From Bradyrhizobium sp. CCGUVB1N3 (GTDB lineage: Bacteria > Pseudomonadota > Alphaproteobacteria > Rhizobiales > Xanthobacteraceae): DNA of 64,000 nucleotides. Positions 1 through 64,000 of the stretch are shown here, piece by piece. The translations under genes and the position numbers were made by a program. Location of the stretch: contig NZ_JANADR010000001.1 of the NCBI RefSeq assembly GCF_024199925.1, positions 62,001 through 126,000 of the forward strand, in the 5' to 3' direction. Numbering within the stretch: the stretch's first letter is position 1; every line of letters begins with the position of its first letter. Under the pieces are notes generated by a model. The model made no database searches and was not told where the DNA came from. It saw nothing but the letters and a program-made list of their open reading frames with translations.

Positions 1-1
1 G

Positions 2-649
2 ATCGGCGTCGTCCTGAGCGGCCTGTTGTCGGACGGTGCGGCTGGCCTCAATGCCATCAAGCGCTGTGGCGGGATCACTCTCGTGCAGGAGCCGTCGGAT
101 GCGATTGCCGACGAAATGCCAAGGCGCGCTCTGGTGGCGACCACCATCGATCTCTGCATGGCCGGTACAGCGATTGGCGACGTCCTGTCGGATCTCGTCA
201 GAGAACCTGCCGGAGTGGCGCTGCCGATCCCGGCGGACATCAGGCTCGAGGTCGAGATTGCGGCCGGTAATCGGATCGGCACTAACAGCCTTGCCACAAT
301 GGCCGATCCCGTCGCGCTGACCTGCCCGGGCTGCGGTGACGTTCTGTCCGAGGTGAAGGGATCACGCCCGATGCGCTTCCGCTGCCAGGTCGGTCATGCC
401 TACATCGCCGACACCCTTGCCAGGGAGCAGGAGGGGCGCGTGGATGAAGCCTTGCGGGTTGCGCTACGCATCATCGAGGAGCGGGCGGAGCTGGTGCAGC
501 GCATGGCCTCCGATGGCCGGCGAGGCGGCCGGTCTGCGGTCGCCGAGATGTACGACACGCGGGCTGCCGAATATCGCGAATATGCCGACCTGATCCGCCG
601 CGTCGTGCTACAGTCGCTTGGCCCTCCGGCTCGCAAGCGGAAGGCTTAA
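2..649 (+). CDS. cheB: CheB-type protein-glutamate methylesterase, 3' part
   Basis: This is the C-terminal part (about 215 codons) of a CheB methylesterase; the gene begins upstream of the window and the frame is open from base 2. The first visible residues, GVVLSGLLSDGAAGL, match the CheB segment carrying the catalytic Asp (usually LTGMGxDGAxG). CheB removes methyl groups from receptor glutamates. After the CheB core comes a tail of about 110 residues with CPGCG and, about 20 residues later, FRCQVGHAY. This is a Cys-rich, zinc-ribbon-like signature seen in stand-alone CheB paralogues outside classical chemotaxis operons. The following CheB-CheR-kinase fusion supports a role in a chemosensory-like or stress-signalling system. 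Any N-terminal receiver domain cannot be seen here. Confidence 0.85.
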   Translation: MGVVLSGLLSDGAAGLNAIKRCGGITLVQEPSDAIADEMPRRALVATTIDLCMAGTAIGDVLSDLVREPAGVALPIPADIRLEVEIAAGNRIGTNSLATMADPVALTCPGCGDVLSEVKGSRPMRFRCQVGHAYIADTLAREQEGRVDEALRVALRIIEERAELVQRMASDGRRGGRSAVAEMYDTRAAEYREYADLIRRVVLQSLGPPARKRKA

Positions 650-658
650 AGGCATCCC

Positions 659-955
659 ATGGCCCTGACCCTCGCCGAGTGTACCGAGCAGCTCAACGCT
701 GAGCAGCGTCTTCTCGTCAAGGCCGATCGGGACATTGAGGAGGGCTGGCAGAGGATCCGCGACCAGGAAGACCGGGTGCGCTACCTTCAGGCTGGCGGCC
801 ACGATATCTGCCAGGCCGAGCGGCTCGTTGACCTCCTCAAGCAGACCGTGGTCGAGTGGGAGCGCCACCGCACCCTGATCGAGCAGCGGGTCATCTATCT
901 TCGTGAGCAGGTCGATCCGGAGTCGCCAGGGGGAGGCCGACGCGCGGTTTTCTGA
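659..955 (+). CDS. Small conserved hypothetical protein (98 aa)
   Basis: A 98-residue protein starting 9 bases after the CheB stop, so probably co-transcribed with it. The product is charged and helical, with heptad-like spacing (LNAEQRLLVKADRDIEEGW, then a segment rich in Leu, Glu and Arg), suggesting a short coiled-coil protein. There is no membrane segment or known motif. Its 3' end overlaps the 3' end of a small minus-strand gene by about 65 bases. I do not recognise a family. It is called as a gene from its position and its soluble, biased composition. Confidence 0.55.
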   Translation: MALTLAECTEQLNAEQRLLVKADRDIEEGWQRIRDQEDRVRYLQAGGHDICQAERLVDLLKQTVVEWERHRTLIEQRVIYLREQVDPESPGGGRRAVF

Positions 956-1100
956 ATTCGGCGCCGAGCTCGAACATGTAGGCGAGCTTCCGCACCACGC
1001 TTTGGCGCCACCGGTCGTTCTCGTCGAGCAGCCGGAGGGCGGTCGCGGTAGCTCCCTCGGCCCGCTTGATCAGGGCGGCGAGTTCTTCGGATATTTGCAT
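891..1100 (-). CDS. Small hypothetical protein (69 aa), convergent with the preceding gene
   Basis: The minus strand reads MQISEELAALIKRAEGATA followed by an amphipathic helix (LRLLDENDRWRQSVVRKLAYMF), a plausible small soluble helical protein. A GTG six codons upstream (1118) is an alternative start; the ATG at 1100 gives the more natural N-terminus. The opposite-strand reading of the same bases is Pro/Arg/Gly-rich and looks like a shadow. Its 3' end overlaps the preceding plus-strand gene tail to tail by about 65 bases, so one of the two may be misjudged at its end. No function can be assigned. Confidence 0.45.
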   Translation of the reverse strand: MQISEELAALIKRAEGATATALRLLDENDRWRQSVVRKLAYMFELGAEFRKPRVGLPLATPDRPAHEDR

Positions 1101-1285
1101 CGTCGGTTCCAGCGCCACCGGGCGAGTATGACCCGCCTCATGGAGCCAGACAACGGTTGCGCTGCGGGATTGAACGGCGCAAGCGACGTTTCTGCCTTTG
1201 AGCTGTTGGGGTAAGATTGGTTTCTGCTATTTGCAGGGGCCGGGCGCCCGTCGCTCCCGGCTAGCCAACGAGAGCTACCAGAGCC

Positions 1286-4200
1286 ATGAATGAAGTCGGC
1301 GACCAGCCGGTCGAGGGAGAGCGTCAGGCCAAGGCCCCGCTGATCATCGGGGTGGGCGCATCGCCCGGCGCTCTGGACAGCATTGAGCGTTTCTTTGCCA
1401 AGCTGACGGTGGCGAACGATCAGGTTATCGTGCTGGCGCTTCAGCATCACGAGGCATTCGACCCGGCCCGGCTGCGCGAGATCGTGCGGGGATCCAATGG
1501 CGCCAAGGTCACCGACATCGGTGAGGCCGCGGCAATCGAGGGGGGCACGATCTATCTGTGCCCGCCGGCGATGATCACCACCATCCAGGGCGACCGTTTC
1601 GCGATCCGCAAGGCCGAGCAGGCACCCGGCGAGCGCGCCACGATCGACAGTTTTCTGGTGTCGCTCGCCGAAGAGCGCGCCGAGCAGTCGATCGGCGTGA
1701 TCCTCGCCGGCACCGGCGGCGACGGCACGCTCGGCACTGCGACGCTCAAGGACCACGGCGGTCTTGCCATCGCCGAGAAGGCCGTGAGTCCCGGGCCCGA
1801 GCATCTGCTTGACGGCAACACGCCTGCCTCCATTGCCGACTACGTGCTACCGCCGGAGGATATCCCCGAGCACATCCAGGTCTATGCCCGTCACCTGCGG
1901 CGCCTCGAGGAGAAGCAGGGTTTCGACGAGGTGCTGGCCGCGGCTGCGACCTCGCTCTCGCGCATCGCCGACATCCTGCGCAACAAGACCGGCAACGATT
2001 TCCACGGCTACAAGCAGAACACCTTCCTTCGCCGCGTCCAGCGGCGCATGCAGGTGGTTCAGATTGACGAGATTCCCGCCTATGTCGACTTCCTCCGCAA
2101 CGACAAGGACGAGGCCCAGCACCTCTTCAACAATCTTCTGATCGGCGTCACCGAGTTCTTCCGCGACAAGCGCGAGTTCGAGGTGCTCGAGACCCAGATC
2201 ATTCCGAAGATATTCGAAGGCAAGGGCGCGGGCCAGCAGGTTCGCATCTGGGTGCTCGGCTGCGCCACCGGCGAGGAGGCCTACTCGATCGGCATCCTCT
2301 TGCGCGAGCACGTGGCGCGGCTGGATTCCGCGCCGCAGGTCCAGATTTTTGCGACCGACATCGACGGCCGGGCACTGGCGGCCGCGCGGGTTGGCCGCTA
2401 CCGCACCACCATCGAAGCGGACATGACCAGCGAGCGCCTGGCGCGCTGGTTCGTGCGCGAGGGAGACACCTATTGTGTGGTGAAGGAATTGCGCGAAATG
2501 TGCATCTTCTCGCAGCACAACGTCATCAAGGACGCGCCGTTCTCCAAGCTCGATCTCGTCTCCTGCCGCAACCTTCTCATCTACCTCAACGCCGAATTGC
2601 AGAATCGGGTTATCCCGCTGTTCCATTTTGCACTGTTGGCGGATCGCTTCCTGTTTCTCGGTAATTCCGAGAACGTCACGCGGCATCCGAAGCTGTTTGC
2701 GCCGGTCGACCGCCGTGCCCGCATCTTCAAGAAGCTCGAGACCGGAACGCGGCTGCCGCCGGAATTTCCGATCACGACCTCAGCGGGCAGGGTACCGGTC
2801 GATGTGCCACCGGTGCGCTCGTTCGGCCCGGATGTGGGCCTGGAGCGCCGCGCGCAGCGCGTCGCGGAGCGATACGCGCCCGCCTATGTCATCACCGACG
2901 ACAATTTCCAGATACTGCACTTTTCGGGGCGCACGGGCCGGTACATCGAGCCGACCGCGGGCGCCGCCACGCTCGACCTGCTTCAGCTCGTCCACCGCGA
3001 TCTCAGGCTCGAATTGCGCACGGCGCTCAGCCACGCCGCCGAGACCAACGAACCAGCCCATGCCGAGCAGGTGCAGCTCGGGGTGAACGGCCACCGTGTG
3101 CTGGTCGATATCACCGTCGAGCCGATCCAGGACGGCGCCGGTGGCCATCGCAATTTCCTCGTCCTGTTCAAGGACGGCCCGGTCCGGGTGATCGATGCCA
3201 ACCAGGGCAATACCAATGTGCTGGTGCGCACCGAGCATGTCGAGCGGCTCGAGAGCGAGCTGCGGGCGACGCGTGAGCGGTTGCAGGCGACCATCGAGGA
3301 GCTGGAGAGCACCAACGAGGAGCTGAAATCCTCCAACGAGGAATACCAGTCGCTGAACGAAGAGCTGCAATCGGCCAATGAGGAGCTCGAGACCTCGCGC
3401 GAGGAATTGCAGTCGGTCAACGAGGAGCTGACCACGGTCAATGGCGAGCTGGCGCACCGCGTGCAGGAATTGACCCGCGCCACGAGCGATCTGAAGAATT
3501 TCCTCGAGAGCACGCAGATCGCGACCGTGTTCCTCGACAACGATTTGCGGGTGATGAACTTTACGCCCGCGATCACGCGGGTCCTGCACCTGGTGGAAAC
3601 CGACGTCGGCCGTCCCATTGCCCACATCAAGGCGCGCATCCCTATCGAGGAGCTCTATGACGACGTTCGCCGCGTGCTGCGGACGCTGGCGAGTGCCGAG
3701 CGCGAGCTGACCGCGCAGGATAGCGGCACGCGCTACATCGTGCGCATCCTGCCTTATCGCAGCATCGACAATTTCATTGCCGGGGTCGTCATCACCTTCA
3801 TCGACGTCACCGCGATCACCCGCGCCGAGGAGCGGCAGCGCCTGCTGCTGGCCGAACTTCAGCATCGCGTCCGCAACACGCTCGGCGTCGTGCGCTCGAT
3901 CGCCCGCCGGTCGGCGGAATCGAGCTCCACCGTCGAGGAATACGCCTCTCACCTGGACGGCCGGCTCAACGCCTTCGCACGCACCCAGGCGCTGGTCACC
4001 CGCGATCCCGAGGGCGGCGTCGATCTCGAATATCTCGTCGTCGAGGAGCTCCTGGCCTATAATGCCAGGGAAGGCGAGCAGGTGCGGGTCTCCGGCCCCA
4101 AGGTGCGTCTCCAGCCGAAGGCCGCCGAGACCTTCGCGCTCGCCATCCACGAGCTCGCGACCAATGCGTTGAAATACGGCGCCTTGAGTCGGCCCACGGG

Positions 4201-4453
4201 GCGGCTCGAGATCACCTGGCGCCTCGATGAGTCCACTGATCCGGCGGAGCTGGTCTTCGAATGGCGCGAGCGGGGCGGGCCGCAGGTTACACCGCCGCCG
4301 CGACAGGGCTTTGGCACCGAGCTTCTCGAGCGCACGCTGGCGTTCGAGTTCAAGGGGCAGACGACGATGGCGTTCAGCGCTTCAGGACTGCAATGCACGA
4401 TCACCATTCCGTTGAGCAAGCGCACGTTCCATACGCCGGGGGGCGGTAGTTGA
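1286..4453 (+). CDS. CheB-CheR-PAS-HWE histidine kinase fusion
   Basis: A 1055-residue cytoplasmic signalling protein. Residues about 18-200 are a CheB methylesterase domain with the triad in place: Ser26 in GASPG, His54 in LQHHE and the Asp of GTGGDGT. Residues about 225-490 are a CheR methyltransferase (YKQNTFLRRVQRRM, the SAM-binding WVLGCATGEEAYS, LVSCRNLLIYL). A PAS-like region follows, then a long coiled coil (about 652-730) with repeated EEL..SNEEL units, a second PAS domain and a HWE-type kinase domain. That domain has phospho-acceptor His860 (ELQHRVRNTL), the N-box HELATNALKYGA and Trp993-Arg-Glu995. No membrane segment is evident. The gene is translationally coupled to the Crp/Fnr gene through a TGATG overlap. 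Family knowledge suggests receptor-like methyl-transfer sensing linked to a kinase; the partner regulator is not in the window. Confidence 0.93.
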   Translation: MNEVGDQPVEGERQAKAPLIIGVGASPGALDSIERFFAKLTVANDQVIVLALQHHEAFDPARLREIVRGSNGAKVTDIGEAAAIEGGTIYLCPPAMITTIQGDRFAIRKAEQAPGERATIDSFLVSLAEERAEQSIGVILAGTGGDGTLGTATLKDHGGLAIAEKAVSPGPEHLLDGNTPASIADYVLPPEDIPEHIQVYARHLRRLEEKQGFDEVLAAAATSLSRIADILRNKTGNDFHGYKQNTFLRRVQRRMQVVQIDEIPAYVDFLRNDKDEAQHLFNNLLIGVTEFFRDKREFEVLETQIIPKIFEGKGAGQQVRIWVLGCATGEEAYSIGILLREHVARLDSAPQVQIFATDIDGRALAAARVGRYRTTIEADMTSERLARWFVREGDTYCVVKELREMCIFSQHNVIKDAPFSKLDLVSCRNLLIYLNAELQNRVIPLFHFALLADRFLFLGNSENVTRHPKLFAPVDRRARIFKKLETGTRLPPEFPITTSAGRVPVDVPPVRSFGPDVGLERRAQRVAERYAPAYVITDDNFQILHFSGRTGRYIEPTAGAATLDLLQLVHRDLRLELRTALSHAAETNEPAHAEQVQLGVNGHRVLVDITVEPIQDGAGGHRNFLVLFKDGPVRVIDANQGNTNVLVRTEHVERLESELRATRERLQATIEELESTNEELKSSNEEYQSLNEELQSANEELETSREELQSVNEELTTVNGELAHRVQELTRATSDLKNFLESTQIATVFLDNDLRVMNFTPAITRVLHLVETDVGRPIAHIKARIPIEELYDDVRRVLRTLASAERELTAQDSGTRYIVRILPYRSIDNFIAGVVITFIDVTAITRAEERQRLLLAELQHRVRNTLGVVRSIARRSAESSSTVEEYASHLDGRLNAFARTQALVTRDPEGGVDLEYLVVEELLAYNAREGEQVRVSGPKVRLQPKAAETFALAIHELATNALKYGALSRPTGRLEITWRLDESTDPAELVFEWRERGGPQVTPPPRQGFGTELLERTLAFEFKGQTTMAFSASGLQCTITIPLSKRTFHTPGGGS

Positions 4454-5199
4454 TGCCCGTGTCGACTCTCGATCGAAGCGTGACTGATCCGGTCATTCGC
4501 CGGCTGAATGCGTTGCGGACCTTGTCGGCCCAGGCCCCCGCTTCGCTCGAGCACGCCGTCCTCGAGGGAATGCAGCGCGCCGGATCGGGCGAGGACCTGA
4601 TCTCCGAGGGTGATCCCATCGACAGCGTCCGCATCGTGCTGTCGGGATGGCTCTGCCGCTACAAGACACTGGAGGACGGGCGCCGCCAGATCGTCAATTT
4701 CATCTTTCCGGGCGAAACCTGCGACGCGCATGCGTTCCTGCTGGCGGTAATGGATCACTCCATCGCGACGCTGACGCCGGTCGTCTATACTGAAATCAAG
4801 CGTGCGCGTTTCGAGAGTCTTGTCGCGAGCGACCGTTCGCTCGCGGAGGCGTTCTGGTGCGAGACGCTCGTGAGCAGCGCCATCCAGCGCGAATGGGCCA
4901 TCAATCTCGGCCGCCGCGTCGCGCTGGAACGTGTAGCGCATCTGTTCTGCGAGATTTTTGAGCGGCTGCGCCCGGTCGGAATGATCGACGGCAATTCCTG
5001 CATCATGCCGGTAACCCAGATGGATCTGGCCGACGCCACCGGCCTGTCGGTGGTCCATCTCAATCGCACCGTGCAGGAATTGCGCGCCGCCGGCCTGATC
5101 GTGCTGCGCGAGCGCACCTTGACCGTCAACGACCTCGAGGCACTCAAGGACGCTGCGCTGTACTCGCCGAGCTATCTGCAACACTATCGCAGCAAGTAG
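4453..5199 (+). CDS. Crp/Fnr family transcriptional regulator
   Basis: A 248-residue regulator. The N-terminal half is a cyclic-nucleotide-binding-type beta-barrel (LISEGDPIDSVRIVLSG, then the FPGETCDAHAFL loop). The dimerisation helix follows, and then a winged helix with recognition helix in DLADATGLSVVHLNRTVQEL. The Fnr iron-sulphur cysteines are absent, so it is not a classical oxygen-sensing Fnr. The ATG at 4453 overlaps the kinase-fusion stop codon by one base (TGATG), so the two are co-translated and the regulator may be part of the same response. A TTG one codon upstream is a less likely start. The ligand is unknown. Confidence 0.9.
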   Translation: MPVSTLDRSVTDPVIRRLNALRTLSAQAPASLEHAVLEGMQRAGSGEDLISEGDPIDSVRIVLSGWLCRYKTLEDGRRQIVNFIFPGETCDAHAFLLAVMDHSIATLTPVVYTEIKRARFESLVASDRSLAEAFWCETLVSSAIQREWAINLGRRVALERVAHLFCEIFERLRPVGMIDGNSCIMPVTQMDLADATGLSVVHLNRTVQELRAAGLIVLRERTLTVNDLEALKDAALYSPSYLQHYRSK

Positions 5200-5331
5200 T
5201 TTCAGACACCGCCGTGCTCGGGCGCATCGTGTCGCGAGTACACAGGGCAGCAGCGCGATTTTATCGTGCTGCGATGCAGCGTTTTGTCAGCCTGCTCATA
5301 ACAATCGCATTTGCTTAACCTATGGAAATGC

Positions 5332-5433
5332 CGGAACCCGGTTCCGCCCCGAAGCTACCAAGGCTGTTCGCCCGGGCCGCTCCCGCTGCGGTAGGTGATC
5401 GGCCCCGGCGCTCTGAGCCTCCGGTCGGGGCCG
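5332..5433. other. Two inverted repeats in the 270-base gap after the Crp/Fnr gene
   Basis: The 5200-5469 gap contains a perfect 7+7 dyad, CGGAACC-C-GGTTCCG, at 5332-5346. It also contains an 8-bp stem, CGGCCCCG (5400-5407) with CGGGGCCG (5426-5433), and an 18-base loop. Neither is followed by a T run, so a standard intrinsic terminator is not supported. The short dyad could be a regulator site for the small genes starting at 5470, or for the upstream Crp/Fnr protein. Confidence 0.3.
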
Positions 5434-5469
5434 ACTCCCTTCGAACCAGATCATCCGTGATTGCAGAAA

Positions 5470-5691
5470 ATGACCGACAAACGTAATCGAACCAAACAGA
5501 CGCATTCGCTTCAGGAGCGTTTGCAGATTTCGGCCGAACAGGCCCGCCAACATGCCCGCCGTCTTCCGGCCGGCAGGGAGCGAGAGATGTTGCTGCGTCG
5601 TGCGAAACAGGACGAATTGGCGTCCAATCTGACCGATTGGCTGACCGCCCCGGCCGTCCGCAAGCGCTGGCAAGGAGAGGGCAGATCATGA
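5470..5691 (+). CDS. Small conserved hypothetical protein (73 aa)
   Basis: A 73-residue, strongly basic helical protein. It contains LQERLQISAEQARQHARRLP then GREREMLLRRAKQ, and ends with a DWLTAP motif. I recognise this arrangement (SLQERL, then LP.G.ERE.LLR.A.Q, then a WL box) as a recurrent small protein of Bradyrhizobium-type genomes with no assigned function. ATG 5470 is preferred over the in-frame TTG at 5461. The stop overlaps the start of the next gene by four bases (ATGA), so the two form a pair. Confidence 0.7.
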   Translation: MTDKRNRTKQTHSLQERLQISAEQARQHARRLPAGREREMLLRRAKQDELASNLTDWLTAPAVRKRWQGEGRS

Positions 5692-5921
5692 AACATTACC
5701 GGGCATTCCAGATTGATCCCGACGGCCATGTCTTCGGTTGCATCAATCTCGTCTGCGACGGCGAGGAGGATGCCAAGCGAAAGGCCCAAACGCTGGTGAG
5801 CTTCTATCGCATCGAGTTGTGGCGCCTGGACCAGCGCATCGCGAAATTCGAAGCCGTCTCGCAAATGCCTGATCGCGTGACACAGCTTCATGGCCAGGCC
5901 GTGTGCGCCAGTCTGCGATGA
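5688..5921 (+). CDS. Small conserved hypothetical protein (77 aa)
   Basis: A 77-residue protein beginning MKHYRAFQIDPDGHVFGCINLVCDGEEDAKRKAQ. This is the layout of small rhizobial proteins with an aromatic beta-hairpin followed by a helix (DAKRKAQTLVSFYRIELW), often described only as hypothetical. It overlaps the preceding 73-residue gene by four bases. No catalytic motif is visible. The role is unknown. Confidence 0.7.
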   Translation: MKHYRAFQIDPDGHVFGCINLVCDGEEDAKRKAQTLVSFYRIELWRLDQRIAKFEAVSQMPDRVTQLHGQAVCASLR

Positions 5922-5977
5922 TGGCATCATGCCGGTGATTTGCCCGACGTGTCAATCGATTTCGTAAAATCCGTATC

Positions 5978-5993
5978 ATCCCGTGTTCGGGAT
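5978..5993 (+). terminator. Possible stem-loop downstream of the small gene pair
   Basis: ATCCCG-TGTT-CGGGAT forms a perfect 6-bp stem with a 4-base loop, 56 bases after the stop of the 77-residue gene. There is no clear T run after it, so it could be a weak or Rho-assisted terminator, or incidental. Confidence 0.3.
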
Positions 5994-6079
5994 TGACGGC
6001 TACTTTGCATGGGGTTGTTTTCGAGTTTTTTGCGGGGGGCGTCGCAACCCCGCCACTTCGAGGCTGCGCTGAAGGTATC

Positions 6080-6772
6080 CTACAACATCGGCTCGAACTG
6101 ACAGTGGACGAGCAGCTCTGAGACCGAGGCGTTGTTGGGCAGCATGAGGGCGGTCTCGACCAGTTGCGCGATGTCGCCGGGCTGACTCATCTCGTGGCGG
6201 GGAATTTCGTCATCTTTAATCGTCATGTCGGTGGCGACATAGCCGGGGCATATGACGGTCGCCCGGATTCCTGCAGCGCGACCCTCACGGCGGATGCCAT
6301 GCGTGAGTGCAACCACGGCGAATTTGGTCATGGCGTAGCCGACATTGCTTCCCACGCGCTTGCCGGAAAGCGACCCGAGATTGACCACTCGCCCATGGCC
6401 ACATACTGCCAGATGAGGCAGGGCGGCCCTGATGACACGCAGCGGGCCTTTGACGTTGATCCGCCACATGTCTTCCAATTCGTCTTCGCCTTCGTCGGAT
6501 ACGCGGACCTTCGGATTGATGCCGGCTGCGTTGACGATCGCGTCCACGCCGCCCCAGCGCGCGAGCGTCGCCTTGACCCATGCTTTGGGACTCTCGGCAT
6601 CGTCAGCATCGTAGCGGTGCGTCATGAGCCGCTGGCTCTCCTGGAGGGCACTCGGGTTACGAACTCCCGCCGAGACACGGAAACCCGATGCCAGCAGTCG
6701 ATCGACGACGGCGCGTCCGATGCCGCGCGAGGCGCCCGAGACCATGACGACCCGGTTGTTGACCTCCAGCAT
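6080..6772 (-). CDS. SDR-family oxidoreductase
   Basis: A 230-residue classical short-chain dehydrogenase/reductase, NAD(P)-dependent and cytosolic. Visible motifs are the nucleotide-binding VSGASRGIGRA near the N-terminus, NAAG (IVNAAGINPK), the catalytic Ser region (VNLGSLSGKR) and YAMTK, the catalytic Tyr-x3-Lys. The ATG at 6772 is chosen because GGAGAG lies just upstream; the reading frame extends further upstream but that part is not SDR-like. It is divergent from the SDR gene starting at 7011, with 238 bases between them. The substrate is unknown. Confidence 0.88.
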   Translation of the reverse strand: MLEVNNRVVMVSGASRGIGRAVVDRLLASGFRVSAGVRNPSALQESQRLMTHRYDADDAESPKAWVKATLARWGGVDAIVNAAGINPKVRVSDEGEDELEDMWRINVKGPLRVIRAALPHLAVCGHGRVVNLGSLSGKRVGSNVGYAMTKFAVVALTHGIRREGRAAGIRATVICPGYVATDMTIKDDEIPRHEMSQPGDIAQLVETALMLPNNASVSELLVHCQFEPML

Positions 6773-6962
6773 GTACGTTTCTCTCCAAGGGTGAACCAAA
6801 AACGGCCGGAGCGAATGTAGGGGGACGTGGCCGAAAGCGAGTAAGAGCGATTCACTCTGCCGGTATCGGTGATGCTTATGGGACCGCGGGGCGGGGCCGG
6901 CGGAGCTATCGGCCATGCTTATGAGGGCAGATCGAATCCGTTCTATCCGCGTCCATTTATGT

Positions 6963-6975
6963 GAACGTAGTGTTC
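6963..6975. promoter_or_regulatory. GAAC-N5-GTTC dyad upstream of the first duplicated SDR gene
   Basis: GAAC-GTAGT-GTTC lies 36 bases before the ATG at 7011. A longer dyad with the same half-sites and spacing (AGAAC-N5-GTTCT, 20558-20572) lies upstream of the paralogous SDR gene and the divergent LysR gene. A shared LysR operator is possible. A 4+4 dyad is weak evidence alone. Confidence 0.3.
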
Positions 6976-7010
6976 GCCCGCTCCGCTTGATCGCAAGAGA
7001 GCCATTGCGG

Positions 7011-7805
7011 ATGGGATTTGCGGATTTTCGAACGGCATTGGTAACGGGTGCGTCCTCGGGAATCGGGGCTGCGACGGTCCGCCGCCTCTGCGCGGAGGGC
7101 CTTGAGGTTTATGCGGTTGCTCGGGACGAGGGACGACTGGCGGCCTTGTCGGCGGAGACCGGGTGCCGCGCCTGTGCGGTTGACGTGAACGATCTGGGCG
7201 CGCTGACGCAACTGGCGGGCTCGGCCGAGTTCGACGTGCTCGTCAACAACGCCGGCCAGTCCCGGCGCAGCAATATTCTGGATACCGCCCCTGATGACGT
7301 CGATACGCTCGTGGACGTGAATTTGCGGGCGGTCCTGCATCTCACGCGAGTGATCGTGCCAGGCATGGCCAAACGTGACCGCGGCCACGTCGTCAACATC
7401 TCCTCCATCGCCGGCCACTATGCATTCGGCGAGAACGCAACGACGTTCAATTCCTCGGTCGCCTATCACGCGACCAAGGCGGGCATCCATTCGCTGTCGC
7501 GGCAGCTGCGCGTCGATCTCTTCGGCACCCGGGTCCGCGTCACCGAGGTGTCGCCGGGTCGGGTCGCGACCGGCATTTTTCAGAATCCGGACGTCGGCGG
7601 CGGCGGCAATGACCGCTTTGTCGGCGCCTTCGAGACGCTTCAACCCGAGGACATTGCGGACGCAATCGCATTCGCCGTGGGATCGCCGATGCGCATGAAC
7701 GTCGCGATGCTCGAGGTCATTCCAATATTTCAGGTCGTGGGTGACCTGCGATTTGCGCGTCGAACAGAGGCTGCGCAACAGACAGAGATCAAGAAACGGA
7801 GCTGA
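7011..7805 (+). CDS. SDR-family oxidoreductase, copy 1
   Basis: A 264-residue short-chain dehydrogenase with VTGASSGIGAATV (cofactor loop), NNAGQSRR, VVNISSIAGHY (Ser region) and YHATKAG (Tyr-x3-Lys). It is clearly paralogous to the SDR at 19744-20502: the N-terminal 150 residues are close to collinear, including AALSAETGC and VIVPGMAKRDRGHVVNI. This copy carries a short insertion before the catalytic Tyr (ENATTFNSSVAYHATK). ATG 7011 gives the N-terminus matching the paralogue (MGFADFRTALVTG). The stop is two bases before the aminotransferase start, so it heads an operon that continues through the ABC importer and pxp genes. Confidence 0.9.
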   Translation: MGFADFRTALVTGASSGIGAATVRRLCAEGLEVYAVARDEGRLAALSAETGCRACAVDVNDLGALTQLAGSAEFDVLVNNAGQSRRSNILDTAPDDVDTLVDVNLRAVLHLTRVIVPGMAKRDRGHVVNISSIAGHYAFGENATTFNSSVAYHATKAGIHSLSRQLRVDLFGTRVRVTEVSPGRVATGIFQNPDVGGGGNDRFVGAFETLQPEDIADAIAFAVGSPMRMNVAMLEVIPIFQVVGDLRFARRTEAAQQTEIKKRS

Positions 7806-7807
7806 CG

Positions 7808-9010
7808 ATGCCTGAACTTGCGAACCGCCTCAAAACCGTAAAAGTGTCCGCCTCGGCGGCGATGACGGACAAGGCGCGTGAGCTGCGCGATGCAGGCGTC
7901 AAGATCGTCAGCCTGTCGTCCGGCGAGCCTGATTTCCCGACGCCTCCGCATGCCATCGATGCCGCGCATCGGGCGGCGCTGGCGGGAGACACCAAATATC
8001 CGGCGATGCCCGGGACAGTGGCCCTGAGAACCGCGGTCCAGCGCAAGTTCAAGCGTGAGAACAATCTCGAATATGCCCTTGATGAAATCCTGATCGCCAA
8101 CGGGGGCAAGCAGATCATCTTCAACGCGCTGTTCGCCACCTGCAATCCCGGCGACGAGGTGGTCATTCCGGCGCCGGGCTGGATCACCTACGCGGACATC
8201 GTTCTCCTCGCCGAAGCGACGCCGGTTTCGGTGCCGTGCCCGGAGAACAACCAGTTCAAGCTTCGGCCGGCGGATCTCGAGGCTGCGATCACGCCACAGA
8301 CCAAGTGGCTGATCCTGAATTTCCCGAACAACCCGACTGGCGCCGCCTGCTCGCGCGCCGAGATGCGCGCGATCGCAGACGTCATGCTGAAGCATCCTGA
8401 TGTCTGGATCCTCACCGACGACATCTATGAACACCTCACCTATGACGGCTTCGAGTTCTGCACGATCGCGGAGGTGGAGCCGAGGCTGAAGGATCGCGTC
8501 GTAACGGTAAACGGTGCTTCCAAGGCCTACGCCATGACGGGATGGCGCGTCGGCTATTGCGGTGGCCCCAAAAGCTTGATTGCCGCCATGAACAACGTTC
8601 ACGGTCAGGCGACGGGCGGCATCTGCACGCTGAGCCAGGCGGCCGCCGTGGCGGTTCTGGATGGTCCTCAGGACTATCTGAAAGAGCGGGCCGATATCTA
8701 TCGCGACAGGCGCGATCTGGTGGTCTCGCTCCTCAGTCAGATCCCCGGGATCACCTGCCACAAGCCGCAGGGCGCATTCTACGTGTTCCCGAACATCGCC
8801 GGTTGCATTGGCAAGACGTCCAAGGGAGGACGGCGGCTGGACACCGACGCCGACTTCATTTCGGCTCTTCTGGAAGAGCAGTACGTCGCCGCTGTTCATG
8901 GCGGCGCTTATGGAATGAGCCCGTATTTCCGGATCTCCTACGCGACCGATATCGAGACACTGAAGGAGGGCTGCCGGCGCATCGCGAGCTTCTGCGAAGG
9001 CTTGCGTTGA
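7808..9010 (+). CDS. Class I/II PLP-dependent aminotransferase (AspC-like)
   Basis: A 400-residue fold-type I aminotransferase. The N-terminal part has the substrate loop SLSSGEPDFPTPPH, followed by NGGKQIIFNALF (PLP phosphate region), LNFPNNPTGA and DDIYEHLTYDG. The Schiff-base lysine is Lys239 in NGASKAYAMTGWRVGY, and the C-terminal FRISYAT carries the carboxylate-binding Arg. Motifs match the aspartate/prephenate aminotransferase group common in alphaproteobacteria. It starts two bases after the SDR stop, so an imported amino compound may be transaminated and reduced in the same pathway. The substrate cannot be read from sequence. Confidence 0.9.
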   Translation: MPELANRLKTVKVSASAAMTDKARELRDAGVKIVSLSSGEPDFPTPPHAIDAAHRAALAGDTKYPAMPGTVALRTAVQRKFKRENNLEYALDEILIANGGKQIIFNALFATCNPGDEVVIPAPGWITYADIVLLAEATPVSVPCPENNQFKLRPADLEAAITPQTKWLILNFPNNPTGAACSRAEMRAIADVMLKHPDVWILTDDIYEHLTYDGFEFCTIAEVEPRLKDRVVTVNGASKAYAMTGWRVGYCGGPKSLIAAMNNVHGQATGGICTLSQAAAVAVLDGPQDYLKERADIYRDRRDLVVSLLSQIPGITCHKPQGAFYVFPNIAGCIGKTSKGGRRLDTDADFISALLEEQYVAAVHGGAYGMSPYFRISYATDIETLKEGCRRIASFCEGLR

Positions 9011-9133
9011 GGGAAGGTATGGAAGAGCCGGCCCGGTGACCGAAGTTCAGGCACAGGATGCCACACCCATTGTCATAACCGTTTGCAATGCCCCTAAACG
9101 GAGACAATCTTGGCCCTGAAGGGTTCCCGTGTC

Positions 9134-9146
9134 TAAGCTTTGCTTA
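9134..9146. promoter_or_regulatory. TAAGC-N3-GCTTA dyad upstream of the ABC importer genes
   Basis: TAAGC-TTT-GCTTA is a perfect 5+5 inverted repeat in the 180-base gap between the aminotransferase and permease genes, 45 bases before the ATG at 9191. The gap suggests an internal promoter, and the dyad is a candidate operator. I see no clear -35/-10 pair. Confidence 0.3.
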
Positions 9147-9190
9147 AAGAGGGGTAGATCTTGGGATCGCGCAGTCGGGGACGGCCAGCA

Positions 9191-10114
9191 ATGACCAGCG
9201 ACGATGCGGTGGCTGTTGTAGGTGCCCCACCGGAGACCCGACAGGGATCGCGGTGGCGCCTGAACTTGCCCGCCGGGCTGCTCGCGCTCCCGATGCTGGC
9301 CTTCCTGGCCTATTTCTTCTTCTATCCGGCAATAAGGCTGCTGTTCTCGAGTATTCAAACCCAGAACAGCCAGGGCATTATCGGGCCTCCTTTCACGCTC
9401 GCGCACTACGCAAGGCTCATTGATGTCGAGCTCTATGCGCGCGTGTTCTGGACGACGCTGAGGATCAGCCTGATCACGTCGGCCCTTGCGACGTTATTGG
9501 CCTATCCGGTTGCGCTGGTCATGGTGAAGAGCCGCCCCCTCGTTACGCGGATTATCACGCTCATCGTCATCGCGCCGCTGGTCGTCAGCGTCGTCGTGCG
9601 TGGCTACGGGTGGCAGTTGATCCTGGCGAACGGCCCGAAGGGGATGTTGAACTGGATCCTGATGACGCTGCACATCGTCGATGGGCCGGTATCGGTCCTC
9701 TATACCGAGAAGGCCGTGGTCATCGGCTCGCTGCATGTGTTCTTTCCGATGATGGTCCTGCCGCTGGCATCCGCGCTCGGCAAGATCGATCGCAATCTGG
9801 AGGATGCGGCCCGCGTTCTCGGCGCGCCGTGGTGGAAAGTCTTCCTGCGGGTGACGCTGCCGTTGAGCATGCCCGGTTTCGTGGCGGGTTTCACCCTGGT
9901 GTTCTCGCTGACGGCCGGTTCCTTCGTCATCCCCGCCATCCTGGGAGGGGCCTCCGCGATCATGCTGGGCAATCTGATCGAGCAGCAGATTTTCGTCGTG
10001 TACGACTGGCCGTTCGGCGCCGCGATCGCCGTGGTCCTGGTCGGCGTTGTCTTCGCGGTCAATGGTTTCTCGATGTGGCTTCTCGAGGGCCGCCGTCTCC
10101 GGAGGCCGAGCTGA
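9191..10114 (+). CDS. ABC transporter permease, polyamine-type (PotB-like)
   Basis: A 307-residue inner-membrane permease with about six hydrophobic segments, the first at LLALPMLAFLAYFFFYPAI. The EAA loop that contacts the ATPase reads LEDAARVLGAPWWKVFLRVTLPLSMPG. The N-terminal tail is cytoplasmic. The system order permease-permease-binding protein-ATPase and the PotD-like binding protein place it in the spermidine/putrescine-type family, which also imports opine-like and other amino compounds. ATG 9191 is preferred; an in-frame TTG at 9161 would add ten Arg/Gly-rich residues. It overlaps the next permease gene by one base (TGATG). Confidence 0.9.
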   Translation: MTSDDAVAVVGAPPETRQGSRWRLNLPAGLLALPMLAFLAYFFFYPAIRLLFSSIQTQNSQGIIGPPFTLAHYARLIDVELYARVFWTTLRISLITSALATLLAYPVALVMVKSRPLVTRIITLIVIAPLVVSVVVRGYGWQLILANGPKGMLNWILMTLHIVDGPVSVLYTEKAVVIGSLHVFFPMMVLPLASALGKIDRNLEDAARVLGAPWWKVFLRVTLPLSMPGFVAGFTLVFSLTAGSFVIPAILGGASAIMLGNLIEQQIFVVYDWPFGAAIAVVLVGVVFAVNGFSMWLLEGRRLRRPS

Positions 10115-10917
10115 TGGACGAGCACTTTTCCGGATTTGGCGCATATGTGCTCTACGCGATCACGACCGCGATGATGATCTTCATCATGGCGCCGCTGCTT
10201 CTCGTCATGGCGGTGTCGGTTTCCGACTCCTACTTCGTGACGTTTCCGCCCCAGGGTTTTACGCTCAAATGGTATTTCAAGGTCCTCGGGGATCGTGACT
10301 TCCTGGAAGCGATGCGGCTGAGCATCCTGCTCGCGCTCGGCACGACGGCGGGCTCGCTGCTGCTCGGTGTGCCGGCGTCGTTTGCGCTGGTGCGCGGAAA
10401 TTTCTTTGGCCTGGCGGCCATCAAGGGCTTCCTGCTTTCGCCATTGATTTTCCCCGCCCTGGTGACCGGCCTTGCGCTGCTCCAGGTCCTCACCAAGCTC
10501 GGCTCGCAGGATGCGAGGCTGAACCTGTTGATCGGGCACATTGTCGTAACCTCGCCGTATGTCATCCGGACGGTGGTCACCAGCCTGCAGCTGGTGGACG
10601 AGAACCTGGAGGATGCCGCTCGTACGCTGGGAGCGAACCGGCTGTGGACCTTCTGGCGTGTGACGCTGCCGCAGATCGCATCCGGGGTTGCCGCCGGCGG
10701 ACTGTTCGCCTTCATGGTGTCCTTTGACAATTATCCGGTCACGATGTGGCTCGCCAATTCCGAGTACTCGCCGGTGCCGCTCGTGCTGATGCGGCAACTC
10801 GTCAACGTGTTTGATCCTTCCGTGCCCGCGATGTCGACGATCATCATCCTGATGGCGATGGTCGGCGTCCTGCTTCTGGAAAAGTTGGTAGGCCTTCGCC
10901 GCGCGTTGGCTGCCTGA
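10114..10917 (+). CDS. ABC transporter permease, polyamine-type (PotC-like)
   Basis: A 267-residue permease with about six membrane spans (for example AITTAMMIFIMAPLLLVMAV). Its EAA loop, LEDAARTLGANRLWTFWRVTLPQI, is the contact to the ATPase coupling site. The start ATG overlaps the stop of the first permease (TGATG), so the two subunits are made together. It should form the heterodimeric channel with the 9191 gene, driven by the ATPase at 12021. Confidence 0.9.
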   Translation: MDEHFSGFGAYVLYAITTAMMIFIMAPLLLVMAVSVSDSYFVTFPPQGFTLKWYFKVLGDRDFLEAMRLSILLALGTTAGSLLLGVPASFALVRGNFFGLAAIKGFLLSPLIFPALVTGLALLQVLTKLGSQDARLNLLIGHIVVTSPYVIRTVVTSLQLVDENLEDAARTLGANRLWTFWRVTLPQIASGVAAGGLFAFMVSFDNYPVTMWLANSEYSPVPLVLMRQLVNVFDPSVPAMSTIIILMAMVGVLLLEKLVGLRRALAA

Positions 10918-10944
10918 TTTTACTTCGTAGATGGAGATTGAACC

Positions 10945-12009
10945 ATGAGACTGACGCGTAGGACTCTCATCAAGGCCGGTGCATCCGCGGTTGCTTTCCC
11001 GACGATCATTAGCCGGGCGTGGTCACAGGACGCCAAGCAGCTTCATGTCGGCGTCTACAACTCCGCTCTGGGCAAGCTGATCCAGAAGGAGGTCATTCCC
11101 AAGTTCGAGGCCGAGTTCAAGTGTCGCGTCTTTACGATTGAAGGAGCGACGCTCTCCAACATTGCCGCACTCCGCGCGACGCGCGATACGCCACGATACA
11201 GCGTCATGATGATGGATGACGTCGGCATCCCGCAGGCGAAGCAGGAGGGTTTGATCGACAAACTCGATCCCGCCAAGATTCCCAATCTCGGGAAGGTGTA
11301 TCCGCGCTACATCTTCGAGGACGGCTACGGCGTCGGGTTCTCGATCTCGAGTGCGGCGCTGTTCATCAACCCGCAGGTGACGAAACCGATCGAGAGCTAC
11401 GAACAGATCTTTGATGCGAAGTATCGCAAGCAAATTCTCCTGAATACGCCGAAGAACACCCAGAGCGTGCTGATGCTCATCGCCGCGACGTCGCTCGTGA
11501 CGGGCAAGCCGTTCAAGGAGGCCCAGTACCTGGTCGACCAGGGTTGGGACAAGCTGGCGACGCTCAAGCCGAACGTGCTGACGATCTATGACAGCGAGGC
11601 GCAGGTTCTCCAGGTTGCCCAGGGGCAGGCGACGATCGGTGGCATCGAGTACTCGAAAGCCATTTACCCGCACACGGCGAAGGGCATGCCGCTCGACATG
11701 ACGTTCCCCAAGGAGGGTGCGTTCACGGGCATCAACAGCATGACGGTGGTCAAGAATGCGCCCGAACCGGAATTGGGAGCCGCACTCATCAACCGCATTC
11801 TCGAGCCGTCGGTTGCCAAGATGCTCTCCGAGCAGACGCTGAGCGCGCCCTCGGTCAGCGGCATCGACTTCAAGCCGGAGACGGCGAAGTTCCTCGCATA
11901 TCCGGATACCAAGGCGACTGATCTCGGGCTCTTCACTCCGGATTGGAATTTCATCGTGCCGCGCCGAGGCCCCTGGCTGGAGCGCTACAACCAAGTGTTC
12001 ACAAGCTGA
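10945..12009 (+). CDS. Periplasmic solute-binding protein, PotD-like, Tat-exported
   Basis: A 354-residue extracellular binding protein. The N-terminus is a twin-arginine signal (RRTLIKAGASAVAFPTII) with a likely cleavage near SRAWSQ, so it is probably exported folded. The mature part starts LHVGVYNSALGKLI, a type seen in spermidine/putrescine-like binding proteins (family 8 group). It lies 27 bases after the second permease gene and 11 before the ATPase gene. Given the neighbouring pxp and carboxylase genes, the cargo may be an amide, lactam or amino compound rather than a polyamine. Confidence 0.9.
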   Translation: MRLTRRTLIKAGASAVAFPTIISRAWSQDAKQLHVGVYNSALGKLIQKEVIPKFEAEFKCRVFTIEGATLSNIAALRATRDTPRYSVMMMDDVGIPQAKQEGLIDKLDPAKIPNLGKVYPRYIFEDGYGVGFSISSAALFINPQVTKPIESYEQIFDAKYRKQILLNTPKNTQSVLMLIAATSLVTGKPFKEAQYLVDQGWDKLATLKPNVLTIYDSEAQVLQVAQGQATIGGIEYSKAIYPHTAKGMPLDMTFPKEGAFTGINSMTVVKNAPEPELGAALINRILEPSVAKMLSEQTLSAPSVSGIDFKPETAKFLAYPDTKATDLGLFTPDWNFIVPRRGPWLERYNQVFTS

Positions 12010-12020
12010 GGCGGGTAGCC

Positions 12021-13115
12021 ATGAGGTCCTCCGAAGTCAGGCTTGAACGCCTCAGCAAGGAGTATAACCGGACGGTCGCGGTCGATGAGGTATCTCTGAC
12101 GATCGAGCCGGGTCATATGGTTGCCCTGCTCGGTCCGAGCGGGTGCGGGAAAACGACCTGCCTTCGCATGATCGCAGGACTGATCCGCCCGACATCCGGT
12201 GATGTCCTGGTGAACAACGCCAAGATTACCGATGTGCCGGTGCATCGTCGCAACATCGGGATGCTGTTCCAGAACTACGCGTTGTTTCCGCACATGACGA
12301 TCGAGGAGAACATCGCATTCGGCCTGCAGATGCGCGGCATCGGCAAGGCGGAGGCCGCCAAGAAGGTCGCCGCGGCGTTGAGCCTCGTCCAGCTTTCGAA
12401 CTTCGGGAAGCGATATCCTGCCCAGCTCTCGGGTGGCCAGCAGCAGCGCGTCGCGCTGGGACGGGCGCTGGTGATCGAGCCTGCGATGCTGCTGCTCGAT
12501 GAGCCGTTGGGTGCGCTCGACAAGGGGCTTCGCGAAAGCATGCAGGTCGAATTGCGAGCCCTCCAACGGCGACTGGGCCTGACCACCATCATGGTCACGC
12601 ACGACCAGGATGAGGCTCTGACGATGGCCGACAAAATCGTGGTGATGCGGGACGGCAAGCTCGAGCAGGTCGGCTCGGCGACCGAGATCTATCAGCGGCC
12701 GGCCTCTAAATTCGTTGCAAAGTTCATCGGTGCCTCCAACCTGTTCGAGGGCAAGGTCGAGCAGCGCAATGGTGACGGCGCGATCATTCGCGTGTCGCAG
12801 GATCTGAGGCTCCAGGTCGATCAGGTGCCGGCTTCTGCGGCGGACGTGATGGTCTCGATCAGGCCGGAAGCAATCATCGTCGAGGGAGCCGACCAAGACG
12901 GCGCGGTGGATCGGCCCAACAGTGTGGCCGCGCGGATCGATCAGGTCGTCTACCGTGGCTTCGTCAGTCACTATTATCTAAGGACGACGAGCGGCGAGCA
13001 ACTGATTGTGTTCGAGCAAAACCAAACGCAGCAATCGGAGCTCCGCTACGCGGTGGGCCAGCAGGTCGTTGCGCGATGGAACGCACCGAGCAATCACGTG
13101 ATTGCGCGGCATTGA
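12021..13115 (+). CDS. ABC transporter ATP-binding protein, PotA-like
   Basis: A 364-residue ATPase. The nucleotide-binding domain has Walker A GPSGCGKTT, the Q-loop LFQNYALFPHM, signature LSGGQQQR, Walker B MLLLDEP and the H-loop TIMVTHDQDEA. A C-terminal TOBE-type domain (from about residue 270, ATEIYQRPASKFVAKFIG onward) is typical of PotA/MalK/UgpC. It powers the permease pair immediately upstream. ATG 12021 follows the binding-protein stop by 11 bases. Confidence 0.93.
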   Translation: MRSSEVRLERLSKEYNRTVAVDEVSLTIEPGHMVALLGPSGCGKTTCLRMIAGLIRPTSGDVLVNNAKITDVPVHRRNIGMLFQNYALFPHMTIEENIAFGLQMRGIGKAEAAKKVAAALSLVQLSNFGKRYPAQLSGGQQQRVALGRALVIEPAMLLLDEPLGALDKGLRESMQVELRALQRRLGLTTIMVTHDQDEALTMADKIVVMRDGKLEQVGSATEIYQRPASKFVAKFIGASNLFEGKVEQRNGDGAIIRVSQDLRLQVDQVPASAADVMVSIRPEAIIVEGADQDGAVDRPNSVAARIDQVVYRGFVSHYYLRTTSGEQLIVFEQNQTQQSELRYAVGQQVVARWNAPSNHVIARH

Positions 13116-13329
13116 GAGTCGGGGTCGTAAGCCCGAGGACAGTCGGACGGGATAGCGAAGCGCAACTCATGCGCCCGCTGGCGCACGTCGCGGTGCGGCG
13201 GCAGGACATCTCGCCAGCAATCAATATCCCCTATACCCGCAGAGCGACAACGTGTTGGTTCGGCTCGCGCAGGTCATCTAGATTGGGTGTAGCGGCCACA
13301 GCGCCGCGCGTCGATCTCCGGAGCGCTGT

Positions 13330-14025
13330 TTGTCGATCACCCATCGTGTCTCTCCCTTCGTCGGCGTGCTCGAGAAGGATCCAAAGATCAGCCTGATCGG
13401 CACGCTCGCCATGTTGGTGGAGGCGCCGGGGGAGTTCGACCTCGTTCAACAGGGGCGCGTCTGGTCGCTTGCCGACGTGCTTTCGTCCTGGCCCAATGTC
13501 GAAGAGGCCGTTGTGGGCGTGACCAACGTCATGCTCACTTTCGTGCAGCCGCCGGACGACATCGGCGCGCTTGCGGTCGACATCATCGAACTGTGGCATC
13601 GTTTGAGCCCGCGCAGTCCCAATGGCAAGCTGATCGAGATTCCCGTTGTTTACGGCGGCGAGCTTGGCTTCGATCTGCCGGCTGTCGTGGCTCGCTCGGG
13701 GCTGTCGGCGCGGGAAGTGATCAGGATCCACAGTGAGGGCGAATATACCGTCTGTGCGATCGCAAGCTCCCCTGGCTTCGGCTATCTCCATGGCCTCGAT
13801 CCTCGGATATTCATGCCGCGCAAGTCGGTGCCGTCGCTCAACATGCGTGCAGGTTCAGTCACGATCGGCGGCATGCAGACCGGTGTGGCGGTGCTCACGA
13901 GCCCGAACGGCTGGAACGCAATCGGCCGGGCCGAGATGACGATGTTCGATCCCCGCAAGACGCAGCCGTCGCTGATGGCACCTGGCGATCGCGTCAAGTT
14001 CAGAATCGATCGGATCGAACTGTGA
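13330..14025 (+). CDS. pxpB: PxpB-like protein (5-oxoprolinase subunit B / AHS1 / KipI family), copy 1
   Basis: A 231-residue AHS1 (KipI) family protein. With PxpC it resembles the carboxyltransferase half of urea carboxylase and acts with PxpA in ATP-dependent cleavage of 5-oxoproline in other bacteria. Seen here are VTNVMLTF, VYGGELGFDLPAV, SSPGFGYLHGLD, MPRKSVPS and GSVTIGGMQTGV, which are the family blocks. The start is uncertain: TTG 13330 is used, and there is no strong ribosome-binding site. The 214 bases before it hold no other gene I can support. It overlaps pxpC by four bases. A second PxpB is encoded at 17230-17892. Confidence 0.87.
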   Translation: MSITHRVSPFVGVLEKDPKISLIGTLAMLVEAPGEFDLVQQGRVWSLADVLSSWPNVEEAVVGVTNVMLTFVQPPDDIGALAVDIIELWHRLSPRSPNGKLIEIPVVYGGELGFDLPAVVARSGLSAREVIRIHSEGEYTVCAIASSPGFGYLHGLDPRIFMPRKSVPSLNMRAGSVTIGGMQTGVAVLTSPNGWNAIGRAEMTMFDPRKTQPSLMAPGDRVKFRIDRIEL

Positions 14026-14999
14026 TCGAGATCCTGACCAGCCACGCGTTCAACACGATCCAGGACCGCGGCCGCCGTGGCGCGCGCCGCTTCGGTGTGA
14101 GCACGTCGGGCGCCATGGATCCGGTCGCTCTCGAAGCTGGCAACGCGCTTCTCGGCAACGATGGTGACGCCGCAAGCATCGAGGTGCAGACCTTTCCCTT
14201 CCGGCTGCGTTTCAAAGCTGACATCTCGTTTGCGCTCACTGGAGCCGATTGTGATGCAAGGCTGGGGCAGCGAGCCGTTCCGCCCTGGTGGTGCATGCGG
14301 GCGCGGGCAGGCGATATCCTCACGATCGGCTCGCCCAAACGTGGTGCCCGCGTCTATGTCTCGCTCGCTGGAGGCATCGACGTTCCGCCGGTGCTCGGCT
14401 CACGGAGCACGCATCTTCGCGCAGGGTTCGGCGGGTTGGATGGGCGTGCCTTGCAGTCGGGTGACGTCGTGCCGGTTGGGAATCCGCAACGCGAATCCCC
14501 GGGCCGCATCGAGTTTGGTGCCGAGCCACCCGAGATCGCGATCGCGGAGTCCGATCCGGCGGAGGAACGCGTTCTGCGGGTGCGCGTCATCCGTGCCGGA
14601 GAGTACGATCTGTTTTCCGAGGAGATGCAGGGTACGTTCTGGTCGACAAGATGGAAGATCAGCGCGCAGAGCGATCGGGGTGGATATCGGCTTGGCGGAG
14701 CCAACCTGACATTGGCTGCGCCGGTCGAGATGCGGTCACACGGCGTAGTGGCAGGCGTCGTGCAGGTGCCGCCCTCCGGTGAGCCGATCATTCAGATGAG
14801 CGATGCGAATACGGCTGGCGGCTACCCGAAGATGGCCGCCGTGATCCAGGCCGATCTCTGGCGCTTGGGCCAGGCGCGGCCGGGATCATTCATCACCTTC
14901 AGCGAGGTCAGCTATCGGGATGCCGTAGCGGCTATGGCTCCCGTCAGCGACTACATCGGCAGGGTACGCGCGACCGCCGATCTTTATCGAACGCTCTGA
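14022..14999 (+). CDS. pxpC: PxpC-like protein (5-oxoprolinase subunit C / AHS2 / KipA family), copy 1
   Basis: A 325-residue AHS2 family protein starting with GTG inside the PxpB stop (GTGA overlap). Family blocks are IQDRGRRGARRFGVSTSGAMD, ADCDARL, PPWWCMRARAGD, SLAGGIDVPPVLGSRST and the C-terminal QMSDANTAGGYPKMA. The PxpB-PxpC complex resembles the carboxyltransferase domain of urea carboxylase. It is paralogous to the PxpC at 16250-17233, which shares the PPWW and GGIDVPxVLGSRST blocks. Its partner is presumably the adjacent PxpB, but cross-pairing with the other copy cannot be excluded. Confidence 0.9.
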   Translation: MIEILTSHAFNTIQDRGRRGARRFGVSTSGAMDPVALEAGNALLGNDGDAASIEVQTFPFRLRFKADISFALTGADCDARLGQRAVPPWWCMRARAGDILTIGSPKRGARVYVSLAGGIDVPPVLGSRSTHLRAGFGGLDGRALQSGDVVPVGNPQRESPGRIEFGAEPPEIAIAESDPAEERVLRVRVIRAGEYDLFSEEMQGTFWSTRWKISAQSDRGGYRLGGANLTLAAPVEMRSHGVVAGVVQVPPSGEPIIQMSDANTAGGYPKMAAVIQADLWRLGQARPGSFITFSEVSYRDAVAAMAPVSDYIGRVRATADLYRTL

Positions 15000-15038
15000 G
15001 TGGAACTGGGCAACAATCAAAAAAAGGGTGGTTCAGAC

Positions 15039-15806
15039 ATGAAAATCGGCATCAACTCGGACATGGGCGAAGGCTTCGGCAACTATCGCATTTGTGACGA
15101 CGAGGCGCTCATGGGAATCGTCTCCTCCGCCAATGTGGCGTGCGGCTTCCATGCCGGCGACCCCATCATCATGGATCGCACGGTCCGGATGGCAAAGGCC
15201 AAGGGGGTCGAGATCGGCGCGCATCCGGGTCTGCCGGACCTGCTCGGATTTGGCCGCCGCGTGATCCAGATGGATGCGGCCGAGCTCGAGAAGCATATGG
15301 TCTATCAGATCGGCGCGCTCCAGGGGATCGCGGCCAATGCCGGCCACCGCGTGACCCATGTCAGCTTCCATGCGGCGATGGGCAACATGGTGAACGCCGA
15401 TCCGGATATGGCCGCCGTCGTCGCCCGCGCAATCGCAACCATCGATCGAGACTTCATCGTGTTCTCGCAGCCCGACGCCGCGATCGTACACGCCGCCCGC
15501 AAGGTCGGCCTGCGGGTGCTGACGCTCTTTCTGGCGGATCGCGCCTACGACGAGAACGGCCATCTCGTGTCTCGCAAGCTGCCCAATTCGGTCATCACCT
15601 CGTCGGAGGCCGTGGCAGAGCGGGTTCAGAGGTTTCTGGACAGCGGCACGGTGAAGACGATCGAGGGCAAGACGATCAAGGTCGAGGCGCGCTCGATTCT
15701 CATTCACAGCGACACTCCCGGCTCCGTCGATCTGGCGGCCACGGTACGGCGCGTGGTGGAGCAGGGGGGCGGCGAGGTCGCCCCGGCGAAGGTGTTGGTC
15801 AACTAG
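15039..15806 (+). CDS. pxpA: LamB/YcsF family protein, PxpA-like
   Basis: A 255-residue LamB/YcsF family protein, a TIM-barrel-like hydrolase subunit that in PxpABC opens 5-oxoproline. It keeps the N-terminal SDMGEGFGNY, ANVACGFHAGDP and GAHPGLPDLLGFGRR. The block usually read as VKPHGALYN is VSFHAAMGN here, and the usual HGDTPGAV is HSDTPGSV, so the active-site surroundings are altered. ATG 15039 is preferred over the GTG at 15000, which touches the PxpC stop; a purine-rich AAAAAAGGGTGG lies upstream. This last gene of the plus-strand operon faces the minus-strand operon 30 bases away. The function may be an amidase or lactamase step on another substrate. Confidence 0.85.
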   Translation: MKIGINSDMGEGFGNYRICDDEALMGIVSSANVACGFHAGDPIIMDRTVRMAKAKGVEIGAHPGLPDLLGFGRRVIQMDAAELEKHMVYQIGALQGIAANAGHRVTHVSFHAAMGNMVNADPDMAAVVARAIATIDRDFIVFSQPDAAIVHAARKVGLRVLTLFLADRAYDENGHLVSRKLPNSVITSSEAVAERVQRFLDSGTVKTIEGKTIKVEARSILIHSDTPGSVDLAATVRRVVEQGGGEVAPAKVLVN

Positions 15807-15836
15807 GCGGGTTGGCTGGCCTCGCGGGGCCGTCGG

Positions 15837-16259
15837 TCAGGTCGAGCAGGCCTCGACAAGGGGGCGAATCCTGGCGATGGGCGTTCCGTAGCCGACCATC
15901 GCGCCTGTCTCGGCGAGGACAGCATCGAGGATACCCTCGGCGGGAGACAGAACCGGCGCATAGATCAGACCCACCTTGACGAGGCCGACGATCGCGCCGG
16001 CGTGGATCTGTTGGCCGGGCTCGACGAACGGCTTTGTCCGCCAGGGATGCCCGGCGAGGAAATGCCCCGCGACATCAGCCGTCGCGACGACGTGCGGATC
16101 CTGGCGAGGGCTGGATGCTGCGGCAGGCGCCGGCGAAGACGCGCCGGTCTCCACGACGAGTTTCAACGACTGGTCCTTGTCTTCGATCTCGATGGACGCG
16201 ACGCCGTATATCTCCAGGAGCCTGGCCAGGCGTTCGATGTGGGATGCATCTATCGGCAT
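15837..16259 (-). CDS. Atypical biotin-carboxyl-carrier-like protein
   Basis: A 140-residue protein with the architecture of AccB: an N-terminal helix (IERLARLLEIYGVASIEIEDKDQSLKL), a Pro/Ala-rich linker and a C-terminal biotinyl-like barrel (VEPGQQIHAGAIVGLVKVG, then SPAEGILDAVLAETGAMVGYG). The biotinylation motif, normally AMKM or AMKL, reads VKV, with the lysine kept but both methionines lost. It overlaps the PxpC gene (copy 2) by 10 bases and is last in the minus-strand operon. A canonical carrier gene (AMK motif) exists at 19244-19705. It may be a poorly modified, alternatively modified or structural carrier. Confidence 0.75.
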   Translation of the reverse strand: MPIDASHIERLARLLEIYGVASIEIEDKDQSLKLVVETGASSPAPAAASSPRQDPHVVATADVAGHFLAGHPWRTKPFVEPGQQIHAGAIVGLVKVGLIYAPVLSPAEGILDAVLAETGAMVGYGTPIARIRPLVEACST

Positions 16260-17233
16260 CTGCGAAGCTCCTCGAGAAGTCGAACGTTGGTCCTGAGCCG
16301 ATCAAGATAGGCCGAGATATCGGTCTCGGCTGCAAGCGCATCCGGATACGCAGTTTGCTCGAACCGCAGTCTGCTGCCGAGCCTTGCCTGCCCGACGCGC
16401 CAAAGATCAGCCCTGATCACGGTTGCGATTTTCGGGTAGCCGCCGGAGGTCTGCGCATCGCGCATCTGGATGATGGGCTGCCCATTGGGCGGGATCTGGA
16501 TGACGCCCGGGACGATGCCGTGCGATCGTTTTTCGATCGGTGAGGCCGGTTTTACGGCGGGACCCTGCAGGCGGTAACCGTAGCGGTTGCTCTGTGGCGT
16601 GATCTTCCAACTGCTGCGCCAGAACAGCTTCTGCGTGGCGCCGTCGAACGCATCGTATTCGCCGGCGATCACGACCCTGACCGTAATATCGTCCGCTACT
16701 GCGTTCGGCCGGGCGAGGACGATGTCGGCCGGTTCGATCCCGAGTTCCCCGATTCCCGCCGGCGGATCGGGCGCGGCGCATGGCAGCATATCCCCCGGTT
16801 GGAGAGGTCGCCCGTGAAGACCGCCGAACTCACCCCGGAACTGGGTGCTCCGTGATCCCAAGACCGCGGGAACGTCGATGCCGCCACTGACGGTCAGGTA
16901 GCATCTTGCGCCACGGGGCATCGCCTTGAGGCTGAGAGTGTCTCCGGCGCGCGCCTGCGACCGCCACCACGGCGGGATCGTTCGTCCTCCGATCTCGGCT
17001 TCGACCTCTGCGCCCGTGAGCGCAAAAGCCATATTCCGGCAGAAGCGGAGTTTGAACGGCGTCATCGGGATCTCAATGCCCGCGGCGTTCTCGTCGTTGG
17101 CCAGCAGGATGTTGCCGGCGCGCAGGGCGACGTCGTCCATCGCGCCCGAGGTGCCGACCCCGAACCGATATTGATCGAAGCGGCCGAGGTCCTGGACGCT
17201 GGTCGGGCCGAGGACTGAGAGGATCTCGATCAA
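16250..17233 (-). CDS. pxpC: PxpC-like protein (AHS2 / biotin-dependent carboxyltransferase family), copy 2
   Basis: A 327-residue AHS2 family protein. The proposed start is the TTG at 17233, whose TTGA overlaps the PxpB stop by four bases, the same geometry as the plus-strand copy. Sequence upstream of it in frame is not family-like. Conserved blocks are VQDLGRFDQYRFGVGTSGAMD, PPWWRSQARAGD, SGGIDVPAVLGSRSTQF and QMRDAQTSGGYPKIA. Because accC-like and accB-like genes are in the same operon, this copy may be the carboxyltransferase half of a split urea-carboxylase-like enzyme. The product and acceptor are unknown. Confidence 0.88.
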   Translation of the reverse strand: MIEILSVLGPTSVQDLGRFDQYRFGVGTSGAMDDVALRAGNILLANDENAAGIEIPMTPFKLRFCRNMAFALTGAEVEAEIGGRTIPPWWRSQARAGDTLSLKAMPRGARCYLTVSGGIDVPAVLGSRSTQFRGEFGGLHGRPLQPGDMLPCAAPDPPAGIGELGIEPADIVLARPNAVADDITVRVVIAGEYDAFDGATQKLFWRSSWKITPQSNRYGYRLQGPAVKPASPIEKRSHGIVPGVIQIPPNGQPIIQMRDAQTSGGYPKIATVIRADLWRVGQARLGSRLRFEQTAYPDALAAETDISAYLDRLRTNVRLLEELRRCR

Positions 17234-17892
17234 CGGATCACCCGTTCGATCTCGAAGCGGATGGTGTCGCCCGGCGCGAGCGCGGCCGGCGTCGGCCAGG
17301 ACGGATCGAAGAACGTCCAGGTCGTGTGTCCGATGGCGTGCCAGCCACTGGGGCCCGGTGAAGCAGAGACGCCGGTCTGCGATCCGCCGATGGACACTGA
17401 GCCACCGGCAGAACGCTGCAGCGGCGTCTGACGGCGCGGCATGGTTATGCGGGGGTCCATGCCGCCGAGGTAGCAATAGCCGGGATGACTTCCTAGCGCG
17501 AACACGGTGTAGCGGGGTGCGGCATGGATCGATACCACGTCATCAACAGACAGGCCGGTGTGTTCGGCAACGGCCTGGAGTGACGATCCGATCTCTCCGC
17601 CATAGGTGACTGGCAGCCTGATCTCGCGACCTCCGATCGGAAGCTCCTGCGCTTCGTCCCATCCCTCGTTGAGGGCTGTGATCAGGGAAGCCACCTCGCG
17701 GGGAGGCGTTTCGAAGGTCAGCATCAGGTTGGTGATGCCTGGGATGGCTTCGCGGATTCCCGGCCATTTCGAGGCCGCCGCGGCGAGCGCCCAGATGCGT
17801 TGCTGGTGCGGCAGGTCAAACGTGCCCGGCGCCTCGAACAGAAGAGCTGACGTGCCGAGCAGGCTGATCCGTGGTCGATCGAGAGCCCTCAT
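17230..17892 (-). CDS. pxpB: PxpB-like protein (AHS1 / KipI family), copy 2
   Basis: A 220-residue AHS1 family protein with [40 protein letters not shown] and [12 protein letters not shown]. It overlaps accC upstream by four bases and pxpC downstream by four bases, so it is translationally coupled to both. Compared with copy 1 it lacks the first 10-15 residues but keeps all central blocks. With PxpC copy 2 it would form the two-subunit equivalent of the urea carboxylase carboxyltransferase domain. Confidence 0.88.
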
Positions 17893-19244
17893 TTTGCAGC
17901 TCTCCGCTCAGCCATCCAATGCTCTAGATGATGGATGTCGTAGCCGCCCCGGCAGAACGTTGGATCGGACAGAATGGCCTGATGCAGCGGCACATTGGTC
18001 CGGACGCCCTCAGCACGCAGCTCGGATAGCGCGACGCGTGCGCGCGCCAGTGCTTCGTCGCGGGTGGCGCCGTGGGCGATGAGCTTGCCGATCAACGAGT
18101 CATAGTGACGCGGAACATTGGCGCCGGCGACGATGTGTGAGTCGACGCGGATGCCGATGCCGCCGGGAACATCCCAGCGCGTCACGGCGCCAGGCGAAGG
18201 CGCAAAGGTGACCGGGTCTTCTGCATTGATGCGAAATTCCACGGCATGACCGCTCCGCGCGATACCCGCCTGCGAGATCAGCAACGGCTCGCCGCGTGCA
18301 ATGCGGATCTGCTCCTTGACGATGTCGATGCCCGTAGTCATCTCGGTGACGGGGTGCTCGACCTGGACGCGCGTGTTCATCTCGATGAAGAAGAACTGCC
18401 CGTCTTCGTAGAGGAATTCGAAGGTGCCTGCGCCGCGGTAGCCGATCCGCCGACAGGCTTCGACACAACTCTCGCCGACCCGCTCGACGAGCGCACGGTC
18501 GATGCCGGGGGCGGGGGCCTCCTCGACGACCTTCTGGTTCCTGCGCTGGAGCGAGCAGTCGCGGTCCCCAAGCCAAAGGTGGTTGTCGTGCTGATCGCAC
18601 AGGACTTGAATTTCGATATGGCGCGGCTTTTCGAGGAACTTCTCGATGTAGACGGCGGCGTTCCTGAAGGCCTGGCTCGCTTCTGCGCGCGTCAGCGCCA
18701 GCGCGTCAGCGAGTTCATGCTCAGCGCGCACGATCCGCATGCCGCGCCCGCCACCGCCGCCTGCTGCCTTGATGATGACGGGATATCCGATCTCCCGCGC
18801 GATGGCGCGTACCTTCACCGGATCGTCGGGCAGGGCGCTGTCCGGGCCGGGCACGCAGGGAACGCCGGCCAACCGCATCGCTCTTTTGGCCGCGACCTTG
18901 TCGCCCATGGTCCGGATGCAGTCGGCCGGCGGGCCGATGAAGGTGAGGCCGGCCTGTGCAACCCTGTCGGCGAAATCAGCGCTTTCCGACAGAAATCCGT
19001 AGCCCGGATGAATCGCCTGCGCGCCGGTGGCTTCCGCGGCGAGCAGGATCGCTGCTGAATTCAGGTAGGTGCTGCTCGCCGCAGCCGGTCCGATGCAGAG
19101 CGCTTGGTCTGCGAGCGCAACGTATCGCGCGTCCCGGTCCGCCTCAGAGTGAATGACGACGGTCTTGAGGCCCATCGCCCAGCAGGCGCGCTGGATGCGA
19201 AGCGCGATCTCGCCGCGATTGGCGATCAGGACCTTGTCGAACAT
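17889..19244 (-). CDS. Biotin carboxylase (AccC-like)
   Basis: A 451-residue, full-length biotin carboxylase. The N-terminal domain is [16 protein letters not shown] with [10 protein letters not shown]. The ATP-grasp has the glycine loop [10 protein letters not shown], then [14 protein letters not shown] and [16 protein letters not shown]. The C-terminal domain follows ([18 protein letters not shown]). It carboxylates biotin on a carrier protein using ATP and bicarbonate. AccA/AccD or propionyl-CoA carboxyltransferase genes are absent; the neighbours are AHS1/AHS2 proteins, so it probably feeds that carboxyltransferase instead of making malonyl-CoA. It overlaps accB by one base and pxpB by four. 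Confidence 0.92.
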
Positions 19245-19705
19245 CAGGAGGGGCCTGCAGGTCGGATCCGGAACAGCGCCTGTCCCGCTTCGATCTCGTT
19301 ACCGTCCTCGACGAGAACGGCCACAACGACACCGGACGTCTCGGCGGTGACGTCGATGAACGTCTTCATCGCTTCGATGATGCATATTTTCTGGCCCGCT
19401 TCGATGGTGCTGCCGATCTCCACCAGCGGTGGCTCGTTTGGCGCCGCGGCTCGATAAAACACGCCATGCATCGGTGCGGGCACGACGCTCTCTTCGACGG
19501 CAGGCACGGCCGGCGAGGGGACCGGCTCATGCTTGGGAACGTCCGATCCATGCAGGGCACGAGGCGAGACGGGATTCGCCTCGCGCGGCGCCGAGCCTTT
19601 CAGGATGCGGATGCGCGTCCCATCTTGGGTCAACTCCAGCTCCGCGATGCGCGATCGCGAGACCAGATCGACCAATTGCTCGATTTTAGCGAGATCCACG
19701 GTCAT
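19244..19705 (-). CDS. Biotin carboxyl carrier protein (AccB-like)
   Basis: A 153-residue carrier. The N-terminal region ([18 protein letters not shown]) precedes a Pro-rich linker, and the C-terminal biotinyl domain has the canonical IIEAMKTF, with lysine as the biotin site. The family thumb segment is short ([18 protein letters not shown]). It is the carrier for the adjacent AccC-like carboxylase. The start lies 38 bases after the SDR stop on the same strand, so SDR, accB, accC, pxpB, pxpC and the atypical carrier appear to be one six-gene operon. Confidence 0.92.
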
Positions 19706-19743
19706 CGCCCCTGTCTAGAGTATCGATGCGCGCCTCTCGATCA

Positions 19744-20502
19744 TCAAGTCGCGGCCTGCCGATGTCTCTGCGCGAAGTTGAGGCCGCCGACGACCTGCTG
19801 AGTTGGCAGCACCTCCATGAATGCAACGTTCATGCGCGCGGGCGAGCCAATCGCGAAAGCGATCGAATTGGCGATGTCCTCGGGCTGCAGTGCGTCGTAA
19901 TCGTCGAAAAAGCGGCGCTTGGCTTCGGCAAGATCGCCCAGCAGCCGTCCGAAGACTTCCGTCTCCACGCGGGCCGGCGAAACCTCGGTCACGCGGACCC
20001 GGGTGCCATAGAGATCGACTCGCAATTGCTGCGAGAGCGAATGAATGCCCGCCTTCGTTGCGTGATACACGGTATTTCCCCCGCCGAAGGCATAATGGCC
20101 GGCTATCGACGAGATGTTGACGACATGGCCACGGTCGCGCTTCGCCATGCCGGGCACGATCAGCCGGGTCAGATGCAGGACGGCGCGCAAATTGACGTCG
20201 ATCAGGGCGTCGACGTCGTCGGGCGTGGTGTCCAGGATATTGCCACGCCGGGACTGGCCGGCATTGTTGATGAGAACGTCGAATTCGGCCGAGTTTGCCA
20301 GCGCCGTCAGCGCGTCCAGGTCGCTAACGTCAACGGTGCAGGCGTGGCAACCGGTCTCGGCCGACAGCGCCGCCAGCCGGTCCGCGTCGCGCGCCACCGC
20401 ATAGACATCCAGCCCCTCGGCGCTCAGGCGGCGAACCGTCGCAGACCCGATGCCCGAGGAGGCACCCGTCACCAGCGCCGTTCGATAGTCTGAAAATCCC
20501 AT
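19744..20502 (-). CDS. SDR-family oxidoreductase, copy 2
   Basis: A 252-residue short-chain dehydrogenase with VTGASSGIGSATV, NNAGQSRRGNI, NISSIAGHY and YHATKAG. It is the paralogue of the SDR at 7011-7805 (same MGFxDxRTALVTGASSG start and same internal blocks), but the region before the catalytic Tyr is shorter (GGGNTVYHATK). It is the first gene of the minus-strand operon and divergent from the LysR regulator. Duplicated SDRs heading both facing operons suggest both act on related intermediates. Confidence 0.92.
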   Translation of the reverse strand: MGFSDYRTALVTGASSGIGSATVRRLSAEGLDVYAVARDADRLAALSAETGCHACTVDVSDLDALTALANSAEFDVLINNAGQSRRGNILDTTPDDVDALIDVNLRAVLHLTRLIVPGMAKRDRGHVVNISSIAGHYAFGGGNTVYHATKAGIHSLSQQLRVDLYGTRVRVTEVSPARVETEVFGRLLGDLAEAKRRFFDDYDALQPEDIANSIAFAIGSPARMNVAFMEVLPTQQVVGGLNFAQRHRQAAT

Positions 20503-20557
20503 TCGTTCGGCTCCTCTGTGCAGGGTTACCTATAGGCCCGGCGGGTTCCAGGTGGTA

Positions 20558-20572
20558 AGAACATTTCGTTCT
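20558..20572. promoter_or_regulatory. AGAAC-N5-GTTCT dyad between SDR copy 2 and the LysR gene
   Basis: A perfect 5+5 inverted repeat, AGAAC-ATTTC-GTTCT, lies in the 130-base divergent gap, 55 bases upstream of the SDR start and 60 upstream of the LysR start. A LysR-type regulator divergent from its target usually binds such a dyad. The related GAAC-N5-GTTC at 6963-6975 supports, weakly, a common regulator for both operons. Confidence 0.45.
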
Positions 20573-20632
20573 AGTCCCATAGCTCCAGCGTATTGCTGCT
20601 GCCGTGATGACCTTGTTGTTGGGAACCCCGTA

Positions 20633-21619
20633 TTGGACACGCGCCGCCTCGAAGCCTTCGTCAAAGTCGTCGACCTCGGAAGCATGTCGCGTGCGGCGAA
20701 ACTGCTCAACATTGCCCAGCCGGCGCTGAGCCAGCAGATCGCCAGCCTCGAGGTCGACTTCAAGCGAAAGCTGCTGGATCGCAGCGCCCGGGGCGTCAGG
20801 CCGACCGACGCGGGTCAAATCCTCTACCGCTATGCCAAGTCGATCCAGCGGCAGATTGACGAGGCGCGGCGTACGATCTTTGAGAACCGATCGGGGCTGA
20901 CCGGCAACGTTACGATCGGCCTGGCGCCGCTCAGCTCCGCGGCATTGCTCGCGACCCCGCTGCTGATGCAGGTACGTGAACGCCATCCCGGCGTCGTGCT
21001 GCACATTTACGACAGTTCCGGGATCATGCTCAGCGAAATGGTGCTGAAGGCGAGCATGGACATCGCCGTCCTGTACGGTGATCGTCCGGTGACCGGCCTC
21101 GATTACAAGCCGCTGATGCGCGAGCACTTCTATCTGGTCGCGCCCCGCATCATGTATTCGAATCAGGTGCCTTCGGAAGAGGTTTCGGCGGCGGAGCTCG
21201 CGCAATTCGACCTGCTTCTTCCATATCGAGAATCGTTCCTGCGGCAGGCGGTCGAACGGGTCTGCGCCGAGGTGGGACTCCGCCCGCGCGTCATCGCCGA
21301 GATTCATTCGCAGTCGACCCTTTCTTCGGCGATCGCAGCTGGATTGGGTGCCGCCGTGCTACCCATGTCGATCGCAAAGGCGTTGCCGAACTTCGATGAA
21401 CTCTGCATTCGGCGGATCGATGCGGCGTCGGCGTCGCAGCAAATGTCGCTATGCATTTCCGATAACGTCGCTTTGTCCGATGCCGCATTCGCCGTTTACA
21501 AGATATTGCTCGAGATCATCGTCAAGAACTGGGGGCAGTTCGATTGCTCCTCCGGCTCGGCTGCCGTCGCTGCAGGTGGCCCAGCAGCGCCTCTGGGCGG
21601 CCCGAAGGACGAGCCATAA
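20633..21619 (+). CDS. LysR family transcriptional regulator
   Basis: A 328-residue LTTR. The N-terminal winged helix begins with the TTG at 20633 (DTRRLEAFVKVVDLGSMSRAAKLLNIAQPALSQQI). The sequence upstream in frame is not LysR-like. The effector domain follows from about residue 90 (VTIGLAPLSSAALLATPLL). The N-terminal phrase LSQQIASLE and the RRTIFE linker resemble the NAC/CysB-like group that includes nitrogen-assimilation regulators. It is divergent from SDR copy 2, so it probably controls the carboxylase operon; a candidate operator lies between them. The inducer is unknown. Confidence 0.9.
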   Translation: MDTRRLEAFVKVVDLGSMSRAAKLLNIAQPALSQQIASLEVDFKRKLLDRSARGVRPTDAGQILYRYAKSIQRQIDEARRTIFENRSGLTGNVTIGLAPLSSAALLATPLLMQVRERHPGVVLHIYDSSGIMLSEMVLKASMDIAVLYGDRPVTGLDYKPLMREHFYLVAPRIMYSNQVPSEEVSAAELAQFDLLLPYRESFLRQAVERVCAEVGLRPRVIAEIHSQSTLSSAIAAGLGAAVLPMSIAKALPNFDELCIRRIDAASASQQMSLCISDNVALSDAAFAVYKILLEIIVKNWGQFDCSSGSAAVAAGGPAAPLGGPKDEP

Positions 21620-21716
21620 CGAAATACAATGCGGCAATCCTAAAATCTGAAATTCTCCGACGTGAGACGGTCGACTATTGGGGATGAAGCGCAGATTGCG
21701 GACCCTTGGAGGGACC

Positions 21717-22388
21717 ATGGTTCACGTTGTCAGAACATTCGATCGACCCGCCGCAGACCTCGTCGAGCGCATCAAGCAATATCCTCCATCCACCCTTCAT
21801 GAGGCGCAGGGGCGCTCGGGTGCTTTGACGTCCAGGATCAAGCCGATCTATCCGGGAATGCGGGCCTGTGGGCCGGCGTTTACGGTGAGCTGCCACCCCG
21901 GCGACAACATGATGCTCATCACGGCGATCTCGCTGGCCAAACCGGGCGATGTGCTCGTGGTGAGCGCAGGCGACCATCCGGAGCAGGGCGGTTTCGGCGA
22001 GGTGCTGGCGACAGCCTGTGTCGCCAAGGGGCTTGCCGGCTTGGTCACTGATGCCGGCGTGCGCGATGGACCGGCGATCCGCAACACCGGCTTCCATGTT
22101 TTCTCTTATGGACTGTGCATGAAGGGAACCGTCAAGGAGACCCTCGGCTACATCAATCAGCCGATCGTCATTGGCGGCATTGCAGTCCGGCCAGGCGATA
22201 TCGTCAGCGCCGACGATGACGGTGTGGTCATCGTGCCCAAGGAGAACATTGCCGACGTTTGCGTCAAATCCTCCGCGCGCGAGGAAAAGGAAGCCGCTGT
22301 GATGAAAGCGCTCAAGGCGGGTGGCGACATTCTCGAATTGTCCGGCATCGGCAAGGTGCTCGAGGCCAAGAATTGTACCTTTGCCTGA
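21717..22388 (+). CDS. RraA-like / 4-hydroxy-4-methyl-2-oxoglutarate aldolase family protein
   Basis: A 223-residue RraA-fold protein. In this family catabolic members are metal-dependent aldolases or oxaloacetate decarboxylases (HMG/CHA aldolase), others RNase E inhibitors. The key segments are GDVLVVSAGDHPEQGGFGEVLA (metal/substrate loop) and GLVTDAGVRDGPAI, whose Arg-Asp pair is catalytic in the aldolases. ATG 21717 has GGAGGGA upstream; the frame also has an upstream TTG (21678). It is followed 21 bases later by an NHL-repeat gene, so it is likely a catabolic enzyme rather than an RNase regulator. Confidence 0.85.
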   Translation: MVHVVRTFDRPAADLVERIKQYPPSTLHEAQGRSGALTSRIKPIYPGMRACGPAFTVSCHPGDNMMLITAISLAKPGDVLVVSAGDHPEQGGFGEVLATACVAKGLAGLVTDAGVRDGPAIRNTGFHVFSYGLCMKGTVKETLGYINQPIVIGGIAVRPGDIVSADDDGVVIVPKENIADVCVKSSAREEKEAAVMKALKAGGDILELSGIGKVLEAKNCTFA

Positions 22389-22409
22389 GGAGGCGAACGG
22401 GGAGCGGAT

Positions 22410-23390
22410 ATGCCGGCCATTCTGGGCTCGGGCGAGCATCGTTACCGCGTCGTCGAAAACTGGGCGAAGCTGCCGGATGGCTGGCAGCTGACGGATGTCG
22501 CTTCGGTCGCGGTTGACAGCAAGGACCGCGTCTACGTCTTCAATCGCGGCGCCCATCCGATGGTCGTGCTCGACCGCGATGGCAATTTCCTGCGGAGCTG
22601 GGGCGAAGGACTCTTCACCCGTGCGCATGGCCTGCATATCGGTGCCGACGACAATCTCTATTGCACCGATGACGGCGACCATACCGTGCGCAAGTGCACC
22701 CCCGACGGCAAGGTTCTGCTCACGATCGGTGTACCCGAGAAGCCCGCGCCGTTCATGAGTGGCGATCCCTTTCATCGCTGCACCCATACCGCGCTGTCGC
22801 CGAACGGTGAGATCTACGTCTCCGACGGCTACGGCAATGCCCGCGTCCATAAGTTCACCCCCAGCGGCAAGCTGATCATGAGCTGGGGCGAGCCCGGTAC
22901 CGATCCCGGGCAGTTCAACATCGTGCACAATATCGCCACCGATGCAGATGGTTTCGTCTACGTCGCCGACCGCGAGAACCACCGCGTACAGGTGTTCGAC
23001 GGCAACGGCAGATACGAGACGCAGTGGAATAACCTGCATCGGCCCTGCGCGCTGTGTTGCTGTGGCGGAAGCAAGCCGACCTTCATCATCGGGGAGCTCG
23101 GCCCCGCCATGCCGGTGAACCGCAAGGTGCCCAATCTCGGCCCGCGGCTGTCGATCGTCGATGCCAAGGGAAAGCGCATCGCGCGGCTCGGCGGCGAAGA
23201 GGGGCCGGGGGTTGCGAGCGGAAAATTCCTGGCGCCGCATGGCATCGCGCTGGATTCGCACGGCGACCTGTATGTCGGCGAGGTCGGCGTCACCGACTGG
23301 AAGACGAACTTCCCGGACGAGGAGATGCCTGCCGTCGTGCGCGCCACGCGCTGTCTGCAGAAGCTGGAGCGTGTGCAGGAAGGCTCCTAG
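22410..23390 (+). CDS. NHL-repeat beta-propeller protein
   Basis: A 326-residue six-bladed propeller-type protein. NHL blades are visible as repeated phrases: DVASVAVDSKDRVYVFNRGAHPM, GLHIGADDNLYCTDDGDHTV, ALSPNGEIYVSDGYGNARV, NIATDADGFVYVADRENHRVQVF and GIALDSHGDLYVGEV. Members are labelled 6-bladed propeller or peptidyl-glycine lyase-like proteins. An unusual Cys run (RPCALCCCGGSK) sits in the fourth blade region. There is no signal peptide, so it is probably cytoplasmic. Paired with the RraA-like gene, it may open a lactone or process the aldolase substrate. I cannot name the reaction. Confidence 0.8.
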   Translation: MPAILGSGEHRYRVVENWAKLPDGWQLTDVASVAVDSKDRVYVFNRGAHPMVVLDRDGNFLRSWGEGLFTRAHGLHIGADDNLYCTDDGDHTVRKCTPDGKVLLTIGVPEKPAPFMSGDPFHRCTHTALSPNGEIYVSDGYGNARVHKFTPSGKLIMSWGEPGTDPGQFNIVHNIATDADGFVYVADRENHRVQVFDGNGRYETQWNNLHRPCALCCCGGSKPTFIIGELGPAMPVNRKVPNLGPRLSIVDAKGKRIARLGGEEGPGVASGKFLAPHGIALDSHGDLYVGEVGVTDWKTNFPDEEMPAVVRATRCLQKLERVQEGS

Positions 23391-23563
23391 CGTTCAGCCC
23401 AAAAGGCGGCGTTTGCCATTGGCCGCGCCTTCAAATCGGCAGCTCGCCTCGTCCTGAGCGAGCAGCCCATCTTCCCCTCGGCTCAAGATTTTTGTTGTTC
23501 AACGGTTTTGGCGCCTCTAGCATCGAGCCAAAACAAGCGTTGAGACAACTGCGCCGGGAGAAC

Positions 23564-25468
23564 ATGATGCGCTGCATTCGAGCATTGCTGCTGGTTGCGT
23601 GCACGCTCGGCTCGCTGCTGGTCCCGCTGGCGGCGCCGGGCCATGCGCAGGGCATTCCGCAAAACATCCCGAGAAAGGACTTGCTGATCCTGGAAAACCC
23701 GGAGGGAACCGTCAAGAACGCGGGCTGGTTCAACATCTGGGCGATCAATACCGGATCGCAGTCGAACGGACTGCAGCAGGTCGCGCTCGATACGCTTTGG
23801 TACATCGACCCCGAGAGCGGCCTCGACGGTGTCTGGGACAATTCGCTGGCTGCCGACAAGCCGCAATACAACGCCGACTTTAGCGAAATGACGGTCAAGC
23901 TCCGCAGCGGCATCTTCTGGAGCGACGGGGTCGAATTCACCGCCGACGATGTCGTCTCGACGGTGACTACTCAGATCAAAAATCCGGGCATGCGCTTCAG
24001 CGCGGTGCTGGCAAGCAACGTCGCATCCGTTGATGCACCGGACGCCTATACGGTTGTGTTCAAGCTCAAGAAGCCCAATTCACGCTTCCATGCCAATTTC
24101 ACGGTGCGCTGGGGGGCGGTCTGGATCCTGCCCAAACACGTCTTCGACAAAGTCGAAGATCCCGTCAAATTCGATTTCAACAAGCCGATCTCTCTCGGCG
24201 CCTACGTACTGCAGACCTACGATCCCGACGGCAAATGGTACATTTGGCAGCTCCGGGACGACTGGCAGCGCACCACGCTTGCGCGCTTTGGCAAGCCCGG
24301 TCCGAAATATCTCGCCTATGTCGATCCCGGACCGCCCGAGAAGCGGGTGATCGCGCAGCTCAACCACGAGCTCGACGTGATCCACGATATCGCGCCGGAG
24401 GGCATGTTTGCCCTGGCGAAGCAAAGCAGGACGACGCGGGCATGGTTCAGGGGCTTCCCCTATGGCCACCCCGACCCGACGCTCCCCGCCGTGATCTTCA
24501 ATACTCAGAATGAGGTTTTCAAGAACCCGGATGTGCGATGGGCGCTGGCGCTGTTGATCGACATCAAGGCCGTGGCGATGGCGGCCTATCGCGGCGCCGC
24601 CACGATATCGGCGATCGGCGTGCCGCCGACCGGAACCCATCCGGCAACCTATCATGGGCCGATGGAGGAGTGGCTCAAGGCATTCGAGATCGATACGGGC
24701 AAGCGCCGGATCAAGCCGTATGACCCAACGGTCGGCAAGCAGATTGCCGATATGCTGCGACCTTCCATGGGCGAGCAGATCCCATCCGATCCTGCGGACA
24801 TTGCCAAGGCGTTCGGCAGGGGCTGGTGGAAGACCGATCCGCAGGCGGCGCAGGAACTTCTGGAGAAGGCCGGATTCAGCAAGCGAGGCGGCGCCTGGAT
24901 GACGCCCGACGGAAAGCCGTTCAGCGTCCGCGTCATGGTCGAAGGCGATTTGCGCCCGGTGATGACCCGCGCCGGAACGATGATCGTGCAGCTATGGAAG
25001 CAGGCGGGCATCGACGCCAAGATCGATGTCGCGCAGGGGACGCTACCCACGCGACGGGCGGCCGGCGATTTCGACACGTTCATCGGATGGAGCGTCGAAA
25101 CCTGGGGCGGCCACCAGGACTTGTCCTACTTCCTCGACAGCTGGCATTCGCAGTTCGTCGCCGAGCCAGGTAAACCGCAGCCGCTCCGCAACTGGCAGCG
25201 CTGGTCCAATCCCGCGCTCGACAAGATTATCGAGGAGATCCGGACGGTCGGCTTCGATGATCCGAAATCGATCGAACTCGGCAAGGAGTACGTCAAGCTC
25301 GCCGTGAAGGAGATGCCCACCATACCGCTGATGGCTTACAACGTATTCACCGCAATGGACCAGACTTACTGGACCGGCTTTCCGACCTCGGAGAATCCCT
25401 ACACCAACCCGGTGCCGAACTGGGGCAATTCGCGCTACATGTTCGTCAGGCTGAAGCCGGCCAGTTAG
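23564..25468 (+). CDS. ABC transporter substrate-binding protein, family 5 (oligopeptide/oligosaccharide type)
   Basis: A 634-residue periplasmic binding protein of the DppA/OppA class. There is a clear Sec signal (ALLLVACTLGSLLVPLAAPGHA) and GGGAG five bases before tandem ATGs (23564 and 23567). Family blocks include LRSGIFWSDGVEFTADDVVSTV, and the long C-terminal domain carries the ligand lid. Its size and partners (two permeases, two ATPases, then a GH51 arabinofuranosidase) suggest it may bind arabinose-containing oligosaccharides rather than peptides. The substrate is inferred from neighbours only. The 173-base gap before it holds no other gene I can support. Confidence 0.88.
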   Translation: MMRCIRALLLVACTLGSLLVPLAAPGHAQGIPQNIPRKDLLILENPEGTVKNAGWFNIWAINTGSQSNGLQQVALDTLWYIDPESGLDGVWDNSLAADKPQYNADFSEMTVKLRSGIFWSDGVEFTADDVVSTVTTQIKNPGMRFSAVLASNVASVDAPDAYTVVFKLKKPNSRFHANFTVRWGAVWILPKHVFDKVEDPVKFDFNKPISLGAYVLQTYDPDGKWYIWQLRDDWQRTTLARFGKPGPKYLAYVDPGPPEKRVIAQLNHELDVIHDIAPEGMFALAKQSRTTRAWFRGFPYGHPDPTLPAVIFNTQNEVFKNPDVRWALALLIDIKAVAMAAYRGAATISAIGVPPTGTHPATYHGPMEEWLKAFEIDTGKRRIKPYDPTVGKQIADMLRPSMGEQIPSDPADIAKAFGRGWWKTDPQAAQELLEKAGFSKRGGAWMTPDGKPFSVRVMVEGDLRPVMTRAGTMIVQLWKQAGIDAKIDVAQGTLPTRRAAGDFDTFIGWSVETWGGHQDLSYFLDSWHSQFVAEPGKPQPLRNWQRWSNPALDKIIEEIRTVGFDDPKSIELGKEYVKLAVKEMPTIPLMAYNVFTAMDQTYWTGFPTSENPYTNPVPNWGNSRYMFVRLKPAS

Positions 25469-25542
25469 GATGTGATGACACAAGAGCGACCGCATTTGCC
25501 GTGCCGGACTGAACGATTTTGCCGGACATCCCGGGTACTCCC

Positions 25543-26547
25543 ATGAGCGGATACCTCGCCTATATGGGCCGGCGATTCGGGCAGTTTCTGCTGGTGGTCT
25601 TCATCGGCATCAATATCGCATATGTCGTCACGCATGCTTCGCCGATTGATCCTGTCGAGCAATCGATCTCGGCGGTGACCTCCTACGGCAACACCGCGCC
25701 GGCGGCGATCGAGCAGATGCGCAACTCCTTGCGCGAGCTCTATGGTCTCAGTGGCACACCCGTTGAACAATACCTGCTGTTCTGGAAGCGGATCCTGCGG
25801 GCCGATTTCGGTCCCTCGATGTCGGCATTTCCGACCCCCGTTGGCATCCTCATCGGGCGAGCGCTGCCCTGGACCGCGGGACTTCTTGCGGTTTCGACCA
25901 TTGTCGCCTGGGGGCTCGGAAATCTGCTGGGTGGGCTTGCCGGCTACTACCGGCAGAGCCGCGGTCTGAAGCTGATGGGGGTGATCGCCATGGGCCTCCA
26001 TCCGATCCCTTACTATATCCTGGCGATGCTGCTGCTGATCGTGTTCGGCTTCCTTTGGCCGGTGCTTCCGATCAGCGGCGGATCGGCGATGAACCTGCCC
26101 CAGACATGGACGCCCGAATTCGTTCTGAGCGTGTTGCGGCACGCGATCCTGCCGGCGCTCTCCCTGATTCTGATCGGAATTGGGAGCTGGTTCCTCGGCA
26201 TGCGTTCGCTGGTATCCAATGTCCTCGCCGAGGACTTCGTCGTCTATGCTGAACTCGCCGGCGTGAAGTCCCGGCGCATCCTGACATCCTACGTGATGCG
26301 CAACGCGCTCGTGCCGCAGGTGACGGGGCTTGCCATGTCGCTGGGCGGAATCTTCAACGGCGCCGTGATCACCGAGAAGGTGTTCGGCTATCCCGGTCTC
26401 GGCTCGCTCCTGGTCGACGCCGTCTATGCCGGAGATTACGGGCTTGTCCTCGGCGTCACCACCATCTCGATCCTCGGCGTGTCGATCGGCGTCCTCGCCA
26501 TCGATCTTCTCTATCCGCTGCTCGATCCGAGGGTCAAGGTCAGCTGA
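25543..26547 (+). CDS. ABC transporter permease, DppB-like
   Basis: A 334-residue inner-membrane permease with about six spans. The N-terminal segment (GRRFGQFLLVVFIGINIAYVV) is the family first span, a periplasmic loop follows, and the ATPase-contact EAA region is YAELAGVKSRRILTSYVMRNAL. The ATG at 25543 is used; a TTG at 25519 would add eight residues. It overlaps the next permease gene by one base. Confidence 0.88.
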   Translation: MSGYLAYMGRRFGQFLLVVFIGINIAYVVTHASPIDPVEQSISAVTSYGNTAPAAIEQMRNSLRELYGLSGTPVEQYLLFWKRILRADFGPSMSAFPTPVGILIGRALPWTAGLLAVSTIVAWGLGNLLGGLAGYYRQSRGLKLMGVIAMGLHPIPYYILAMLLLIVFGFLWPVLPISGGSAMNLPQTWTPEFVLSVLRHAILPALSLILIGIGSWFLGMRSLVSNVLAEDFVVYAELAGVKSRRILTSYVMRNALVPQVTGLAMSLGGIFNGAVITEKVFGYPGLGSLLVDAVYAGDYGLVLGVTTISILGVSIGVLAIDLLYPLLDPRVKVS

Positions 26548-27410
26548 TGGCCGTCCTCCTGCGTGATCTGTTGCGCTACAGCCCCGAATTCCGGATCGGG
26601 GCCGTGCTGCTCGCCTTCGTGCTGTTGCTGTCCGTCCTGGCGAGCTTCTCGCCCTATCCGCCGGAGAGCGTGTATGTGGTGCCGCCCGACGTGCCGCCGT
26701 CGCTGACCTACTGGTTTGGCACGACATCGCGCGGTCAGGACGTGTTCTGGCAATTGAGCTTCGCCATCCGAAACACATTGTTGTTCGGATGCACGGTGGC
26801 TCTGATCAGCCGCGTGATCGCACTCGTGGTCGGACTCATCAGCGGCTACAAGGGAGGGTGGATCGATCGCGCCCTGATGTCGGTGAACGATACCTTCATC
26901 GTCATTCCTCTGCTCCCGATCCTGGTGCTGTTTTATTTCGTGATGCGCGACCGCATCTCCTGGCTGATGCTGGCCTTGATCATGGCTTGTTTCGGCTGGG
27001 CCTACGATGCGCGGCTGATCCGCTCCGTGGTCATGAGCCTGAAGGTCCGTGAATTCAGCCAGACTAGCCTTTTTTCCGGGATGAGCACACGGCAGATCCT
27101 GGCCGAGGAGCATCTGCCCTATGTCATGCCGATCGTGTTCTCCTCGACCATGAACAACATGGTGTGGTCGATCGGGCTTGAGGTGACGCTCGCGGTGCTC
27201 GGCTTTACCGACATCAACACGCCGACGATCGGCGGCATGATCTATTGGGCTAACCAGCACACCGCTATGGTGGCAGGAGTCTGGTGGTGGATCGCCTTTC
27301 CGACCGTCACGGTGATCATGGCGTTTATCGGGCTTTTCCTGCTCGCGGTATCGGCAAACGCCTATATCGATCCGCGAAGCCGCCTCTGGAGCATCGGAGA
27401 GGCCTCGTGA
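26547..27410 (+). CDS. ABC transporter permease, DppC-like
   Basis: A 287-residue permease with about five to six spans (AVLLAFVLLLSVLASF near the N-terminus) and the family phrase YWFGTTSRGQDVFWQLSFAIR. The EAA region is FSQTSLFSGMSTRQILAEEHLPYVMPI. The stop overlaps the next ATPase start (GTGATG). It should form the channel with the preceding permease. Confidence 0.88.
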   Translation: MAVLLRDLLRYSPEFRIGAVLLAFVLLLSVLASFSPYPPESVYVVPPDVPPSLTYWFGTTSRGQDVFWQLSFAIRNTLLFGCTVALISRVIALVVGLISGYKGGWIDRALMSVNDTFIVIPLLPILVLFYFVMRDRISWLMLALIMACFGWAYDARLIRSVVMSLKVREFSQTSLFSGMSTRQILAEEHLPYVMPIVFSSTMNNMVWSIGLEVTLAVLGFTDINTPTIGGMIYWANQHTAMVAGVWWWIAFPTVTVIMAFIGLFLLAVSANAYIDPRSRLWSIGEAS

Positions 27411-28441
27411 TGCGCGTCAACTTTCAACAGCCGCACGCGCCCCAAGACGCCCAGCCGGTTCTCCGGGTTCGCGACCTGCAGGCCCATTACCGAACCAGCC
27501 ATTTCGGTGTCAGACGCGGCGTCAAAGCGGTCGATGGCGTCAGCTTCGCTGTTCGTCGTGGTGAGATCTACGGGCTCGCCGGAGAGTCCAGTTCCGGCAA
27601 GACCACGCTGATCAAGAGCATCGCAGGAGCGATCAGACCGCCGCTCGAGATCGTGGGCGGCAGCGTGGAACTTGCGTTCCTGCCCGGCTATGGCGGATTG
27701 CACTGCGCGCCGCCAGCGGACGTGGCGCGGATTCGCTGGCGGCATCTGTCCTATATCATGCAGGGCTCGATGAACGTGCTGAACCCGGTTCGCCGTGTCG
27801 AATCGGCGTTCGTCGATTTCGCGTACCCGCATATCGGTGGCAGCCGGAAGCAGTTTGAGCAGCAGGTGGTCGCCCATCTGGCGCGGGTCAGGCTCGATCC
27901 GTCGGTGCTGGCTGCCTTTCCGCATGAGCTCTCCGGGGGCATGCGTCAACGCGCCACGCTTGCGCTTGCAACGATTTGCCGTCCTGATTTCATCATCGCC
28001 GACGAGCCCACGACCGCACTGGATGTGGTGGTGCAGAAGGAGGTGCTCGGCATGATCCGAGGCATTCAGCGGGAGACCGGCTCGTCGGTCCTGTTCGTCA
28101 CCCATGACATGGGTGTGCACGCGCACATCACTGATCGCCTCGCCATCATGTACGCCGGGCGTCTCGTGGAGGAGGCTGCAACAACGGAGATTTTCCGGAA
28201 TCCGCTGCACCCTTACACCAGGCATCTCATTTCCAGCCTTCCGCGCATCGGCGATGACGCGCCCCGCGAGGGGCTTGGCGGCGCTCCGCCAAATCTCGCC
28301 GATCCCCCGGCAGGCTGCCGCTTCCATCCGCGCTGCCCGCTCGCAACCGAGATTTGCAGGCGCCAGGTCCCTGCCATGCTGGATGTCGCCACCGGGCATC
28401 GCGTTGCCTGCTTTGCTGTCAACCAGGGCAACCAGGCATGA
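27410..28441 (+). CDS. ABC transporter ATP-binding protein, DppD-like
   Basis: A 343-residue ATPase with Walker A GESSSGKTT, signature LSGGMRQRA, Walker B IIADEPTTALDVV, the H-loop VTHDMGV and the C-terminal oligopeptide-type cysteine-containing tail (CRFHPRCPLATEICRR). That Cys-rich tail is characteristic of Opp/Dpp ATPases. ATG 27410 overlaps the permease stop by one base, and the stop overlaps the second ATPase by four (ATGA). Confidence 0.9.
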   Translation: MRVNFQQPHAPQDAQPVLRVRDLQAHYRTSHFGVRRGVKAVDGVSFAVRRGEIYGLAGESSSGKTTLIKSIAGAIRPPLEIVGGSVELAFLPGYGGLHCAPPADVARIRWRHLSYIMQGSMNVLNPVRRVESAFVDFAYPHIGGSRKQFEQQVVAHLARVRLDPSVLAAFPHELSGGMRQRATLALATICRPDFIIADEPTTALDVVVQKEVLGMIRGIQRETGSSVLFVTHDMGVHAHITDRLAIMYAGRLVEEAATTEIFRNPLHPYTRHLISSLPRIGDDAPREGLGGAPPNLADPPAGCRFHPRCPLATEICRRQVPAMLDVATGHRVACFAVNQGNQA

Positions 28442-29307
28442 ACGATCTGCTCCTCGACATCTCAGAGGTCAGCAAGACGTTCGTCCGGGGAGGACTGTTG
28501 TCGAGGCAGAAGATCGCTGCAGTGAACCAGGTGAGCTTCCAGCTTGCCACCCGGCGACCGGAGATCCTGGCGATCATCGGCGAATCCGGGAGCGGCAAGA
28601 CGACGCTTGCCCGGATGATCCTGAACATCGAAACGCCGACCAGCGGCAAATTGGTGCTCGATGGCATCGATCTTGGTGCCATTCGAAACAGCGCCGGTCG
28701 TATGGCCTTCATGCACAAGGTGCAGCCGATCTTTCAGAATCCGTTTGAGTCCTTCAACCCGCTGAAGCAACTCGATCGATATCTGTTCATGACGCGGCGC
28801 CGGTTTTCCGGTGCGGCCGGCGAGGGGGCCGCCGAAACGACCGTTGATGACGCGCTGCACAAGGTCGCCCTCTCGCTCAAGGAGGTTCGCCATCGATATC
28901 CGCACGAGCTGTCCGGCGGCCAGCTTCAAAGGGTCGCAATCGCCCGAGCACTTCTGGCCGAGCCGAGATTGATTGTCGCGGATGAGCCGGTGTCCATGAT
29001 CGATGCGTCGCTGCGCATGTCGATCGTCAATCTGTTCAAGACGTTGCGGGACGATCTTGGGATATCGATCATCTATGTCACGCATGATCTGGCTACGGCC
29101 TATTACATCAGCGATCGCATCATGATCATGCAGAAAGGCTGCGTCGTCGAAAGCGGCGATGCGAGAACGGTGCTGAAGGCGCCGCAGCATCCCTATACGC
29201 GCCAATTGCGCGAAGCCGTGCTACTACCTGAGGCCGTCGATGCCGCGGCAGACGTATCTGGCATGAACGATCTCACCAGCCCCGGGGCACCCGAGAGAAG
29301 AGCATGA
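28438..29307 (+). CDS. ABC transporter ATP-binding protein, DppF-like
   Basis: A 289-residue ATPase with Walker A GESGSGKTT, signature LSGGQLQRVA, Walker B LIVADEPVSMID and H-loop YVTHDLATA. It is the second nucleotide-binding subunit of the importer. It overlaps DppD by four bases, and its end overlaps the GH51 gene start by four bases (ATGA). This translational coupling makes a shared substrate very likely. Confidence 0.9.
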   Translation: MNDLLLDISEVSKTFVRGGLLSRQKIAAVNQVSFQLATRRPEILAIIGESGSGKTTLARMILNIETPTSGKLVLDGIDLGAIRNSAGRMAFMHKVQPIFQNPFESFNPLKQLDRYLFMTRRRFSGAAGEGAAETTVDDALHKVALSLKEVRHRYPHELSGGQLQRVAIARALLAEPRLIVADEPVSMIDASLRMSIVNLFKTLRDDLGISIIYVTHDLATAYYISDRIMIMQKGCVVESGDARTVLKAPQHPYTRQLREAVLLPEAVDAAADVSGMNDLTSPGAPERRA

Positions 29308-30848
29308 GGAAAGCAAGAGTTCTGATCGACCGCAACTTCGCCATCGGTCACACCGATCCTCGTCTGTTCGGTGCGTTCATCGAACATTTGGGCCGGTGCG
29401 TCTATGGCGGCATCTACGAGCCCGGCCATCCGACCGCGGACGAGAAGGGCTTTCGGAAGGATGTGCTCGCGCTGGTGAAGGAGCTTGGGCCGACGCTCAT
29501 TCGATATCCCGGCGGTAATTTCGTCTCAGGATACAATTGGGAGGATGGCGTTGGGCCGCTGGAGGCGAGGCCGGCGCGCCTCGACCTCGCCTGGTTCAGC
29601 ACGGAGCCGAACAGCTTCGGGACCAATGAATTCATGGACTGGTGCAAGGTCGCCGGCGTCGAGCCGATGATGGCGGTCAATCTCGGCACCCGCGGCGGCG
29701 ATGCCGCCCGCAGCCTGGTCGAATACTGCAACCACCCGGGCGGAACGGCCTGGTCGGAGCTGCGCCGCAAGCATGGCTGGGACAAGCCGCATGACATCAA
29801 GCTGTGGTGCCTCGGCAACGAGATGGATGGACCTTGGCAAATGGAGCACAAGAGCGCCGCCGCCTACGGTGCGGTCGCCAGCGAAGCGGCCAAGATGATG
29901 CGCTGGGTGGATCCGACCATCGAGCTTGCTGCGTGCGGTTCGTCGGGGCGCAACATGCCGACGTTCGGCCAGTGGGAAGACACGGTCCTCGAGCACACCT
30001 TCGATCATGTCGACTACATTTCGCTCCATACCTATCTCAACAACTACAAGCAGGACACGGCATCGTTTCTTGCGAGCCCCGACCTGATGGACAGCTTCAT
30101 CGATGAGGTCGTGGCCTTGGCCGATGCGGTGGCGGCCAAGCGGCGCTCCAACAAGCGTCTGATGCTGAGTTTCGATGAATGGAACGTCTGGTATCGAACG
30201 CGTCGCAGCCGGGCCGACCGGGTGAAGGAGGGCTGGCCGGTGGCTCCGCCGATCCTCGAGGAAATCTATACGATGGAGGACGCACTCGCCTTCGGCGGTG
30301 CCTGCATTTCCTTGCTCAATCACGCCGATCGGGTGAGGGTCGCCTGCCTCGCGCAACTCGTCAACGTCATCGCACCCATCATGACCGAGACAGGCGGAGG
30401 CGCGTGGCGCCAGACCATCTTCTTTCCTTTCGCTCATATGAGCCGCTTCGGCCGCGGCAGGGTTTTGCGCACGCAGGCCGAGTCGGAGACCTACGATTCA
30501 TCCTACTACGATCCCCGCGGCACCCAGGAACTGACCTTTGCGGTACCCAACGTGCCGTATCTCAAGATCGCGGCAGTTGCGGGAGAAGGCGGCGGCCTAT
30601 CGCTCTTTCTGCTCAACCGGGACTTGAAGCAGGAGCTGGAGGTGAGTGTCGAGGCCCGAAGCTTCGGCCAACTCACGGTGGGCGAGCGGCTTGAACTCCG
30701 GCACGATGATCTCAAGGCAACGAACACCAAGGATGCGCCGGGCAAGGTCAGGCCGGCGCCGTTGCAGAGCGTGAGCTTCGACGGCGGACGGTTGCATGCG
30801 ACGCTCAAGCCGGCGTCATGGAATGTGATCCATCTGTCTGCAAACTGA
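29304..30848 (+). CDS. Alpha-L-arabinofuranosidase, GH51
   Basis: A 514-residue intracellular GH51 enzyme that removes terminal arabinofuranose from oligosaccharides. Conserved blocks are LFGAFIEHLGRCVYGGIYEPGHP, IRYPGGNFVSGYNWEDG, acid/base Glu173 in LGNEMDGPW and nucleophile Glu292 in SFDEWNVWYR, with the beta-sandwich C-terminal domain after about residue 380. There is no signal peptide, so the substrate must be imported, consistent with the coupled ABC system. The length is normal for bacterial enzymes. Confidence 0.93.
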   Translation: MRKARVLIDRNFAIGHTDPRLFGAFIEHLGRCVYGGIYEPGHPTADEKGFRKDVLALVKELGPTLIRYPGGNFVSGYNWEDGVGPLEARPARLDLAWFSTEPNSFGTNEFMDWCKVAGVEPMMAVNLGTRGGDAARSLVEYCNHPGGTAWSELRRKHGWDKPHDIKLWCLGNEMDGPWQMEHKSAAAYGAVASEAAKMMRWVDPTIELAACGSSGRNMPTFGQWEDTVLEHTFDHVDYISLHTYLNNYKQDTASFLASPDLMDSFIDEVVALADAVAAKRRSNKRLMLSFDEWNVWYRTRRSRADRVKEGWPVAPPILEEIYTMEDALAFGGACISLLNHADRVRVACLAQLVNVIAPIMTETGGGAWRQTIFFPFAHMSRFGRGRVLRTQAESETYDSSYYDPRGTQELTFAVPNVPYLKIAAVAGEGGGLSLFLLNRDLKQELEVSVEARSFGQLTVGERLELRHDDLKATNTKDAPGKVRPAPLQSVSFDGGRLHATLKPASWNVIHLSAN

Positions 30849-30905
30849 GGACATCGAGCAGTACGCGGCGGATGCAATGGAAGGGAACGACGATCACTGA
30901 TGCAA

Positions 30906-33900
30906 TCAACTCGCGCCGTCGCGACGCGCACGTGAGTCGAGGATCTGACGAATCGAACGCGCCAAATCTGCTGGCCGGTAGGGCTTGCTGAGCAAGGTAA
31001 TACCAGGGTCCAGCCGACCGTCATGCATCATTGCGGCTTCGGGATACCCAGACATGTAGAGCACCGGCAGGTCGGGGCGCTGCCGGGTGACGGTCTCGGC
31101 GAGTTCGCGCCCGTTCATCCCGCCGGGCATCACGACATCGGTGAAGAGCAGGTCAAACGCTGTGCCCTGGCTCACCAGAACGAGCGCATCGGGACCATTG
31201 GCCGCGGCGATCGTGCGATAACCAAAGCTCTTGAGCTGCGCCACGACGTAGTTGCGCACCAGCTCGTCATCCTCGACCACGAGGATAGTCTCACTGCCGC
31301 GTTGTAGCTCGCTCCTCGGTGCAGCGTCTGAAACAGCCGCAGTTCGCGCCGAGCGCGGCAGATACAAGCTGATGGTCGTTCCGCGCCCTTCCTCGCTATC
31401 GATCCTGATGTGACCGCCGGATTGCTTGATGAAGCCATAGACCATGCTCAATCCGAGGCCCGTTCCCTTGCCAAGCGCTTTGGTCGTGAAGAAGGGCTCG
31501 AATATCTTGTCCCGGATCGCCAGCGGAATGCCGGCCCCGGTGTCGCTCACGGTGACCAGGACGAAGTCGCCGAGAATTCCCTCCGGGCCGGCATTGTCCG
31601 CATCGAAGCTCACATTCGTGGTGCCGAACGAGATCTTGCCTCCGCCGGCCATTGCATCGCGGGCGTTCACCGCCAAATTGATCAAAGCGCTCGAAAGCTG
31701 GCCAGGGTCGATCAGCGCGTGCCAGCCATCGGCTTGCAGGGTCGAGCCGATCTCGACATGCTCGCCGAGCGTCGGCCGCAGTAGCTTGGCGGTATCGACA
31801 ATGAGGTTGTTGACGTCGATATCGCGTGGTTGCAGGGGCTGCCTGCGGGCAAATGCCAGCAGTTGGCTGGTCAGATCGGCGCCGCGCGTGGCGGCCTCGT
31901 CGATCATGTGGGCGATGGCAACAAGCTCTGGCTGGTCCGAAATACCATCGATCAGGATCTGTATGGTCCCCGTGACCACGGTCAGGATGTTGTTGAAGTC
32001 ATGGGCCACGCCGCCGGTGAGCTGGCCGATTGCATCCATCTTTTGCGATTGGCGCAACTGCTGCTCGAGGCGGAGGCGATGGGTGATGTCGCGCCCGATG
32101 ACGATGACCAGCTCCTGGCCGCCCGTCGATACGTGGGCGGCGGATAGCTCCGCGTCGAAACCTTTGCCGTTGGGGCCATCCAGGCGCAGCTGGAGCAGGC
32201 CAGCTGAACCCGGCGCGAGCAGGCTGTCCACTTCGATCGCTTCCGCAGGACCCAGAACGGATCGGAACGGGACGCCGATGATCTGCTCGCGGGCCCGCCC
32301 CAGCATGACCCCGGCCGTGCGGTTTGCCTCGATCACCAGCCCTTTCTGATCGAGCACCAGGATCGCGTCATGCGCCTGCTCCATGAGCAGGCGATACTTC
32401 TCTTCAGCCTGCTTGCGCGCAGTAAGATCGAGCACGAACGAGATACATTGATCGGACGATCCGGCGAGCGAAGCCGAGCCGATCAGGACCGGGACGCGGC
32501 TGCCGTCCTTTCTGACGAACTCCTTCTCTCGAGGCGCGTTCTGCCCCCATATCCGGAGGTGTTCGATCCGCTGCGTATCCTCGTTCCGGTATTCCGCCGG
32601 AGTCATGTCCTTCCAGCGGACCGTGCCCGAAACCAGTTCCTGCCTGGAGTATCCGGTCATGCTCAGGAAGGCATCGTTTGCATAGTGGATATCGCCGCTG
32701 TCGTCCCAGAACAGTATTCCGATGATATTGGACTCGACGAGCCGCCGGATGCGGGCCTCACGTTCCTGAAGGTCACGGTAGAGGCGCGTGTTCTCCAGAG
32801 AAATCGCAGCCTGAGCCGCCAACAGGTCCAGGACCGCAATGCGATCGGGCGTGAAAGCGTGCGTCGTCAGCGTGTTCTCGAGATAGAGCAACCCGGTGAG
32901 CTTGGCCTGCTTCATGAGTGGCAGGCAGAGGATCGATCTGGGATGTCGGCGATGCACGTACCCTTCACCGTAAAGTGGATCAGGCCGCGTCGCATCATCG
33001 ACGATGAGAGGTGTTTGCGAGCGAATGACGTAGCGCACCAATGCCTCGGGACAGTCAGGTGCTGAGAGAGGAGTCTGGTGCATCACAACCGCGAACTCGT
33101 CGCCCTTGGACTGGCCCTCGGCTTCGATCCAGAAGTCATCATGCCGCGACAGGATCAGCAAGCCGCGATCCGCGCCCGCGTTCTGTAGCGCGATCTTCAT
33201 CAGTGTTTCGATGAGCTTTGGCAGCTCGATTTCACTCGATACGGCCTGAGACGCCTTCACCACGGTGGTGACGTCCATTTGTTGGACGGTCGGACGGCCG
33301 GCGGAACTGGTGTCATCTGCGACGTGGAGACGAGGGTAGAGGCGTTCGAGCTGTCTTACTTTGGCATCCGCTCCCCAGCGAAGAAATCCATAGTGAGCAT
33401 CACGCAGATAGGCATAGGCGATCTTCTCGAACCCGCGCCTCGCGTAAAAGCGCCCGGCGAGTTCGTTCGCGATCGCCTCATTCTGAGGAAAACCGTTTGC
33501 GCGCGCCGAAGCGATGGCCCCGTCGTAGAAGCGCATCGCATCGAGCTCGCGACCTTCAATCCGCGCTATCTCCGCGGCGACGAGAGTGGCGCGGTCGGCG
33601 AAGTCTTCAGGACAGATCTCGGCCCATTGCTGAAGCTGGCGATGATGGACGGCCAGGGCGCCAAGATCCAGGGCCCCCCCGCGGTCGGGTATGGTCTCGC
33701 CCAATGCGGCCTGCGCCAGGGCAGCATAGAAGTGAAACTCGACCCGGTCGAAAAGGGCCTTCGACGTCCACAGCAGTTGATCGGCCTTTGTTGCCGCGGC
33801 GATCGCGCCGGGGTCGTCGGCGAGGACGCGAGCCTGCAGCTTGCGGACCCAGTACCAGAAGCCGGCCTGTTCCAGATGTGGGTCCTCCTCCAGGCGACGT

Positions 33901-36900
33901 TCAAACTGCGCCTCGTTGAACTCGGCCTCATCGAAAGAGCCAAACTTTGTGGTGAGGCCGCGCAGCGTCCGGATCAGCTGGAGCTGCCCGGCAACTCGAT
34001 CGGCCGCCAGATCAACGCATGCCCGGCGTGCGAAATCGAGTCCGGCCTCGGCTTCCCGCTGCACATCGGCGAGTGGATCGCCGCAGGCGAGAAGATGCGT
34101 CAAGAGGTGATGACGGGTAAAGCTGGCGTAGTTGAGGTCGCCGACCTGCTGTGCGGCGTCGAACGCCCGCCGGAGCCAGGGGCGACCTGTCCTCACATGC
34201 CGCGTCCAGCTCCCGAAGCCGAGATAGACGCGAGCCTTGAACCGATCCAGTCCCTGTCGTTCGACCAGGTCGAGGCCGAGCTGGGCGAAGCGGTAGCCGG
34301 CAGCATAGTCGCCGAAGTCGGGGCCAAGCACGGTGCCAAGCACGATATAGGCCAGGCATGAGGCATCGGAGTTGCCGTATTCCATGCTCAGATTGGCCAT
34401 GCGTCCAATGATGAGACGGCGCAGGCTCTCGTCGATGTACCAGGCAGGTGAGACAAGGACCGTGAGAACGTCCATCGTTCCGCGCGCAATCGGGTCGGCC
34501 ATCTGGGGCAGGTCGAGCAGGGCCTCGATCGGGCGCTCACCGATCTGTTGCCACATCCGCTCATATTCCCGCCCGACCTCCTCCGATGTGGGATGCGCCG
34601 ACCAGGCGATGCCGACGCGACGCAGATAGTCGAGGGCAACCTCGACGTCACGATCACTTGGCTCCATACGGAGCCGGGTGACGGCCGCGAGATCAGTCAG
34701 GGTAGCTGCGCGGCTCGCCAGCTCAGCAAGGCGCATTTTGGCCGTGGGCTGCTCGCCAGCGAGGAACTCGCACTCGGCCCGCTGTAGCGCCAAGGCGAAG
34801 CCGAGCGCGTAGTGCCGCTCCCAGCGATCCTGCGGGAGCATGGCCTCACCGGCGGCGAAGTGAGCGAGCGCCATGGCAAAGGCGGGCGCCGCCTTTGCGC
34901 GCCGGCCGGCCAATAGGTTCAGCTCCGCCACTTTCACGCGCTCCTCGGCCGCGCTGATCAAGGCCGCGCCACGGTTGAGCTGGCTTACGATCTCGAAGAC
35001 GTTTTCCTCGACCGCTCCCGGCGGGGTTCGCGCCGCGAACAGCCGGCCAATATGCAGATGGGCTGCCGCCCGTTCTTCCTCCGGGATCAGAGCGTAGGCC
35101 GCCTCCTGGAAGCGGTCGTGGACGAACCGATAGGCGTCGGCTTGGGGCTCTACGAATTCCTGTCGAACGGCAGGCCACAGGTCTGCATGGACCTGCTCAT
35201 CTGACGTCCCGAGGACGATCGAAAGCACTGCGACCTCGGCAATATTTCCGAGACAGGCCATCTGCTGCAAGGATGTGCGCGTTGCAACGGGGAGCCGGGT
35301 GAGCTTTCCGAGCATGAGGTCGATGACGTTGTCAGTGTATCGCTTGGCGTGGATGCGATCGAGATCCCAGGACCAACGTGCCGCATCATGGTCGAACGCG
35401 AGCAGTCCCTCTTCGACCAGCGAAAACATGAACTGGATTGCAAAGAACGGATTGCCGCCGGTTTTCTCATGCACCAGCTGCACCAGTGGCGCGACGCGCA
35501 TCGGTTCGCAACGAAGCGCGTCCGCAAGCAACTCGCCAAGATGCCCGCGGCCGAGCGGGGTGAGCGTGATCTCGACGACCCGGCCCCCCCGTGTCTTGAT
35601 AGCCTCGCGCATGCGCATCACGGCATGAGTGGAATCCACCTCGTTATCCCGATAGGCGCCGATCAGCATCAGGTGCTTCAGATCCGACCGGGTCAACAGA
35701 TCCTCGAGCAGCTCGAAGGTCGCCATATCGAGCCATTGCAGATCATCGAGAAACAGTACGAGCGGGTGTTCGGATCGGGCAAATACGCCGATGAATTGCT
35801 CGAACACGCGGTGAAAGCGGCTTTGCGCGTGCTGGAGCGGGAGCTCAGGGACGGGCGGCTGTTCACCGATGATCGCCTTCAGCTCCGGGATCAGGTCCAC
35901 GACGAGCTGTCCGTTTGGACCGAGCGCGCTCAGGAGGTCATGGCGCCACTCGCTGAGCTCGGTCTCGCTCTTGCCCAGGAGGGGCCGAACGAGGCTCTGG
36001 AATGCCTTGGCGAGCGTCGCGTACGGGACGTCGCGCTTGTGCTGGTCGAACTTGCCCGATGCAAACAGCCCATGCGAGGGCACCAGCACTTTATGCAGCT
36101 CGTTGACGACAGACGATTTGCCGATCCCGGAATATCCCGAGACCAGCGCCAACTCGGACGCGCCGCTCTTGACGATGCGCTCGAACGAGGCGAGCAGGAT
36201 CTCGCGCTCGCGTGTTCTTCCGTACAATCTCTCGGGAACGAGCAGCCGGTCGGGCGTGTCGTGCTGGCCCAGCGGGAAGTCGTCGATGCGCTGCCGAAGC
36301 TCCCACTCCGCAAGACAGTGCTGCAGATCCCTCTCGGCGCCGGCTGCGGTCTGGTAGCGCTCCTCGGCCATCTTGGCGAGCAGCTTCATGATGAGCTTGG
36401 AAACCGCGGCGGGGACGTTTGCGAATCGCCTGTTCGGCGGCTCCGGCTCTCTTGCGACGTGGCAGTGCACCCACTCCATCGGATCGGACGCGGTGAATGG
36501 AAGCGAGCCGGTGACCATCTGGTAGAGGGTGACGCCGAATGAGTACAGGTCGCTTCGGGAGTCGATCGAGCGGTTCATGCGCCCTGTCTGCTCGGGCGAC
36601 ATGTAGGCGAACGTGCCGGCGATCGACTCGGGCGTGGCCGGGGCCTGCCGTTCGCGCGGTCGGCGCGAAGCAAAGCCGAAGCCGGTGAGACGCACGCTTC
36701 CGTTGCTGCGGTTCACCAGCATATTCGCTGGTTTGATGTCCTTGTGCACCAGACCGCGCTGGTGGACCTTGCTCAGGGCCGCGGCGATCTGAGTCGCCAG
36801 GCGCAGGAAGCTCCCAGTCTCCATGGGAGTATCCATCAGCCAGGTGAGGGGCTCGCCACCGAGATCTTCGAGGACAAGAATAGTGCGGCTGCGATCCTGC

Positions 36901-37211
36901 ACAAGCTCCAGCGGCTTCGCCGCCCAGCCGCTGTCCAGTTCATCCTTCAGTGCAAATTCGTGCGTGATGCGATCAAGGCTTTGCGGGGTCGGATGTTCCG
37001 CCGCCGGGACGACGGCCAGCACGACCTGTCGTTCGCCGTTGATGCTTTCGCGAGAGGTCCGGCACAGGAGAATCCCTTCCTCGTCGCATAGAATCTGCGG
37101 GCCGTGGGCCCAGCCAGCGCCCATAAACGATGAAAGGTTCATATCGGTAAACCATGCCGCGGCCGAGCCGAGTCCCGAGTCTGAGAGGGCTCGTTCGGTA
37201 TTCCGCATCAT
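30906..37211 (-). CDS. Multidomain sensor: Ser/Thr-kinase-like, AAA ATPase, GAF, PAS, PAS, histidine kinase, receiver
   Basis: A 2101-residue cytoplasmic sensor. Order: N-terminal protein-kinase fold (about 30-300) with [11 protein letters not shown] near 152 but GFG in place of DFG near 174; an AAA-type predicted ATPase (about 330-900) with Walker [10 protein letters not shown] and Walker [11 protein letters not shown]; a helical repeat-like region; GAF (about 1325-1475); two PAS domains (about 1485-1600 and 1605-1715); a dimerisation helix with the phospho-acceptor His near 1734 ([10 protein letters not shown]); a HATPase with DTGAGIP; and a C-terminal receiver with Asp near 2025 (FTDVVMPGG). 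The start is uncertain among 37211, 37208 and 37139 (MNLSSF). Loss of the DFG aspartate may make the first domain a pseudokinase. No partner regulator is adjacent. Confidence 0.92.
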
Positions 37212-37612
37212 CCCCCATAAAGCTGCCCCAATGCGGCAAGGCGCGCCGTTACCGTATCTCCGTTTCCCCGCGTGCGAGGTATGAGGGGTCGGACGCACGT
37301 ACGACGCATGACACGACGGGGTGGGCCCTCACGCCTTCATTCCAGCGCCTGGTTCGATTGGCTAGGCCCGGCGCCTTCAAATCGTATCATTTGCCTCAAT
37401 CTCGTCAACGTGCCGCCTTCGCAAGCCAAGGCGATGCGCATTCGAGCGGAGGGACGGATTGCCGCACGTTGGCATGCCGCAGAGGTCCGCTTCAAGCGTT
37501 CTGTCAACTTAGGGGGGAGCACCGGCGCGCGCTGGATTCCGAGGACATTGCTGGCGCGAGAGTGACGAGCGATGTGCCCGACAAACACACCAGGAAAAGG
37601 AGATAAGAGCTT
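37212..37612. other. Intergenic region without a supported gene (about 400 bases)
   Basis: This stretch lies between the start of the sensor-kinase gene and the stop of the LacI gene. The readings on either strand are short, low in recognisable structure or rich in Arg and Ser, and none has both a convincing start and protein-like composition. A good Shine-Dalgarno-like AAAAGGAGATAA (37595-37606) precedes a six-codon ATG reading at 37615, which runs into the LacI gene end and is not credible as a protein. Confidence 0.4.
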
Positions 37613-38605
37613 TCATGCCACGCAGTGCGGCATGATGCGCTCCGCATGGCCTCTGGAGTGCCAGACGTGGTCGAGCAGCTCGACGATCGGTTCACCAAAA
37701 TCCTCGTATTTCACTTCGATCGATCGGAGCCACGGTGCAATCCAGCGGTTGAGCGGGTTGCCATCGATGCCCACGAGCCTGCAGCGTTCCGGAATCAGGA
37801 TGCCGCTCTCGCGAGCGAAGCGATAGGCGCCGTAGGCGATCTGGTCGCTGACGCACATCAGTCCATCGGGCCAGCCGTTGTGCGCGGTGAGCCGCCGGGC
37901 GGCCTCATAGCCAATCTCGAGGTGAGAACCGCCAGCCGCCTCGGCCTTCAGGATTTCCGCTGCGCCGAGTGTACGCATGCGGCTGCAGAATCCGTTGAGG
38001 CGATCCCGCGTGACGGAGGATCCATGGGCGGGCGCCAGTACGCCGCAGCGATGTAGTCCCGCGGACCACAGCATGTCGGCGGCGTCAGCGCCCGCCTTGA
38101 TGTTGTCGATGCCAACGAAGGCGCCGCGCCCGAACGGCGGGCGACGGTTGACGAAGACCATCGGCGCGCTGTCAGCGACGAAATCCTTCAGCACCGCGCT
38201 CGGCACGCTGGCGACCATGATGTAGCCGCGCACCACCTGCGAACGCATGGCATTGAGATATTCGTCCTGCAGATCGGGCCGATCGTGAGTGTCGCAGAGG
38301 ATCATCACGTAACCGGCGGCGCGTAGTGCGGCTTCGGTCGAGGCGGCGATAGCGGCCATCACGGGATTGTCCAGGTTGGGGGCAAGCATCGCGACGAGGC
38401 GGCTTTCGCGCCGGCGCAACGTTCGGCCGGCGTGGTTGGGGTGGTAGCCCACGACGGCGATAGCCTTGCGGACGCGCTCGATGGTCTCGGCCGAGGCCCG
38501 GCGCGTCTCGCCGTTGACGATGCGCGAGACGGTGGCGATCGAAACCCCGGCAGCCGCGGCGACTGTCGCGAGTGAGGCGGGGGCGGAGCGCTGCTTGCTC
38601 GTCAT
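37613..38605 (-). CDS. LacI family transcriptional regulator
   Basis: A 330-residue LacI/GalR repressor. The N-terminal helix-turn-helix is LATVAAAAGVSIATVSRIVNG with hinge helix around RTLRRRES. The sugar-binding core follows (MLAPNLDNPVMAAIAAS, DGLMCVSDQIAYGAYRF). It is divergent from the SBP gene of the sugar importer, and a perfect operator-like palindrome lies between them. It probably represses the importer and GH31 operon, released by a sugar ligand. The length is normal for the family. Confidence 0.92.
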   Translation of the reverse strand: MTSKQRSAPASLATVAAAAGVSIATVSRIVNGETRRASAETIERVRKAIAVVGYHPNHAGRTLRRRESRLVAMLAPNLDNPVMAAIAASTEAALRAAGYVMILCDTHDRPDLQDEYLNAMRSQVVRGYIMVASVPSAVLKDFVADSAPMVFVNRRPPFGRGAFVGIDNIKAGADAADMLWSAGLHRCGVLAPAHGSSVTRDRLNGFCSRMRTLGAAEILKAEAAGGSHLEIGYEAARRLTAHNGWPDGLMCVSDQIAYGAYRFARESGILIPERCRLVGIDGNPLNRWIAPWLRSIEVKYEDFGEPIVELLDHVWHSRGHAERIMPHCVA

Positions 38606-38651
38606 TGTTCGGCTCGGGTGTGTGATCCGCTGAATCTGGAGAATACAGCGA

Positions 38652-38682
38652 TTGACAGCTTAGGCAAACGTTTGCCAAACTA
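38652..38682 (+). promoter_or_regulatory. LacI-type operator overlapping a promoter for the sugar importer operon
   Basis: GGCAAACGTTTGCC at 38663-38676 is a perfect 14-bp palindrome with the LacI-family central CG. It lies just downstream of TTGACA (38652-38657), a good -35 match, and overlaps the spacer, with a weak -10 candidate around 38676-38682. A repressor bound here would block the promoter of the operon starting at 38720 and could also control the divergent LacI gene. Confidence 0.75.
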
Positions 38683-38719
38683 CCCCTAACAAAACCAAAG
38701 TATCGCCGGGAGGACGCAA

Positions 38720-40018
38720 ATGAGGACAATGACCCGACGCGCTATCAGCGCCTCCGTGCTGGCGGCCTGCCTCTTGGCGGGCAGTTCGGGCGTTCGCGCC
38801 GCCGAGGCGCAGACGGTCCTGCGGATGACCTGGTATTCGGACGGTAACGAAGGTGAGGTGATGGCCGATCTCCTCCGCCGCTTCGAGGACAAGAACCGCG
38901 ACATCCACGTTGTTCTGGATCAGGTGCCGTTCAAGGCCATCAACGAGAATCTGCCCGTGCAACTGGCTTCGGGGCAGGGGCCGGACATCGCCCGCGTCAG
39001 CGACATGGGCGGCCTTGCCCGCTTTATGCTCGACCTGCGCCCCTACCTGAAAAACGCCGGCTACTGGGAAGCGAATTACGGTCCCTTCCTGCAGTGGATG
39101 CGGGTGCCGGGCGACACGTCTTCGATCCCAGGCTTCATGACCCAGCTGACCGTGACCGGTCCTTTCGTCAACAAGACGCTGTTCGAGCAGGCGGGCGTCG
39201 CAATGCCGGGTCCGAAAGCGACCTGGGAGGATTGGGCCAAGGCGACAAAAGAGGTAGCGGACAAGGTCCAGGCGCCGTTTCCGATCGCGTTCGACCGTTC
39301 CGGTCACCGCTTTTTCGGCATGGCGATTTCGGAAGGCGCCGCCGTGTTCGATGGCAAGGGTCAGCCGGCGGTCATCGACGACGGGTTCAAGCGCGCGGCC
39401 AAGCTGATCTACGACTGGCACAACACTGGCGTGATGTCGAAGGAACTGTGGGGCTCGGTGGCGGGTGCGACCTACCGCGGTGCCAACGAGGAGTTCAAGA
39501 ACGCCCAGGTCGTCATGTATGAGTCGGGCTCCTGGCAGATCAGCCAGTTCGACAAGACGATCGGAACGGCGTTTGACTGGGTTGCGGTGCCGACGCCGTG
39601 CGGGCCGGCGAACTGCTCCGGCATGCCGGGTGGTGCGGCGCTCGTCGGCATCAAATCGACCAAGCACCCCGAAGAAGTGGCGCGCGTGCTCGATTACCTC
39701 GCGAGCGAGGACGTCGTCGCCGAATTCTATGCCCGCTCCCTGTTCGTGCCGGGCCATCTCGGTCTGGCCCGTAAAGGTCTCGACTACAAGGATGCGTCGC
39801 CGGTTGCGAATGCCGCGCTCAAGGTCTTCAGTGACGGCGTGAACCAACTCACGCCGGCGGCCAATCAGTTGCAGGGCTATCCGGCCAGTCGCGTCATCCT
39901 CAACGCGGTGATCAGCCGGATCGGCCAGGCCGTTTCCGGCGAGATCACTCTCGATGATGCCTATAAGCGCATCTCGGGCGACATCGAGCAGCAGCTCGCT
40001 GAGCGCAACAAGAAGTAG
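38720..40018 (+). CDS. Sugar ABC transporter substrate-binding protein (CUT1, family 1)
   Basis: A 432-residue periplasmic binding protein. The N-terminal signal is RRAISASVLAACLLAGSSGVRA, and the mature segment begins TVLRMTWYSDGNEGEVMADLL. GGGAGGA precedes ATG 38720 at a good spacing. Family 1 features are the long ligand-binding lobe and tryptophan-rich loops. It starts an operon with two permeases, an ATPase and a GH31 glycosidase, all under the LacI operator. The cargo is probably an alpha-glycoside. Confidence 0.92.
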   Translation: MRTMTRRAISASVLAACLLAGSSGVRAAEAQTVLRMTWYSDGNEGEVMADLLRRFEDKNRDIHVVLDQVPFKAINENLPVQLASGQGPDIARVSDMGGLARFMLDLRPYLKNAGYWEANYGPFLQWMRVPGDTSSIPGFMTQLTVTGPFVNKTLFEQAGVAMPGPKATWEDWAKATKEVADKVQAPFPIAFDRSGHRFFGMAISEGAAVFDGKGQPAVIDDGFKRAAKLIYDWHNTGVMSKELWGSVAGATYRGANEEFKNAQVVMYESGSWQISQFDKTIGTAFDWVAVPTPCGPANCSGMPGGAALVGIKSTKHPEEVARVLDYLASEDVVAEFYARSLFVPGHLGLARKGLDYKDASPVANAALKVFSDGVNQLTPAANQLQGYPASRVILNAVISRIGQAVSGEITLDDAYKRISGDIEQQLAERNKK

Positions 40019-40036
40019 GCGCCGGACGCATGCGGC

Positions 40037-41086
40037 ATGACCGATTTGCCAACCGGCATTGAACCGCAGGGGGCGCCGACGGTCTCGGTGCTCGCGCGCT
40101 TGCGCCGCGCGGGCGAGGCGGCGCTCGGTGCGGTGTTCGGCACCCTGCTGCGCTTCGTCGATCGGCCGATGCGCCTGTTGCAACAGCTCATAGGCGAGCG
40201 GCGGATGGCCTATGTCTTTCTGCTGCCGAACCTCGTTTTCTTCTCGCTGTTCGTGTTCGTCCCGCTCGCGATCGATCTGGTGTTTTCGTTCACCGGCGGG
40301 GAGTCGCTGTTTCCTTCGCAGCGCCCCTATGTCGGAACCGATCAGTACGCCTATCTGTTCGATTGCGGCTCCTTCTTCGATCCCGCGTCCTGCCGGGTCG
40401 ATCATTTCTGGCGCGGCGTGGCGAATACGGTTCGTTTCACGATCTTCCAGCTCGTATCCATGGTGACGTTTTCGCTCGTCACGGCGCTGGTTCTGAACAT
40501 GCGGATTCGTGGCCGCGGCTTCTTTCGCGCGGTCTATTTCTTTCCGGTGCTGCTGTCACCGGTCGTGGTTGCGCTGGTCTGGAAATGGATCCTGCAGCGC
40601 GACGGGCTGCTGAACGGTGGGCTTACGATGATCGGCGGGCAGAAGATCCTGTTCTTCGTCGACCCGGGTTGGGCAATGTTCTGGTCGGTGTTCGTCTCGG
40701 TCTGGGCTCATATGGGCTTCTACACCCTCATCCTGCTCGCCGGGTTACAGGCCATTCCAGCCGATCTCTACGAGGCGGCGCAGATGGACGCGACGCCGCG
40801 CTGGCGCGTGTTTTGGCGGGTCACGCTGCCGCTGCTCTGGCCAAACCTCATCGTGGTGATCGTGCTGGCGCTGATCCGCGGTGTGCAGACGTTCGATGAG
40901 GTGTTCGTGCTGACCGGTGGCGGACCGGGTACCGCAACCCTGATGATCGTGCAGTACATCTACGAGACGGCATTTGCGAGCCAGGTGCAGAATTTCGGCC
41001 TCGCTGCGGCGGCGTCGATCGTGCTCGGCATGGTGCTGTTTCTGCTCACGCTGGCGCAGTTATCTCGCACCCGGAGCGCCTCATGA
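40037..41086 (+). CDS. Sugar ABC transporter permease (MalF/UgpA-like)
   Basis: A 349-residue permease with an N-terminal cytoplasmic tail of about 50 residues followed by about six spans, the first at AYVFLLPNLVFFSLFVFVPLAIDL. The EAA loop is LYEAAQMDATPRWRVFWRVTLPLL, where the ATPase docks. It overlaps the second permease by four bases (ATGA). Confidence 0.9.
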   Translation: MTDLPTGIEPQGAPTVSVLARLRRAGEAALGAVFGTLLRFVDRPMRLLQQLIGERRMAYVFLLPNLVFFSLFVFVPLAIDLVFSFTGGESLFPSQRPYVGTDQYAYLFDCGSFFDPASCRVDHFWRGVANTVRFTIFQLVSMVTFSLVTALVLNMRIRGRGFFRAVYFFPVLLSPVVVALVWKWILQRDGLLNGGLTMIGGQKILFFVDPGWAMFWSVFVSVWAHMGFYTLILLAGLQAIPADLYEAAQMDATPRWRVFWRVTLPLLWPNLIVVIVLALIRGVQTFDEVFVLTGGGPGTATLMIVQYIYETAFASQVQNFGLAAAASIVLGMVLFLLTLAQLSRTRSAS

Positions 41087-42132
41087 GGCCAATTCAGCTG
41101 CTGCGCGCCCGCCGTCGGAGCGGGCACTGGCATTGGACCGATATCGCCGCTTACGCCTATCTCGGGTTCGGCGTCATCCTGATGTTCGGGCCTGTCGTAT
41201 GGCTGGTCCTGTCCTCGTTCAAGACCCAGGCGAGCCTCCTGGAATTTCCGCCCTCGCTGCTGCCGCTGTCCCAGCAGGAGATCAGGGTGCAGGGCTTTCC
41301 GCAACCGCTGCCGCTTTTTGCAGCTACCCTCGACAATGGCGAGCGTCGCGAGCTCGCGCAGGTCAGGCGCATCGGGCTGATCGCCCAGATGGTGGATCCG
41401 GCCGATCCCAAACAGCAATATCGCGTGCCGACCGCCAAGCTCGCGCCGGTTCGGCACCTGAGTTTCGTGGCCTCGAACTACACCGAGCCGCTCCAGAAAT
41501 TTGCCTTCACGCGCTATTTGTGGAACTCGGTGTTCGTCACAACGATCGCAACTCTGATCACACTGCTCATCAATTCGATGGCAGCCTATGCTCTCTCCAT
41601 CTACGTATTCAGAGGCAAGACCGTCGCCATGCTGATGGTGATCGGCACGCTCATGATCCCGATCACCATCATCCTCGTGCCGGTCTATCTCGTCGTTACG
41701 AAGCTCGGCCTCGTCAATTCGCTCTGGGCGGTCATTCTTCCGGGCGCCGCGACGCCCACGGGCGTGTTCCTGCTACGGCAGTACATGCTGACGCTGCCGC
41801 GCGACCTCATCGAGGCGGCCCGCATGGACAAGGCAAGCGAGTGGCAAATCTACTGGCGGATCGTCATGCCGCTGGCGGCCCCGGCTCTGGCAGTGCTCGC
41901 CATCTTCTCCATCATGTGGCGGTGGAACGAGTTTCTGTGGCCGCTTGCAGTGCTCACCAAGTCCGAATCCTTCACGTTGCAGATCGGTCTCAACGCCTTC
42001 CAGGGTGAGCTGCAGACCCAGTGGAATTATCTCTTGGCGATGACGGTGGTGTCGCTGATCCCGGTGGCTCTGGTCTTTGTCTTTCTGCAGCGCTTCATCG
42101 CCACCGGCATAGCCAACACGGGGATGAAATGA
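41083..42132 (+). CDS. Sugar ABC transporter permease (MalG/UgpE-like)
   Basis: A 349-residue permease with about six spans and a large periplasmic loop between the first and second (about residues 50-140), larger than in most members. The EAA loop is LIEAARMDKASEWQIYWRIVMPLA. The start overlaps the preceding permease stop by four bases. It pairs with that permease in the CUT1 channel. Confidence 0.9.
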   Translation: MRPIQLLRARRRSGHWHWTDIAAYAYLGFGVILMFGPVVWLVLSSFKTQASLLEFPPSLLPLSQQEIRVQGFPQPLPLFAATLDNGERRELAQVRRIGLIAQMVDPADPKQQYRVPTAKLAPVRHLSFVASNYTEPLQKFAFTRYLWNSVFVTTIATLITLLINSMAAYALSIYVFRGKTVAMLMVIGTLMIPITIILVPVYLVVTKLGLVNSLWAVILPGAATPTGVFLLRQYMLTLPRDLIEAARMDKASEWQIYWRIVMPLAAPALAVLAIFSIMWRWNEFLWPLAVLTKSESFTLQIGLNAFQGELQTQWNYLLAMTVVSLIPVALVFVFLQRFIATGIANTGMK

Positions 42133-42148
42133 TGGCGGGGATGTCTTC

Positions 42149-43222
42149 ATGGCTGGCCTGACTCTCAAGGGCGTCCGCAAGGCCTACGGGACGATCGCCG
42201 TGATCCACGGCGTCGATCTCGCGATCGCGGACGGCGAATTCATCGTCTTCGTCGGCCCGTCCGGCTGTGGCAAGTCGACCTTGCTCCGCATCATCGCCGG
42301 GCTCGAGGAGGTGACCGACGGCGAGATTGCCATCGACGGCCTCGACGTCACGCGCGTGCCGGCGTCGGACCGGGGGCTCGCCATGGTGTTCCAGTCCTAC
42401 GCGCTCTATCCGCACATGACGGTCTACAAGAACATGGCCTTTGCGCTTGAGAACATGGGTCTCGCTCGTACGGAGATCGATGGCCGGGTTCGGCGCGCGG
42501 CCAAGATGTTGCGCCTCACCGAATATCTCGAGCGCAAGCCGAAGGCACTGTCGGGCGGTCAGCGGCAGCGCGTGGCGATTGGTCGCGCGATCGTCCGCGA
42601 TCCCAAGATATTCCTGCTCGACGAGCCGCTGTCCAACCTCGACGCCGAACTGCGCGTTGCCACCCGCAAGGAGCTCGCAGCGCTGCATGCGGAGATCGGC
42701 GGCACCATGATCTACGTCACTCACGATCAGGTCGAGGCGATGACCATGGCGCACCGCATTGTTGTGCTGCGCAGCGGCCGCATCGAGCAGGTTGGCACGC
42801 CGCTCGACCTGTACAATCGACCCGATAATCTCTTTGTTGCGGGCTTCATCGGCTCGCCGCGCATGAATCTGCTGCCGGTGCAGGTGGTGTCGCCGGGGCT
42901 GGTACGTCTCGGCGAGGCCGGTGAACCGATCAAGGTAGCGACGGGCTCGCTCACCGCCGGCGCTTCCGCCACGCTCGGGGTGCGCCCCGAGCATATCGCG
43001 CTCGCCGACGGTGCGGCCGATCTGACACTCACCATTGACCTCGCCGAACAGCTCGGCGGCGACACGTATTTCTATGGCAGCGCGCCAGGCTTGCCGCAGA
43101 TGACGGTTCGCCAGAACGGTCAGGCGCTGCGGGGGCGCGGCGAGACTCTCCCGGTTCGTTTCGAGGCGGCCCACCTTCACCTGTTCGACGCCGAAGGGGC
43201 CGCCGTGCGGCCAGGCCGCTGA
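42149..43222 (+). CDS. Sugar ABC transporter ATP-binding protein (UgpC/MalK-like)
   Basis: A 357-residue ATPase with Walker A GPSGCGKST, Q-loop MVFQSYALYPHM, signature LSGGQRQR, Walker B FLLDEPLSNLD and H-loop YVTHDQVEA. A C-terminal TOBE-type regulatory domain follows (RPEHIALADG). It is the energy subunit of the importer encoded just upstream. Confidence 0.93.
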   Translation: MAGLTLKGVRKAYGTIAVIHGVDLAIADGEFIVFVGPSGCGKSTLLRIIAGLEEVTDGEIAIDGLDVTRVPASDRGLAMVFQSYALYPHMTVYKNMAFALENMGLARTEIDGRVRRAAKMLRLTEYLERKPKALSGGQRQRVAIGRAIVRDPKIFLLDEPLSNLDAELRVATRKELAALHAEIGGTMIYVTHDQVEAMTMAHRIVVLRSGRIEQVGTPLDLYNRPDNLFVAGFIGSPRMNLLPVQVVSPGLVRLGEAGEPIKVATGSLTAGASATLGVRPEHIALADGAADLTLTIDLAEQLGGDTYFYGSAPGLPQMTVRQNGQALRGRGETLPVRFEAAHLHLFDAEGAAVRPGR

Positions 43223-43271
43223 ACCGCGAGGCAGGCACGATAGAACAAGATCAACGATGGAGTGCTGAGAC

Positions 43272-45629
43272 ATGAAAGCCCTGGTTGAGGGTCGCTATCG
43301 CGGTTGCGAGGGCGGAGCCGCAATGTTCGACGTCGGGCAGGGAACCACCATTGCGGTGCGCATCCTCGAGCGCGATCTCGGCCGGGTGACGCTTCGCCGT
43401 GCTGGCGGCTTTCGACTTGATCGCGGCTGGTCGCTGGCGCCTGGCGGCATCGAGCCGCCGTATGGGGGGCGCGCCCGCGACGATCTGTCGGGCTTCGCCA
43501 ATCCCGGGGTGACTGTCGCAGTGGGCGAGGGCACCGTCACCATCGCGGCAGAGGGGCTGACGGCCGAGGTCACGCTTCGTCCGTTCGGGGTTGCTTGGCG
43601 ACGCACCGGCGAGGTCGAGCCGTTCCTGCGCGACCGGCCGACCCAGGCCTATTTCGTCTCCAACAAAACCCCGGCCATTGCGCACATGACGGCGCGTCAT
43701 CCGGACGAGCGCCATTACGGCCTGGGCGACAAGGCGGGCCCGCTCGATCGCACGGGACGGCGCTTTTCCATCGACGCCGTAGACCCTTGCGGCTTCGACG
43801 CCGAGCTGAGCGATCCGCTCTACAAGATGCTGCCGTTCGTCGTCGTCGATGGGCCGCAAGGCGCTCACGGCATCTTCTATGACAATCTCGCCACCGGCTC
43901 TGTCGATCTCGGCTGCACGATCGACAACTACCACGGCACGTTCCGGTCTTATCGCGCCGACGATGGCGATATCGACTTCTATGTGCTCGCCGGACCCAGC
44001 GTGCGCGAGGTCGTGCGCCGTTTTTCCTGGCTTACGGGGGGACAGGCGTTTGCGCCGCGCTGGTCGCTCGGGTTCGGTGTCACGTCGATGGCGATCGCGG
44101 ATGCGCCCGACGCCGATCGGCGGGTTACGGAGTTCATCGCCGACTGCCGCCGCCACGCCATCCGTTGCGACAGCTTCCATTTCGGCTCCGGCTATACCTC
44201 GATCGGCGGGCGTCGCTACGTGTTCAACTGGAACCACGACAAGTTTCCCGATCCATCCGCGACCATGACGCGGCTCGTCGAAGCCGGCATCCAGCCGGTG
44301 ACCAACATCAAGCCGTGCCTGCTCGACGATCATCCGCGGCTCACCGAAGCCACCGACGCTGGCATCCTGGTGAAGGACAAGGTGACGGCAGACCCGGCCG
44401 TCGCGCAGTTCTGGGATGGCGTCGGCTTTCACGTCGACTTCACCAATCCCGACGGGCGCCGGTGGTGGCGCGCGGGCATCGAGCATGCGCTGCTCGATCA
44501 TGGCGTCGTTTCCATGTGGAACGACAACAATGAGTTCGAGATCTGGGATGAGGACGCGGTCTGTGCCGGTGATGGCCGCCCCTTCGCCCAGGCACTGGCG
44601 CGTCCGGCGCAGGCGTTGCTGATGACGAAGCTTTCCTTCGAGGCACAGGCCGACCGATCCCCGTCGCGACGGCCCTATGTCATCACCCGTGGCGGGCCGG
44701 CGGGGCTTGCGCGCTACGGCCAGACCTGGTCGGGAGACAACGAGACCGCCTGGAAGACGCTGCGCTTCAATCTCACCCAGGGCCTCAACATGAGCCTGTC
44801 CGGGCTTTTCAACATCGGCCACGACGTTGGCGGCTTTCATGGTCCGAGGCCAAGCCCGGAGTTGCTCTGTCGTTTCGTGGAGTTCTGCGCACTCTGGCCG
44901 CGCATGATCATGAACTCGTGGAACGACGACGGATCGGTCACTCTGCCATGGATGCACGCATCCGTGCTGCCGCAGGTGCGCGCCGTGATCGGGCTGCGGC
45001 ACAGGCTGCTGCCCTATCTTTACACGCAGATGTGGCACGCCAGCCGCGACCATGAGCCCGTGGTGCGTCCGCTGTTCTGGGATTTTCCGGATGACGCGGC
45101 GGTGAGAGGCGTCGAGGACGCCTTCATGCTCGGTCCGGATTTGCTCGTTGCTCCCGTGCTCGAGGAGGGCGCTTCCGATCGCCGCGTCCAGTTACCCGCG
45201 CACGAGGGTGGCTGGTACGACTGGCACGATGGCCGGCACTTCTCCGGTGGGCAGACGGTGCAGGTCGCCGCGCCGCTGGGACGCCTGCCTGTGTTCGCCC
45301 GTGCCGGAGCCATGATTCCGGTCGTCGACATCGATTTGGCCGGCAATCCTGGCGAGCGGTCGCTTATGGTCTTCGGCGCGCCGGCGTCGCATTCCAGAGC
45401 CGATCTTTACGAGGACGACGGCGACATGGCAGCCTGGCGTAACGATGCTCTGCTTCTGTCCTTCCACTTGTGCCGGAAAGCCACCGGCCTGGAATTGACG
45501 GGAAGGGCGCAAGGCGGTTTCCGCCCGGCGTTCGACCGCGTGCATGTGCGGCCTGTCGGGGTGGCGGAGCCGCTGACCATCGGCATGATCGAAGGATCTG
45601 TCACACTTGAGCTCGGGGCGACCAAGTAG
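43272..45629 (+). CDS. Glycoside hydrolase family 31 (alpha-glucosidase/alpha-xylosidase type)
   Basis: A 785-residue, cytoplasmic GH31 enzyme. An N-terminal beta-sandwich (about 1-230) precedes the (beta/alpha)8 barrel. The nucleophile is Asp418 in MWNDNNEFEIW and the acid/base is Asp489 in TWSGDNETAW. The HDVGGFHG loop and C-terminal beta domains follow. There is no signal peptide, so imported sugars are cleaved inside the cell. It is the last gene of the LacI-controlled cluster, 49 bases after the ATPase gene. Exact specificity is unknown. Confidence 0.92.
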   Translation: MKALVEGRYRGCEGGAAMFDVGQGTTIAVRILERDLGRVTLRRAGGFRLDRGWSLAPGGIEPPYGGRARDDLSGFANPGVTVAVGEGTVTIAAEGLTAEVTLRPFGVAWRRTGEVEPFLRDRPTQAYFVSNKTPAIAHMTARHPDERHYGLGDKAGPLDRTGRRFSIDAVDPCGFDAELSDPLYKMLPFVVVDGPQGAHGIFYDNLATGSVDLGCTIDNYHGTFRSYRADDGDIDFYVLAGPSVREVVRRFSWLTGGQAFAPRWSLGFGVTSMAIADAPDADRRVTEFIADCRRHAIRCDSFHFGSGYTSIGGRRYVFNWNHDKFPDPSATMTRLVEAGIQPVTNIKPCLLDDHPRLTEATDAGILVKDKVTADPAVAQFWDGVGFHVDFTNPDGRRWWRAGIEHALLDHGVVSMWNDNNEFEIWDEDAVCAGDGRPFAQALARPAQALLMTKLSFEAQADRSPSRRPYVITRGGPAGLARYGQTWSGDNETAWKTLRFNLTQGLNMSLSGLFNIGHDVGGFHGPRPSPELLCRFVEFCALWPRMIMNSWNDDGSVTLPWMHASVLPQVRAVIGLRHRLLPYLYTQMWHASRDHEPVVRPLFWDFPDDAAVRGVEDAFMLGPDLLVAPVLEEGASDRRVQLPAHEGGWYDWHDGRHFSGGQTVQVAAPLGRLPVFARAGAMIPVVDIDLAGNPGERSLMVFGAPASHSRADLYEDDGDMAAWRNDALLLSFHLCRKATGLELTGRAQGGFRPAFDRVHVRPVGVAEPLTIGMIEGSVTLELGATK

Positions 45630-45663
45630 CGTGCGGCTAGCTCGAAAGCTCCTAATGTCGCCG

Positions 45664-46761
45664 TTACGGACGCACAACTTCGCCGCTTCGTACGCTGGCA
45701 TCGGCGGCAAAGACGATGCTCAGCGAGTTGATCGCGGCCTCGTGATGCTCGGACAAATCGATCTCGCCACGGATGGCCCTGAGAAATAGCCGCTGCTCGC
45801 GCTCGCACAGCTCCTGATGGCCCGGTTCGTCTTCGGTCGAAAGGAGTTCGTCGGGCTGCGCAAAGCTTCCCTCCGGGGTGCGGGTTGCGTGATGGATAAG
45901 GAGCGCGTTGGTGCGCGTATGCGTGTCGTGGTCCGCCGAGCTCGCAGTCATATCGACGCTTTCCTTCGCAACGATCGACACGCTGCCGTTCGGCCCGATG
46001 ATGTCCTTTACGAAATGAGCGGTCTCGCTCATCATCGGTCCCCAACCAACCTCGTACCAGCCAACTGATCCGTCTTCGAACACGATGTGAAGATGGCCGT
46101 AGTTGTACATCTCAGGCGCGATCTCGTCCGTGAGCCTCGCTCCGACCGCGTGCACGGCGATCGGGCGCGAGCGCGTCACCTGGCACATGATGTCGACATA
46201 GTGGACGCCGCAATCGACGATCGGCGAAGTCGACAGCATGAGCTTCTTGTGAACCTCCCAGAAGGAGCCGGCCGATTGCTGGTTGAGATTCATGCGCATC
46301 ACGAGCGGCTTGCCGAGCGTGCGGCCGATCTCGACGAAGCGCGACCATGACGGATGGACGCGCAGGATATAACCGATCAGCAGCGCCTTTCTGCTCTCTC
46401 GCGCGGCGTCGACGACGTGCCTCGCAGCCTCCAGCGTGTCGGCCAGCGGCTTTTCGCAGAACACATGCGCACCTGCAGCGAAAGCCTGAAGAGCCATGGC
46501 GGCGTGATGCTCGGTATAGGTGCAAATAGCGACTGCGCCGGGACGCAGCGTCGCGAGTGCTTCGTCGTAACGTTCGAAACGCGGCAGGTTGGGAAACTCG
46601 GCCTCGAGGTCTCGGCGATCGGCCGCGCGAGAGGTGCAGAAGCCCACGAGTTCAAACCCATCGATCGCTGCGTAGGCGCGAGCGTGGCTGGTTCCCATGG
46701 TGCCGAGGCCAACCACGAGAACACGGATGGGCTGCGCTGTCGACGTAGATGAAGAAGACAT
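45664..46761 (-). CDS. Gfo/Idh/MocA family oxidoreductase
   Basis: A 365-residue NAD(P)-dependent oxidoreductase. The N-terminal Rossmann motif is VLVVGLGTMGTSHARAY, and the family EKP motif is FCEKPLADT with the catalytic-region lysine. The C-terminal alpha/beta domain binds a sugar or inositol-like substrate. It is downstream of nagA by 48 bases on the same strand, so it probably acts on an amino-sugar derivative. The exact substrate is not deducible. Confidence 0.88.
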   Translation of the reverse strand: MSSSSTSTAQPIRVLVVGLGTMGTSHARAYAAIDGFELVGFCTSRAADRRDLEAEFPNLPRFERYDEALATLRPGAVAICTYTEHHAAMALQAFAAGAHVFCEKPLADTLEAARHVVDAARESRKALLIGYILRVHPSWSRFVEIGRTLGKPLVMRMNLNQQSAGSFWEVHKKLMLSTSPIVDCGVHYVDIMCQVTRSRPIAVHAVGARLTDEIAPEMYNYGHLHIVFEDGSVGWYEVGWGPMMSETAHFVKDIIGPNGSVSIVAKESVDMTASSADHDTHTRTNALLIHHATRTPEGSFAQPDELLSTEDEPGHQELCEREQRLFLRAIRGEIDLSEHHEAAINSLSIVFAADASVRSGEVVRP

Positions 46762-46809
46762 GGCTCAATCGCGTCCTTCAATCGAAACAACGCCCGCCAG
46801 ATCCGTGCG

Positions 46810-47949
46810 TCAGGAGCGGTCGGCGGCCGGGTGACCCTCGATCCAGGTTTCGAGCACACGCAAATCGTCGTCGAGATGCACGAGGCTCGCCAGATATCCG
46901 GGTGCGATGCGGCCGAGCTCCGTCTCGCGCCGCAGAAACGTCGCCGGAACGCGCGACGCCATTGCGAGGGCATCGGTGAGATCGAGCTGCGCCACCTTGA
47001 CGGCGTAGCGTACGGCTTCGTCCATGGTAAGAGCCGAACCCGCGAGCGTTCCATCCTCGAGCCGCAGGCAGCCATCTATGCGGGTCACGCGGCGCCCCTG
47101 TAGATCGAACTGATCGGGCCCGCCGGCGGCCGGTGGCATCGCGTCGCTAATCAGCATGAAACGGTCGTGCCGCTTGGCGGCGAAGGCGATACGCAAGTTC
47201 GCCTCGTGCACATGATGACCGTCCGCGATGATTCCAACGAAAGCCTCGTCGAGATCGAGCGCTGCGCCAACCATGCCTGGCTCGCGCCCGGCGGGCGCAC
47301 TCATTGCATTGAATAGATGGGTGAACGCCTGTGCACCGGCTTTGACGGCCGCGCACGCCTCCGCGTAGCTTGCATCGGAGTGGCCGAGCGAGATGAGCAC
47401 GCCATGCCGCGCGAGTTCGGCAATGCTCTCCGCGCGGACCCGATTGGGCGCGAGCGTCAGCATGACGGCGCCGCATTGCGCCTCGACGATCGTCGCGACG
47501 TCGCCGGGTTCGAGGTTGCGGATGTATCCGAGCTCATGCGCGCCCTTGCGAACCGGATCCAGGAAGGGTCCTTCCAGATGGATGCCGAGTGTCGCAGGCG
47601 TCAGGTGCCGCGCCTCGCGCGTGGCGGCGATTGCGGCGGCCATCACCTGCGGCGTGTCGGTCACCAGCGTCGGCAGCAGCCCGACGGTGCCGTGTTTGCG
47701 ATGCGCCGCGGCGATGCGGGCGATGCCTTCGGGTGTCGGGTCTTCGTTGAACAAAACGCCGCCGCCGCCATTGACCTGCACATCGATATAGCCGGGCGCG
47801 AGCAGGCCGCCGCCGAGATCGCGCAACTCGCCGTGAGGTCTCTCGGAGTGTGGGACGATTGCTGCGATGCGCCCGCCTTCGACGACGACTGCGTGGTCGT
47901 CGAGAAAACGCTCGCCATCAAAAATCCGCGCGCCGGACAGAAGGGTCAT
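46810..47949 (-). CDS. nagA: N-acetylglucosamine-6-phosphate deacetylase
   Basis: A 379-residue amidohydrolase-superfamily enzyme that removes acetate from GlcNAc-6-phosphate. Motifs are HLEGPFLDPVRKGAH (metal-binding Glu), GHSDASY, THLFNAMS and ISDAMPPA (catalytic Asp). ATG 47949 overlaps the deaminase stop by one base; a TTG just upstream is less likely. It is followed by the Gfo/Idh/MocA gene. Confidence 0.93.
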   Translation of the reverse strand: MTLLSGARIFDGERFLDDHAVVVEGGRIAAIVPHSERPHGELRDLGGGLLAPGYIDVQVNGGGGVLFNEDPTPEGIARIAAAHRKHGTVGLLPTLVTDTPQVMAAAIAATREARHLTPATLGIHLEGPFLDPVRKGAHELGYIRNLEPGDVATIVEAQCGAVMLTLAPNRVRAESIAELARHGVLISLGHSDASYAEACAAVKAGAQAFTHLFNAMSAPAGREPGMVGAALDLDEAFVGIIADGHHVHEANLRIAFAAKRHDRFMLISDAMPPAAGGPDQFDLQGRRVTRIDGCLRLEDGTLAGSALTMDEAVRYAVKVAQLDLTDALAMASRVPATFLRRETELGRIAPGYLASLVHLDDDLRVLETWIEGHPAADRS

Positions 47950-48974
47950 CAAACGGTCTCCGTCACCTTGCGCAGATTGCGCGGGCGGTCGGGATCGCGC
48001 CCGAGCCGGAGCGCAAGCGCCTCGGCAAGGCGGTAGAAGCGGTGGATCATGACGATGGGCTCCAACAGCGTCGCCTCGACTCTTGCCGTCGCGAGACGAT
48101 CCGCCTCATCAACGCCGCCCGCTTCGATTGTAATCGCCGTCGCGCCGGCATTGGTCAGCGCCGTGAGCGTCGGCAGCATGCCTTCGCGCGCTGCGTCGGA
48201 CGGCAGGAAGGCGATGACGGGAAAGCCCGAGGCCACAAGCTCGGCCGGGCCGTGCAGTACCTCCGCCGCGGAGTAGGCCTCGGCGTGAATCGCGCAGGTT
48301 TCCTTGAGCTTCAGCGCCGCCTCCGCGGCGGTGGCAAGCGTCGCGCCGCGGCCGAGCACGAAGGCGCTCCGGGCATTTGCAAGTCCCTCCAGCATCGCCG
48401 CGGGCGGCGGCGCCGCTTGCCCGCGCAGAACGTTTGGCAGGCCGGCGAGGGCGGCTGCGAGCTGCCGATCCTCGCGCCAGGCTGCGACGAGGCTCGCGCC
48501 CGCGACGAGACCTGCAACCATCGATTTGGTCGCTGCGACGGAACGTTCCGTGCCGGCGCACAACGGCAGCAGCACTTCGGCCTCTTGCGCGAGCGGCGAG
48601 GCCACGTCGTTTACCAGTGCGACGGCCAGCGCACCGCCGCGTCGTGCGGCGCGCTGCATCTCGACGATGTCGGGACTGCGTCCCGATTGCGAGATCGCGA
48701 CGGACACGCCCCCTTCGAGCCGCATCGGCGTACGATAAAGCGTCGCGATGGAGGGGCCGATTGAGGCACAAGGCACCCCCGAAACAATCTCGACGAGGTA
48801 TTTCAGATAGAGCGCGCAGCAATCCGACGAGCCGCGGGCGATGGTCGCGACGAGCGGCGGATCGAGGGCGCGCAGACGCGTCCCAAGTCCGGCGAGCCGT
48901 TCTGCATCCTGGTCAAGCTGGCGCTCGACCGCATCGGCTGCCTCGCCGATCTCCTGAAGCATGTGGGTCGTCAT
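47949..48974 (-). CDS. SIS-domain glucosamine-6-phosphate deaminase (NagB-II type)
   Basis: A 341-residue double-SIS protein resembling the isomerase half of GlmS, without the glutaminase domain. Such NagB-II proteins deaminate glucosamine-6-phosphate to fructose-6-phosphate. Motifs are ARGSSDCCALYLKYL, ISQSGRSPDIVEM, CAGTERSVAATKSMVAG and EAYSAAEVLHGP. It starts inside the GntR stop (TGATG) and overlaps nagA by one base, so it is tightly coupled with both. Confidence 0.9.
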   Translation of the reverse strand: MTTHMLQEIGEAADAVERQLDQDAERLAGLGTRLRALDPPLVATIARGSSDCCALYLKYLVEIVSGVPCASIGPSIATLYRTPMRLEGGVSVAISQSGRSPDIVEMQRAARRGGALAVALVNDVASPLAQEAEVLLPLCAGTERSVAATKSMVAGLVAGASLVAAWREDRQLAAALAGLPNVLRGQAAPPPAAMLEGLANARSAFVLGRGATLATAAEAALKLKETCAIHAEAYSAAEVLHGPAELVASGFPVIAFLPSDAAREGMLPTLTALTNAGATAITIEAGGVDEADRLATARVEATLLEPIVMIHRFYRLAEALALRLGRDPDRPRNLRKVTETV

Positions 48975-49726
48975 CGGTGCGCCTTTCGGGTCGGTGGCGA
49001 CAGCGTGAGTTCGGAGACGAAATCATAGGCGTCGGCGCGGTACCAGGATTTCGTGAACTCGACGCAGGATCCGTCGGCGAGATAGGCGATACGCTGGATA
49101 TAAAGCGCCGGGCTGTCCGGTGCGACGCCGAGCAGTTCCGCATCCGCATGATCGACGAGGGTCGCACGCAAGCGCTGCAGGCCGCGGGCGGGCTTGAAGC
49201 CTCGCGCGGAGAGCGCCTCGTAAAGCGAGCCGCCGACCGAATCCTGTTCCGGCAGATAGCGTATCGGTACGGCGGCACGCTCGATCGCCATGGGCGAGCC
49301 GTCGGCCAGGCGCAGGCGGCCGAGCCGGAACACGCGTTCGTTCGGCCGTACGCCAAGCATCATGGCCTCTTCCGGCGTCGGCAGGAACACACCGCGCTCA
49401 AGCTCGCGCGAGCTCGCCTCCAATCCGCGCAGCCGCATGTCTTCCGTGAAACTCGTCAGGCGCGACGAAGGCTGTTCGACGCGCGGGGTTGCGCGATGGA
49501 TGAAGGTACCGGCACCATGTCGGTGAAACAGCACTCCTTCAGCGATCAGATCGGCAATCGCCTTGCGCAGCGTGGTGCGCGATACGTCGAGCAGCTCGCA
49601 CAACACGCGCTCGGCCGGAAGCAATTGCGTCTCCGCGAAGCGTCCGGTCTCGATCTCGCGCCGAAGCGCGTCGACCACGGCGCGATAGAGCTTCTGGCCG
49701 GGCGCGGTTTCTACCGTCAAGGACAT
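48971..49726 (-). CDS. GntR family regulator (HutC/NagR-like)
   Basis: A 251-residue regulator. The N-terminal winged helix is LYRAVVDALRREIETGRF with LLPAERVLCELLDVSRTTLRKAIADL, then a UTRA effector domain (LEASSRELERGVFLP). This is the HutC/NagR type that binds phosphorylated amino sugars. It overlaps the kinase gene by 10 bases and the deaminase by four, and probably represses the nag genes through the half-site cluster at 50623-50683. Confidence 0.92.
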   Translation of the reverse strand: MSLTVETAPGQKLYRAVVDALRREIETGRFAETQLLPAERVLCELLDVSRTTLRKAIADLIAEGVLFHRHGAGTFIHRATPRVEQPSSRLTSFTEDMRLRGLEASSRELERGVFLPTPEEAMMLGVRPNERVFRLGRLRLADGSPMAIERAAVPIRYLPEQDSVGGSLYEALSARGFKPARGLQRLRATLVDHADAELLGVAPDSPALYIQRIAYLADGSCVEFTKSWYRADAYDFVSELTLSPPTRKAHR

Positions 49727-50595
49727 GCGGCGTCCTCCGCGAGCGTTCCGCCGGCGAGCAGGATTGCGCCGTCGACTGCGTCGCGCCGCGGCGGGGCGAG
49801 GCGCTTGGCCACATCAGGCGGCAAGAAGGGGCGCAAGGGCTCACCGAAGCCGCCGGCGAGCGCTATGCGCTCGGCGCCAAGCGCATTCAGCGCGTTCGCC
49901 AGCGCCGCTATCGCGCTGGCTGCTTCACCGACAATTTCGCGCGCGCGCATATCTCCGGACCTGGCGACGTCCAGGATCTGGGGTGCGAAGGCGCCGTAGT
50001 CTCTGGGTCTCGCGTCCGCTGCCCAGCGGCTCATCCGCAATGGATCGTCATCGAAATGGCGCCCGAGCGCTCGCGCTAGGCCGCTCATCGGCTCGAGGCC
50101 ATCGATCGCACGCAGCGTCGCGCGCAACGCCGACTCGCCGAGGCGTGCGGCAGATCCGTCGTCGCCGAGCCAGAAACCGCGTCCGCCGATGATAGTCGTC
50201 CGAGCTCCCACGCGAGCGATGCCTGCCGAGCCCGTGCCCGCGATGATCAGGCCGCCGTCGCCGAGGCCATTGGCGCCGACGCAGGCGGCGACAGCATCAT
50301 TGACAGCGACAATACGCGCAAAGCCGGGCAGGGCGGCGGCGACGCGCTCTGCTTCCTTGTCGTCCGAAAGCCCGGCAAGGCTAAGGCCGACTGCGATCTC
50401 CTGCCTTGGCGCGCCGTCGGCGATCGCGGACTCGATCGTTTCACGGACGACCCGCATGGCCTCGTCGAAATCGAGATAGATGTTCGAAGCCGGCCCGAGG
50501 CCGCGCCCGAGCTCGCGGCCCGACGAATCCCGCAGTCTCGCGCGGCAACGGGTCGCGCCGCCGTCCACACCGAGGAAAAACTGGGCCGTCGCCAA
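49717..50595 (-). CDS. BadF/BadG-type N-acetylglucosamine (MurNAc/GlcNAc) kinase
   Basis: A 292-residue sugar kinase of the BadF/BadG/BcrA/BcrD ATPase family. Motifs are the N-terminal LGVDGGATRCRAR (phosphate-1), NDAVAACVGAN (catalytic Asp), GTGSAGIARV (phosphate-2) and LAGGFGEPL (adenosine). Known relatives (MurK) phosphorylate MurNAc and GlcNAc. The start is TTG 50595, supported by AGGAG five to six bases upstream on the minus strand. It is the first gene of the operon, divergent from the MurQ-like gene. Confidence 0.85.
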   Translation of the reverse strand: MATAQFFLGVDGGATRCRARLRDSSGRELGRGLGPASNIYLDFDEAMRVVRETIESAIADGAPRQEIAVGLSLAGLSDDKEAERVAAALPGFARIVAVNDAVAACVGANGLGDGGLIIAGTGSAGIARVGARTTIIGGRGFWLGDDGSAARLGESALRATLRAIDGLEPMSGLARALGRHFDDDPLRMSRWAADARPRDYGAFAPQILDVARSGDMRAREIVGEAASAIAALANALNALGAERIALAGGFGEPLRPFLPPDVAKRLAPPRRDAVDGAILLAGGTLAEDAACP

Positions 50596-50622
50596 GGGGG
50601 CTCCTAAAAAATTTCTTAACGC

Positions 50623-50683
50623 CTCTAGACAAGTGGTATGTCATATGGATAAAACAAATACAAGAGGTATCTACCATTGGTAT
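50623..50683. promoter_or_regulatory. Cluster of TGGTA-type half-sites, candidate GntR operators
   Basis: The divergent gap holds CTCTAGAC (50623-50630), whose reverse GTCTAGAG is 7 of 8 to the HutC/NagR-like GTMTAKAC. It also has TGGTAT (50634-50639), the dyad GGTATCTACC (50666-50675) and the overlapping dyad TACCA-T-TGGTA (50672-50682). The last two lie immediately before the MurQ-like start at 50689. A GntR gene is in the divergent operon. This is by-eye motif matching only. Confidence 0.45.
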
Positions 50684-50688
50684 TCACG

Positions 50689-51639
50689 ATGTCGGTACTG
50701 CCGAGCTCAGAGACAGACGGGGAGGGGTGGCGCGACGCCGGCGGTGTCGTGATGATCGATGAGGCGATGTTCGCGGAGGCGATGCTCGCATCCTACCGCC
50801 GAGCGATTGCTTCGGTCGCGGCTGCCTCCGCCGACATCCGCGCCGCCGCGCTTCGCCTCGCCGCGATCTGGCGGGCAGGCGGGCGTCTGGTCTATGCGGG
50901 TGCGGGCTCCTCCGGTCTTGCTGCGGCCGAAGATGCAGCCGAGCTTCCCGGAACGTTCGGCCTCGACGAGAGCCGCATCGCAATTGTCCTGCCGGGCGGG
51001 ACCGCCGAGCCGTTCCGCATCGATGGGGCCGCGGAGGACGATGCCGCAGCCGGTGAGCGGGCCATGACCGGGCTCGGTGACCTCTCTCGTGATGCCGTGA
51101 TCGTCGTATCGGCGAGCGGCTCGACGCCGTTCACAGTCGCGGTCGCCGCAGAGGCGCGCCGCCGCGGCGCCTTCGTGGTCGGCATCGCGCATCGCCCGGG
51201 TTCGCCCTTGCTCGTTGGTGCCGACGCGTCGATCTTGCTCGAGAGCGGGGAGGAGGCGCTGCGCGGCTCGACACGACTCGCGGCCGGAGCTGCGCAAAAG
51301 GCCGCGCTCGGCATGCTCTCATCGTTGATGGGATTCGAGCTTGGTCACATTCATCAGGGGCTGATGGTCAATTTGAAGGCCGATAATGCGAAATTGCGCG
51401 AACGCGCGCGCGGGATCGTCGCAACAATCGCCGGCGTCAGCGATGCCAAAGCGGAAACGGCGCTGCGCGAGGCCGGCGGCGAGGTCAAGCCGGCAATCCT
51501 GATTGCCTGCGGTATCGTCAGCATGAGTGAAGCCGTGACGAGGCTCGCTGCTGCCGAAGGCCGGATAGACGACGCGTTGCGCGGCGCACGCGCAAGAGCC
51601 AACGGGATCAAGGGCGAAGGCCCGAACAAGGGAGCGTAG
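50689..51639 (+). CDS. murQ: MurQ-like N-acetylmuramic acid 6-phosphate etherase
   Basis: A 316-residue SIS-domain etherase that splits MurNAc-6-phosphate into GlcNAc-6-phosphate and D-lactate. The motif YAGAGSSGLAAAEDAAELPGTFG matches the MurQ substrate loop with its catalytic-position Glu, and the later RIDGAAEDDAAAG keeps the second acidic region. SIS blocks IVVSASGSTPFTV and GSTRLAAGAAQKAALGMLS are also typical. ATG 50689 preserves the N-terminal helix block; an ATG at 50752 is possible. It is divergent from the BadF kinase and one base before the importer binding protein, so it likely feeds NagA. Confidence 0.87.
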   Translation: MSVLPSSETDGEGWRDAGGVVMIDEAMFAEAMLASYRRAIASVAAASADIRAAALRLAAIWRAGGRLVYAGAGSSGLAAAEDAAELPGTFGLDESRIAIVLPGGTAEPFRIDGAAEDDAAAGERAMTGLGDLSRDAVIVVSASGSTPFTVAVAAEARRRGAFVVGIAHRPGSPLLVGADASILLESGEEALRGSTRLAAGAAQKAALGMLSSLMGFELGHIHQGLMVNLKADNAKLRERARGIVATIAGVSDAKAETALREAGGEVKPAILIACGIVSMSEAVTRLAAAEGRIDDALRGARARANGIKGEGPNKGA

Positions 51640-51640
51640 C

Positions 51641-52903
51641 ATGAGACGGACATTCAAGGCTGCAATGGGAGCTGAGGTTGCCGCGTTGGCGTTGCTTGCG
51701 GGGCTTGCGTCGGCCCAGGCAGGTTCGCTGAAGATCGAGAGCTGGCGCAATGACGACGCCGACATCTGGAACGCGAAGATCATTCCTGCCTTCAACAAGC
51801 AATATCCCGACATTAAGATCGAATTCGCGCCTTCGGCACCCAAGGAATACAACGCCGCCCTCAACGCGCGGCTCGATGGCGGCACCGCCGGCGATCTCAT
51901 CACGTGCCGTCCATTCGACGCCTCGCTCGCGCTCTATCAGAAGCATCAGCTCGACGGGGTCGACGGCCTCAAGGGCATGGATAATTTCTCTGATGTCGCA
52001 AAGGCCGCATGGCAAACGGACGACGGCAAAACCACCTTCTGCGTTCCGATCGCCTCCGTCATCGCCGGGTTCATCTACAACAAGGAAGCCTTCGCCAAGG
52101 TCGGCGTGTCCGAGCCGAAGACGCTCGAGGAATTCCATGCCGTACTCGAGAAGCTGAAAAAGGACGGGGCCTATGTCCCGCTGGTGATGGGCACGGCTGA
52201 CCAATGGGAGGCCGCGACTATGGGCTTCCAGAACGTCGGTCCCGATTATTGGAAGGGCGAGGCCGGTCGCGCCAATCTGATTGCCGGCAAGGAGAAGCTC
52301 ACCGACCCACAATACGTCGCGGCCTTCAAGGAGATCGCCAGCTGGGCGCCGTATCTCGGATCGGGCTTCCAGGCGCAGACCTACGCCGACAGTCAGAACC
52401 TGTTCTCGCTCGGCAAGGGCGCAATCTATGCGGCTGGCTCGTGGGATATCTCGACGTTCCGCGGCCAGGCGAAATTCGCCATGGGTGCATTCCCGCCACC
52501 GCAGCCGGCCGGCACGACGGATTGCTATATCTCCGACCACACCGACATCGCGATGGGCGTCAACGCAGCGTCGAAGAACAAGGAAGACGCGAAGAAGTTC
52601 CTGGAATGGCTGACGACGCCGGAATTCGCAACGATCTACGCCAACGCGCTTCCCGGCTTCTTCCCCCTCGCCAAGACTCCGGTGAAGGTCGACGACGACG
52701 TCGCGGCGACGATGGTTGGGTGGCGCCAGACCTGCAAGTCGACGATCCGCAACTCGTATCAGATCTTGTCGCGCGGTACGCCGAATCTCGAAAACGAGCT
52801 TTGGAACGTGTCGGCGCAGGTCGTCAACGGCAAGCTGACGCCTGATGCCGCCGGCAAGCAACTGCAGGACGGCCTCGACAAGTGGTACAAGCCCGCTAAG
52901 TGA
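51641..52903 (+). CDS. Sugar ABC transporter substrate-binding protein (CUT1), amino-sugar locus
   Basis: A 420-residue periplasmic binding protein with Sec signal (VAALALLAGLASAQA). The mature protein begins GSLKIESWRNDDADIWNAKI. Family 1 ligand-binding features include KEYNAALNARLDGGTAGDL. It starts one base after the MurQ-like stop. With the permeases and ATPase that follow, it is the likely importer of GlcNAc, MurNAc or a disaccharide. A repeat hairpin separates it from the permeases. Confidence 0.92.
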   Translation: MRRTFKAAMGAEVAALALLAGLASAQAGSLKIESWRNDDADIWNAKIIPAFNKQYPDIKIEFAPSAPKEYNAALNARLDGGTAGDLITCRPFDASLALYQKHQLDGVDGLKGMDNFSDVAKAAWQTDDGKTTFCVPIASVIAGFIYNKEAFAKVGVSEPKTLEEFHAVLEKLKKDGAYVPLVMGTADQWEAATMGFQNVGPDYWKGEAGRANLIAGKEKLTDPQYVAAFKEIASWAPYLGSGFQAQTYADSQNLFSLGKGAIYAAGSWDISTFRGQAKFAMGAFPPPQPAGTTDCYISDHTDIAMGVNAASKNKEDAKKFLEWLTTPEFATIYANALPGFFPLAKTPVKVDDDVAATMVGWRQTCKSTIRNSYQILSRGTPNLENELWNVSAQVVNGKLTPDAAGKQLQDGLDKWYKPAK

Positions 52904-52910
52904 CGCCAAA

Positions 52911-52938
52911 CCCTCTCCCCGCTTTTGCGGGGAGAGGG
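52911..52938 (+). repeat. Palindromic CCCTCTCCCCGC hairpin inside the importer operon
   Basis: CCCTCTCCCCGC-TTTT-GCGGGGAGAGGG is a perfect 12-bp stem with a four-base loop, 8 bases after the binding-protein stop. The element resembles a repeated hairpin I know from intergenic regions of Bradyrhizobium-type genomes. It is followed by a degenerate second arm (ACTCCGC ... GCGGAGAGGG, to about 53010). It may stabilise the upstream mRNA or attenuate transcription between the binding-protein and permease genes. Confidence 0.75.
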
Positions 52939-53044
52939 ACTTTCCTCGTACTATTCGATAGTTGCTGCACACTCCGCTAACGCATGGCGCGAGCCTCAAG
53001 CGCGGAGAGGGACGACACGCACGGTAGGTTAATCTCTTTCCATC

Positions 53045-53995
53045 ATGCCCGAATCGGTATCGAACATCACCGCCCAGATGCCTCGCGCAAAACTCGCGGG
53101 CCTTCTGCTGTTCTTTCTCGGACCGGCGGTCGCGATCTACACCCTGTTCTCGATCTATCCGCTCGTCGCGACGATGGCGCTCTCCACCTACACAAGCGAT
53201 CCGTCTGGAGCCCGGTATTTCGTCGGGCTTGCCAACTTCGAAACGCTGCTCGGTGACGCGCTGTGGTCGAAGCCGTTCTGGAACGCTCTCGGCAACAATC
53301 TGATCTTCTTCGCCGTGCACATGTGCGTGCAAAATCCGATCGGTATCGCGCTCGCAGGATTGCTGAGCCTGCCGGGCCTGAGGTTCAAGGGCTTCTACCG
53401 CACCGTCATGTTTCTGCCGACGATGCTTTCGGTTGTCATCGTCGGCTTTTCCTGGAATCTGATCCTTTCCCCGCTCTGGGGCGTAGCTGCCGGCGCTTTG
53501 AAGGCCGTGGGGTTGGGCTCACTGTTTGCTCCCTGGCTGGGGCTCGAATCGAGCGCGCTCGTAACCCTGTCCCTCATTTCCGTCTGGCAATTCGTCGGCA
53601 TCCCGATGATGTTGATCTATGCCGCGCTGCTCAACATCCCCGAAGAGCTGATCGACGCGGCACGTGTCGACGGGCTCGGACACTTCCGCATCTTCTTCCA
53701 CATCAAGCTTCCGCTCGTCCTGCCGACGATCAGCCTGGTCTCGGTCTTGACCTTCGTCGCCAACTTCAACGCTTTCGATCTCATCTATTCGGTCAAGGGC
53801 GCGCTTGCGGGGCCGAATTTCGCGACCGACATTCTCGGCACGTTTTTCTACCGCACATTTTTCGGCAACCAGCTCCAGCTCGGCAATCCGACGATGGGTT
53901 CCGCGGTCGCGACCGTCATGTTCTTCATCATCCTCGTCGGCCTCTGCCTCTATCTCTTCCTCGTGCAGCGGCGCATCCGCCGTTACGCTTTCTGA
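53045..53995 (+). CDS. Sugar ABC transporter permease (CUT1)
   Basis: A 316-residue permease with about six spans, the first at LAGLLLFFLGPAVAIYTLFSIYPL. The EAA loop is LIDAARVDGLGHFRIFFHIKLPLVL. The start ATG 53045 follows a 141-base gap that contains the repeat hairpin. It pairs with the permease at 54008. Confidence 0.9.
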   Translation: MPESVSNITAQMPRAKLAGLLLFFLGPAVAIYTLFSIYPLVATMALSTYTSDPSGARYFVGLANFETLLGDALWSKPFWNALGNNLIFFAVHMCVQNPIGIALAGLLSLPGLRFKGFYRTVMFLPTMLSVVIVGFSWNLILSPLWGVAAGALKAVGLGSLFAPWLGLESSALVTLSLISVWQFVGIPMMLIYAALLNIPEELIDAARVDGLGHFRIFFHIKLPLVLPTISLVSVLTFVANFNAFDLIYSVKGALAGPNFATDILGTFFYRTFFGNQLQLGNPTMGSAVATVMFFIILVGLCLYLFLVQRRIRRYAF

Positions 53996-54007
53996 CGGGG
54001 CGGCGGC

Positions 54008-54841
54008 ATGACGGCGGAGCAGCGTGCAAGGAGCTTCAGTGTTCATCTCGTCCTGATCGCCTACAGCCTGCTTGCGGTCGGCCCAATCCTGCTCGTCGTG
54101 ATGAATTCGTTCAAGGTGCGCAGCGCCATCTTCGGTAGCCCGCTCGCGCTGCCGGACGCCACAACTTTCAGCCTCGTCGGCTATGAGAAGGTTTTCCGCT
54201 CCTCCCATATCCTGACCTACTATTCGAATTCGCTGATCGTGACCCTGGTCAGCATGGCGCTCGTGCTGCTGTTTGGCGCGATGGCGGCATGGGCGTTGAC
54301 CGAATACCGCTTTCGCGGTTCAACGGCGCTCGCACTGTTTCTGTCGATCGGCATCATGGTGCCGATCCGGCTTGGCTCCGTCGCGATCCTCAACATGATG
54401 CGGTCCGCAGGCCTCAACGACACGCTGACGGCCCTGATCCTCGTCTACGTTGCGCAGGGCCTGCCAATGTCGATCTTCATATTGAGCGAGTTCATCCAGC
54501 AGATCCCCAAGGACTTGCGCGACGCCGCGCGCTGCGACGGTGTGCCGGAAACCCGCATCTTTTTCGAGGTGGTCGCGCCGCTCCTGCGCCCGGCTATCGC
54601 GACGGTCGCCGTCTTCACCATCGTGCCGATCTGGAACGACCTCTGGTTTCCGCTGATCCTGACGTCGAGCGACTCGACCCATACCGTCACGCTCGGGGTG
54701 CAGCAGTTTCTTGGCCAGTACATCACCGACTGGAATTCCGTGCTCGCCGCGCTGTCGATGGCGATCCTGCCGGTCGTCATAATCTACGTGGTCCTCTCGC
54801 GCCAACTCATCGCAGGCCTCACCTCCGGCGCAGTCAAATAG
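54008..54841 (+). CDS. Sugar ABC transporter permease (CUT1)
   Basis: A 277-residue permease with about six spans and the N-terminal segment FSVHLVLIAYSLLAVGPILLVV. The EAA loop is LRDAARCDGVPETRIFFEVVAPLL. It starts 12 bases after the first permease and precedes the ATPase gene by nine bases. It forms the second half of the channel. Confidence 0.9.
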   Translation: MTAEQRARSFSVHLVLIAYSLLAVGPILLVVMNSFKVRSAIFGSPLALPDATTFSLVGYEKVFRSSHILTYYSNSLIVTLVSMALVLLFGAMAAWALTEYRFRGSTALALFLSIGIMVPIRLGSVAILNMMRSAGLNDTLTALILVYVAQGLPMSIFILSEFIQQIPKDLRDAARCDGVPETRIFFEVVAPLLRPAIATVAVFTIVPIWNDLWFPLILTSSDSTHTVTLGVQQFLGQYITDWNSVLAALSMAILPVVIIYVVLSRQLIAGLTSGAVK

Positions 54842-54850
54842 GTTGTCAGA

Positions 54851-55942
54851 ATGGCCAATCTGCGCATCGAGCATCTCAACAAGCGCTATGGCGCGACGAC
54901 TGTGCTCAACGACGTCAACCTGAGCATCGAAGACGGTGAATTCGTCGTTCTCGTCGGCCCTTCAGGCTGCGGCAAGTCGACGCTTCTGCGGATGATTGCC
55001 GGCCTTGACGGCGCGTCGGGCGGCGATATCCATATCGCCAGCAAGCTCGTCAATACGCTCGCACCCGCCGAGCGCGGCATCGCGATGGTGTTCCAGTCCT
55101 ACGCGCTCTATCCGCACATGAACGTGCGCAAGAACATGACGTTCGGGCTGAAATTCACAGGGGTGCCGCCGGCCGAACGCGAAAGGCGCGTCGCGGAAGC
55201 GGCCCGAATGCTGCGGCTGGATGAGTTGCTCGAGCGCTATCCGCGCGATCTCTCGGGCGGTCAGCGTCAGCGCGTTGCGATCGGCCGCGCGATCGTGCGC
55301 GAGCCCGCCGTTTTCCTGTTCGACGAACCGCTCTCCAATCTCGATGCGGCCTTGCGCGTCTCGACACGCGTCGAGATCGCTAATTTGCACAGGTTGCTGA
55401 AATCGACGATCGTCTATGTCACGCACGACCAGGTCGAGGCGATGACGCTCGCCGACCGGATCGTCGTGATGAACAAGGGCTGCATCGAGCAGGTCGGCAG
55501 GCCGCTCGATCTTTACTATGCGCCGGCCAATCTGTTCGTTGCCGGCTTCATCGGCTCGCCTGCGATGAATTTCTTCGAAGCCAAGGTTGGCAGTGTCGAG
55601 GGCGGATGCGCGCGCGTGGCCGGGCCCGGCTTTCGCAGCTTCGATTTGCCGGCAACTTCATTGAAGACCGGCGACACGCTGACGGTCGGCGTCCGTCCGG
55701 AGCATCTTGGACGAGGGGAAGACGGTCCCTTCGCGGTGGAAGGCGCCGTCGAACTGGTCGAGCGGCTCGGCGAATCCTCCTTTGCTTATGTGCGCCGCGC
55801 CGACGACAGGCTGTTCGTTGCCGAGGTGCGCGGCAGGCAGACCCCGATGCCGGGCGAACGAGCTACGTTCTTTGCCGCAGCTCGGGACGTGCACGTCTTC
55901 GATGCCGCGGGCCTTCGGGTCTCGACGCAGAACGATGCTTAG
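54851..55942 (+). CDS. Sugar ABC transporter ATP-binding protein (UgpC/MalK-like)
   Basis: A 363-residue ATPase with Walker A GPSGCGKST, signature LSGGQRQR, Walker B FLFDEPLSNLD and H-loop YVTHDQVEA. A C-terminal TOBE-type domain (RPEHLGRGEDG) follows. It is paralogous to the ATPase at 42149. The importer is linked here to amino-sugar genes. A histidine phosphatase gene starts three bases after its stop. Confidence 0.92.
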   Translation: MANLRIEHLNKRYGATTVLNDVNLSIEDGEFVVLVGPSGCGKSTLLRMIAGLDGASGGDIHIASKLVNTLAPAERGIAMVFQSYALYPHMNVRKNMTFGLKFTGVPPAERERRVAEAARMLRLDELLERYPRDLSGGQRQRVAIGRAIVREPAVFLFDEPLSNLDAALRVSTRVEIANLHRLLKSTIVYVTHDQVEAMTLADRIVVMNKGCIEQVGRPLDLYYAPANLFVAGFIGSPAMNFFEAKVGSVEGGCARVAGPGFRSFDLPATSLKTGDTLTVGVRPEHLGRGEDGPFAVEGAVELVERLGESSFAYVRRADDRLFVAEVRGRQTPMPGERATFFAAARDVHVFDAAGLRVSTQNDA

Positions 55943-55945
55943 CTC

Positions 55946-56524
55946 ATGACGGGCTTCGTACGCTATCTGACCCATCCCCAGGTGAACATTGATCCGGCGA
56001 TCCCCGTCCCATCGTGGGGCCTGAGTGAGATCGGGAGGGCCCGCACGGAGGCAGTCGCGGCTACGAGGCAGCTCGCACGCACCACGCAGATCATCTCCAG
56101 CGGCGAGCGGAAGGCGATCGAGACAGCCGAGATCATCGCCGCGAAGCTGAAGCTCGAGGTAGAGGTGCGGGAGGCGATGCATGAGAATGACCGATCGGCA
56201 ACGGGCTTCTTGATGCCGGACGAGTTTCAGGCGGTCGCCGATCAGTTTTTCGCGCAGCCTCAAATCAGCGTTCGGGGCTGGGAGCGGGCGGTTGACGCCC
56301 AGTTGCGCATCGTCCGCGAGGTCGAACACGTCCTGGCTCGCAATCAACCGGGCGATGTGCTCTTTGTTGGCCACGGTGGCGTCGGCACTCTGCTGTATTG
56401 CCACTGTTCGGGCGTCGCGATTGATCGAACGCATGACCAGCCCGGCGCCGGCGGTTACTATTTTGCGTTCAGCAGAGAGGACCGCCGCGTACAACATTCA
56501 TGGCGTCTCCTCGAAGACCTCTGA
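55946..56524 (+). CDS. Histidine phosphatase superfamily protein, atypical
   Basis: A 192-residue phosphoglycerate-mutase-like protein. The N-terminal motif, normally RHGE, reads YLTHPQ: the catalytic His is kept (His9), but the preceding Arg is Thr. Later blocks are ISSGERKAIETAEIIA (second Arg region) and LFVGHGGVGTLL (second His). It is in the operon, three bases after the ATPase. It could dephosphorylate a sugar phosphate or have lost activity. Confidence 0.72.
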   Translation: MTGFVRYLTHPQVNIDPAIPVPSWGLSEIGRARTEAVAATRQLARTTQIISSGERKAIETAEIIAAKLKLEVEVREAMHENDRSATGFLMPDEFQAVADQFFAQPQISVRGWERAVDAQLRIVREVEHVLARNQPGDVLFVGHGGVGTLLYCHCSGVAIDRTHDQPGAGGYYFAFSREDRRVQHSWRLLEDL

Positions 56525-56603
56525 TCTGATCGCGGCAAATCTCAATCGCAAATGGTCGGGTGAGGGTAGCCTGTGAGCGGCTTCGCAAATAGTCCTTTTG
56601 CCG

Positions 56604-57788
56604 TTAGCCGATCTTTGGACGGTCCCAGGTCGCACTTCGCGGCCGGTCGAGTTGGCGTGTCGTTGCGGGCGGCCTTGTGTCGGGGTGGACATAGGTAAAG
56701 CCGAGCCAGTTATTCGGCCGCGCGCGGATGTATTGAGGCGCATAGTCGATATCGACGCCGAGCACTGCGGCGGCGTGAAGACCCCAGCGCGGATTGTCGA
56801 GCATCGGGCGTGCGAGCGCGACGAAGTCCGCCCGATCCTCGGCGACGATCGCCTCGGCCTGATCCGGCCGCGCGATCATGCCGACCGCCATCGCGGTCAG
56901 GCCGGTGCGCTGCTTGATTTCGGTTGCAAACGGAACCTGATGGCCGGGGGATGCCGGCGGGATCGCGATGCCGGGCGCGATGTTACCGGCGGACATTGCG
57001 ACGTAATCAACGCCCTCCCGCTCAAGTCCCTGCGCAAGCAGCACGGCATCCTCGAGCGTCACGCCGTCGGGATGCCAGTCGGTGCTGTTAATGCGGAAGC
57101 CGAGGGCTCTTTCTTTTGGCCATACACGCCGCACGGCGCGAGCGATCTCGACCGGAAAACGGATCCTGTTCTCGATCGAGCCACCCCATTGATCCGTCCG
57201 CCGGTTGGCGATGGGCGAAAAGAAGTTGTGAACGAGATAACCGTGAGCGCCGTGGATCTCGATCAGATCAAATCCCGCGCGGGACGCTCGTTCCGCTGAA
57301 GCCGCGAACATGCCGATCAGCCGATCGATGCCCTCGTCATCGAGTTCGTCCGGAATTGCCCAGCCTGCGTCAAACGGAAGTGCGGACGGTGCCACGGGCG
57401 TCCAGGCGCCTTCCTCGGGCGGAAGCGGTTCGCCTCTCCAGCGTTCGGGAATGGTGCGCGTCGAGGCCTTGCGGCCGCAATGCGTCAACTGGAGGCCGAG
57501 CCTGGCGCGCGACAATCCGCGAACGTTCGCAACGAGCGCCGCAAGCGCAGCTTCTTGCGCGTCGGTGTAGAGGCCGAGGCAGCCGTGCGTTCCGCGGCCG
57601 ACAGCCTCCACCGCGGTCGCTTCCATGATGACCAGCCCGGCACCGGACAGCACGAGATTGCCGATGTGAATGAGATGCCACGACTGGGCGACGCCGTTGA
57701 CGGCGCTGTACTGGCACATCGGTGACACGACGATGCGGTTGTCGAGATCGAGCCCTCCGATACGTCCGGGGCTGAATAGCGCGCTCAT
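56604..57788 (-). CDS. NADH:flavin oxidoreductase, OYE/YqjM family
   Basis: A 394-residue FMN-dependent ene-reductase. The YqjM-type cysteine motif is SPMCQYSAV, with the catalytic pair region QLTHCGRKAS and the C-terminal FMN-binding segment. GAHGYLVHNFFSP and RRTDQWGGSIENR are family signatures. ATG 57788 is used; 13 codons upstream is a GTG/ATG alternative at 57827. It reduces activated C=C bonds using NAD(P)H. It is convergent with the phosphatase gene and divergent from the acyl-CoA ligase gene. Confidence 0.92.
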   Translation of the reverse strand: MSALFSPGRIGGLDLDNRIVVSPMCQYSAVNGVAQSWHLIHIGNLVLSGAGLVIMEATAVEAVGRGTHGCLGLYTDAQEAALAALVANVRGLSRARLGLQLTHCGRKASTRTIPERWRGEPLPPEEGAWTPVAPSALPFDAGWAIPDELDDEGIDRLIGMFAASAERASRAGFDLIEIHGAHGYLVHNFFSPIANRRTDQWGGSIENRIRFPVEIARAVRRVWPKERALGFRINSTDWHPDGVTLEDAVLLAQGLEREGVDYVAMSAGNIAPGIAIPPASPGHQVPFATEIKQRTGLTAMAVGMIARPDQAEAIVAEDRADFVALARPMLDNPRWGLHAAAVLGVDIDYAPQYIRARPNNWLGFTYVHPDTRPPATTRQLDRPRSATWDRPKIG

Positions 57789-58012
57789 CCTGTCGTTCCC
57801 TCGCTCCCGCAATCTGGTTGACACCATGATGGCGCAGGGAACACTCCAGGCGAAGACGATGCGATCGTCGCCCCGGCATTTTCAAGGATGTGAAATTCGC
57901 CTTCGTGCGGATCGTTTCGTTTGACAGTGTGCACCTCCACCAAGAAATGTCCGGGAGAGGACGGCAAGATCAAACAAGGGCCGCCCGCAGCTGGGGTTAC
58001 GGAGGAAGCTCG

Positions 58013-59644
58013 GTGCTCGGATTGATGCAGGATCGACCGTTACTGATCTCGAGTCTGATCGAGCACGCGGCGCGTTTCCATCCCAGGACGGAGATCGTCA
58101 GCAAGACCTGCGAGGGGACGATCCATCGCAGCAACTATGCCGGATTGCGGTCCCGCGCGGCAAAGCTCGCAAAGGCGCTGATCAAACTCGGCGTCAGGCC
58201 GGGCGATCGCGTCGCGACGCTCGCCTGGAACACCCATCGTCACATGGAACTCTATTTCGCCGTATCCGGGATCGGCGCGGTGCTGCACACCGTGAATCCG
58301 CGCCTGTTTCCCGAGCAGATCGACTACATCATCAACCACGCTGAAGATCGGGTACTGCTGTTCGACATCACCTTCGCCGATCTCGTTCAGAAGCTGCGTT
58401 CCAATCTCGTCACCGTCGAGCATCTGGTGGCGATGACGGACAGCGCGCACCTTCCGGTCCAGATTCCGGGCTGCCTCTGTTATGAGACGCTCGTCGATGC
58501 GGAAGACGACATCCTGACTTGGCCGGTGCTTGACGAGCGAACAGCATCGTCGCTCTGCTATACATCCGGCACGACCGGCAACCCCAAGGGGGTGCTCTAC
58601 AGTCACCGCTCGACCATCCTGCATTCGTTTGTCGCCTGCGCGAATGATGGTCTCAAGCTGTCCAGCGGCGACAGCGTTCTTCTCGTTGTTCCGCTGTTTC
58701 ACGTCAACGCATGGGGGATTCCCTACGCGGCAGCGATGTGCGGGGCCAAGGTCGTGCTGCCCGGTCCAACCTTGGATGGCAAGAGCATCTTCAACCTCGC
58801 GGCGCAGGAAGACTGCAATTTCTCGCTGGGGGTGCCGACCGTGTGGCTCGGCTTCTTCAACTACGTCGAGGAAAACCCAGAGCTCGATCTTTCCGCGATC
58901 AAGCTCGAGCGTGTGGTCGTCGGAGGATCCGCCGCGCCGCGCAGCATCATCGAAAAATTCCGCAGTGTCTTCGGCGCCTTCGTTGTCCATGCCTGGGGCA
59001 TGAGCGAAACAAGCCCGCTGGGCTCCATCGGCAATCTTCTGCCGGTTCATCGCGATTTGCCGGTCGGCGACCAAGTGTCCGTTCAGTGCAAGCAGGGGCG
59101 CGCGATCTACGGCGTCGAGCTCGGGATCGTAGGCGAAGACGGAGCGCCGCTGCCGCATGACGGCGCAAGTGCCGGAAACCTGATGGTGCGCGGACCCTGG
59201 GTAGCCTCGGGCTATTTCAAGGGAGAGGGCGGGGCGGTGCTGGATGCGGAGGGATGGTTTGCGACGGGAGACGTCGCCGCCATTGACACCGACGGTTACA
59301 TCCAGATCACGGATCGCTCGAAAGATGTGATCAAATCCGGCGGCGAGTGGATATCGTCGATCGACCTCGAGAATGTCGCGATCGCCCATCCGGCCGTGCA
59401 GGAGGCGGCGGTCATCGGACTGCCGCATCCGAAATGGCAGGAGCGGCCGCTCTTGGTCGTGGTCCGAAGGCCGGACACCGATCCTGCACGCGAGGACATC
59501 CTGGACTACATGTCCGGCCGTGTCGCGAAATGGTGGCTGCCCGACGATGTCGTCTTCGTGAACGAGCTGCCGCACACCGCGACCGGAAAGCTGCAGAAGA
59601 CCAAGCTGCGCGAACTGTTCAAAGACCATGCATTGCCGACCTGA
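58013..59644 (+). CDS. Fatty-acyl-CoA synthetase / AMP-dependent ligase
   Basis: A 543-residue adenylate-forming enzyme (FadD-like) that activates an acid with ATP and CoA. Motifs are the P-loop [49 protein letters not shown] (Asp of the hinge) and the C-terminal Lys region [16 protein letters not shown] 58013 has GGAGGA six bases upstream; the frame extends to 57890 but the extra N-terminus is not family-like. ATG 58025 is an alternative. It begins the acyl-CoA degradation operon. Confidence 0.92.
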
Positions 59645-59677
59645 CGTCGGCGCTGGCGTCACCGAAAAGCAGAGACC

Positions 59678-60808
59678 ATGCCCGAACTGTTGCTGGACGA
59701 TCCCGACGGTACTCTCGTGATGCTGCGAGACAGCGTCACCGGCTTTGCTGCGCGTTTTCCAGGTGCAAAGGCCCTGCGCGAGAAACGCGGGCGCGGCGGG
59801 ACCATGGATCCGCTGATCTGGTCCGCAATGGCGGAAGCCGGCTGGATCGGGCTGTTGCTGCCGGAAGAATGCGGCGGCGCGGGTCTCGGGTTGCGCGAGC
59901 AGGCGGTTCTGAGCGAGGCGCTGGGGCGCGCGTTGATCGCCGAACCGACTGGCACGGCTTCCGTCTTTGCTGCGACGCTGCTTGGCGGCGCTTCGCCGGG
60001 CGCAGAGCGCAGCCGCCTGGCAGCCGGAGTGGCCGGCGGCGAGATTGTCGCGGTGCCGGCATGGACGCCCGGTGCGAAGCCGATTGTCGCACGCAACGTC
60101 GATGGCGGCGTAGCGTTGTCAGGCGAAACGCGCTTCGTCGAGGCTGCGCGTGCCGCAACGGATTTCCTTGTGGTCGCCCAGGACGCCGACGGCGTCATAC
60201 TCCTGAGTGTCGCCGCGGATGCGGACGGAGTGACGATATCGGAACAGGCCGGAGTTGATGGCGGTGCGATTGCAACGGTCTCATTTTCCGATTGCGCGGT
60301 GCCGGCGGATCGCATGCTGTCGCGCGCTAACCGATCCCAGGATCTGCTCCGTCAGGCGATCCTGCATACGCGGCTGGCGCTCGCGGCCGAGCTGACTGGC
60401 GTCGCGTCGAAAGCGCTCGAGCTCACCATCGCCTATGCAAGCGACCGCGTGCAGTTCAGCAAGCCGATTGGCAGCTTTCAGGCTATCCAGCACCGCCTGG
60501 TCGACATGTGGATCGAAGCGCAACTTGCGGCCGCCGCCGTGGTCAACGCCATAGATGCGTTGCAGGGGGACGATGACGATACGGCGGAGCTTGCCGTGTT
60601 GGCGGCCAAGGCGCGGGCGGGCGAAGCCGCATTCTCGATTTGCCGGCGCGCGGTGCATCTTCATGGCGCCATGGGGTACACCGATGAATGCGACATCGGC
60701 CTCTATCTGAAGCGCGCCATCAATCTCAATGCCATGCTGGGACAGCCTGAACAACTGCGCCTGGAGTTTGTCGAACGCGAAAGCGGCTATGGCCGCGGGA
60801 GGACCTAA
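59678..60808 (+). CDS. Acyl-CoA dehydrogenase family protein (subunit A)
   Basis: A 376-residue acyl-CoA dehydrogenase with N-terminal helical domain (GFAARFPGAKALREKRGR), beta-domain and C-terminal helical domain (SDRVQFSKPIGSFQAIQHRLVDMW). The C-terminal block HGAMGYTDECDIGLYLKRA replaces the usual EGT or GGS-type flavin/base loop, so it may be the non-catalytic or partner subunit of a heteromer with the dehydrogenase at 61584. It overlaps the hydratase start by one base. Confidence 0.88.
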   Translation: MPELLLDDPDGTLVMLRDSVTGFAARFPGAKALREKRGRGGTMDPLIWSAMAEAGWIGLLLPEECGGAGLGLREQAVLSEALGRALIAEPTGTASVFAATLLGGASPGAERSRLAAGVAGGEIVAVPAWTPGAKPIVARNVDGGVALSGETRFVEAARAATDFLVVAQDADGVILLSVAADADGVTISEQAGVDGGAIATVSFSDCAVPADRMLSRANRSQDLLRQAILHTRLALAAELTGVASKALELTIAYASDRVQFSKPIGSFQAIQHRLVDMWIEAQLAAAAVVNAIDALQGDDDDTAELAVLAAKARAGEAAFSICRRAVHLHGAMGYTDECDIGLYLKRAINLNAMLGQPEQLRLEFVERESGYGRGRT

Positions 60809-61584
60809 TGGACAACAATCTGATCAAGACCGAGATCAAGGATCACATTGCGGTCGTGACGATGGATGCGCCGCCGGTGAACGCGCAATCCAAGGAGTTC
60901 GTCGAGGAGTTCATTTCGACTTTCGACGAATTGAACGAGACCCCGACGGTGCGGGTGATCGTGCTGACTGGTGCGGGAAAAACCTTCTCGGCGGGAGCCG
61001 ACATCAAGTCGCGCGGAAAGGTCGGGGCGGTGCCGGGCGACACGTATCGTCATCTGCGGCGGGCGCGCGAGGTCGGGTTCTGCATCATCGAATCCAACAA
61101 ACCGGTGATCGCCGCGGTGAACGGTCCGGCGCTGGGCGCTGGCCTCGGCCTCGCGCTCTGTTCGGACATCATCCTGGCGTCCGAGAACGCAGTGTTCGGC
61201 CTGCCGGAGATCGACGTCGGGTTGATGGGCGGGGTGCGGCATACGATGCGCATCATTCCTCATACGCTCGCGCGCCGCATGGTGCTGACCGGCTACCGGG
61301 TGCCGGCGGCCGAACTCTATCGCCGCGGGATCATTGAGGATTGTGTGCCTCGGGAAGAACTGATGCCTGCGGCCATGAAGATGGCCGCCGAGATCGCAAA
61401 GAAGAGCCCGATGGCACTCAAGCTCGCCAAGCGCGCGATCAATACGGTCGAAACCATGGGCCTGAAGGACGGCTATCGCTTCGAGCAGAACCTCACGGTG
61501 GAGATGACGCAGCACGATGATTCCAAGGAGGCGATGCGGGCTTTCATGGAGAAGCGCACCCCAGTCTTCAAGGACGTGCTTTGA
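60808..61584 (+). CDS. Enoyl-CoA hydratase/isomerase family protein
   Basis: A 258-residue crotonase-fold protein. The oxyanion-hole regions are SAGADIKSRG and GPALGAGLGLALCSD, and the PEI motif (FGLPEIDVGLMGG) keeps the second catalytic Glu. The first catalytic Glu (usually in GGGCEL) is replaced: GAGLGL, so it may do an isomerase, hydrolase or other crotonase reaction. The gene overlaps both dehydrogenase genes by one base. Confidence 0.9.
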   Translation: MDNNLIKTEIKDHIAVVTMDAPPVNAQSKEFVEEFISTFDELNETPTVRVIVLTGAGKTFSAGADIKSRGKVGAVPGDTYRHLRRAREVGFCIIESNKPVIAAVNGPALGAGLGLALCSDIILASENAVFGLPEIDVGLMGGVRHTMRIIPHTLARRMVLTGYRVPAAELYRRGIIEDCVPREELMPAAMKMAAEIAKKSPMALKLAKRAINTVETMGLKDGYRFEQNLTVEMTQHDDSKEAMRAFMEKRTPVFKDVL

Positions 61585-62741
61585 TGGCGTCCGACTGGAA
61601 CGACATTCCCGACGAAGAGTTCAGGTCGGCGTTTCGCGCGTGGGTCGACCTGAACTGCCCGGCCCATCTGCGCTATATGCGCAAGCAGCGCCCGCTCTTC
61701 AACGAAGTCGCCGAATGGTATCATGCGCTGGCCGCCAAGGGCTGGCTGGCGCCCACCTGGCCGCAGGAGTATGGCGGCATGGGCCTCTCGGCGGCCAAGC
61801 ACATGATCTATGTCGAGGAATGGGGACGGCTCGGCTGTCCGCGCATACCGGATCATGGCATCGGGCTTGTCGGTCCACTCCTCATCGAGTACGGCACCGA
61901 AGAGCAGAAGGCCCACTACCTGCCGCGAATCCTGTCCGGCGAGCACGTCTGGTGTCAGGGTTACTCCGAACCCAATGCGGGATCCGATCTCGCAAGCCTG
62001 AAGACATCGGCCGTGCAGGATGGCGATGAGTTCGTGGTCAACGGGCAGAAGATATGGACGACGCTGGCCCATTGCGCCAACTGGATCTTCGTCCTCGTTC
62101 GTACCGAACGTGATGCCAAGGTGCGCCAGAAAGGCATCACCGTCCTGCTGCTCGACCTGACTTCGCCCGGTGTTCGCGTCCGGCCAATTGAAAATCTGCG
62201 TGGCGAGGCCGATTTTTGCGAGGTCTTCTTCGACAATGTGCGTGTGCCATTGAAGAACCTGGTCGGCAAGGTCAATGAAGGCTGGACCGTCGCGAAGTCG
62301 GTACTTGGCCACGAACGCATCTTCCTGGGGGCGCCGACGCGCCCTGAATATGCGCTCGAGCGCCTGCGGCGGCTTGCGGATGCTCGCGGGGCGTTCGAAG
62401 ATCCTGCGTTCATGTCGCGCTTCGCTCGCCTGCGACTCGATCTCTACGATCTCGGATCCGCCTTCGAGCGCTATGCAAAGGTCTTGCGCGCCGGCGGAGA
62501 GCTCGGCGCCGATGTTTCTGCTCTCAAGATCTTCACGACCGAGCTCTACCAGCGGATCACCGAAGAAATGCTCACTGTCGCCGGCGAAGAGGCGCGGCTT
62601 GCCGACGATCTCGCCGCGGGGGATATCGAGATCGATGCGATGAATCTCTTCCTCGACTCGCGTTCGCCCGCGATTTTCGGCGGCTCCAACGAGATTCAAC
62701 GCAACATCCTCGCCAAGGCCGTGCTGCGGCTTCCCGGTTGA
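61584..62741 (+). CDS. Acyl-CoA dehydrogenase family protein (subunit B)
   Basis: A 385-residue acyl-CoA dehydrogenase. The FAD-binding block is WCQGYSEPNAGSDLASLKT, and the C-terminal loop AIFGGSNEIQRNILAKAVLRLPG has Gly where the classical Glu of medium-chain enzymes stands, as in the FadE28/29-type subunits. The neighbour at 59678 is likely its partner in an alpha2-beta2 complex. ATG 61584 overlaps the hydratase stop by one base. Confidence 0.9.
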   Translation: MASDWNDIPDEEFRSAFRAWVDLNCPAHLRYMRKQRPLFNEVAEWYHALAAKGWLAPTWPQEYGGMGLSAAKHMIYVEEWGRLGCPRIPDHGIGLVGPLLIEYGTEEQKAHYLPRILSGEHVWCQGYSEPNAGSDLASLKTSAVQDGDEFVVNGQKIWTTLAHCANWIFVLVRTERDAKVRQKGITVLLLDLTSPGVRVRPIENLRGEADFCEVFFDNVRVPLKNLVGKVNEGWTVAKSVLGHERIFLGAPTRPEYALERLRRLADARGAFEDPAFMSRFARLRLDLYDLGSAFERYAKVLRAGGELGADVSALKIFTTELYQRITEEMLTVAGEEARLADDLAAGDIEIDAMNLFLDSRSPAIFGGSNEIQRNILAKAVLRLPG

Positions 62742-62749
62742 GTGCTGCG

Positions 62750-63580
62750 TCAGAATTCGACGTCGATCTGCTTGTCGAGGTGATCGTCCATCTTGACCGA
62801 CTTCGCCGCCCGCTGCAGGACGGTGAGGTAGCGATTGAAATTCTGACGTATCCGCTCGGCGGCGCCGCCGAGGCCGATGACCATGGGCTGATTCTGGATC
62901 GTCACGGGTAACAGGACGCAGATCGTCGCGCCGCCCTGAATGGGAATGTTCTCGGCGGAGCAATATCCCTTTCCGCGGATCTGTCGAATGCGACTCATCA
63001 TGTCGGGAAGCTTCACGCGATCCGGCGCGTTGGGCGTGGCGATGTTCGCACGGCGAATGATGTTGTCGACCTTCTCGTCCGACATCGTGGACATCAGGAG
63101 CCAGCCCAATGCCGATTGAGTCAGTGGTCGCAACGTTCCCTCGTCGACGTGGAAGCGAAGCGGGTGGATCGATTGCACGATCTTGACGTATTGCAGGTAG
63201 ACGTCGTTGGTCGTGCCGATCGAAACGGTTTCGCCGGTGGCCGCGTGGACGTCATGCATGGCCTCGAGCGTCCGGCTGTTGCCGAACAGAGCCCGCGGAA
63301 TCCAGTCGCCAAGCGATGTCACCTTGGGCGTCGGGAAGTACACGCGCATGCGCCGGTCGTAATTCAGGTAGCCCATGCTCACGAGGGTCTTGAGCAGAAC
63401 GGTCGTGCTCGACGGCGGATAACCGAGGGCGAGCCCAATCTCGGACATCGCGCGCGGTTCTCGAACGTTCATGAAGAACTGAAGGATCTCCAGCGCGCGT
63501 AGCGCTGACTTCACGGTGGATGGTCCACCCGGTATCGCTGCGGATTTCGTTACCGCCGCCTGCATGTTTCGCATCCCCAT
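62750..63580 (-). CDS. IclR family transcriptional regulator
   Basis: A 276-residue regulator. The N-terminal winged helix is ALRALEILQFFMNVREPRAMSEIGLALG with PPSSTTVLLKTLVSMG, and the IclR effector domain follows (GYCSAENIPIQGGATICVLLPV). It is convergent with the acyl-CoA operon (nine bases after its stop) and divergent from an SDR gene. The start could be ATG 63580, 63574 or 63565. It may control the acyl-CoA operon or the SDR gene. Confidence 0.9.
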   Translation of the reverse strand: MGMRNMQAAVTKSAAIPGGPSTVKSALRALEILQFFMNVREPRAMSEIGLALGYPPSSTTVLLKTLVSMGYLNYDRRMRVYFPTPKVTSLGDWIPRALFGNSRTLEAMHDVHAATGETVSIGTTNDVYLQYVKIVQSIHPLRFHVDEGTLRPLTQSALGWLLMSTMSDEKVDNIIRRANIATPNAPDRVKLPDMMSRIRQIRGKGYCSAENIPIQGGATICVLLPVTIQNQPMVIGLGGAAERIRQNFNRYLTVLQRAAKSVKMDDHLDKQIDVEF

Positions 63581-63714
63581 CGCCGCTAACAATTCACGGA
63601 TGTGAAAGTCGGCTTCACAAATGAATTATATTTTGTTTGCCCCAACTGCGCATGACAAGGTGCCTCCAGTCAAGGCCAAGGGCGCGAAAGAGTGGCCGAG
63701 CTGGAGAGGGCGTC

Positions 63715-64000
63715 GTGGGAAGCGGCAGGTTGCAGGGGCGCGTGGCGCTCGTCACAGGCGGAGGGCGGGGCATCGGCCGCGCTATCGCGGAAGCGTTCGC
63801 GCGTGAGGGCGCTGCGGTCGGGGTACTCGACCTGAAGGTGGACGTGGCGGAAGCCGTGGCGCGCGCCATCGTTGCAGATGGCGGCAAAGCCGTCGCGATC
63901 GTTGGCAATGCCGGCGCGCGGGCCGATGTCTTTGCTGCGGTCGATCGCCTTGTCGAGGCGTTTGGTCCGCCGACCATCCTGGTCAACAACGCGATGTGGA
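63715..64000 (+). CDS. SDR-family oxidoreductase, 5' part
   Basis: The first 95 codons of a short-chain dehydrogenase, running off the window end. GTG 63715 with GGAGAGGG upstream at 63703-63710. The cofactor loop is VALVTGGGRGIGRAIAEAF, and VNNAMW at the end of the window corresponds to the NNAG block. It is divergent from the IclR gene. It may encode a beta-oxidation or ketone step of the preceding operon. Confidence 0.85.
   Translation, partial: MGSGRLQGRVALVTGGGRGIGRAIAEAFAREGAAVGVLDLKVDVAEAVARAIVADGGKAVAIVGNAGARADVFAAVDRLVEAFGPPTILVNNAMW

Follow-up and report, generated by a model that had tools for sequence, protein, structure and literature searches.

Convergent pxp operons in a Bradyrhizobium combine two PxpBC pairs with a separate lineage of biotin carboxylase and a carrier-like protein lacking the biotinyl lysine

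The window analysed here is a stretch of 64,000 nucleotides from Bradyrhizobium sp. CCGUVB1N3 (contig NZ_JANADR010000001.1, positions 62,001 to 126,000). Two convergent operons occupy positions 7011-20502 (Table 1), and together they hold two SDR genes, two pxpB-pxpC pairs, one pxpA, one accB-accC pair and one BCCP-like gene, referred to as BCCP*. Gene content, conservation, lineage, the absence of the biotinyl lysine and predicted folds were read directly from the sequence. The genes listed in an earlier note on this DNA were all found as open frames, in the order and on the strands it gave, and the converging operons are indeed 30 bases apart (pxpA stop at 15806, BCCP* stop at 15837). Its frame of 7011..20632 took in the right genes and was slightly narrow, since a LysR regulator, an RraA/CHA-type aldolase, an NHL protein and a third SDR adjoin the operons in many two-operon relatives. 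The SDRs of the two operons are 73.5% identical, the two PxpB copies 47.6% and the two PxpC copies 52.5%.

Table 1. Genes of the two convergent operons and their neighbours, in window positions.
Feature	Position	Strand	Basis and remarks
Third SDR	6080..6787	-	SDR family matches; divergent from plus operon; labelled beside many two-operon loci
SDR, plus operon gene 1	7011..7805	+	adh_short; ATG at 7011
Class I aminotransferase, aspartate-transaminase-like	7808..9010	+	Aminotran_1_2; best NCBIfam PRK06107, 518.8 bits, below cut-off 617
ABC importer permease 1	9161..10114	+	BPD_transp_1; TTG start as listed
ABC importer permease 2	10114..10917	+	Open frame, ATG at 10114; permease call by eye
ABC importer binding protein, PotD-like	10945..12009	+	SBP_bac_8; PotD 55.6 bits, below cut-off 582
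ABC importer ATPase	12021..13115	+	ABC_tran, TOBE_2; ATG at 12021
pxpB, plus-type	13330..14025	+	CT_C_D; TIGR00370 above cut-off; TTG start as listed
pxpC, plus-type	14022..14999	+	CT_A_B; TIGR00724 above cut-off; GTG start; in BCCP*-linked clade
pxpA, sole copy found in locus	15039..15806	+	LamB_YcsF; NF003814 332.2 bits, above cut-off 226; ATG at 15039
BCCP*, BCCP-like without biotinyl lysine	15837..16259	-	BCCP 29.6 bits; Biotin_lipoyl 26.1, cut-off 22.1
pxpC, minus-type	16250..17233	-	TIGR00724 above cut-off; TTG start
pxpB, minus-type	17230..17892	-	TIGR00370 above cut-off
accC, biotin carboxylase	17889..19244	-	TIGR00514 654.8 bits, above cut-off 626.5
accB, biotin carboxyl carrier	19244..19705	-	EAMK motif, Lys at site; BCCP equivalog 114.5 bits, just below cut-off 115.2
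SDR, minus operon gene 1	19744..20502	-	NCBIfam SDR matches, best YdfG-like, below cut-off
LysR regulator, NAC-like	20630..21619	+	PRK11233 NAC 300.2 bits, below cut-off 309; start codon chosen by eye; divergent from minus operon
RraA/CHA-type aldolase-decarboxylase	21678..22388	+	PRK09262 218.9 bits, above cut-off 179; labelled in or beside many modules
NHL-repeat-type protein	22410..23390	+	NCBIfam ScyF 104.2 bits, below cut-off 350; labelled beside many two-operon loci

Both PxpB copies passed TIGR00370 (175.9 and 164.7 bits; cut-off 145.55) and both PxpC copies passed TIGR00724 (314.2 and 311 bits; cut-off 230.2). The curated 5-oxoprolinase PxpC equivalog NF045499 was reached by neither PxpC (296.4 and 298.4 against 500 bits). 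PxpBC has a carboxyltransferase domain of the urea carboxylase (UCA) type; the separate genes score 37.3 to 472.1 bits each with the model for single-chain urea carboxylase, TIGR02712, short of its 1303.85. The kinship with urea carboxylase proposed earlier holds to the extent that accB-accC is linked to a carboxyltransferase homologous to that of urea carboxylase. In a PxpC tree, accC was linked to pxpBC in three groups, including BC-BCCP fusions beside PxpBC, and both pairs of the window belonged to a single clade linked to accBC and BCCP*, from which plain PxpABC was separate.

We then compared accB-accC with the housekeeping genes. AccC keeps 15 of the 16 landmark residues looked at and has Asn at 236 (E. 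coli numbering). A second accB-accC pair lies at 1.497 Mb in the genome, and its accC scores higher than that of the window (701.6 against 654.8 bits). Trees that left out this 1.497 Mb pair itself grouped 88 of the 90 module AccCs (two short sequences aside) in a clade that held none of the housekeeping copies used for comparison, and did likewise for 31 module AccBs, a chosen subset. These trees and the second pair led us to reject an ordinary acetyl-CoA carboxylase identity, and they support a dedicated lineage, distinct from the acetyl-CoA carboxylase pair. No match to the accA/accD family was found within the window, in agreement with the earlier remark that an acyl-CoA carboxyltransferase gene is missing; the best accD lies at 6.17 Mb and the best accA at 5.94 Mb.

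BCCP*, which is predicted to have the BCCP fold, is the newest element of the locus. It had been recorded earlier as an atypical carrier; the BCCP-like gene is real, and its missing biotinyl lysine had gone unremarked. The lysine is absent from all 90 copies from loci (0 of 86, and 0 of 4 from a phylum sample) and from all 240 listed public proteins, and His71 is invariant (90/90). BCCP* is thus, as are BADC-type proteins, a BCCP homologue without a biotinylation motif. Because the HMMs that label BCCP* and AccB were seeded by lysine status (six sequences lacking the lysine and six bearing it), better tests are the phylum sample and the pairing within loci, 82 of 95 of which hold accC with exactly one lysine-bearing and one lysine-less carrier. 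When frames began at their start codons and the first 8 codons were dropped, dN/dS had a median of 0.22 and a maximum of 0.457 (22 loci); on stop-to-stop frames, which overlap pxpC, it was 0.435 with a maximum of 0.995 (14 loci, 91 pairs). Conservation and dN/dS rule out a pseudogene or chance ORF. We also rejected the idea that Lys95 of the window copy is a biotinylation site that has moved: its position, three residues ahead of the expected one, is occupied by Gln in 34, Lys in 22, Arg in 22 and another residue in 8 of the 86 copies.

A BCCP* profile matched 219 of 299 Pseudomonadota genomes, our own included, at E<=1e-16. Matches were accepted from 94 bits up, a cut set after the scores were seen and then confirmed by context and the missing lysine; four other genomes reached it. 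The matches below 90 bits that were opened (25 loci, L130-L154) were ordinary AccB. Among open-licence PMC papers, covered mostly as titles and abstract openings, we found no account of BCCP* in bacteria. It is annotated as a biotin carrier in many of the database entries listed, despite having no biotin site.

The two-operon facing layout was present in 23 of the 95 loci read (22 distinct), all Bradyrhizobium, and is therefore not due to chance. In other Alpha-, Beta- and Gammaproteobacteria the genes usually make up a single operon, accB-accC-pxpB-pxpC-BCCP*-pxpA-SDR, accompanied by an importer, an aminotransferase and an aldolase, and this order is conserved over many genera. One nested group lacks all three of BCCP*, accB and accC. 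Three loci (L086, L092 and L093) keep pxpBC, pxpA, SDR, RraA and LysR, two of them also the aminotransferase; over the length read, they show neither accB nor accC nor BCCP*. Among single cases, L047 has accB and BCCP* with no accC or pxp label within 20 kb, L072 has a short accC and no recognised accB, and L109 and L118, where a contig or the locus ends close by, have no accB.

The same PxpA, PxpB and PxpC families form the PxpABC 5-oxoprolinase (YbgJKL, KipI/KipA/YcsF), encoded in catabolic clusters with importers; unlike it, the present locus has a dedicated accB-accC, BCCP*, two PxpBC pairs and PxpC proteins below the curated cut-off in a clade of their own. Urea carboxylase and urea amidolyase have BC, BCCP and the carboxyltransferase fold in common with the locus, which differs in its separate genes, in PxpA taking the place of allophanate hydrolase and in the extra BCCP*. 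In excerpts of PMC11315280, a six-gene operon of S. aureus brings pxpB, pxpC, pxpA, accB and accC together, as here, and its accBC is filed under fatty acid synthesis. Judging from its title and chain matches, PDB 9yx5 contains the PxpBC homologues MSMEG_0435-0436 of M. smegmatis bound to a BC/BCCP-containing acyl-CoA carboxylase; there the subunit is the fused AccA3, unlike in our locus, and the structure is a precedent for PxpBC bound to a BC/BCCP-containing mycobacterial carboxylase. Plant BADC, according to the 2025 abstract of PMC11926652, is a homologue of BCCP that lacks the biotinyl lysine, belongs with a BC-BCCP assembly and is unique to plants. BCCP* resembles these 'glue' subunits in its missing lysine, and a putative role in assembly is read from gene co-presence; BADC belongs to plastid acetyl-CoA carboxylase, whereas BCCP* is bacterial and lies in a pxp operon. 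Caprolactamase CapAB also opens a lactam with ATP, and carboxyphosphate routes are discussed for it, but excerpts of PMC8453981 place it with eukaryotic-type oxoprolinases and not with PxpABC.

We consider it somewhat probable that the locus encodes one biotin-dependent enzyme system that opens amides or lactams, together with the importer and the steps that follow. AccC, with ATP and bicarbonate, would carboxylate biotin on AccB, and the PxpB-PxpC heterodimer, built like the carboxyltransferase of urea carboxylase, would move the carboxyl to the ring amide, most likely on N, of an imported 5-oxoproline-like amino acid activated in this way. Hydrolysis of this activated lactam by PxpA would give a carbamate that loses CO2, so that bicarbonate would be catalytic. 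The opened amino acid would be transaminated and then cleaved by the RraA-type aldolase. A single AccB/AccC/BCCP*/PxpA set would be common to both PxpBC pairs, probably for two related substrates, with BCCP* as a non-biotinylated structural subunit that aids assembly of AccB and AccC with PxpBC, much as BADC does in plastids. Complex formation, carboxyl transfer to the lactam, the role of BCCP* and the substrate are thus what we infer.

Plain PxpABC of other bacteria acts on 5-oxoproline, which counts against this biotin-dependent system, as do the standalone PxpC loci without accC nearby (9 of 15 in an even draw) and the three loci without accB, accC and BCCP*, which would either borrow a housekeeping AccBC or do without biotin. 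A residue signature common to urea carboxylase and accC-linked PxpC but not plain PxpC came to only two weak positions and was dropped as a mark of biotin use; this, the scores of both PxpC copies below the 5-oxoprolinase cut-off, and the acyl-CoA carboxylase partner in 9yx5 weigh on the same side. In the view of PMC13274462 PxpBC phosphorylates 5-oxoproline, and in excerpts of PMC8453981 co-purified PxpBC is said to hydrolyse ATP; neither activity calls for biotin. PxpABC could act by ATP phosphorylation alone, with AccB-AccC merely co-regulated and serving another carboxylation of the pathway whose carboxyltransferase is encoded elsewhere. We regard this as unlikely: it agrees with the existence of pxpABC clusters without accC, L086, L092 and L093 of the same pathway type among them, but leaves aside the linkage of accC to pxpBC in three tree groups, the homology of PxpBC itself to carboxyltransferases and the complex seen in 9yx5. 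That AccB-AccC are surplus subunits of acetyl-CoA carboxylase that happened to end up in a pxp operon seems highly improbable; AccC does exceed the acetyl-CoA carboxylase equivalog cut-off, but the separate clades, the other accB-accC pair and the operon order kept over many genera argue otherwise.

The earlier note had divided the locus into a split urea-carboxylase-like enzyme, the minus set, and a PxpABC-like amidase, the plus set, that acts on the imported compound or what its carboxylation yields. Spelled out, this reading makes the minus set an N-carboxylase of some small amide or guanidine and leaves the plus set as ordinary PxpABC that works without biotin. The homology of PxpBC to urea carboxylase is in its favour, but the division is unsupported because both pairs share one accBC-linked clade. 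The plus set is also unlike ordinary biotin-free PxpABC, since in L005 and L099 no pair other than plus-type PxpBC accompanies accB-accC-BCCP*, and in L004 and L200-L202 relatives of plus-type PxpBC share one operon with these genes. The earlier note had staked its reading on the two operons not occurring independently, and this holds in one direction: minus-clade pairs are without exception (23/23) accompanied by a plus-type pair in their locus, a point for the division, whereas plus-type pairs also occur without the minus-type, as in L005 and L099. No allophanate-hydrolase gene was seen among the module genes looked at, PxpA being the sole hydrolase of such kind found in the locus, and we judge the division distinctly unlikely. 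Compatible with the biotin-dependent system, and possible though not the likelier role for BCCP*, is that of a regulator or inhibitor competing with AccB for AccC, or of a domain using the invariant His on the substrate; an inhibitor role is proposed for BADC in excerpts of PMC11926652 and His71 is fully conserved, while the presence of BCCP* with accB and accC, and its loss with them, speaks indirectly against it.

In excerpts of the literature, the coupling of ATP to ring opening by PxpABC is assumed and not demonstrated. A dedicated biotin carboxylase and carrier in pxp clusters of three PxpC-tree groups would offer a specific, testable answer. A tentative and rather doubtful extension is that PxpABC in general depends on biotin, taking its carboxyl from AccB/AccC carboxybiotin (a dedicated pair where linked, otherwise the housekeeping one), so that the lactam would be N-carboxylated before PxpA opens it, and that in the proteobacterial clade the BADC-like BCCP* would keep BC-BCCP committed to PxpBC and not to fatty-acid synthesis. 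BCCP* would be a bacterial counterpart of a subunit called unique to the plant enzyme. Many bacteria associated with plants and soil carry the module, which marks a still uncharacterised way of using nitrogen compounds. Idonate/gluconate-type genes, judged by eye, lie beside some of the Paraburkholderia loci.

The set of genes joining accB and accC to pxpB, pxpC, pxpA and a BCCP-like protein without a biotinyl lysine (the lysine-less carrier) is real and conserved. It constitutes a new variant of PxpABC with a dedicated biotin carboxylase and this lysine-less carrier. The host genome comprises 10.44 Mb in three contigs, of which the window represents 64 kb. All genes listed in the earlier note, which had described two facing operons with duplicated SDR, PxpB and PxpC genes, were found in the order and on the strands given there. 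The two operons run toward each other, and 30 bases separate the stop codon of pxpA from the last stop codon of the minus strand. Identity between the paired copies was 73.5% for the SDRs, 47.6% for PxpB and 52.5% for PxpC.

Features of the two facing operons and the adjoining genes (window positions)
Feature	Position	Strand	Content or remark
Plus operon		+	SDR, aminotransferase, two permeases, binding protein, ATPase, pxpB, pxpC, pxpA
pxpB, plus-type pair	13330..14025	+	
pxpC, plus-type pair	14022..14999	+	
Minus operon		-	SDR, accB, accC, pxpB, pxpC, lysine-less carrier
Lysine-less carrier	15837..16259	-	BCCP-like
pxpC, minus-type pair	16250..17233	-	
pxpB, minus-type pair	17230..17892	-	
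accC	17889-19244	-	
NAC-like LysR	beyond the operons		300.2 bits, slightly below the cut-off of 309
RraA/CHA-type aldolase	after LysR		218.9 bits vs curated cut-off of 179
NHL-type protein	22410-23390		adjoins the aldolase

A gene for the NHL-type protein was also labelled beside many of the two-operon loci.

We scanned a PxpC alignment over 84,980 species, each represented by one genome, and obtained 403 relatives, the best 80 of which gave 74 loci. Together with five plasmid loci, 15 stretches from the host and related genomes, and the window itself, these made up 95 loci, including at least two places entered twice (L040/L055 and L043/L124). Genes were labelled using HMMs built from the window and plasmid proteins. 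Genes for AccC, the lysine-less carrier and PxpC occurred together in 85 of the 95 loci. Five loci (L037, L038, L086, L092 and L093) had pxpC with neither accC nor the carrier gene, while L039 had accC and pxpC and lacked the carrier gene. Two loci (L049 and L050) held accC and accB without pxpC, and L104, which lies at a contig end, carried no pxpC label. An accB gene paired with the carrier gene was seen in L047 (8986-9999), with no accC or pxp label in the 20 kb.

In L086, L092 and L093, accB, accC and the carrier gene appear to have been lost jointly, since these loci keep pxpBC, pxpA, SDR, RraA and LysR, and L080, which groups with them in the PxpC tree (support 0.991), holds all three genes. 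When read by eye, these clusters lacking accBC seem to have a TRAP-type importer in place of the ABC genes (L092, 6277-7347; L086, 5072-5671).

An even draw of 70 Pseudomonadota genomes, including that of the host, contained the CT_A_B family in 18 genomes. The 25 matches outside the host genome comprised nine in urea-carboxylase-type frames of more than 1000 aa, one fragment at a contig end, and 15 standalone matches, which were viewed in their 18-kb context. The cluster included accC at six of these 15 loci and the lysine-less carrier at one. A fusion of biotin carboxylase and carrier domains, with the MKMET motif intact, was present in four of the six accC-linked loci, and three of these fusions adjoin a frame of 537-574 aa (stop to stop) that is probably a PxpB-PxpC fusion.

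Linkage to accC was seen at three places in the PxpC tree, namely L039/L185, the fused group, and the clade associated with the lysine-less carrier. This last clade includes both PxpC proteins of the window (FastTree local support 0.916); three of its tips bear the label 'none' solely owing to a distance cut, and three more are the L086 group. For the AccC tree, 88 of 90 module AccCs were taken, two short ones being excluded. They formed a clade that excluded the 26 housekeeping AccCs compared (support 0.703), and the same clade without L199 (87 sequences) had a support of 0.908. The window AccC has Asn at the position corresponding to His236 of the E. coli enzyme. When this site was read by motif in 89 sequences, Asn was found in 24, His in 50 and Arg in one, and the motif did not fit in 14.

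The presence of two PxpBC pairs is a feature of the variant in Bradyrhizobium and Chelatococcus. A tblastn search of plasmid records revealed the same pair of facing operons, together with a LysR and an aldolase gene, on a plasmid of Bradyrhizobium sp. 62B. Two pxpC genes were present in 24 of the 95 loci, and 23 of these (22 distinct) had the facing layout of the window; the remaining one, the Chelatococcus locus L067, had both sets in a different order. In the combined PxpB and PxpC tree, every pair in the minus clade (23 of 23, counting L067 and leaving out L055; support 0.994) came from a two-pair locus. The plus clade, when widened to L005 and L099 (support 0.847), takes in two loci without a minus-type pair.

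Elsewhere in the set, the usual form was a single operon of LysR, accB, accC, pxpB, pxpC, the carrier gene, pxpA, SDR and an amino-acid ABC importer, found in Burkholderiaceae, Variovorax, Pseudomonas, Marinomonas and other Bradyrhizobium. This form often adds an aminotransferase and RraA, and in many Burkholderiales a glyoxylate-reductase-like gene. Two kinds of importer occurred among the loci, one PotD-like and the other of the amino-acid type. The aminotransferase, the CHA-type aldolase and, at many loci, the glyoxylate-reductase-like enzyme suggest that the substrate may be an amino acid resembling 5-oxoproline, either hydroxylated or branched, which would be converted to a 4-hydroxy-2-oxo acid.

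The host genome harbors a second module in the single-operon form, with its own lysine-less carrier, at 3.22 Mb (L036, C1:3212000-3231999). The accC-linked pxpABC cluster of L039 also lies in this genome (C1:212000-231999) and adjoins an ABC importer of the branched-chain type as well as a hydantoinase/oxoprolinase-like gene, both read by eye. In public databases the lysine-less carrier, where named, is mostly called acetyl-CoA carboxylase biotin carboxyl carrier protein, despite having no biotinyl lysine.
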